The position numbers and the translations under genes are program-made. Shown in pieces: positions 1-24,852 of a stretch of DNA of 24,852 nt. The notes under the pieces are model-generated. The model saw only the letters and a list, made by a program, of their open reading frames with translations, made no database searches and was not told the origin of the DNA. Source of the DNA: a virus; IMG/VR virus record IMGVR_UViG_3300021962_000608, positions 1-24,852 of that record; one strand, given 5' to 3'. The number at the start of each line of letters is the position of its first letter. The stretch's first letter is position 1.

Positions 1-1
1 G

Positions 2-649
2 CAGCTGGCAAGGAACCTTGAGCAGATTATTCAGCACCGCCAGGAAGCGATGCTGTCGGCTGAGGCTCTTGGAACTGAGCCCATGGGCCAGCAGCGCGGG
101 CGATGGATGCCAAAGATTGGCGGTAAGGCAGCCGTTGCTGGGGGCACAGTGGCAGGAACGCTTGGCGCATACCTGCTCGCAAAGAGCGACGACGAGAAGG
201 AAATGGCCCTTGCCGGAGCTCCGGTCCAGGCTGGGTTTGAAGTACTGAGCCGGGCAGTCGGCGGTGCACCTGCAGCTGCTGTTGGCCTAGGCTTGACATA
301 CGCTCAGGGTGGAGATATGCTACGTGCCATTAGCGGAATGGCAGGTTCGATTGCTGGTGGCTTCCTTGGCGGGGCAGCTGGCCTAATCGGAGGCCCAGTT
401 GGTGGGTTCGCTGGCGGCCTTGCCGGGAGCACGGCAGGATATATGGCCGCTGACACACTGTATTCGGCCATTGCTGGTGACCGTGGCGCCCCAGTCCCTG
501 CTAACGTAGGCCAATTGGCCCCTAACCAGCAGACTCAGGCCCCAATGCCTCAGCTAACAGCCCCACAGCAGCCACAACAAGGGCAGACTGCTGGCCAGGT
601 GGACACTTCAACCGCCCTTGGACAGGCTAAGATGCTAGAGGGGATCTAA
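2..649 (+). CDS. C-terminal part of a glycine-zipper protein (5' truncated)
   Basis: The reading frame is open from base 2, before the first ATG at 50, with no stop, so this is probably the end of a longer gene cut by the window edge. If ATG 50 is the true start the product has 199 residues, but no good ribosome binding site precedes it. Counting from ATG 50, about residues 76-150 are a long Gly/Ala-rich, weakly hydrophobic stretch with repeated GxxxG spacing (GGFLGGAAG, GGFAGGLAG), typical of glycine zippers that pack in membranes or form pores. The last 50 residues are rich in Gln, Pro and Thr. It is coupled by TAATG to the next gene and lies just upstream of the fibre, so a virion or membrane-active role (pore-forming ejection protein, or end of a tape-measure-like protein) is plausible but inferred. 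I do not recognise the family. Confidence 0.75.
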   Translation, partial: QLARNLEQIIQHRQEAMLSAEALGTEPMGQQRGRWMPKIGGKAAVAGGTVAGTLGAYLLAKSDDEKEMALAGAPVQAGFEVLSRAVGGAPAAAVGLGLTYAQGGDMLRAISGMAGSIAGGFLGGAAGLIGGPVGGFAGGLAGSTAGYMAADTLYSAIAGDRGAPVPANVGQLAPNQQTQAPMPQLTAPQQPQQGQTAGQVDTSTALGQAKMLEGI

Positions 650-1035
650 TGGACACGCTTGAAGAGCTTCAGAACTACGTAAACCGGTGCCTGCCTATGG
701 TTGGGCTGACCCAATGGGCCGTAAAGGTGTCCAAACACCCCACGGAAGAGGACAATTGGGCCGATATTGAGGTCTCAGACAACCTGTGGAGCGCCACCTT
801 GAGGGTTTCTAGCGACTTTTGGTCCCTGCCCTTCGAGGAGAAGCGCCGCATTGTGGCCCATGAACTACTCCACGTCCACTATGCAGGGCCGGAGCGTGCC
901 ATTGAGTGCCTAAATGGGGTAATCGGCACCGAAGCCTACTCCCTCTTGTCTAATATCTATGAAGTTGAGATCGAAAGGGCGGCCGACCACCTATCAAACG
1001 TGCTAGCCAAGGTACTTCCTGGCCCCAGCGCTTGA
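649..1035 (+). CDS. Putative zinc metallopeptidase (HExxH)
   Basis: A 128-residue protein with HELLH at residues 71-75, preceded by the hydrophobic turn IVA, as in zincin active sites: two His bind zinc and Glu is catalytic. A downstream acidic helix (E105, E107, E109 followed by RAAD) can supply the third ligand. Small stand-alone proteins of this layout (beta-strand half, then HExLH helix, then an acidic helix) are common in phages, usually with unknown substrate. The start ATG overlaps the previous stop (TAATG) and has a GAGGGG ribosome binding site 6 bases upstream. It sits between a glycine-zipper protein and the tail fibre. A role in cleaving a virion or host protein is inference. The motif is clear; the function is not. 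Confidence 0.8.
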   Translation: MDTLEELQNYVNRCLPMVGLTQWAVKVSKHPTEEDNWADIEVSDNLWSATLRVSSDFWSLPFEEKRRIVAHELLHVHYAGPERAIECLNGVIGTEAYSLLSNIYEVEIERAADHLSNVLAKVLPGPSA

Positions 1036-1060
1036 CAAGATTGGATATATATAGGAAGTA
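1032..1060 (+). promoter_or_regulatory. Weak candidate promoter upstream of the tail fibre
   Basis: The 38-base gap before the fibre gene contains TTGACA at 1032-1037 and an AT run TATATATA at 1046-1053. The octamer CTTGACAA at 1031-1038 is identical to the one in the stronger promoter at 23643-23650. The AT run is too close (8-10 bases) to serve as a standard -10 box, and the hexamer at correct spacing (1055-1060) is poor, so this may be a phage-specific or non-functional signal. A clear AAGGAG ribosome binding site follows at 1063-1068. Confidence 0.25.
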
Positions 1061-1073
1061 TTAAGGAGTCTTA

Positions 1074-3140
1074 ATGGCAAGATTCAAGTTCGGAAGGCCT
1101 ATCTCGTTGCGGTGGAACGGGCTCCTCGTTGAGGGCCCGGCAGAGACCGTGTTCGAGATTCCTGACGAATACTATGAAGAGTTCAACGAAGACATTGGCG
1201 GTGTAGAGCCGACCCTTGTATGGTTGGACTCCGATGAGGCCTCTACGATTCGAGCTAGGGTTACGGCCCTTGAGCTCGCCTCTACCTCATTCGCCATCCT
1301 GGACGCTAAGGGAGACCTAATCTCCGCCACCGCAGACAACACCGCAGCTAGGCTGGGGGTTGGGGCTAATGGCACGGTACTCACGGCGGACTCCAGCACT
1401 GCCACCGGATTGGCCTGGACGGAACCATCTGGCGTCGCTGACGTAGTTCGAGAGTACGTGAAGAACAACTCCGGCGGTACCATCAACAAAGGGCAGGCTG
1501 TCTACGTAAGCGGTGCAGACGGCACTAACGTCCTAGTGCAACTGGCAGACTACGACACAGACGAAACCTCCTCCAAGACCCTGGGACTTATGGAAGCAAC
1601 GGTAGCCAACAATGAGTTTGGGTACGTTGTAACGCAGGGTAGACTTAACGGGTTTGACACAACAGCAGCCTCAGCTGCGGGTGTACCTGTCTGGCTGGGA
1701 GCAGGTGGTAACCTGGTCTACGGTACAGCTCCGTCTGAGCCGAATCACACAGTATACATTGGAGTGGTTACCAGGAAGAACGTCAGCAACGGAGAGGTGT
1801 TCATCAAGGTCCAGAACGGGTACGAGCTCACCGAGCTCCACGACGTGTCTGCCGCCTCACCTGCTGACAACGACATCATCCAGTTTGACAGCGCTAGCGG
1901 GTACTGGAAGAACGAGACACTTTCCAATGCCGGCATCTCTGCCACAAGCCACGCTCACACTGGTGTGTATGACCCAGCCGGGACAGCTGCAGCTGCGATT
2001 GTTTCACATGAAGCAGACTCAGACCCGCACCCGACTTATCTAACTTCGACTGAGGGAAACGCGGCATACGCGGCCACTGTACACACCCATGGAGCATACC
2101 TTGAATATGCAGGCGACACACTCACTGGCGCACTTACTGTTTCCAACACTGGTTCAATCGGTCTATTTGGCGCAACTTCAACAGCAAATACTCAACTAAC
2201 TACCAGAGTTGATGGTGATGCTTCTACCAGATGGGGAGTTCGTGCAGATGGGTTTCAGGCATGGGGAGATGGGACAGCGGCCAGAGACACTAATCTGTAC
2301 CGATCCGCAGCAAACACCCTAGCAACAGACGATAATCTAGACGTTGGACAAGACCTTACTGTCGGCGGAGACATCATTCACACAGGACAGATGGACTTCA
2401 TTTCCGGCGGGTCAGTTGCCGCATCGTTCATCTCATCAGGTCTGTACCTTCCACCTGGGAAAACGGTCATGTTCGAGGGAACGAGTAACGACTCATCTGA
2501 AGTAATCCTTACCGCCGCAGACGCAACTGCCGACAGGACCATTACCCTGCCTGACTCTTCCGGAACAGTTGCGCTAACAAGCCAGCTTACGCCAGCAGGA
2601 TCCGTGACTGCATGGCTAGGCTCTAACGCAAGCGTGCCATCTGGATGGCTAATGTGCGCTGGAGCGACAGTCTCCAGGTCAACCTACTCTGACCTGTTCT
2701 CTGTAATCGGTACTACGTTCGGAGCAGGAGACGGAAGCACAACGTTTGGATTGCCAAACCTAACCGGGCACATGCTGGTAGGCGCAAGCGTGACGGCACC
2801 AACCCAGACGGGAACAGGAGACGCATACCTCAATGCAACGTGGGATCACGACCATACTGTCAATGTAGCCAGCACTACAACATCATCTGACTCACACTCC
2901 CACACTGTTGACCCAATTGCCGTAACGTCTGGGGGACCAAGCACGACGACAGCAGTTGCTTCTGGCGGAGGAACTACCGTGGCAAGCAGCACTCACACTC
3001 ACTCTACAAACGTTGCGTCCACAACGTCGTCTACCGACTCTCACACCCACACTGTAAACCCTGACTCTGTTAACTCAGGCGCAATGATTGTGTCCCCGGA
3101 GCATAAGAGGACCCGGGTCAACTACATCATTAAGACCTGA
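1074..3140 (+). CDS. Tail fibre / receptor-binding protein with collar domain
   Basis: A 688-residue modular protein. Residues about 126-260 (starting REYVKN..., with INKGQAVYVSG) look like a beta-rich domain frequent in phage fibres. Residues about 290-350 have SHAHTG and VHTHG motifs. Residues about 462-500 carry the fibre motif TITLPDSSGTVAL. Residues about 520-570 form a phage tail-collar domain (GWLMCAG, then FGLPNLTGH). The C-terminus is Ser/Thr/His-rich with HxH pairs at 592/594, 608/610, 641/643 and 657/659, similar to the metal-binding HxH motifs of trimeric fibre tips such as T4 gp37. This supports a trimeric adhesin that contacts the host surface. The start has AAGGAG 5 bases upstream. 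The stop overlaps the next start (TGATG). Domain order is seen; receptor and host are unknown. Confidence 0.9.
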   Translation: MARFKFGRPISLRWNGLLVEGPAETVFEIPDEYYEEFNEDIGGVEPTLVWLDSDEASTIRARVTALELASTSFAILDAKGDLISATADNTAARLGVGANGTVLTADSSTATGLAWTEPSGVADVVREYVKNNSGGTINKGQAVYVSGADGTNVLVQLADYDTDETSSKTLGLMEATVANNEFGYVVTQGRLNGFDTTAASAAGVPVWLGAGGNLVYGTAPSEPNHTVYIGVVTRKNVSNGEVFIKVQNGYELTELHDVSAASPADNDIIQFDSASGYWKNETLSNAGISATSHAHTGVYDPAGTAAAAIVSHEADSDPHPTYLTSTEGNAAYAATVHTHGAYLEYAGDTLTGALTVSNTGSIGLFGATSTANTQLTTRVDGDASTRWGVRADGFQAWGDGTAARDTNLYRSAANTLATDDNLDVGQDLTVGGDIIHTGQMDFISGGSVAASFISSGLYLPPGKTVMFEGTSNDSSEVILTAADATADRTITLPDSSGTVALTSQLTPAGSVTAWLGSNASVPSGWLMCAGATVSRSTYSDLFSVIGTTFGAGDGSTTFGLPNLTGHMLVGASVTAPTQTGTGDAYLNATWDHDHTVNVASTTTSSDSHSHTVDPIAVTSGGPSTTTAVASGGGTTVASSTHTHSTNVASTTSSTDSHTHTVNPDSVNSGAMIVSPEHKRTRVNYIIKT

Positions 3141-3592
3141 TGCTAAGCAAGTGCGCAGTATGCTCAAGCCCACTCGTGGACGTCATCAACCGAAAGATGA
3201 CCGAAGGGATGTCAGACATCAAGATCAGCCTGTGGCTAAAGGCAGAGAACGCCTACATCAGCAGGATCACCCTAGGAAACCACAAGCGCCAGCACCTTAC
3301 CGAAGAGCACATGAATGCTCGTAAGGAAGTAGCCAAGAAGGTGCAGCAGGCGGTAAAGATCGAGGCTACAAACAACGACTTGGCCAAACTTGTAAGCGGA
3401 TACGTCTTCAAGATGGTCGAAAATGGGGATCTTACTCCGACTCTGTCGGAAGGACTCCGGGCCCAGGAAATGCTGGACCGAAGAAAGGAAAAGAACGCAG
3501 ATCGAGGTCTCGCAGTCGCAATGGCTGGGATTCTCGGTGGCGGATCATACACTCTGATCGCAGAGGAGGTAGACAATGAACAAGGAACTTAA
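3140..3592 (+). CDS. CxxC / helix-turn-helix protein, candidate small terminase subunit
   Basis: A 150-residue protein. C5-x-x-C8 at the N-terminus is followed by a helical stretch with the pattern SDIKISLWL...ISRITLGNHKRQH (residues about 25-53), like the zinc-finger/HTH proteins of many actinobacterial phages in which a Cys pair precedes a resolvase-type helix-turn-helix ending in NHxxxH. The rest is charged and helical and could oligomerise. Small terminase subunits often have this build (N-terminal DNA-binding helices, central oligomerisation region) and the large subunit lies about 1 kb downstream, so a packaging role is likely but not proven. It could also be a transcription regulator. 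The start overlaps the fibre stop, with only a weak ribosome binding site, suggesting coupling. Confidence 0.55.
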   Translation: MLSKCAVCSSPLVDVINRKMTEGMSDIKISLWLKAENAYISRITLGNHKRQHLTEEHMNARKEVAKKVQQAVKIEATNNDLAKLVSGYVFKMVENGDLTPTLSEGLRAQEMLDRRKEKNADRGLAVAMAGILGGGSYTLIAEEVDNEQGT

Positions 3593-3788
3593 GGCAGTAG
3601 TGGCGTCCTGGGGACGTTCATTCCTTGCCGCAGTAGTCGCCCAGCTGATCGTGCTTGGGGACGGCGTTCTTGACCTTAACCGAGATGGCGTTCGCGCACT
3701 CGTAGCTGCGGGTCTAGCAGCCGTTCTTCCGGTAATCCTTCGCTGGCTTAATCCGAACGATGTTGCGTTCGGCAATAAAGGAGAATAA
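3576..3788 (+). CDS. Holin-like two-helix membrane protein
   Basis: A 70-residue protein with two hydrophobic segments at about residues 12-28 and 40-57, separated by a short polar loop GDGVLDLNRDG, with a charged N-terminus and a short polar C-terminus. Length and layout match class II holins, including the r1t-like group, which open the inner membrane to release the endolysin. The gene overlaps the end of the preceding gene by 17 bases and has a strong GGAGG ribosome binding site about 7 bases before ATG. No endolysin is adjacent. The family call rests on topology only; a generic small membrane protein is the alternative. Confidence 0.6.
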   Translation: MNKELKAVVASWGRSFLAAVVAQLIVLGDGVLDLNRDGVRALVAAGLAAVLPVILRWLNPNDVAFGNKGE

Positions 3789-3790
3789 CA

Positions 3791-4135
3791 ATGGTAGCAC
3801 AGAAGAAGAAAGGCGTAAAGCCGCCAGTCCCTAAGGGACGAGCCTCTATTTACAAGGGTACTGACTCAAGCGCCAAGGGTGGGAATAAGAACCTTGGACC
3901 AAATGTAAAAACAGGCAGCAGAGACCCTAGGACCATTGGAGCTGCCAATGCAGCAGAATCCAAGGCTCGTGGACAGGCTTTGCTCGCAAACAAAGCAGCA
4001 AAGGGCAAAGGGATGCGCGGGCAGGCCACAACCAGGGGGTCAGATTTTGGTTACAACAATGGCGTCCCCGTTGGTGGGCGAAGGCTAAAGAACACACTCA
4101 CTAAGGCACCAAAAGACGCACGGCGGGCTAAGTAA
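3791..4135 (+). CDS. Highly basic Lys/Gly-rich small protein
   Basis: A 114-residue protein, very rich in Lys, Arg, Gly and Ala and almost without hydrophobic segments, so probably disordered or nucleic-acid binding. Residues 15-23 read KGRASIYKG, nearly the same as KGRASYKG in the basic protein at 4301. Ribosome binding site AAAGGAG lies about 8 bases upstream. It is the first of three consecutive basic small genes between the holin-like gene and the large terminase. A role in DNA condensation or packaging is inference; I do not recognise a family. Confidence 0.75.
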   Translation: MVAQKKKGVKPPVPKGRASIYKGTDSSAKGGNKNLGPNVKTGSRDPRTIGAANAAESKARGQALLANKAAKGKGMRGQATTRGSDFGYNNGVPVGGRRLKNTLTKAPKDARRAK

Positions 4136-4308
4136 TGCCAGGTAAGAAGATGCCAGCGTTCCTTATGGATGCATACGCTAAGAAGGGCGCAAAAGGAAAA
4201 GTTAAGACTAAGGCCAAGCCAGCAAAGGGAAAGAAGCTTCCTAAGGGCGGAAAGACTCTCGTTGGTACCAACAAGGCCGGCCAGCGCACGGTAGCCCAGC
4301 GTGGCTAA
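4135..4308 (+). CDS. 57-residue Lys-rich small protein
   Basis: This short frame starts at the ATG overlapping the preceding stop (TAATG at 4133-4137) and ends with TAA at 4306-4308, giving 57 residues. It starts MPGKKMPAFLMDAYAKKG and continues as a chain of Lys/Gly/Ala pairs to the end (KPAKGKKLPKGGK), with about one third Lys+Arg. It has the same composition as its two neighbours, is in the coding direction, fills the gap between them without spare bases and overlaps the next gene by 8 bases, which supports it as real. The ribosome binding site is weak, suggesting translation coupled to the upstream gene. Function unknown. Confidence 0.65.
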   Translation: MPGKKMPAFLMDAYAKKGAKGKVKTKAKPAKGKKLPKGGKTLVGTNKAGQRTVAQRG

Positions 4309-4606
4309 GACCCCAGCCTGGACCCGCAAGGAGGGGAAGAACCCCAAGGGTGGGCTCAATGCCAAGGGGCGTGCTTCCTACAAGGGTGGCACGCTCAAGG
4401 CGCCAGTTAAGTCTGGCGACAATCCGCGTCGTGCGTCGTTCCTGGCCCGCATGGGTAACATGCCGGGACCGGAGCGAGACTCGAAGGGGCGACCGACGCG
4501 TCTCCTGCTCTCTCTTCAAGCGTGGGGAGCTAGCAGCAAGTCAGATGCCAAGGCTAAGGCCAAGGCAATCAGCGCTAGGAATAAAGGGAAGAAGAAGAAC
4601 GCTTGA
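4301..4606 (+). CDS. Conserved basic phage protein (resembles DUF6321 proteins)
   Basis: A 101-residue basic protein starting with GTG inside the end of the previous gene. The N-terminus KTPAWTRKEGKNPKGGLN, the motif KGRASYKGG (residues 22-30), the centre SFLARMGNMPGP and the segment LLLSLQAWGASSKSDA are, from memory, characteristic of a conserved phage family labelled DUF6321, often found in structural or packaging regions; I could not check this by search. The C-terminus is almost all Lys, Ala and Arg. There is no strong ribosome binding site, so it is probably coupled. Its stop TGA overlaps the TTG start of the large terminase, so it is likely expressed with it. Function unknown. Confidence 0.75.
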   Translation: MAKTPAWTRKEGKNPKGGLNAKGRASYKGGTLKAPVKSGDNPRRASFLARMGNMPGPERDSKGRPTRLLLSLQAWGASSKSDAKAKAKAISARNKGKKKNA

Positions 4607-6105
4607 ACATTAATGCTGAGATTGCCCAAGATTTGTCCAGAGGCAGGACCGACATCGGATTCTTCGCCTCTCGATGGCTAGGTGTCAATCTCAACCCGGG
4701 CCAATTGGCCTGGCTGAACGGTATGGTTGCCCGCGATGAGACGGGGTTCAGGCCTAAATACCTGACCACCGTATGCAGCGCCGGTAACCGGGCTGGTAAG
4801 ACTTTGGGGATGGCGGTCGGGGTCCTGCACTCTGCCACCTACAAGCTGGGGCTTCGCCCCCCAACGCAGGGAAGCGTCGAAGACGCGGAGCGTTGGACTA
4901 CCGAGCCTTATGAATGGTATCACGTAGGCATCCAGCAGGAAACGGCTGAACTGGTGCATAGAGAATTGGCCATGCTTCTTCAAGGTGGCCACCCAGCCCA
5001 AAAGGGCCGTGGATGCCCAATCGTGAAAGAAATCGGACAGGTCTACAACTTCGAGAAGAAGTACCGCGGGGAGTACCTGTGGATCAAGGTGGACCCAATC
5101 TTCGGAGGTGCGAACATCCACTTCCGTACCACACAAGACAAGGCAAAGGCCTTGCTTGGTAAGGACATGAACGGCATCTCGTTCGACGAGGCGGCCTTCG
5201 AGCCGCACCTACTCATGATCTACCAAGAGGTTCTGAACCTACGAAGGTTGTCCACAGGTGGACAGCTACACTTCATCGGCACTCCGACCGAGGGTATCAA
5301 CGACTACGCAGACCTGTGGGAGCTGGGGAACCCAGAGAACCCAAACCGAGATGACCAGTTCATGAGCTTCCGTCTCTCAACCAGGGACAACGTAGGTTAC
5401 GGACTGAAGTCAGAGACGTTCGAATCCATCCTCCGACAGCAGGCAGAGTACCTTGTTCCTCAGAACATCGACGGATACTTCATCGAAGCCCGTGACTCGT
5501 ACTTCTCCTCTGAGATGGTAGACCAGTGCTTTGTCGACTTCGAGGAAGAGCTACCGCCGAGCAAGGGGCGCCGGTACTCGCAGGGCGTAGACCCTGGGAT
5601 TTCTTCAGACGCGACGTGGGCGGTAACTATCGACTACACAGAACGCAACATGATGGTGGGGGTTCGGTGCCGAAGGAAGGTTGGCAAGCAGACAATCCCT
5701 GCGGTGGTCAACATGGTACGCGAAGGACACCTACTATATAACCAAGACGGTGCTGCATGCACAAGCACCATTGACTCAACTGGATTCGGTGGAAAGCTCT
5801 TCCGCCAGGAGTTCAGCATTATCAAGCCACTTAGGGACTACGACTTCGGCGGAACAAAGGCCAAGAAGCTTGAGCTTCTGGCAGACCTAAAGGCGATTAT
5901 CGACCGAGGTCAGATCAAGTTCCCACGTAGAGGACCATGGATGGAACTTCGAAGGCAGTTGCTGGGCTACAAGCTCAACGACAAACACATGGACACTGAC
6001 GCCGTAATGGCGCTGGCCCTGTCAGTTAGACATGCGGTCAGAAATCCATCGAACCCGGTAGAGAAGCCGGTGTTCAGTTATTTTGGGGAGATTGTAAATG
6101 CCTAA
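4603..6105 (+). CDS. terL: Terminase large subunit
   Basis: A 500-residue DNA-packaging motor with ATPase and nuclease halves. Walker A is GNRAGKT (residues 61-67), Walker B is GISFDEA (191-197, D195/E196), and the coupling motif is LHFIGTPTE (222-230). The nuclease domain shows its acidic residues at D330 (GVDPG), D391 (TIDSTG) and D464/D466 (HMDTDAVMA), as in RNase H-like terminase nucleases. It drives DNA into the prohead through the portal and cuts the concatemer. The start is TTG at 4603, overlapping the previous stop. The first in-frame ATG is residue 41 and would remove the NPGQLAWL segment that normally lies before Walker A, so TTG is preferred. It overlaps the portal gene by 8 bases. 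Confidence 0.95.
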   Translation: MNINAEIAQDLSRGRTDIGFFASRWLGVNLNPGQLAWLNGMVARDETGFRPKYLTTVCSAGNRAGKTLGMAVGVLHSATYKLGLRPPTQGSVEDAERWTTEPYEWYHVGIQQETAELVHRELAMLLQGGHPAQKGRGCPIVKEIGQVYNFEKKYRGEYLWIKVDPIFGGANIHFRTTQDKAKALLGKDMNGISFDEAAFEPHLLMIYQEVLNLRRLSTGGQLHFIGTPTEGINDYADLWELGNPENPNRDDQFMSFRLSTRDNVGYGLKSETFESILRQQAEYLVPQNIDGYFIEARDSYFSSEMVDQCFVDFEEELPPSKGRRYSQGVDPGISSDATWAVTIDYTERNMMVGVRCRRKVGKQTIPAVVNMVREGHLLYNQDGAACTSTIDSTGFGGKLFRQEFSIIKPLRDYDFGGTKAKKLELLADLKAIIDRGQIKFPRRGPWMELRRQLLGYKLNDKHMDTDAVMALALSVRHAVRNPSNPVEKPVFSYFGEIVNA

Positions 6106-8374
6106 AGATAAGCTAAAGATTAGCTCTGGGTCGTTTGTGAATGGCAAGGAAGTTCCTTCCATGATCACAACCGATCCTAACGTCGTTACCAAGTCAAACA
6201 TCGAAGGCATTAAGAAGGCCATCGATACGGCCCGCAAGGAGATCCGCGGACAGAAGACTACTGCCGTAGCCGCTCCTGGCACGCCTATCAAGACCGAGGC
6301 CACCCCAGCCGTAACGAAGGGCCGTAAGGCACGCGCACTCCCCAGCGCAATCGCCAACGGCCGGACGAAGAAGGCAGGCGCAGGCCGCACGATTAACGAT
6401 GTCGTCGTATCTGGCGGCAAGGTACGAGCAGCTAAGATCAACCCTAAGTTCGACCGACTCACCGCCCTTACCGATGCCCAGAAGCGCGGCATGTCCCTTG
6501 AGCGCCAGCGACTCAACCAGCTAGGAGAGGTGGCAGAGGAGAACGAGGATTACCTTCTCGTTCTAGAGGCTATGAACAGGAAGCAGCTTGTTGAGCCCGA
6601 GCAGAACCGAATGCGCGCTCTGTATCGACGGTTTGACCACTACTACCACCCGCAGACCTTTACGCTCGGAGGTGCAGACCACTGGGCAGAGGACCCAAGC
6701 GCACGGCTTTCAGGCCGCTCGCACGTGTCTGTCAACATCCACGCCGCCTATGTGAATATCCCTTCCTCCCTTCAGGCTGTGAGCCCAGTAGTGAACTACG
6801 TTCCTACCGGCCCAGACATGCCGGAGCGCGAAGCTGCCAACCGACGAGAGCGACTGCTCTACGCTTGGTGGGACAGCAACGACATGGACCTTCGGCTAGA
6901 GGAAGCGTGCCTTCTCAAGTCACTCTATGGAACAACCGCGGCCAAGGTGTACTGGGACCCAGTAAAGAAGCTACCACGGATTCAGATCGTGGACACGCCG
7001 GAGAACCTGTACCTTGGGTACGGTAGCTCCGACTACACACGCGTCGACTGGGCGCTATACAGCTACGGCCTCTCGCCTCAAGCAGTGCTCGAGGAGTGGG
7101 GCGTAGACGTCATCCCTGTGAACGACGGGAACAAGTGGTTCCCATACACGTCCTCCAGCACGCATGACGACCCTATCGCCAGCATCTACCTAAACAGCTA
7201 TCACCGAGACCCAATCCGCTACCAGACTGCCTATGACCAGATGAAGATTGAGGTCCTGGACTACTGGTACAAGCACCCAACAGAGCCCGGCAAGCCGCCT
7301 CTTGTTTGCAACGTAATCATTGTCGGCAACACTGTCGTCAAGAGGACAGAGCACCCAGAGCTCGAAGGTGCCATCCCGTACATCATCCTTCGAAACAGCA
7401 TTATCCCTGGTAGCCCATACGGCAAGCCAGAGCTGTACGACATTGAGCAGCTCCTACGCGAGAAGGACGAGAAGATCACGGCCCAGGCCCAGATGATCCA
7501 CTCTGTCGTCGGCGGGCAGATGTGGCAGCTCGTTGGCGCTGAGGCACCAGATGAGGTGCCAGCCAACGCAATCCCTAAGCCTAACCAGGTTGCTACTCCT
7601 GGAGCCGGTAACCGGATTGAGTCGATCAACCCATTCATCCCTCAGTTCCAGGTCGAAGACTACAACAAGCGCATCGACCGAGAGCTTGCCGTGGTGTCTG
7701 GCCTAAACGACCTACTCCTTGGCTTGGCCCCATCCAGCGTCCTTGGCTCCAGCCGGGCTATCGCCCAGCTTATGGCCAACTACGAAGCCCGCATCTCCCC
7801 GAAGCGCAAGCTTCTCTACAGCTGGATTAACCAGGTTTGGGAGACATGCGCACGAATGTGGGAGATCAAGGACAAGGCAGTTGCGAACATTGTTGACGGC
7901 GAGTACCAGCTGGCCATTACGCCACCTGAGCTTACGCCACGAGACACAATCGAACTTGCCCAGACTGCAATCAACATGGTCCAGAACCGACTCTGGTCTG
8001 CCGAGCGTGCGATGGATCGCATGGGCGTCAACGACCCAGAGGGCGAGAAGGACCTCATCCGAGACGAGCAGACGGATGCGACACTCAACCCTGCAGCAGT
8101 GCAGACGATGGGTGCCCTCATTCAGATGTTCAACCAGATGCAGCAGCAGCCACCAGCCGCAGCTCAGGCCCAGGCTCAGGCCGGCCAGAACAGCGCCATG
8201 GAGGCTATGGCAAGTATGAACCCTCCCGCCGGTGGTATGGAGATGCTGAACTCGCCAAGCGAGCAGGCCCTCCCTCCGCAGGAGTCCCTACCGCAGAACG
8301 CGCAGGGTGGTGGAGCTGACCTAATGGCAATGTTGCAGGCCGCACAGGGCGGCGTGCCACAGCAAGGAGAATAA
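6098..8374 (+). CDS. Portal protein
   Basis: A 758-residue protein directly after the large terminase. From about residue 150 the pattern fits tailed-phage portals: a stretch with SHVSVNIHAAYVNIPSSL and PVVNYVP, then a helix-strand region ending DTPENLYLGY, the segment VKRTEHPELEGAIPYIILRN, and a long C-terminal helical region rich in Gln, Met and Pro. Portals form the dodecameric DNA channel at one head vertex and bind terminase. The first roughly 130 residues are an unusual basic, Ala/Thr/Pro-rich extension with no clear internal ribosome binding site, so the long start is retained. ATG is preceded by GGGGAG. Three cysteines are present. The call comes from position, length and pattern. Confidence 0.85.
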   Translation: MPKDKLKISSGSFVNGKEVPSMITTDPNVVTKSNIEGIKKAIDTARKEIRGQKTTAVAAPGTPIKTEATPAVTKGRKARALPSAIANGRTKKAGAGRTINDVVVSGGKVRAAKINPKFDRLTALTDAQKRGMSLERQRLNQLGEVAEENEDYLLVLEAMNRKQLVEPEQNRMRALYRRFDHYYHPQTFTLGGADHWAEDPSARLSGRSHVSVNIHAAYVNIPSSLQAVSPVVNYVPTGPDMPEREAANRRERLLYAWWDSNDMDLRLEEACLLKSLYGTTAAKVYWDPVKKLPRIQIVDTPENLYLGYGSSDYTRVDWALYSYGLSPQAVLEEWGVDVIPVNDGNKWFPYTSSSTHDDPIASIYLNSYHRDPIRYQTAYDQMKIEVLDYWYKHPTEPGKPPLVCNVIIVGNTVVKRTEHPELEGAIPYIILRNSIIPGSPYGKPELYDIEQLLREKDEKITAQAQMIHSVVGGQMWQLVGAEAPDEVPANAIPKPNQVATPGAGNRIESINPFIPQFQVEDYNKRIDRELAVVSGLNDLLLGLAPSSVLGSSRAIAQLMANYEARISPKRKLLYSWINQVWETCARMWEIKDKAVANIVDGEYQLAITPPELTPRDTIELAQTAINMVQNRLWSAERAMDRMGVNDPEGEKDLIRDEQTDATLNPAAVQTMGALIQMFNQMQQQPPAAAQAQAQAGQNSAMEAMASMNPPAGGMEMLNSPSEQALPPQESLPQNAQGGGADLMAMLQAAQGGVPQQGE

Positions 8375-8377
8375 GAA

Positions 8378-11200
8378 ATGGCACGACGAGGTAAGTTCGG
8401 TCGGGCAGGTGCAGGCACAACCCAGAACCTGTCCGTCGTTATCTATAATCTGTTGAAGCAGCAGATGAGCGACGAGATGACGTCGATCCTAACTGCATAC
8501 AACACAAACATGAAGGACGGTCGGTACAGCTCCCAGTTCAATGGGCAGAACGTGGACGGCGAGTTCGTCCTCCAGTACTACCGCAACATGCTTGCCGGGT
8601 TCCCGCCCGGGTCAACTGAGTATGAGACGCTCAACTCTCAGATGGCATCCTTCGAGAGCCGATACCGTACTGACGTGCAGAACCTTATTATCGGCGCAAT
8701 GGAAGATGGCACGCAGATTGACTTCGGCTTGCTTGGCGCTGATTTCGCCAACCGTGGAATCTCAGAGGTAAGGCTGACAGACATTGAGTCGTGGGCCGCC
8801 CAGGAGATTGCAGACCTTGAAGTCAATGGCGATACCGTACAGGCTGATAAGCTTAGGGGAGTGGTGTTCACGGCTAAGTTCGACGTACTAAACGATGGGA
8901 AGGTTGCCGGAGTCAACAGCGGAAGCATTAGTCGCGGAGCCTACAACAGCTGGCTGAAGGGCCAGCTCCAGGCAGCAATCGACGCTGGCTTCACCAAAGA
9001 CAGCAAGGAGTACCGCACTATTCTAGGGCTTCAGGCCCAGGCTGCCTCCGAGGCTAAGACCCAGGGGGCCGTCGACGCTCGTGACAAGTACGCCAATGAC
9101 ATGCGCGACATTCAGCGCAGCATGAACGCTGCAGCTGAGAAGCTTATCCAATCGTACGCTGACAGTGGTAACCCAGCCATGCTTGACGTAATCAACGAAG
9201 CTCTTCAATCGACCCAGACAAGCTATCCGTTTATTGAGCTCCTTCAGACTCTGGCAGCTGCCGGAACTGAGGATTCTGGATATACTGGCGTATATGCAGA
9301 CATCGTGCAGTACGCTGACGCCGGTGTACTTGCGGAATTCAACGCCGCAACTCTTGCCGGGCAGCAAGATCTTTCCACCCTTGCGGCTGGAGGGTTTGCG
9401 GACGCCGGAGACTACGCCGATGGAATCGCAGCCGATTACGCAAGGCTTAAGTCGTCAACAGGTACGTTCGTAAAGAACTCCGGAATGGAGTTCGGTATCG
9501 CCTATGGCGGGAACGCGATGGACGATTTGCGAACTAACCTAGCCGCAGCCGGTGTCATGTTCACTGGCGAAGGTACCACACTAAACGCTACCGGCGGTCA
9601 CCCAGAGGCTGTTCTTAGCGTGCTTAAGCTGTTCGGCAAGTCTATCGAGGAGCAGGACCTAACTAACTTTAACTGGATCAAAGACCTTGCAGAAGGTGAA
9701 ATCCCTGCCTCACTTGTAGCCGGAACGAACATTGACGACATTGACAAGAGCGGTACGATCAGCCAGGACGAGCTTGTTACTGCAATCGAAAATGGCAAGA
9801 TCTCGTTCGATGACTACACAAATATCCAGATGAAGGCAGCAGCAATCGCAGACAAGACGCTAGATGTTCCAACACTTGGCGGCTCAGCTGTGATCACGGC
9901 AAAGTCCATCATCAACACAATGTTTAATACTGCCTGGAGCAAGAATGTGCTCAACAATGGTGGGCAGGTCTTGATCAAGGGAACAGGCGAGGTAGTCGCA
10001 TACGAGGGCGCAGCCCCGGCTGGCGGCGTACCTACCATGGTCAGCGTCGGAGGCAAGACCTACGGCGGTATCTCCATGCCTATTACAATCAACGCTAAGG
10101 GCACAGAGCAGAACCCACAGGACTGGTCTAGCGCCACCGGAATGACGGTTCAGGTGTTCCGAACCGGAGGCAACACCTCCAGCGGCTACGTAGGAGCCAA
10201 GGACACAATGTTTGTCCGGATTGTTGGTAACCTAGCTGGCCCTAATGGGGCCTCCGCGAACGGTGTCCTTGTACCGTACAAAGATTGGAAGCGGTGGATG
10301 TCTACCGTCGTTGGTATCGACATCGATGACTCTGCTGTCATTAACTCCGGCAGCGGTAAGGTGCCAAACATCTTTATCGACAGCACGGCCGCATACGATG
10401 CTAAGGGCAAGGACGTTAGCGAGTATTACAAAAACATCTTTAACCCAGCAGACCCAGCGTTCATCGGCAAGTCTACCAGCGGCGTTGGCTCTGGCATTAT
10501 GAACATCAGCGAAAATGATGTAGCTACATTCCAGTACGCTGGGTTTATCGCAGACCCACGTACCACAAAGGATGCAATCGACGCTTCATTCGCAAGAGGA
10601 AAAGAAAAAATCCTTGCTGAGGCCGGGCTGTATGCAGCCCAGGCCGGTAGGGATAAGCCAATCATGAGCGACGTCCTTAAGGCAATTTACAAGGGTATCC
10701 CTGGGGTGCCGTCAACGTACGACATCGATACTTCAGTGACCAAGTTCGGGCAATACGGGGATGTCACAGCAAGGGTTAGCGCGATGTTTGGGAACACCAT
10801 CCCGACTACTCCGGCTCCAGCTATGGACCTTGGTCAAATTCCTGGAGTGCTATGGGACACTATCGTTGGTCCAGGGTACAAGAAGCCAGAGGGCGCTAAG
10901 TCTCCTGTTGACTTCACTGGAGTTGAGCAGGGGCTTGGCTCGTTTGCCCCGCCAGACCTCAGCGGTATTGGCGACTTTATCGGCGGAGCATTCCGGAACC
11001 TTGGTGACTTCTTTAACCCGGCCAAACCAGAGACACCAAAGCCAGCAGCTCCAACACCGTCTCCGGCAATCCCAACGCCGTCGACTCCGAAGCCAACAAC
11101 TCCAAGCCCAGCAACACCAGCCCCAGCCACGCCTAGACCTGGTGGGTTCAGCCCTTCCACTCCAAAGCCGTTTAGCGCATCTGAGAGAAGGGTCTTTTAA
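8378..11200 (+). CDS. Large structural-region protein with an EF-hand loop and Pro/Thr tail
   Basis: A 940-residue protein of no family I recognise, starting four bases after the portal with a strong AAGGAG site. The first half is helical and Ala-rich. Residues 454-465 read DIDKSGTISQDE, a textbook 12-position EF-hand calcium loop (Asp 1 and 3, Ser 5, Gly 6, Ile 8, Glu 12), followed by a looser ENGKISFDDY. Residues about 490-680 look beta-rich (many Gly, Val, Thr). The last 60 residues are a Pro/Thr/Ser/Lys tail (repeats like TPKP, TPSP), probably disordered. It contains no cysteine. Its place between portal and scaffold suggests a virion protein, perhaps an internal or ejected one; this is inference. 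Confidence 0.85.
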   Translation: MARRGKFGRAGAGTTQNLSVVIYNLLKQQMSDEMTSILTAYNTNMKDGRYSSQFNGQNVDGEFVLQYYRNMLAGFPPGSTEYETLNSQMASFESRYRTDVQNLIIGAMEDGTQIDFGLLGADFANRGISEVRLTDIESWAAQEIADLEVNGDTVQADKLRGVVFTAKFDVLNDGKVAGVNSGSISRGAYNSWLKGQLQAAIDAGFTKDSKEYRTILGLQAQAASEAKTQGAVDARDKYANDMRDIQRSMNAAAEKLIQSYADSGNPAMLDVINEALQSTQTSYPFIELLQTLAAAGTEDSGYTGVYADIVQYADAGVLAEFNAATLAGQQDLSTLAAGGFADAGDYADGIAADYARLKSSTGTFVKNSGMEFGIAYGGNAMDDLRTNLAAAGVMFTGEGTTLNATGGHPEAVLSVLKLFGKSIEEQDLTNFNWIKDLAEGEIPASLVAGTNIDDIDKSGTISQDELVTAIENGKISFDDYTNIQMKAAAIADKTLDVPTLGGSAVITAKSIINTMFNTAWSKNVLNNGGQVLIKGTGEVVAYEGAAPAGGVPTMVSVGGKTYGGISMPITINAKGTEQNPQDWSSATGMTVQVFRTGGNTSSGYVGAKDTMFVRIVGNLAGPNGASANGVLVPYKDWKRWMSTVVGIDIDDSAVINSGSGKVPNIFIDSTAAYDAKGKDVSEYYKNIFNPADPAFIGKSTSGVGSGIMNISENDVATFQYAGFIADPRTTKDAIDASFARGKEKILAEAGLYAAQAGRDKPIMSDVLKAIYKGIPGVPSTYDIDTSVTKFGQYGDVTARVSAMFGNTIPTTPAPAMDLGQIPGVLWDTIVGPGYKKPEGAKSPVDFTGVEQGLGSFAPPDLSGIGDFIGGAFRNLGDFFNPAKPETPKPAAPTPSPAIPTPSTPKPTTPSPATPAPATPRPGGFSPSTPKPFSASERRVF

Positions 11201-14200
11201 TGCCACTAGTAGGCTACTCTAACGACCAGACCAGACCGCCTAGCACTGATATCTCCGGCCGCGACCTAGCATTTAAGCTAGACATTGGCGGGGAAGATAA
11301 GCTAGATGGTCTGCGCCCTGATGAGAAGCTTGCTGCGCAGATGGGTGCAGGGATTAAGGATGTAGTAAAGACCGGCTTTGATATCGGAAGCAAGATTCCA
11401 TTCCTTGGAGAGGCGGCTGACTTCGTCAGCAAGACTCCAGTAGGTGCAGGCATTGGCGCTGCCCTGCAGCTTGCGTCTGTTCCTAGCGAGGTGCTGGCAA
11501 ATCTTGTTGCAAATGTTCGACTTAAGGTTACAGACAGGTCTAGTCTCCCAACAGACATCCAGAACATGCTCAACTCTGGAATGGATACCGGTAAGGTCGT
11601 TGACTACATGATCAAGTCTCAGCGCGCTTGGTCGGACAGCGAAGACGCGAACCTTCTGTTCACGATGCTTACAGACCCACTTAACTTCACGCCAGCAGTC
11701 TTCGCTAAGGCCGGGGCCCTAAAGCCACTGGCCGCCGTGGGCGGGGCAACCACCGGTGCGCTTGCCCTAGGAGCGGCGACTGGCGGCGCTGGCTTCCTGC
11801 CTGGACTTATCGCTGGTGGTATCACTGGATATAAAAAGGCCGGCAAGTTTGCTTCCGCAGCAGAGGCACAGGCGGCACGCCTAGAAAATATCAAGTCTCT
11901 GCTTGGGGCCGGAAAGACCGTTGTAGAAGAAGTACCTGAGCTTTCCTCGGCACAAAAGGCAGCTATGATCCTCAACAAGCCACGCGGTCTGAACCTTAGC
12001 GAGAAGCTTGCCATTGGCCGAGATGCGCGTATCACAATCGAGCAGGCACGTAAGGAGCTCGAGGCCTCACGGAAGGCTGGCAACGCAGAGGGTATTGCCC
12101 TAGCAGAAGAGAAGATCTCCCGCGCAAACAACGCCATGAAGGCAGCAAGCGCTATCGACGAGGGAGTACTTGCTGGAATGTACGACGTGTACAAGGCTGC
12201 GACTGACGGACTTGGCGAGGGGTTCAAGCGCGTAGGAGCCGGTCTGTTCGGGGCAAACTGGCACGCGCTATACAAGGAGCTTGACGGCGCCCTGCTAAAC
12301 GAGGACGTAGCTGGACTATCCGGTATGTTTGAGCACCTTGGCAAAGTGGACGACGTAAAGAATACCATCGGCCGAGGCCTTGCCAACTTCGGCATTATCG
12401 GCACAGAGCATCTTATGAATGGCAGCAATAAGTTCCGCGCCATGAACGCAGCTGACCAGATTGGCAAACTTTACTACGACGCTATCGACCGACTCATGCT
12501 GCAGAGGGGCAGGGGCGCAGCCGTTAAGTTTACAACAGAAGAAGTCGTCGACGAGATGAAGCAGGTAGCTAACAGCGCAGAGCTTAAGGACACCGGCGTA
12601 GTCAAGCTGTTTGATACCGGTAGCGTATCGGAGCTCCGAAGCCGCGTTGAGTTCCTTCGCAACGTTGACCCAATTGTAGCTGCCACCCAAGAGGGCCGAA
12701 AGGCACTTCCTCAAATCAAGCAGCTTGCCAACTTCATTGAAAGCCAGATGAATGCAAGCGAGCTAGGAGCTATGCGAGCATCCGGAGTTAGCTACGAGAA
12801 CAAGCTGGTTGGCCGTATCAAAGAGGGCGGGCTCTCGGAGTACGTACGCGCATCCGTAGACGAGATCCAGGGAACAAAGATTCGGATTGTCTCCAAGCTG
12901 GGATCTTTGGCAGAAGCCAGGACACTTGCTCGGCAGCACATCACTAGCATTGCATCATCACTTGGGCACAGCTTCGACGAGGTCGCTCCGCAGTTCGACA
13001 GCTGGTTCGATAATAACTTCTCTAAGTTCTACACTCCTGACGGATTCCTAAAGGACGCCGACTCGGCAAGCCTTGCCGCAGCACGTATGCTTGCTGTTGA
13101 GTCTACCGGGTATGCGACATCCGCCAAGACCGCAGCTATGTACAATACCTTTGTAGAAGATATCCTAACTGGGAACACAACCGCCCTTACCCAGCGATAT
13201 GGCAAGGAAGTTGTCGATAACCTACGGGCGATCTTCGAGGCTACCGGGAAGATCCACATTGTATCAAGCGGACACATCTTCCGTGATAAGTCTCTCGCGT
13301 TTGTCGACGCATACAGCCAGCTCGCTAAGATTACAAAGAGCCTTGAGCTGGCCAAGCAGAAGGAGCTTAAGGCCGCCACATCCGCTGACACAATTGCCCA
13401 AGACGGGCGTGTCGTACGGGCATTCGACAGGGCTGGTGGCCAGAAGCAAGTCGATCGATTTATTAAGCGCCTAGAGACAATGCGTGCCAGCCATAACGAG
13501 GGGGCTGAGTACGACAAGATTCTTAAGGATCTAATCTCTGATGCTCGCAAGGCCAAGAACCTTGAGGACATCCGCGTGTCGTGGGCCAATCGAGCAACAG
13601 AACAGTTTGACGATATCCGAGTTGTTCATGGAGACCTCAAGAACGCAGACGCTATCAATAAGTACCTACGAGAGGCCATTGATACCGGGCTTGCAGTCAA
13701 CCGCTTCCCTGAGCGGAACCTTACCGCAATCGAACAGGCGCTCAGGCTGCTAGGCAAAGACCCGAACATTGTCCGAACGTTTAACGGCGGGGCATACCGG
13801 CTAGTTCGCGCACCAGAGAACAACATGATCTACAAGCCAGCTCTCCTGGAGATGCCTGGCGCAACCCCTGGACAGCGGCAGCTGTGGGGCAGCAAGGTAA
13901 TGCCGTTTGTGGATATGTCTAACAAGGGACTACAGAAGGTAGCCAATCGCTACGGCAAGCAGATCCTTGACTACAAGCCTACTGCGCTTCAGAACTTCAT
14001 GGGCAACATGTTCTCGCCAATCCCACAGAAGTACGTCACTGCTTCCATCCGACGCAGGCTTGCCGGATACCTGGTACGCGGAGGCCTGACCCAGGAGCAC
14101 GTTGACGCCATCCTAGATGAGCTGGTAGCTCGTGGCGTGCAAGAGGGCGTGTCTGCGCGAGGTCTGTCCCCTAAGGTAATCAACGATGCATTTAAGCAGG

Positions 14201-16218
14201 CAGTTGATACAGTTGGAGGACCTGGAACCTACAAGCAGTTCCTGCAGAACTTCTCCGGCAATGCTTTCGGAGCACAGTTCAACCCAGTTAACGCTACCAT
14301 GTTTGCCTTCCGCGGAGACAAGAACGTAGTCGGACTTACCCAGTACTTCACTGGCGGGCTTAAGGAAGGCAAGTTCGGGACTCAGATTGCTACCTGGACT
14401 GACAGGTGGTACCCAACAATGAAGTTCAAGCTCAACCCTATCTACTGGTTGCAAGAGTACACTGAAAGCCCGATCCTAAACTCTGCACGCGGGGTAGACC
14501 GAGATACCGTATTCTCCATGATGGCTGACGGAAAGAACGCACAGATGGTATCTGCAAGCCAGCTTCGTGACCTGACCAAGGTTGGGCCAGAGACTCAGTC
14601 GTTCGTTGATAATGCAAACTTCATGGCGGTATTCCGTCAGGACGCTGTGGCCCAGGCGATGACTGGCCGGTATGACGATGTCGTAATGCACGCTGGGTTC
14701 TGGGAGAACCTCAAGAATGGCAGGCACCTGGACGACCTGGCTAACAAGAAGATGGCCGCTCGAGATGCCCTTGCCCTTGACATCACGGCCAAGACATTCT
14801 CAGAGACACTTCGAGAGAAGGACTTCAACCTGTGGTCAGCACTGGTAGAGCAGTACGGAACTTCAGACTCTCGTGCCCTGTTCACTAACTACGTGAACTA
14901 CCGTCTCCGACTAAGTGACCCTACTCGCGTATGGAACGACATCGAAGTGTCACGACCTGCCGGCGTGGGCTTCGGTAGAATCCCAGACCCTAACCGCCAG
15001 GCATGGGCCGATGCGCAGCGAGAGCTGGTTACCGGCGGGCGCTTCGCCCCAGAGGCGGATGTGATTGGCTCAAACGTAGGCATTCTTACCCAAGAGCAGT
15101 TGCAAGCCCAGCTTATTGCCAACCCGGCGCTGCACATGGCCACACTAGAGAAGCATGTGTCTAGCCTCAGCGACGCCGGTTACGATGTATCTCGGTTCGC
15201 TGACTCCGCCAACAACCTGCGCAACGCACTCCGCCGTGCGGAGGGTGAAGTAAGGTCTACTGGTGACATGACTGAAGAGACCATCGCTATTGTTAAGACT
15301 GCACAGAAGAACCTACACACCGACCTCCAGAAGCTTGGCCGTGACTGGGTACTGCTGCAGCACAAGCGCAGTGCACTCGAGGCCCTTGCAACCCAGCTGC
15401 ACTTTGCCGATCCAATGGGCGTTGACCCACACACAGGCAAGATTCTAGAGGCGATGCTCGTTGGCCAGGGGTTCAGCAAGGATATTCAATACATCGTCGA
15501 CGAGGTAAACGACGTAGTAAACTCAGTAGTCCGAGGCGGCACAGACCCAATCGTTGACGGACGTGCCTTCCGGGATTCCGTACAGGCAGAGATGGTTCGT
15601 CGAGTGGCAGCCAAGCCAGACCTTGCTGGCAACTTTGGCAATGGCATGACTAGCGTTGTATCCAACCACGGGGCAGAAGAGACTGTGTATAACGCATTCC
15701 AGTACGCCTACACCAGGGCCCTTGACCAGGCCAACACTACAACCTACTTCCCGTCTGACCGTTCGTTCTTCGAGAGGACTATCAACCACCCAGGTCTGGC
15801 CATGTACCCATACAGCTACATGTTCAAGAAGATCCTGCCTGAGCTGATTGAGTTCCTGTTCAAGCGACCGTTCGGCGCCAAGGCTCCGATGGCTGGGTAC
15901 TCTGCCTACATGCACGTGCGTGACTACTTCGAGTACGAGCTCGAGACAAACCCAGGGCTAAAGACCTGGCTAGACGAGCACCCAAACTCTGTATACATGA
16001 TGACAATGATGTTCCCAGGCGTGCCATGGGATGTTGCGGCAGTGCCGCCACAATGGGCACGCAATCTCTACAAGCGGGCGGCGAACGGAACTGAGTGGAG
16101 CCCAGGCGGGTCTGTCTTCCAAGACATTCTCAAGCCTGCCATGTCAGTCGGTCCGCTAACCGCTGCGGAAACAATCACGTCCACTGTGGACGAGTTGTTT
16201 AAACCAAAGACCCCATAA
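11200..16218 (+). CDS. Giant 1672-residue protein of unknown family, likely virion or ejected protein
   Basis: The largest gene in the window, coupled to the previous one by TAATG. Residues about 175-217 are a Gly/Ala-rich hydrophobic segment (AAVGGATTGALALG then GLIAGGITG) that could enter a membrane. Long charged helical stretches follow (about 225-310 and 700-850). The C-terminal 180 residues are aromatic and Pro-rich, with NHPGLAMYPYSYM, LPELIEFLFKRPFG and MMFPGVPWDVAAVPPQWARN. No cysteine occurs in 1672 residues. I found no lysozyme, protease, ADP-ribosyltransferase or T7/N4-type RNA polymerase motifs. Position between portal and scaffold, size and composition suggest an internal virion protein ejected with DNA, or a displaced tape-measure-like protein. 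No family is recognised. Confidence 0.9.
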   Translation: MPLVGYSNDQTRPPSTDISGRDLAFKLDIGGEDKLDGLRPDEKLAAQMGAGIKDVVKTGFDIGSKIPFLGEAADFVSKTPVGAGIGAALQLASVPSEVLANLVANVRLKVTDRSSLPTDIQNMLNSGMDTGKVVDYMIKSQRAWSDSEDANLLFTMLTDPLNFTPAVFAKAGALKPLAAVGGATTGALALGAATGGAGFLPGLIAGGITGYKKAGKFASAAEAQAARLENIKSLLGAGKTVVEEVPELSSAQKAAMILNKPRGLNLSEKLAIGRDARITIEQARKELEASRKAGNAEGIALAEEKISRANNAMKAASAIDEGVLAGMYDVYKAATDGLGEGFKRVGAGLFGANWHALYKELDGALLNEDVAGLSGMFEHLGKVDDVKNTIGRGLANFGIIGTEHLMNGSNKFRAMNAADQIGKLYYDAIDRLMLQRGRGAAVKFTTEEVVDEMKQVANSAELKDTGVVKLFDTGSVSELRSRVEFLRNVDPIVAATQEGRKALPQIKQLANFIESQMNASELGAMRASGVSYENKLVGRIKEGGLSEYVRASVDEIQGTKIRIVSKLGSLAEARTLARQHITSIASSLGHSFDEVAPQFDSWFDNNFSKFYTPDGFLKDADSASLAAARMLAVESTGYATSAKTAAMYNTFVEDILTGNTTALTQRYGKEVVDNLRAIFEATGKIHIVSSGHIFRDKSLAFVDAYSQLAKITKSLELAKQKELKAATSADTIAQDGRVVRAFDRAGGQKQVDRFIKRLETMRASHNEGAEYDKILKDLISDARKAKNLEDIRVSWANRATEQFDDIRVVHGDLKNADAINKYLREAIDTGLAVNRFPERNLTAIEQALRLLGKDPNIVRTFNGGAYRLVRAPENNMIYKPALLEMPGATPGQRQLWGSKVMPFVDMSNKGLQKVANRYGKQILDYKPTALQNFMGNMFSPIPQKYVTASIRRRLAGYLVRGGLTQEHVDAILDELVARGVQEGVSARGLSPKVINDAFKQAVDTVGGPGTYKQFLQNFSGNAFGAQFNPVNATMFAFRGDKNVVGLTQYFTGGLKEGKFGTQIATWTDRWYPTMKFKLNPIYWLQEYTESPILNSARGVDRDTVFSMMADGKNAQMVSASQLRDLTKVGPETQSFVDNANFMAVFRQDAVAQAMTGRYDDVVMHAGFWENLKNGRHLDDLANKKMAARDALALDITAKTFSETLREKDFNLWSALVEQYGTSDSRALFTNYVNYRLRLSDPTRVWNDIEVSRPAGVGFGRIPDPNRQAWADAQRELVTGGRFAPEADVIGSNVGILTQEQLQAQLIANPALHMATLEKHVSSLSDAGYDVSRFADSANNLRNALRRAEGEVRSTGDMTEETIAIVKTAQKNLHTDLQKLGRDWVLLQHKRSALEALATQLHFADPMGVDPHTGKILEAMLVGQGFSKDIQYIVDEVNDVVNSVVRGGTDPIVDGRAFRDSVQAEMVRRVAAKPDLAGNFGNGMTSVVSNHGAEETVYNAFQYAYTRALDQANTTTYFPSDRSFFERTINHPGLAMYPYSYMFKKILPELIEFLFKRPFGAKAPMAGYSAYMHVRDYFEYELETNPGLKTWLDEHPNSVYMMTMMFPGVPWDVAAVPPQWARNLYKRAANGTEWSPGGSVFQDILKPAMSVGPLTAAETITSTVDELFKPKTP

Positions 16219-16243
16219 GGGTCGCAAGCAAATGGAGGTTAAA

Positions 16244-16762
16244 GTGACGGACGAAGTCGTGTTGAACGACCAGGCACAGTCGCAGGTAGATCCTGCCACT
16301 GACCAGGACAACGACATCACCACTTGGAAGAAGCGTTTGGCTGGCAAGGACCAGGCTCTCACGGCTACCAAGAAGCAGCTGGATGAAGTCAAGGCTGAGT
16401 ACGACAAGGTACAGGCCTGGAAGCTCCAGATGGAGGAGGCAAGCCTCACAGAGTTTGAGCGTGCGCAGCGACGCATCGCCACTTTGGAACAGGAACTTAA
16501 GGCTACTCGGGAAGCCGAGCAGCGCGAGCGCCTGTCCAAGGAGTTCCCTTCCTACGTTCAGTGGGTTGAGAAGTCGAAGGGTCTGACCGATGAGGATCGG
16601 GCCCGAGAGTTCGAGACTCTTATGAAAACTGGTGGGGCTCCCAAGCAGGAGTTCGTTGATCCGAACAAGCCGGCGAAGGAAGTTCCTTCGACCGGAAAGA
16701 AGCGCTCCTCTGAGGACATTGTTAAGGACATCGCTGCCCTTGGCAATCCTTGGGGCGAGTAA
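16244..16762 (+). CDS. Capsid scaffolding protein
   Basis: A 172-residue acidic, helical protein directly before the major capsid gene, the usual place for scaffolds. A heptad-rich coiled coil spans roughly residues 25-100 (WKKRLAGKDQALTATKKQL, then IATLEQELKATREAEQ). The C-terminus is short and mixed-charge (KKRSSEDIVKDIAALGNPWGE), as in scaffolds whose tail binds the capsid protein. I chose GTG at 16244 because GGAGGT at 16234-16239 lies at ideal spacing before it. The ATG at 16232 would put that site inside the gene and has only a distant AAGGG. It would direct coat assembly and then leave the head. Like the capsid gene it has no CTA, AGA or AGG codons. Confidence 0.85.
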   Translation: MTDEVVLNDQAQSQVDPATDQDNDITTWKKRLAGKDQALTATKKQLDEVKAEYDKVQAWKLQMEEASLTEFERAQRRIATLEQELKATREAEQRERLSKEFPSYVQWVEKSKGLTDEDRAREFETLMKTGGAPKQEFVDPNKPAKEVPSTGKKRSSEDIVKDIAALGNPWGE

Positions 16763-16776
16763 TAAAGGAGTAAATA

Positions 16777-17781
16777 ATGGCCACGAATACGCGAGCCACG
16801 ATTGACGCTGGCTCATCGAATGCCTATTCTGCGCTCATTACTGAGCTCGTTTCGCAGCAGGCGCAGGAAAACCTGCGCAACCGACTGGTGCACGCAATGC
16901 CGGGTAACTACACGGCAGGTCGTTTCCAGAAGGGCAGCAACGAGATCCGTTATGCGCGTTACCCAGACCTCACGCCGCTTGGCGTGGCGGACACCCTTAC
17001 CGAGGCAGGCGCCCCTGCTGAGTACGACCTCACGGTTACGACCGAGTCGTTCGTTCCTAAGCAGTACGGTAAGGTCCTCAAGATTTCAGACCTTGCGCAG
17101 CTCGACAGCCCGCACGACCTGATTTCAATCGCATCTGAGCGCCTCGCTCGTGCCGCCACGGAGTCGATGGACAACATCATCCGTGACGTTCTCAAGCAGG
17201 GCACCAACGTCCGATACGCTGCGGGCCGCGCTTCACGCGCACTCGTTCAGTCGGGCGACAAGCTCACCGGCTTGGAGATCAAGCAGACCGTAGCCAAGAT
17301 GAAGGCCGCTAACATCCCAACCTTCGCGGATGGGTTCTATCGCGCAATCATCCACCCTTCGGTTGAGTTCGACCTCTTGACCGACACAAGCACGAACGGC
17401 TTCCTCGAGGCCACGAAGTACACCAAGTCGCTCGACCTCCTCAACGGAGAAATCGGCGCGTACGCTGGTGTCCGCTTCATGGTTTCGCCGTCAGCCGCAA
17501 CGTTCACGGGCGGCGTTGGTGGTGCACTCACCATCCACTCGACGTTCGTGTTCGGACCTGACGCCTACATCGTGGGCGACAGCCAGACGCTCCAGAGCTA
17601 CTTCGTGGCTCCGGGCGGCGACCATGCCGATCCAATCGCGCAGGTTGCAACGCTTGGCTTCAAGATGCGCTTCGGCGCAATCCTCCGTGGCGAGGGTGCG
17701 ACCGGCGAGTTCGATGGTAGCGATACCTCGACTGGCCAGCCGCGATACCTCCGCGTGGAGTCGGTTGCTTCGACGCTCTAA
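16777..17781 (+). CDS. Major capsid protein, N4-gp56 family
   Basis: A 334-residue protein matching the N4-gp56 family of HK97-fold capsid proteins in length and pattern: an N-terminal segment NAYSALITELVSQQA, a region LTEAGAPAEYDLTVTTESFVPKQYGK, the helical spine ERLARAATESMDNI, the motif AIIHPSVEFDLL, then LNGEIGAYAGVRFMVSP and a C-terminal GFKMRFGA strand. It builds the icosahedral shell. The start has a strong AAAGGAG site. Codon choice differs from its neighbours: I found no CTA or TTA (Leu) and no AGA or AGG (Arg) codons, as expected for the most highly expressed gene. A strong hairpin follows the stop. Confidence 0.93.
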   Translation: MATNTRATIDAGSSNAYSALITELVSQQAQENLRNRLVHAMPGNYTAGRFQKGSNEIRYARYPDLTPLGVADTLTEAGAPAEYDLTVTTESFVPKQYGKVLKISDLAQLDSPHDLISIASERLARAATESMDNIIRDVLKQGTNVRYAAGRASRALVQSGDKLTGLEIKQTVAKMKAANIPTFADGFYRAIIHPSVEFDLLTDTSTNGFLEATKYTKSLDLLNGEIGAYAGVRFMVSPSAATFTGGVGGALTIHSTFVFGPDAYIVGDSQTLQSYFVAPGGDHADPIAQVATLGFKMRFGAILRGEGATGEFDGSDTSTGQPRYLRVESVASTL

Positions 17782-17794
17782 TCGTAACTAGGGA

Positions 17795-17824
17795 GTGGGG
17801 GTCGGGCTTCGGCCCGGCCCCCGC
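17795..17824 (+). terminator. GC-rich UUCG hairpin after the capsid gene
   Basis: A 13-base-pair stem: arm 17795-17807 (GTGGGGGTCGGGC), loop TTCG 17808-17811, arm 17812-17824, with two G-U pairs in RNA. It lies 13 bases after the capsid stop and ends 17 bases before the next ATG. No T-run follows, so it is not a standard intrinsic terminator. It may be a partial terminator, or protect the 3' end of the capsid message and lower expression of downstream tail genes. The UUCG tetraloop makes it very stable. Confidence 0.6.
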
Positions 17825-17841
17825 AACCACAAGGAGACCTT

Positions 17842-18477
17842 ATGGCTATTACTCTACTAGCACTCAGGACCATCGTCCGGCGGGACCTGCGTGACTCCGG
17901 GGCCACTAATACATGGAGCAATGATGAGCTCAACGACATGATTAAGTGGGGTACTCAGGAGGTCTCGCGTATCCGCCCACAGGAGACATATGAAGAAATT
18001 GCATACACTGCTCCTGCTGTTGGAGCATTCTTTACTATCAACACGCTCACGCTGGACACTGTTTACCGTGTTGACGTATACAAAGACAGCAAGCTTGTCG
18101 CTTCTATCCCGTTTGCCCAGGATGCCCAGGCTACTGGTGGATGGGACTTTATTAATGGAAAGCTGCACATGCCACCCTATTACGTCATGCCTAACGGATC
18201 TACGCTGCGGGTGTTTGGATACAAGCACTACACACAGCCCACGATTGACACGTCCTCTATCGAGCTCGACGACGATGGTGTTAACGCCGTGCGTGCCTGG
18301 GTCCAGAAGGAAGCGATGTTCATGCTGATCGCTGACCGAGTCAAGTTCCAGCAGTGGCAGGTTGCATCAGGTGCGTCAGACACCAATAGCATCCAGCTAG
18401 CCCAGCTATACAGTGCGGCAGAGCGCCGCTGGGATAGCGTATCCAAAGCAGTTCGCCGCGTTAGGAAGAACCCCTAA
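17842..18477 (+). CDS. Head-tail connector / adaptor protein
   Basis: A 211-residue protein starting after AAGGAG and directly following the capsid gene. It begins with a helical segment, LRTIVRRDLRDSGATNTWSNDELNDMIKWG, the pattern of head-tail adaptor proteins (helical bundle with a start like lambdoid gp6/T7 gp11-type adaptors). A central beta-rich part (FTINTLTLDTVYRVDVY) and a C-terminal helix rich in Arg follow. Such proteins sit under the portal and join head to tail. The gene's stop overlaps the next start (TAATG). The family call rests on position, length and the first 40 residues. Confidence 0.65.
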   Translation: MAITLLALRTIVRRDLRDSGATNTWSNDELNDMIKWGTQEVSRIRPQETYEEIAYTAPAVGAFFTINTLTLDTVYRVDVYKDSKLVASIPFAQDAQATGGWDFINGKLHMPPYYVMPNGSTLRVFGYKHYTQPTIDTSSIELDDDGVNAVRAWVQKEAMFMLIADRVKFQQWQVASGASDTNSIQLAQLYSAAERRWDSVSKAVRRVRKNP

Positions 18478-19328
18478 TGGACCTCAGCGCAGCAGTAACT
18501 ATCCAGCGTCCTGGGGCAGCGCCTCTGGACATCAATAGCATCCGCGACCCCAACGCCGTTGGGTCTGCGCCTATCTCTGGGTACATGATTGAGCAGGTTG
18601 ACTTCTCAGTTGTAAGCGTGACTGCATTCGTTGAGGACACGCCACTGGTCGACGGCATCGATAGCTACGACCCATACCTTGGCGGCCGTCAGATTAACAT
18701 CGTGCTGTCCGTTTACGGCAGCACGTATGCTGACTTCTGGGACAAGATGAATGCCCTTAACTTTGCGTTCCAGGCTCAGCCTAGGGCCGCAAACGTTGGC
18801 ACATACCCGGCACTTGAGGCAGACGGCAAGCGCAAGCTATCCTTCTCTCAACCTTCTGCCGCTGGAACCGCCAGCCTATACATGATGGTGCGGCCAATCG
18901 CACTGCCCAGGTTTACAATCGACAGCGCCAGCTCTGCTGGCATTGCCGAGCGTGGGTACTCCCAGCGTGTGCAGCTAAGCCTGCTGGCAGAGGACCCGTA
19001 TAAGTACGCTGCTAACAGTTCTACGTTTAGCCGAACTGGAACTGGGACAATCAGCGTAGTGAATAACGGAAACACAGTAGCATGGCCAACGGTAACTTGG
19101 AACCTAACAGCCGGCACACCTGTGTCGGCCACGCTTGGTAGCGACACAGTCTCGCACTCCGCGTTCGGGTCAACCATCACAGACACGTTCAAGACGGCTT
19201 CTTCTACTAGCAATAGCACGCTCACCGGCTACGAGTTCTTCAGCATCCCACCAGGCACATCTTCTGTGTCTGTCGTTGGTCAGTCAGGGCAGACGGTAAG
19301 CATTACAATCAGAGAGGCCCTATTGTAA
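18477..19328 (+). CDS. Distal tail (Dit)-like protein
   Basis: A 283-residue beta-rich protein. Features of the siphophage Dit group are the central segment ADFWDKMNALNFAF, RVQLSLLAEDPYKYAANS (the usual 'EDPxxY' strand) and VVNNGNTVAWPTVTW (the link to the galectin-like domain, commonly 'NxGNxxxWPxI'). Dit forms the hexameric ring at the tail tip under which the Tal hub sits. The following gene is a Tal-like hub, as expected. Start by TAATG coupling with AGGAAG upstream. No cysteine. Confidence in the family is fair to good. Confidence 0.75.
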   Translation: MDLSAAVTIQRPGAAPLDINSIRDPNAVGSAPISGYMIEQVDFSVVSVTAFVEDTPLVDGIDSYDPYLGGRQINIVLSVYGSTYADFWDKMNALNFAFQAQPRAANVGTYPALEADGKRKLSFSQPSAAGTASLYMMVRPIALPRFTIDSASSAGIAERGYSQRVQLSLLAEDPYKYAANSSTFSRTGTGTISVVNNGNTVAWPTVTWNLTAGTPVSATLGSDTVSHSAFGSTITDTFKTASSTSNSTLTGYEFFSIPPGTSSVSVVGQSGQTVSITIREALL

Positions 19329-21755
19329 ATGGCCCGTAAGAACGTTGTGGTAATCTACGATATGAAGGCGTACAACAACGCTACCCCGTTCGCCAAGAAC
19401 AACGTTGTTGCGGTTATCCCAGATGCCAGGGATGTTGGCGTGCAGCTGTACGCTAATGACTCTGGCTATGCGTACTTCACCCTACCTGTAGACCACCCAG
19501 CGGTATCTCTTATCCAGCCATTGCAGCAGCACTACTCGGTACAGAAGTGGGACGGCTCTGCGTATGTAGACATCCAGTCAGGTATCATCACCGACTACGA
19601 CGCAGGGGTCAACGAGGTTGTGGTTAACGGCGTCGACTACATGACCGCACTAAACAAGTACTACACGCCCATCCATGGTCCCGAGCTTGGAGATAAGGCG
19701 ATCCCAAATAACGATACTACAACTATCGCTAGCACCACGCCAAAAGACATCATCTCTACGGCATCCTCAAGGGACACAGGGAAGAAGAGCGAGGGTTACT
19801 GGGTTCCGGTAGTCGACTCAACATACCCGAACGTGGGTAAGGTTGAGATTTATAGCGGAGCTTCTGACGACGTCAGCCCAGGCACGGCAGGCTCTACTTG
19901 GGGCACTAAGGACAAGCTAACTATCACATACGAGGAAGTGTCCGGAGAAAAGACCGGAGCCGTAATCCTGAGTGGTTGCCAGTACATCTGGCGTGACGCA
20001 TCAACAGCGTACTGGCAGGACGGAGAGACCGGAAAGACTATCGAGGGCAACTTCTCAATCGGCACAAGCTCAACGTCAAAAGGCCGCATCGGGTTCTTGC
20101 TGTACGCAAACCCTGGCGGCCCTCTTCTTTATTTCTATGAGGAGTATTACTACGCAGTTTCCAGCGTCGAGATCGGCGGTCAATACGCAGCGCTTAACGC
20201 ACCGCTGGATTTCAGCATCAAGCTCAGGCCGGTTAGCCACTATGACGCAGCGACTGAGGATCACACTGGCCGCACACGAACTATGTCAATCCTTACTGAG
20301 GGAGTTAGCTACGAGTTCTACGCGATCCCATTCTACTGGGGGAACCTAAGCCCGAAGGACGGATCGACAGACTACAATCAGTACATCTGGGGCAACACCA
20401 CTGGGGATCTAGACAGCTCGTTTACCGCTGGCCTTCAGAGCGATACCCTTGACGGCGCCATCACTTCGGCTATGTCCACAACAACCGATCCCATGTACGT
20501 GCTAGACCGCACTGCTGACTACCCTGACACTGTTCTAAACGTTACGTCCTGCCTGCAGAATAACTACCTGACACAGGTCCCTCCCTCTGGTACTAGTAGC
20601 TATTGGCGTGTATTTAGTATGGCCGGTGCCGTACCGCTAAACGTAGTACCAGGAGACACAGTGGCTATCGCCGGAGTCAGCGAAGCTCACTTTAATGGAG
20701 CTGCATCTATTACGGAAATCTCAACAGATAGGTATACAATCTACATCTCTGACTCAGCACAACCAACAACAAGCAGAACAGGTACAGGCGGGACTATTAC
20801 TAAGGACAATCCAGTACTAGTGCCAATTGTAAAGTTTGCAGGTCTAAACCAAGTAAACGCAGCATCTAGTACAACAAAGCACCCATTTACAACAGCAGGT
20901 CAAGGACCAGTAGACTTTATCCGAGAGCTAGCGGACAATGAGATGGGTACCAGGATCAACGGGTCTAAGGTTGTTTTCAATTACTACGGAGTACCGGGAG
21001 CAACAGCAGACGGTACTAGCCTGATTGTAAACCACTCTGTCTCGTCATCCGCACAGGCCACGCTAATCTACCCAGGCCAGATTAAAGAGTTCAACGTGGT
21101 GAGCAAGCTTAGCATGAAGACCAACTCTGTCCGGGTTATCCCAACTACTGACTTCCTTATCGGCTCTAGTACGGAAGGAGCAAGCGGGGTAAAGAGTAAA
21201 GGTATTGTTAAGGTTTCTCAATACTCAGCATCAGAGCCGGCTCTGCCTACCGTCCAGACCCAGGCTGGATTCCTATCCGCCCAGTCTGCTGGTAACTTTG
21301 CCCAAGGATACATTAACAACTTCGGCTCTGACGCAGACGTGCAGGCAATTAGCGTGGCGCTTAGGACTGAAGAGTACGGGCCTATCGGCATGCCAGGAAC
21401 CCCTAAACTTGGCGAGACAGTACGTGTCGTCGTACGTAGGAAGGCCGCTGGCGTGGGCGCTGACGAGGTGTCCGGCCTGTATAACGTTGGCGGTATGCAG
21501 TGGCACATAAGGACTGACGGGCACGAAGAGCTGATGCTAGACCTGGTAAAGCCAGACAGGTTCAAGGGGCCTGGCGTTACGTGGGAGAGCAAGGTAACCC
21601 CATCCCCGACGCCTACCGAGCCGCCTACGCCAAGCCGTGCCCCTGCCCCTGCCCCTGCTCCTAAGCCAAAGACTGTGCCTGTGTATCAACGCTCTGGTGT
21701 GGCCGCTCCAGGCACCCCAAGAATTGCTGGCCGGCCTGAGAGGTTCCAGCTGTGA
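19329..21755 (+). CDS. Tail hub / tail-associated (Tal)-like protein with inserted domains
   Basis: An 808-residue protein placed right after the Dit-like gene (TAA directly followed by ATG). The first 115 residues fit hub proteins: beta-strands with PLQQHYSVQKWDGSAYVDIQ, GIITDYDAGVNEVVVNGVDY and a helix MTALNK. About residues 150-350 are an extra beta-rich region. Around 417-500 a further small beta domain (PGDTVAIAGVSEAHFNG, then RYTIYIS) appears inserted in unusually AT-rich DNA. The hub fold seems to resume near residue 510 (PVDFIRELADNEMG) and ends around 770 (LMLDLVKPDRF). The tail end is Pro/Ala-rich low complexity, residues about 755-808. It should cap the tail tube and contact the fibre or cell surface. 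No peptidase motif was seen. Confidence 0.75.
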   Translation: MARKNVVVIYDMKAYNNATPFAKNNVVAVIPDARDVGVQLYANDSGYAYFTLPVDHPAVSLIQPLQQHYSVQKWDGSAYVDIQSGIITDYDAGVNEVVVNGVDYMTALNKYYTPIHGPELGDKAIPNNDTTTIASTTPKDIISTASSRDTGKKSEGYWVPVVDSTYPNVGKVEIYSGASDDVSPGTAGSTWGTKDKLTITYEEVSGEKTGAVILSGCQYIWRDASTAYWQDGETGKTIEGNFSIGTSSTSKGRIGFLLYANPGGPLLYFYEEYYYAVSSVEIGGQYAALNAPLDFSIKLRPVSHYDAATEDHTGRTRTMSILTEGVSYEFYAIPFYWGNLSPKDGSTDYNQYIWGNTTGDLDSSFTAGLQSDTLDGAITSAMSTTTDPMYVLDRTADYPDTVLNVTSCLQNNYLTQVPPSGTSSYWRVFSMAGAVPLNVVPGDTVAIAGVSEAHFNGAASITEISTDRYTIYISDSAQPTTSRTGTGGTITKDNPVLVPIVKFAGLNQVNAASSTTKHPFTTAGQGPVDFIRELADNEMGTRINGSKVVFNYYGVPGATADGTSLIVNHSVSSSAQATLIYPGQIKEFNVVSKLSMKTNSVRVIPTTDFLIGSSTEGASGVKSKGIVKVSQYSASEPALPTVQTQAGFLSAQSAGNFAQGYINNFGSDADVQAISVALRTEEYGPIGMPGTPKLGETVRVVVRRKAAGVGADEVSGLYNVGGMQWHIRTDGHEELMLDLVKPDRFKGPGVTWESKVTPSPTPTEPPTPSRAPAPAPAPKPKTVPVYQRSGVAAPGTPRIAGRPERFQL
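21639..21662 (+). repeat. Hexamer tandem repeat (GCCCCT) in the Tal gene
   Basis: Three exact copies of GCCCCT at 21639-21656 and a fourth imperfect copy (GCTCCT) at 21657-21662, encoding an Ala-Pro repeat in the linker near the C-terminus of the hub protein. Such repeats change length by slippage in steps of two residues without a frameshift. Confidence 0.8.
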
Positions 21756-21973
21756 CGCGGGGGCAGTTTGAGATCCTGCTGTCTAAGCTCGACGAGATTG
21801 ACGTCCGTATCCGAGCTTTGGAGATTGACGCGGCCGGCAATCAAGCTGTGCGGAAGGCGAGACAAGCGGGGGATCTTGAGGCAAAATGGAAGGCAGGGAT
21901 CGTGGCGTCCGTTGTGGGCGGCATCGTAACCCTGGCAGCGAAGGTGTACGACGCCTTCAATGGAGGTAAGTAA
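21752..21973 (+). CDS. XhlA-like small membrane protein (holin/lysis associated)
   Basis: A 73-residue protein starting with GTG that overlaps the Tal stop (GTGA). Residues 5-45 form a charged amphipathic helix or coiled coil (FEILLSKLDEIDVRIRALE) and residues 48-66 a single transmembrane helix (AGIVASVVGGIVTLAAKVY), ending in a short polar tail. This is the layout of hemolysin XhlA-type proteins that work with holins on the inner membrane. Site GAGAGG lies upstream. It is the second holin-like gene in the window. Other functions for a one-helix membrane protein cannot be excluded. Confidence 0.6.
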   Translation: MTRGQFEILLSKLDEIDVRIRALEIDAAGNQAVRKARQAGDLEAKWKAGIVASVVGGIVTLAAKVYDAFNGGK

Positions 21974-22689
21974 TGGCAAAGGCCAACCTAGTAGACCGCG
22001 TGGGCGAGCTCAAGGAGCAGGGCCTGTCCTTCTCCAAGATTGGGGAGCTGCTCAACATGAGCAAGGACCAGGTCCAGAAGTTCCATAAGCGCTACGCTGA
22101 GGGTATCCCAGAGGATCTCTTGCCGTCGCAGAATAAGGCTTCTAAGACCCCGCCTTTCGTCGGGATCGACATCGCCTACTTCGACATCGAGACAACGTTC
22201 AGTAACTGGCGCCGCATGCTGTGCGGTTCTATTGCGGATAGCTTGGGTAATGTGATCACGCTTAGCCACGACACCCATCCTGGCAAGAATTGGCAGGATG
22301 ATAGTGTGCTCGTGAAGGCATACTGCGAAGAACTCGACAAGTACGACGTGATCGTTGGGTGGAACTCCAAGCTGTTCGACGTACCAGTACTGAACTCTCG
22401 CATGCTGTATCACGGGTTCAAGCCGTACAATCCACGCATGCACCTTGACCTTATGTACAAGGCGACCGGTTCGTCGATTGCGATTGGCCGTAAGTCCCTT
22501 GACAATGTGTCGAAGTACTTCGGTGTTCAGAACAAGAAGACACCGCTTGACCCACGCACGTGGGACGATGCGGATCATGGCGACCGTGCTGCGTATGAGA
22601 AGATCATCGAGCACTGCGAGGCGGACGTTCTGGTCCTCCGGGATGTGTACGCTAAGCTAAAGCCGATGGTGCATATCCTTCACCGATGA
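21973..22689 (+). CDS. HTH domain fused to a DEDD-type 3'-5' exonuclease (PolB-exo / YprB-like)
   Basis: A 238-residue protein with two parts. Residues 5-42 resemble a resolvase-type helix-turn-helix (LKEQGLSFSKIGELLNMSKDQVQKFHKRY). Residues 64-230 carry RNase H-fold exonuclease motifs: FDIET (D71, E73), GWNSKLFDVPVLNSR (D136), HLDL (D159) and EHCEADVLVLRDVY (H214, D218). The last fits the PolB-exonuclease/YprB type, with His where Tyr is usual. Such domains remove nucleotides from DNA or RNA 3' ends. No polymerase domain follows. The start has GGAGG at 21964-21968 and overlaps the preceding stop by one base; the stop overlaps the next ATG. The N-terminal HTH may target it to DNA; this is inference. 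Confidence 0.8.
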   Translation: MAKANLVDRVGELKEQGLSFSKIGELLNMSKDQVQKFHKRYAEGIPEDLLPSQNKASKTPPFVGIDIAYFDIETTFSNWRRMLCGSIADSLGNVITLSHDTHPGKNWQDDSVLVKAYCEELDKYDVIVGWNSKLFDVPVLNSRMLYHGFKPYNPRMHLDLMYKATGSSIAIGRKSLDNVSKYFGVQNKKTPLDPRTWDDADHGDRAAYEKIIEHCEADVLVLRDVYAKLKPMVHILHR

Positions 22690-23054
22690 CCGAAGATCAA
22701 ATCCAGCGGCACTTCGACCGCACTGTGGCCGTGGACTTTGACGACACGATTGTCGTCAGGGTCTTCGGTACTTTAGTGCCGGCTCGTGATTGCGTAGATG
22801 CGCTTCACGTGCTGCGGGACTCCGGGTATAAGATTGTCATCCACTCAGCCAGGTCTTGGCATCATTGGCCAGACAAGGAAGAGCGAGAGCGGGAGATGCG
22901 AGAGCTTCTCGAGCGGTGGGAAATCCCATACGATGACATCTATACCGGAGAAGGTAAGCCCCCGGCGACAGCGTATGTCGACGACAGGGGAGTAAGGTTC
23001 GCAGACAACTGGCTCGATATCGCAAGAGTTATTATCGAAAAGGGGAAAGAATGA
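22686..23054 (+). CDS. Small HAD-family phosphatase
   Basis: A 122-residue minimal HAD-fold hydrolase. Motif I is DFDDT (D17 nucleophile, D19 acid/base), motif II HSAR (S54), motif III probably K91 in GKPP, and motif IV YVDDRGVRF (D99/D100). There is no large cap domain. Small phage HADs of this type act on nucleotides, sugar phosphates or nucleic acid ends (compare the phosphatase half of T4 polynucleotide kinase). Its partner gene upstream is an exonuclease, so a role in nucleic acid metabolism is likely; substrate unknown. Overlaps both neighbours by ATGA and has a weak ribosome binding site, so it is probably translated by coupling. Confidence 0.85.
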   Translation: MTEDQIQRHFDRTVAVDFDDTIVVRVFGTLVPARDCVDALHVLRDSGYKIVIHSARSWHHWPDKEEREREMRELLERWEIPYDDIYTGEGKPPATAYVDDRGVRFADNWLDIARVIIEKGKE

Positions 23055-23635
23055 GCAAGCTAAAGATCGTTACTCAGACAGACAATATCGAGGGGAAGAA
23101 GACCAAGGTTGTCACCGACAACTGGATGGATGACTGCGCGTGGGCTACGCTTGCGTGTGCAGCCAACCACCTTACTGGCACCAAGTACACATCCTTTGAT
23201 GGTGTGAAGTGGGGCGAGGCCGTCGGGCGGAAGGACAGAGATGGCCTACCTGACCCGTCGTCTTTGGCACAGTTGGTTAAGGCTGGCCCCCTGGCCGGTC
23301 TTAAGGTTACCTACCCAAAGACTTGGGCTGATGTAGAGAAGGCGCTGGGCGCCGGTGCCGTGATCCTTGTTAATGTGGAGCAGGCCAAGGGCTACCCTCC
23401 AGTTACCATGAGCAAGTGGCATGTCGACCATCAGAAGCGTAAGCCTGGCAGCACGTACGGTCACATGACCTGTGCCGCCAAGACAGACGAGGGAATCTTC
23501 TGGGCAGACCCAACGATGAGCGGCAAGGGCAAAGAGGTGTACGGGGTACCAGTTACCCTGCAGCAGCTCAAGCAGATTGCTAGCTCGAAGGGGGATGCCC
23601 CGCACAAGCGGTGCCTGATCGCAAGGAAAAAGTGA
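23051..23635 (+). CDS. C39-like cysteine peptidase, candidate lysin
   Basis: A 194-residue protein with a papain-fold pattern: a catalytic Cys on the first long helix (MDDCAWATLACAANHL, C29; C36 is the less likely alternative), His in GHMTCAA (H138) and Asp in WADPTM (D153). Similar domains are found in bacteriocin-processing peptidases, C39-like family proteins and phage peptidoglycan hydrolases. No signal peptide and no wall-binding repeat is visible. Its neighbours include an XhlA-like membrane protein two genes upstream, so it may be the endolysin, but a virion or host-directed protease is possible. Overlaps the HAD gene by ATGA; AAGGGGAAAG is its binding site. It is the last gene before the hairpin at 23666, so it may end a transcript. 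Confidence 0.65.
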   Translation: MSKLKIVTQTDNIEGKKTKVVTDNWMDDCAWATLACAANHLTGTKYTSFDGVKWGEAVGRKDRDGLPDPSSLAQLVKAGPLAGLKVTYPKTWADVEKALGAGAVILVNVEQAKGYPPVTMSKWHVDHQKRKPGSTYGHMTCAAKTDEGIFWADPTMSGKGKEVYGVPVTLQQLKQIASSKGDAPHKRCLIARKK

Positions 23636-23643
23636 TCTAGCAC

Positions 23644-23670
23644 TTGACAACGTAACCGGGGGGTTATAAG
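23644..23670 (+). promoter_or_regulatory. Sigma70-like promoter for the recombination module
   Basis: TTGACA at 23644-23649 is exact for a -35 box and TATAAG at 23665-23670 matches 5 of 6 bases of a -10 box. The spacer is 15 bases, shorter than the usual 16-18. It lies 9 bases after the stop of the peptidase gene in the only long gap of this region. Transcription would start near 23676-23678. The palindrome at 23666-23704 overlaps its -10 box, so it may be repressor controlled. It would drive the nuclease and ERF genes. Confidence 0.55.
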
Positions 23671-23704
23671 ATCCATAGTGGACGAGATCCACTGTGGGTC
23701 TTAT
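23666..23704 (+). promoter_or_regulatory. 17-bp hairpin / operator-like palindrome over the promoter
   Basis: Left arm 23666-23682 (ATAAGATCCATAGTGGA) and right arm 23688-23704 pair completely in RNA: 15 Watson-Crick and 2 G-U pairs around the 5-base loop CGAGA. The 3' side runs into TTATTATTT, a weak T-rich tail. In read-through transcripts from upstream it could act as a terminator or processing site. As DNA it is a near-perfect dyad covering the -10 box and start point, so it could be an operator. A transcript begun at about 23677 would keep only its inner 6 base pairs, at its very 5' end. It ends 15 bases before the nuclease start. Confidence 0.65.
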
Positions 23705-23719
23705 TATTTGGAGGTGGTC

Positions 23720-24397
23720 ATGGAGACTATCGCACGTGCCTTTGACTTGGGTCTAAAGGCTAACCGTAAAGAGCGTCCGGCTAGTACGTTCTTCCGTGGC
23801 AGCAAGCTTGGCTCCTGCCTACGGCAGCAGTACTACGAGGCTACCGGCGAGCCGGTGACTAACCCATTTGAGGATCGGCTGTACCGCATCTTCGAGCAGG
23901 GGCACGTCATTGCTGACACGTTCGAGAGGAACCTGCGGGCCTCCGGATTGTTCAGCGCATTTCAATCGGAGGTACCAGTCGAGATCCCAGAGTACAACTT
24001 CTCTGGCAACGTCGACCATCTGGTACAATGGAAGGAGACTGACCAGCTCGAGGTAATCGAGATGAAGTCTATGAACTCTAACGGGTTCAAGTATCTGAAG
24101 GGGCCTAAAGCAGAGCATGCTATTCAGGCAGCCAGCTACGCCGTAGCTCTTGAGCGGAAGATCCCGCTAGCTAAGGTGGACGCTCGTGTCGTGTACGTAA
24201 GCAAGGATGACTTCAACATCTCTGAGTACACAATCGGCCGGGAGTGGTATGATAGGGCCATAAGGGTTCTCGAGGTCGGCAATAAGTTTAAGGAGCAGGG
24301 ACGGATTCCGTTCCGGCTGCCGGTGCCGGAGGGTAAGGACCCGAAGAAGATGTGGCCATGTGGCGGATGCCAGTGGCTCACGAAGTGCAGGGGGTAA
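23720..24397 (+). CDS. PD-(D/E)XK exonuclease, Cas4/RecB-type with Fe-S cysteines
   Basis: A 225-residue nuclease. Motifs: H62 in FEQGHVIAD, D99 in GNVDH, E114-x-K116 in VIEMKS, and Q136xxxY140 in IQAASY, the full set for the RecB/Cas4 branch. C33 (KLGSCLRQQYYE) and C214, C217, C223 in the C-terminal CGGCQWLTKC make the four ligands of a 4Fe-4S cluster as in Cas4 and AddB. It would resect DNA ends for the annealing protein encoded next. I start at ATG 23720, 5 bases after GGAGG (23710-23714). A GTG at 23678 would add 14 residues but lies inside the hairpin at the predicted transcription start, without a binding site. Confidence 0.88.
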   Translation: METIARAFDLGLKANRKERPASTFFRGSKLGSCLRQQYYEATGEPVTNPFEDRLYRIFEQGHVIADTFERNLRASGLFSAFQSEVPVEIPEYNFSGNVDHLVQWKETDQLEVIEMKSMNSNGFKYLKGPKAEHAIQAASYAVALERKIPLAKVDARVVYVSKDDFNISEYTIGREWYDRAIRVLEVGNKFKEQGRIPFRLPVPEGKDPKKMWPCGGCQWLTKCRG

Positions 24398-24398
24398 C

Positions 24399-24852
24399 AT
24401 GGCAGACAAGAGCACACTCGCTACTAAGATCGCCAAGGTTATGGATGCCGTTGGCTACGTGCAGAAGGGCGGCACGAACAGCGCCCAGGGGTACAAGTTT
24501 GTGCAGGCTTCGGCCGTAGCAGACAAGGTGCGTGCCGAGCTGAGCAAGCTCAACGTGTCGATGACCCCGACCAATATCGACGTGATTAGCGAGGGGCTGA
24601 CCCCATCTGGTAAGCAGGCGCTGCTCACCCTTCGCTTCACTTGGACGCTCACGGACGGTGACAGTGGCGAGACTATCTCGTTCCAGTCCATCGGCACCGG
24701 GGCGGACAGCGGCGACAAGGCTGCGTATAAGGCAGCTACCGGCGCACTCAAGTACGCTCTGCTTACTGGGTTCCTCATCCCAACAGGTGATGACCCTGAG
24801 GCGGACGGCAAGACGGATGACGAGGTCATTGCCGCTAAGGCTAAGGATCTCT
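24399..24852 (+). CDS. erf: ERF-family single-strand annealing protein (3' truncated)
   Basis: The first 151 codons of a gene that runs off the window. The start ATG at 24399 is one base after the nuclease stop. Residues about 30-130 match the ERF family: GYKFVQASAVADKVRAELSKL, then TLRFTWTLTDGDSGE and the diagnostic run IGTGADSGDKAAYKAATGAL, KYALLTGFLIPTGDDPEAD. ERF proteins (as in P22) bind single-stranded DNA and anneal homologous strands. With the nuclease just upstream it forms a Red/RecET-like recombination pair for repair, replication or genome circularisation. The C-terminus, usually an acidic tail, is beyond the window; the visible part already turns acidic near its end. Confidence 0.92.
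   Translation, partial: MADKSTLATKIAKVMDAVGYVQKGGTNSAQGYKFVQASAVADKVRAELSKLNVSMTPTNIDVISEGLTPSGKQALLTLRFTWTLTDGDSGETISFQSIGTGADSGDKAAYKAATGALKYALLTGFLIPTGDDPEADGKTDDEVIAAKAKDL

Follow-up and report, generated by a model that had tools for sequence, protein, structure and literature searches.

Gene organization of the locus

The window is a 24.9-kb virus record from an uncultured phage with a genome of roughly 42 kb, and it carries the features located below on its plus strand. It begins with the C-terminal 215 residues of a late protein (2–649), which comparison with complete relatives shows to be 2388–2585 residues long, followed by a 128-residue putative zincin metallopeptidase (649–1035) and a tail fibre with a Collar domain, assigned by domain match (1074–3140). 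Database matches identify the terminase large subunit (4603–6105) and the portal protein (6098–8374). A 150-residue helix-turn-helix-like protein, possibly the small terminase subunit, is encoded before the terminase (3140–3592). Downstream of the portal gene lie the genes for a 940-residue protein (8378–11200), the 1672-residue protein that is the subject of this study (11200–16218), a scaffold-like protein, so designated from its position and composition (16232–16762), and the major capsid protein (MCP; 16777–17781). The latter was assigned by database match and has cultured-phage relatives at <60% identity among Bacillus Pagevirus, Paenibacillus, Streptomyces and gut phages.

Using the capsid protein and terminase as queries, we found 131 related loci; the C-terminal half of the 1672-residue protein, used as a profile, picked up 176 encoding stretches. 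Three relatives have 123-base end repeats, as in circular assemblies, and measure 41.0–43.0 kb. The gene order is constant: the protein of about 2400–2585 residues, the 128-residue zincin, fibre, terminase, portal, the protein of about 940 residues, the protein of about 1672 residues, scaffold, capsid, adaptor, Dit and Gp37-like tip. An ORF of 874–1011 residues stands directly upstream of the 1425–2282-residue homologue in 48 of the 48 relatives with a complete upstream gene; the portal gene precedes this ORF in 47 relatives, and scaffold lies downstream of the homologue in 52/53. When viral contigs were scanned with the 1672-residue protein alone no match was obtained, because its sequence patterns are too variable, and its relatives were reached via the MCP and terminase scans. 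Tblastn searches with the 1672-residue protein, its C-terminal block, the portal, the terminase large subunit and a divergent member gave no cultured-phage match. Two scans of genome contigs for a host found nothing.

A conserved 1672-residue protein between portal and scaffold

The frame at 11200–16218 is open from ATG to stop over 1672 codons, takes up 20.2% of the window and overlaps the stop of the 940-residue ORF with its start by one base (TAATG). Comparison with an 81%-identical homologue gave a dN of 0.135 and a dS of 1.59 (dN/dS about 0.09), and the neighbouring virion genes show a similar pattern of dN and dS. The gene is under purifying selection. The ORF is intact in more than 50 relatives, and 56 distinct near-full-length homologues occupy the same gene position. 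The dN/dS ratio and these homologues indicate that the ORF is not a chance one, and the initial annotation, which had described a 1672-residue protein filling 20% of the window, was correct on this point.

Several features of the protein were resolved by alignment. Residues 165–215 (11692–11844) form a Gly/Ala-rich hydrophobic segment, also evident from hydropathy, that could insert into a membrane. The richest 40-residue G+A window starts at residue 168 (57.5% G+A) and hydropathy peaks at 1.53 in residues 187–205, in agreement with the segment that had been placed near residue 190; a conserved motif around N151-P165 precedes it. The segment is the protein's single membrane-like element, is modest and lies nearer the N-terminus than the C-terminus. 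A comparable peak, Gly-rich and hydrophobic, occurs at this place in most relatives, with several falling under the threshold used. One subgroup (L013, L024, L065 and L093), with proteins of about 1867 residues, carries an insertion of 153–154 residues right after the hydrophobic segment (past query residue 247).

Residues 1037–1111 (14308–14532) form a conserved motif block (G..TQ..TG..K...YP..KFK.NP.....E..ES). The aromatic C-terminal block, residues 1493–1633 (15676–16098; RSFFERTINHP...YPYSYMFKKILPE...PFG..AP), stands out in both alignment and composition: F, W and Y make up 19% of its residues, the maximum for the protein, compared to 7% of residues 1–1499, and no other part of the family is as well conserved. 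It is thus as distinctive as the initial annotation had described, and could be the end that binds the portal or a partner. Two AlphaFold2 half-models, of low confidence (mean pLDDT 63), are almost wholly helical, consistent with the long charged helices proposed previously.

One relative, L216, encodes a 2282-residue version (3764–10606 of its record) with about 1000 extra residues, which include a possible acetyltransferase-like stretch. A HETFH zincin motif lies just ahead of its conserved C-terminal block.

Homology and structure searches

The protein had been reported to match no family, and searches of Pfam, PHROGs, NCBIfam and the PDB bear this out. Individual members gave weak matches (best E about 4e-5) that did not recur consistently across the family. 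The best PDB profile matches, to designed helical repeats (E 6e-5), were discarded as compositional, and VIA-align matches to talin, vinculin and related bundles (best Z 9.5, over about 100 residues), as well as to designed helices, are no better than helical bundles would be expected to give and were set aside. Searches with hmmsearch --max and hhalign revealed nothing significant between the family and the ejection proteins of T7, P22, Sf6, phiKMV and N4, and there was no profile similarity to the lambda H or P318 tape measures. No enzyme domain was found in the window's protein or most relatives, and no cell-wall hydrolase or transglycosylase domain was detected.

The sole significant structural match, obtained with Foldseek in BFVD, is to A0A6J5RYQ7 of an uncultured Caudovirales phage (residues 760–1672, E 4.5e-11, 18% identity), which supports kinship and, with its low TM-scores, assigns no fold. 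The name of this match and the Bacillus phage Pascal protein gp19 led us to pursue LPD38 (PF18857). This domain was detected in 0 of 26 family members and 0 of 45 records at E<=10, and HMM-HMM comparison gave no match, while the positive control, Pascal, was detected; LPD38 membership was therefore rejected. The 98% hhalign matches to LPD38 were artefacts, in which the same charged template tail was paired with several unrelated query places, and they were gone once restricted blocks were used. As the homology tests against the T7, P22, Sf6, phiKMV and N4 proteins and LPD38 all failed, the protein is filed under none of them. By these sequence comparisons, it represents a family without a described member.

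The proposed large partner proteins and the putative zincin

The 940-residue protein contains no cysteine and may have a gp15-like role. The giant protein of 2388–2585 residues, encoded in complete form by, for example, G001 (L133; 1105–8862, minus strand), is near cysteine-free and has a Gly-zipper hydrophobic C-terminus as its sole well-conserved part. It has no PDB, Pfam or useful PHROGs match; by eye, residues of about 345–430 of the G001 protein resemble a SLOG-type nucleotide-binding domain. No small gp14-like membrane partner was seen among the late genes, and the Gly-zipper C-terminus of the 2585-residue protein could serve as the gp14-like element.

The stand-alone zincin, encoded right after the giant-protein gene, contains a HELLH motif and invariant E107 and E109, and its HExxH is present in 31 of 31 distinct relatives. 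It is a candidate processing protease. In L216, where the zincin motif is fused into the 1672-residue homologue, no stand-alone zincin was seen in the 34-kb record, which may be incomplete; this arrangement hints that the zincin and the 1672-residue protein may work together.

Tail genes

The MCP gene is followed directly by genes for an SU10-type head-tail adaptor (17842–18477; match below the Pfam cutoff), a Dit-like distal tail protein of the SPP1 gp19.1 type (18477–19328; E 1.4e-5) and a Gp37-like tail tip protein (19329–21755; weak match), with Dit adjoining the adaptor. The region 17842–21755 combines tail parts of podovirus and siphovirus type in an unusual way, with no tube or tape measure between adaptor and Dit/tip. 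No tail tube, chaperone or tape measure is recognisable among the late ORFs of near-complete or complete relatives. With the adaptor, Dit and tip present, this gene content suggests that the tail is likely short, with a siphophage-type tip.

Cysteine content

The 1672-residue protein contains no cysteine in its 1672 residues. Per 1000 residues, the family averages 0.22 cysteines (58 members), the 940-residue family 0.02 and the giant 0.11, compared to 3.27 for portal, 10.4 for the terminase large subunit, 4.7 for Dit and 4.0 for the Gp37-like protein of the relatives. Known or annotated ejected proteins of T7, P22, Sf6, phiKMV and N4 together have 2 cysteines over 10,320 residues, as against 104 in 15,075 for the remaining virion proteins compared; the set was hand-picked and includes related phages, so its statistical significance is overstated. 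The podovirus proteins Burro gp27 (4491 residues) and Akoni gp31 (4487 residues), encoded beside the portal, contain none, nor does N4 gp50, an injected enzyme, over the 3008 residues read. Tape measures are nearly cysteine-free too (lambda H, 0/853; P318, 1/1899), and scaffold proteins are also cysteine-poor; the signature therefore denotes an ejected, tape measure or assembly protein and nothing finer. It is an empirical signature measured here and not an accepted criterion for ejection proteins, and a partial literature search found no earlier statement of it.

The protein as a candidate ejected internal virion protein

In T7 and P22, the ejection proteins leave the particle before the DNA does and reassemble into a passage through the envelope (PMC8954989). 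Ejection genes are described in a gp15-then-gp16 order, and size and synteny identify them better than sequence does (PMC8954989). The order of the 940- and 1672-residue genes resembles this order: a larger ORF follows the gp15-like gene, as in the definition given there, in all 48 loci, and the larger protein is predicted to be largely α-helical. We infer, with a probability of about 0.7, that the 1672-residue protein functions as an ejected internal virion protein of a probably short-tailed phage. The best reading is that it is the gp16-like member of an ejected set of 940-, 1672- and 2585-residue proteins. One candidate of the initial annotation had been an ejected protein that forms a channel across the cell wall. 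Its ejection is supported by the position in the head module, the pairing with the 940-residue protein, the helical character, the membrane-like segment and the scarcity of cysteine; perhaps the protein itself also lines the DNA conduit, a step to which we give slightly less than even odds. Ejection genes are usually located after the tail genes and not between portal and scaffold. This atypical gene place counts against ejection, as do the absence of homology to proven ejection proteins, of a gp14-like partner and of a cell-wall hydrolase domain, the modest hydrophobic segment and the non-specific nature of cysteine scarcity.

The protein could instead be ejected as cargo: once injected, the domains of such a polyvalent-type protein would act on the host, with the other two large proteins providing the conduit. 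The extra domains of the L216 version, with their HETFH zincin, would fit such a role, as would the best BFVD match, which is named for a large polyvalent protein domain, and the cysteine-free injected enzyme N4 gp50. However, LPD38 is undetected by profile and profile-profile search, length insertions are rare, the fused zincin motif occurs in L216 only, and rather than several enzymatic domains the window's protein and most relatives have none, leaving this alternative doubtful. We regard as improbable that the protein is an inner-core or assembly protein that shapes the portal vertex or organises DNA in the head and stays unejected: the placement of its gene in the head module, after portal and before scaffold, and the cysteine poverty of scaffold proteins would suit this function, but a scaffold gene is already present, and ejection is favoured by the size, by the Gly/Ala segment and by what generally becomes of core proteins in short-tailed phages.

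The least probable reading, which we consider very unlikely, is the displaced tape-measure protein of a long-tailed phage that the initial annotation had also suggested. A large helical protein with a hydrophobic segment, the presence of Dit and a Gp37-like tip, and weak matches of a few family members to phrog_167 all accord with it, and it survives the cysteine scarcity because tape measures share this property. It is weakened by the lack of recognisable tube, tail-chaperone or tape-measure genes in near-complete and complete relatives, where Dit directly follows the adaptor, by the absence of profile similarity to lambda H or P318, and by the gene itself, which precedes scaffold and MCP and does not lie between tail chaperones and Dit.

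For the ejected internal protein, the following sequence of events may be envisaged. The 1672-residue protein would be made together with the portal and the 940-residue protein; its synthesis with the portal, before scaffold, would favour its entry into the procapsid at the portal vertex, into which it would be built before packaging. At infection, it would thread in an unfolded state through the portal, the adaptor and the tail tip, reach the host ahead of the DNA and refold in the envelope; there, the Gly/Ala segment may enter the membrane and the helical body may contribute to the DNA conduit. The 940- and 2585-residue proteins would act as its partners, and the zincin might process one of them.

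A bolder and, in our view, unlikely proposal is a new injection machine, in which three cysteine-free giants (940, 1672 and about 2585 residues; more than one third of the genome) are ejected via a mini-tail that pairs a podovirus adaptor with a Dit and tip of siphophage type, one of the three giants being trimmed by a dedicated zincin. If so, the lack of cysteine would generally mark, irrespective of sequence, those phage proteins that traverse the portal unfolded, and the mini-tail would connect the tail tips of siphophages to DNA delivery by short-tailed phages. The ejection proteins of most uncultured short-tailed phages are unannotated because they diverge too fast for sequence recognition; the cysteine measure offers a simple way to look for them in other genomes, and a whole undescribed family gains a testable role.

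Comparison with known systems

As in T7, where gp15 and gp16 are both cysteine-free, the gene for a smaller helical protein precedes that for a larger one in what appears to be a short-tailed phage. In contrast to T7, the genes here are located between those for portal and scaffold, the partner is far larger (2585 residues), and no transglycosylase domain, gp14-like protein or similarity in sequence or profile was found. LPD38 proteins of podoviruses, such as Bacillus phage Pascal gp19 and pelagiphage HTVC034P gp44, are similar in size (1229–1672 residues) and contain no cysteine. Their genes lie towards the end of the virion operon, which in pelagiphages is the position of T7 gp16, and the Pascal capsid protein is a relative of the one here (about 30% identity); LPD38 itself, however, is undetected in the 1672-residue family by HMM or HMM-HMM comparison. 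A0A6J5RYQ7, named 'Large polyvalent protein associated domain-containing protein', has 1449 residues, a length similar to that of the family's short members, but is a predicted model only, with a low overall TM-score (0.21/0.16).

Other podoviruses also encode a large cysteine-free protein near the portal. Streptomyces podovirus FlowerPower gp9 (Beephvirinae), with 1635 residues and no cysteine, has its gene between that for the portal and the one ahead of the MCP gene, and the FlowerPower capsid protein is related to that here; by contrast, its profile match spans 50 columns and is non-significant (E 0.047), and other genes intervene before the MCP. The giant cysteine-free proteins Burro gp27 and Akoni gp31 of Microbacterium podoviruses differ in being about 4490 residues in one piece and have no profile match to the families here. 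Burro virions contain a protein of ~250 kDa that was assigned to gp27 (PMC7302621). The initial annotation's view that large proteins at this place are unusual holds only in part: they are the rule in this phage group, and FlowerPower, with 1635 residues, and Burro and Akoni, with about 4490 residues directly beside the portal, have them likewise.
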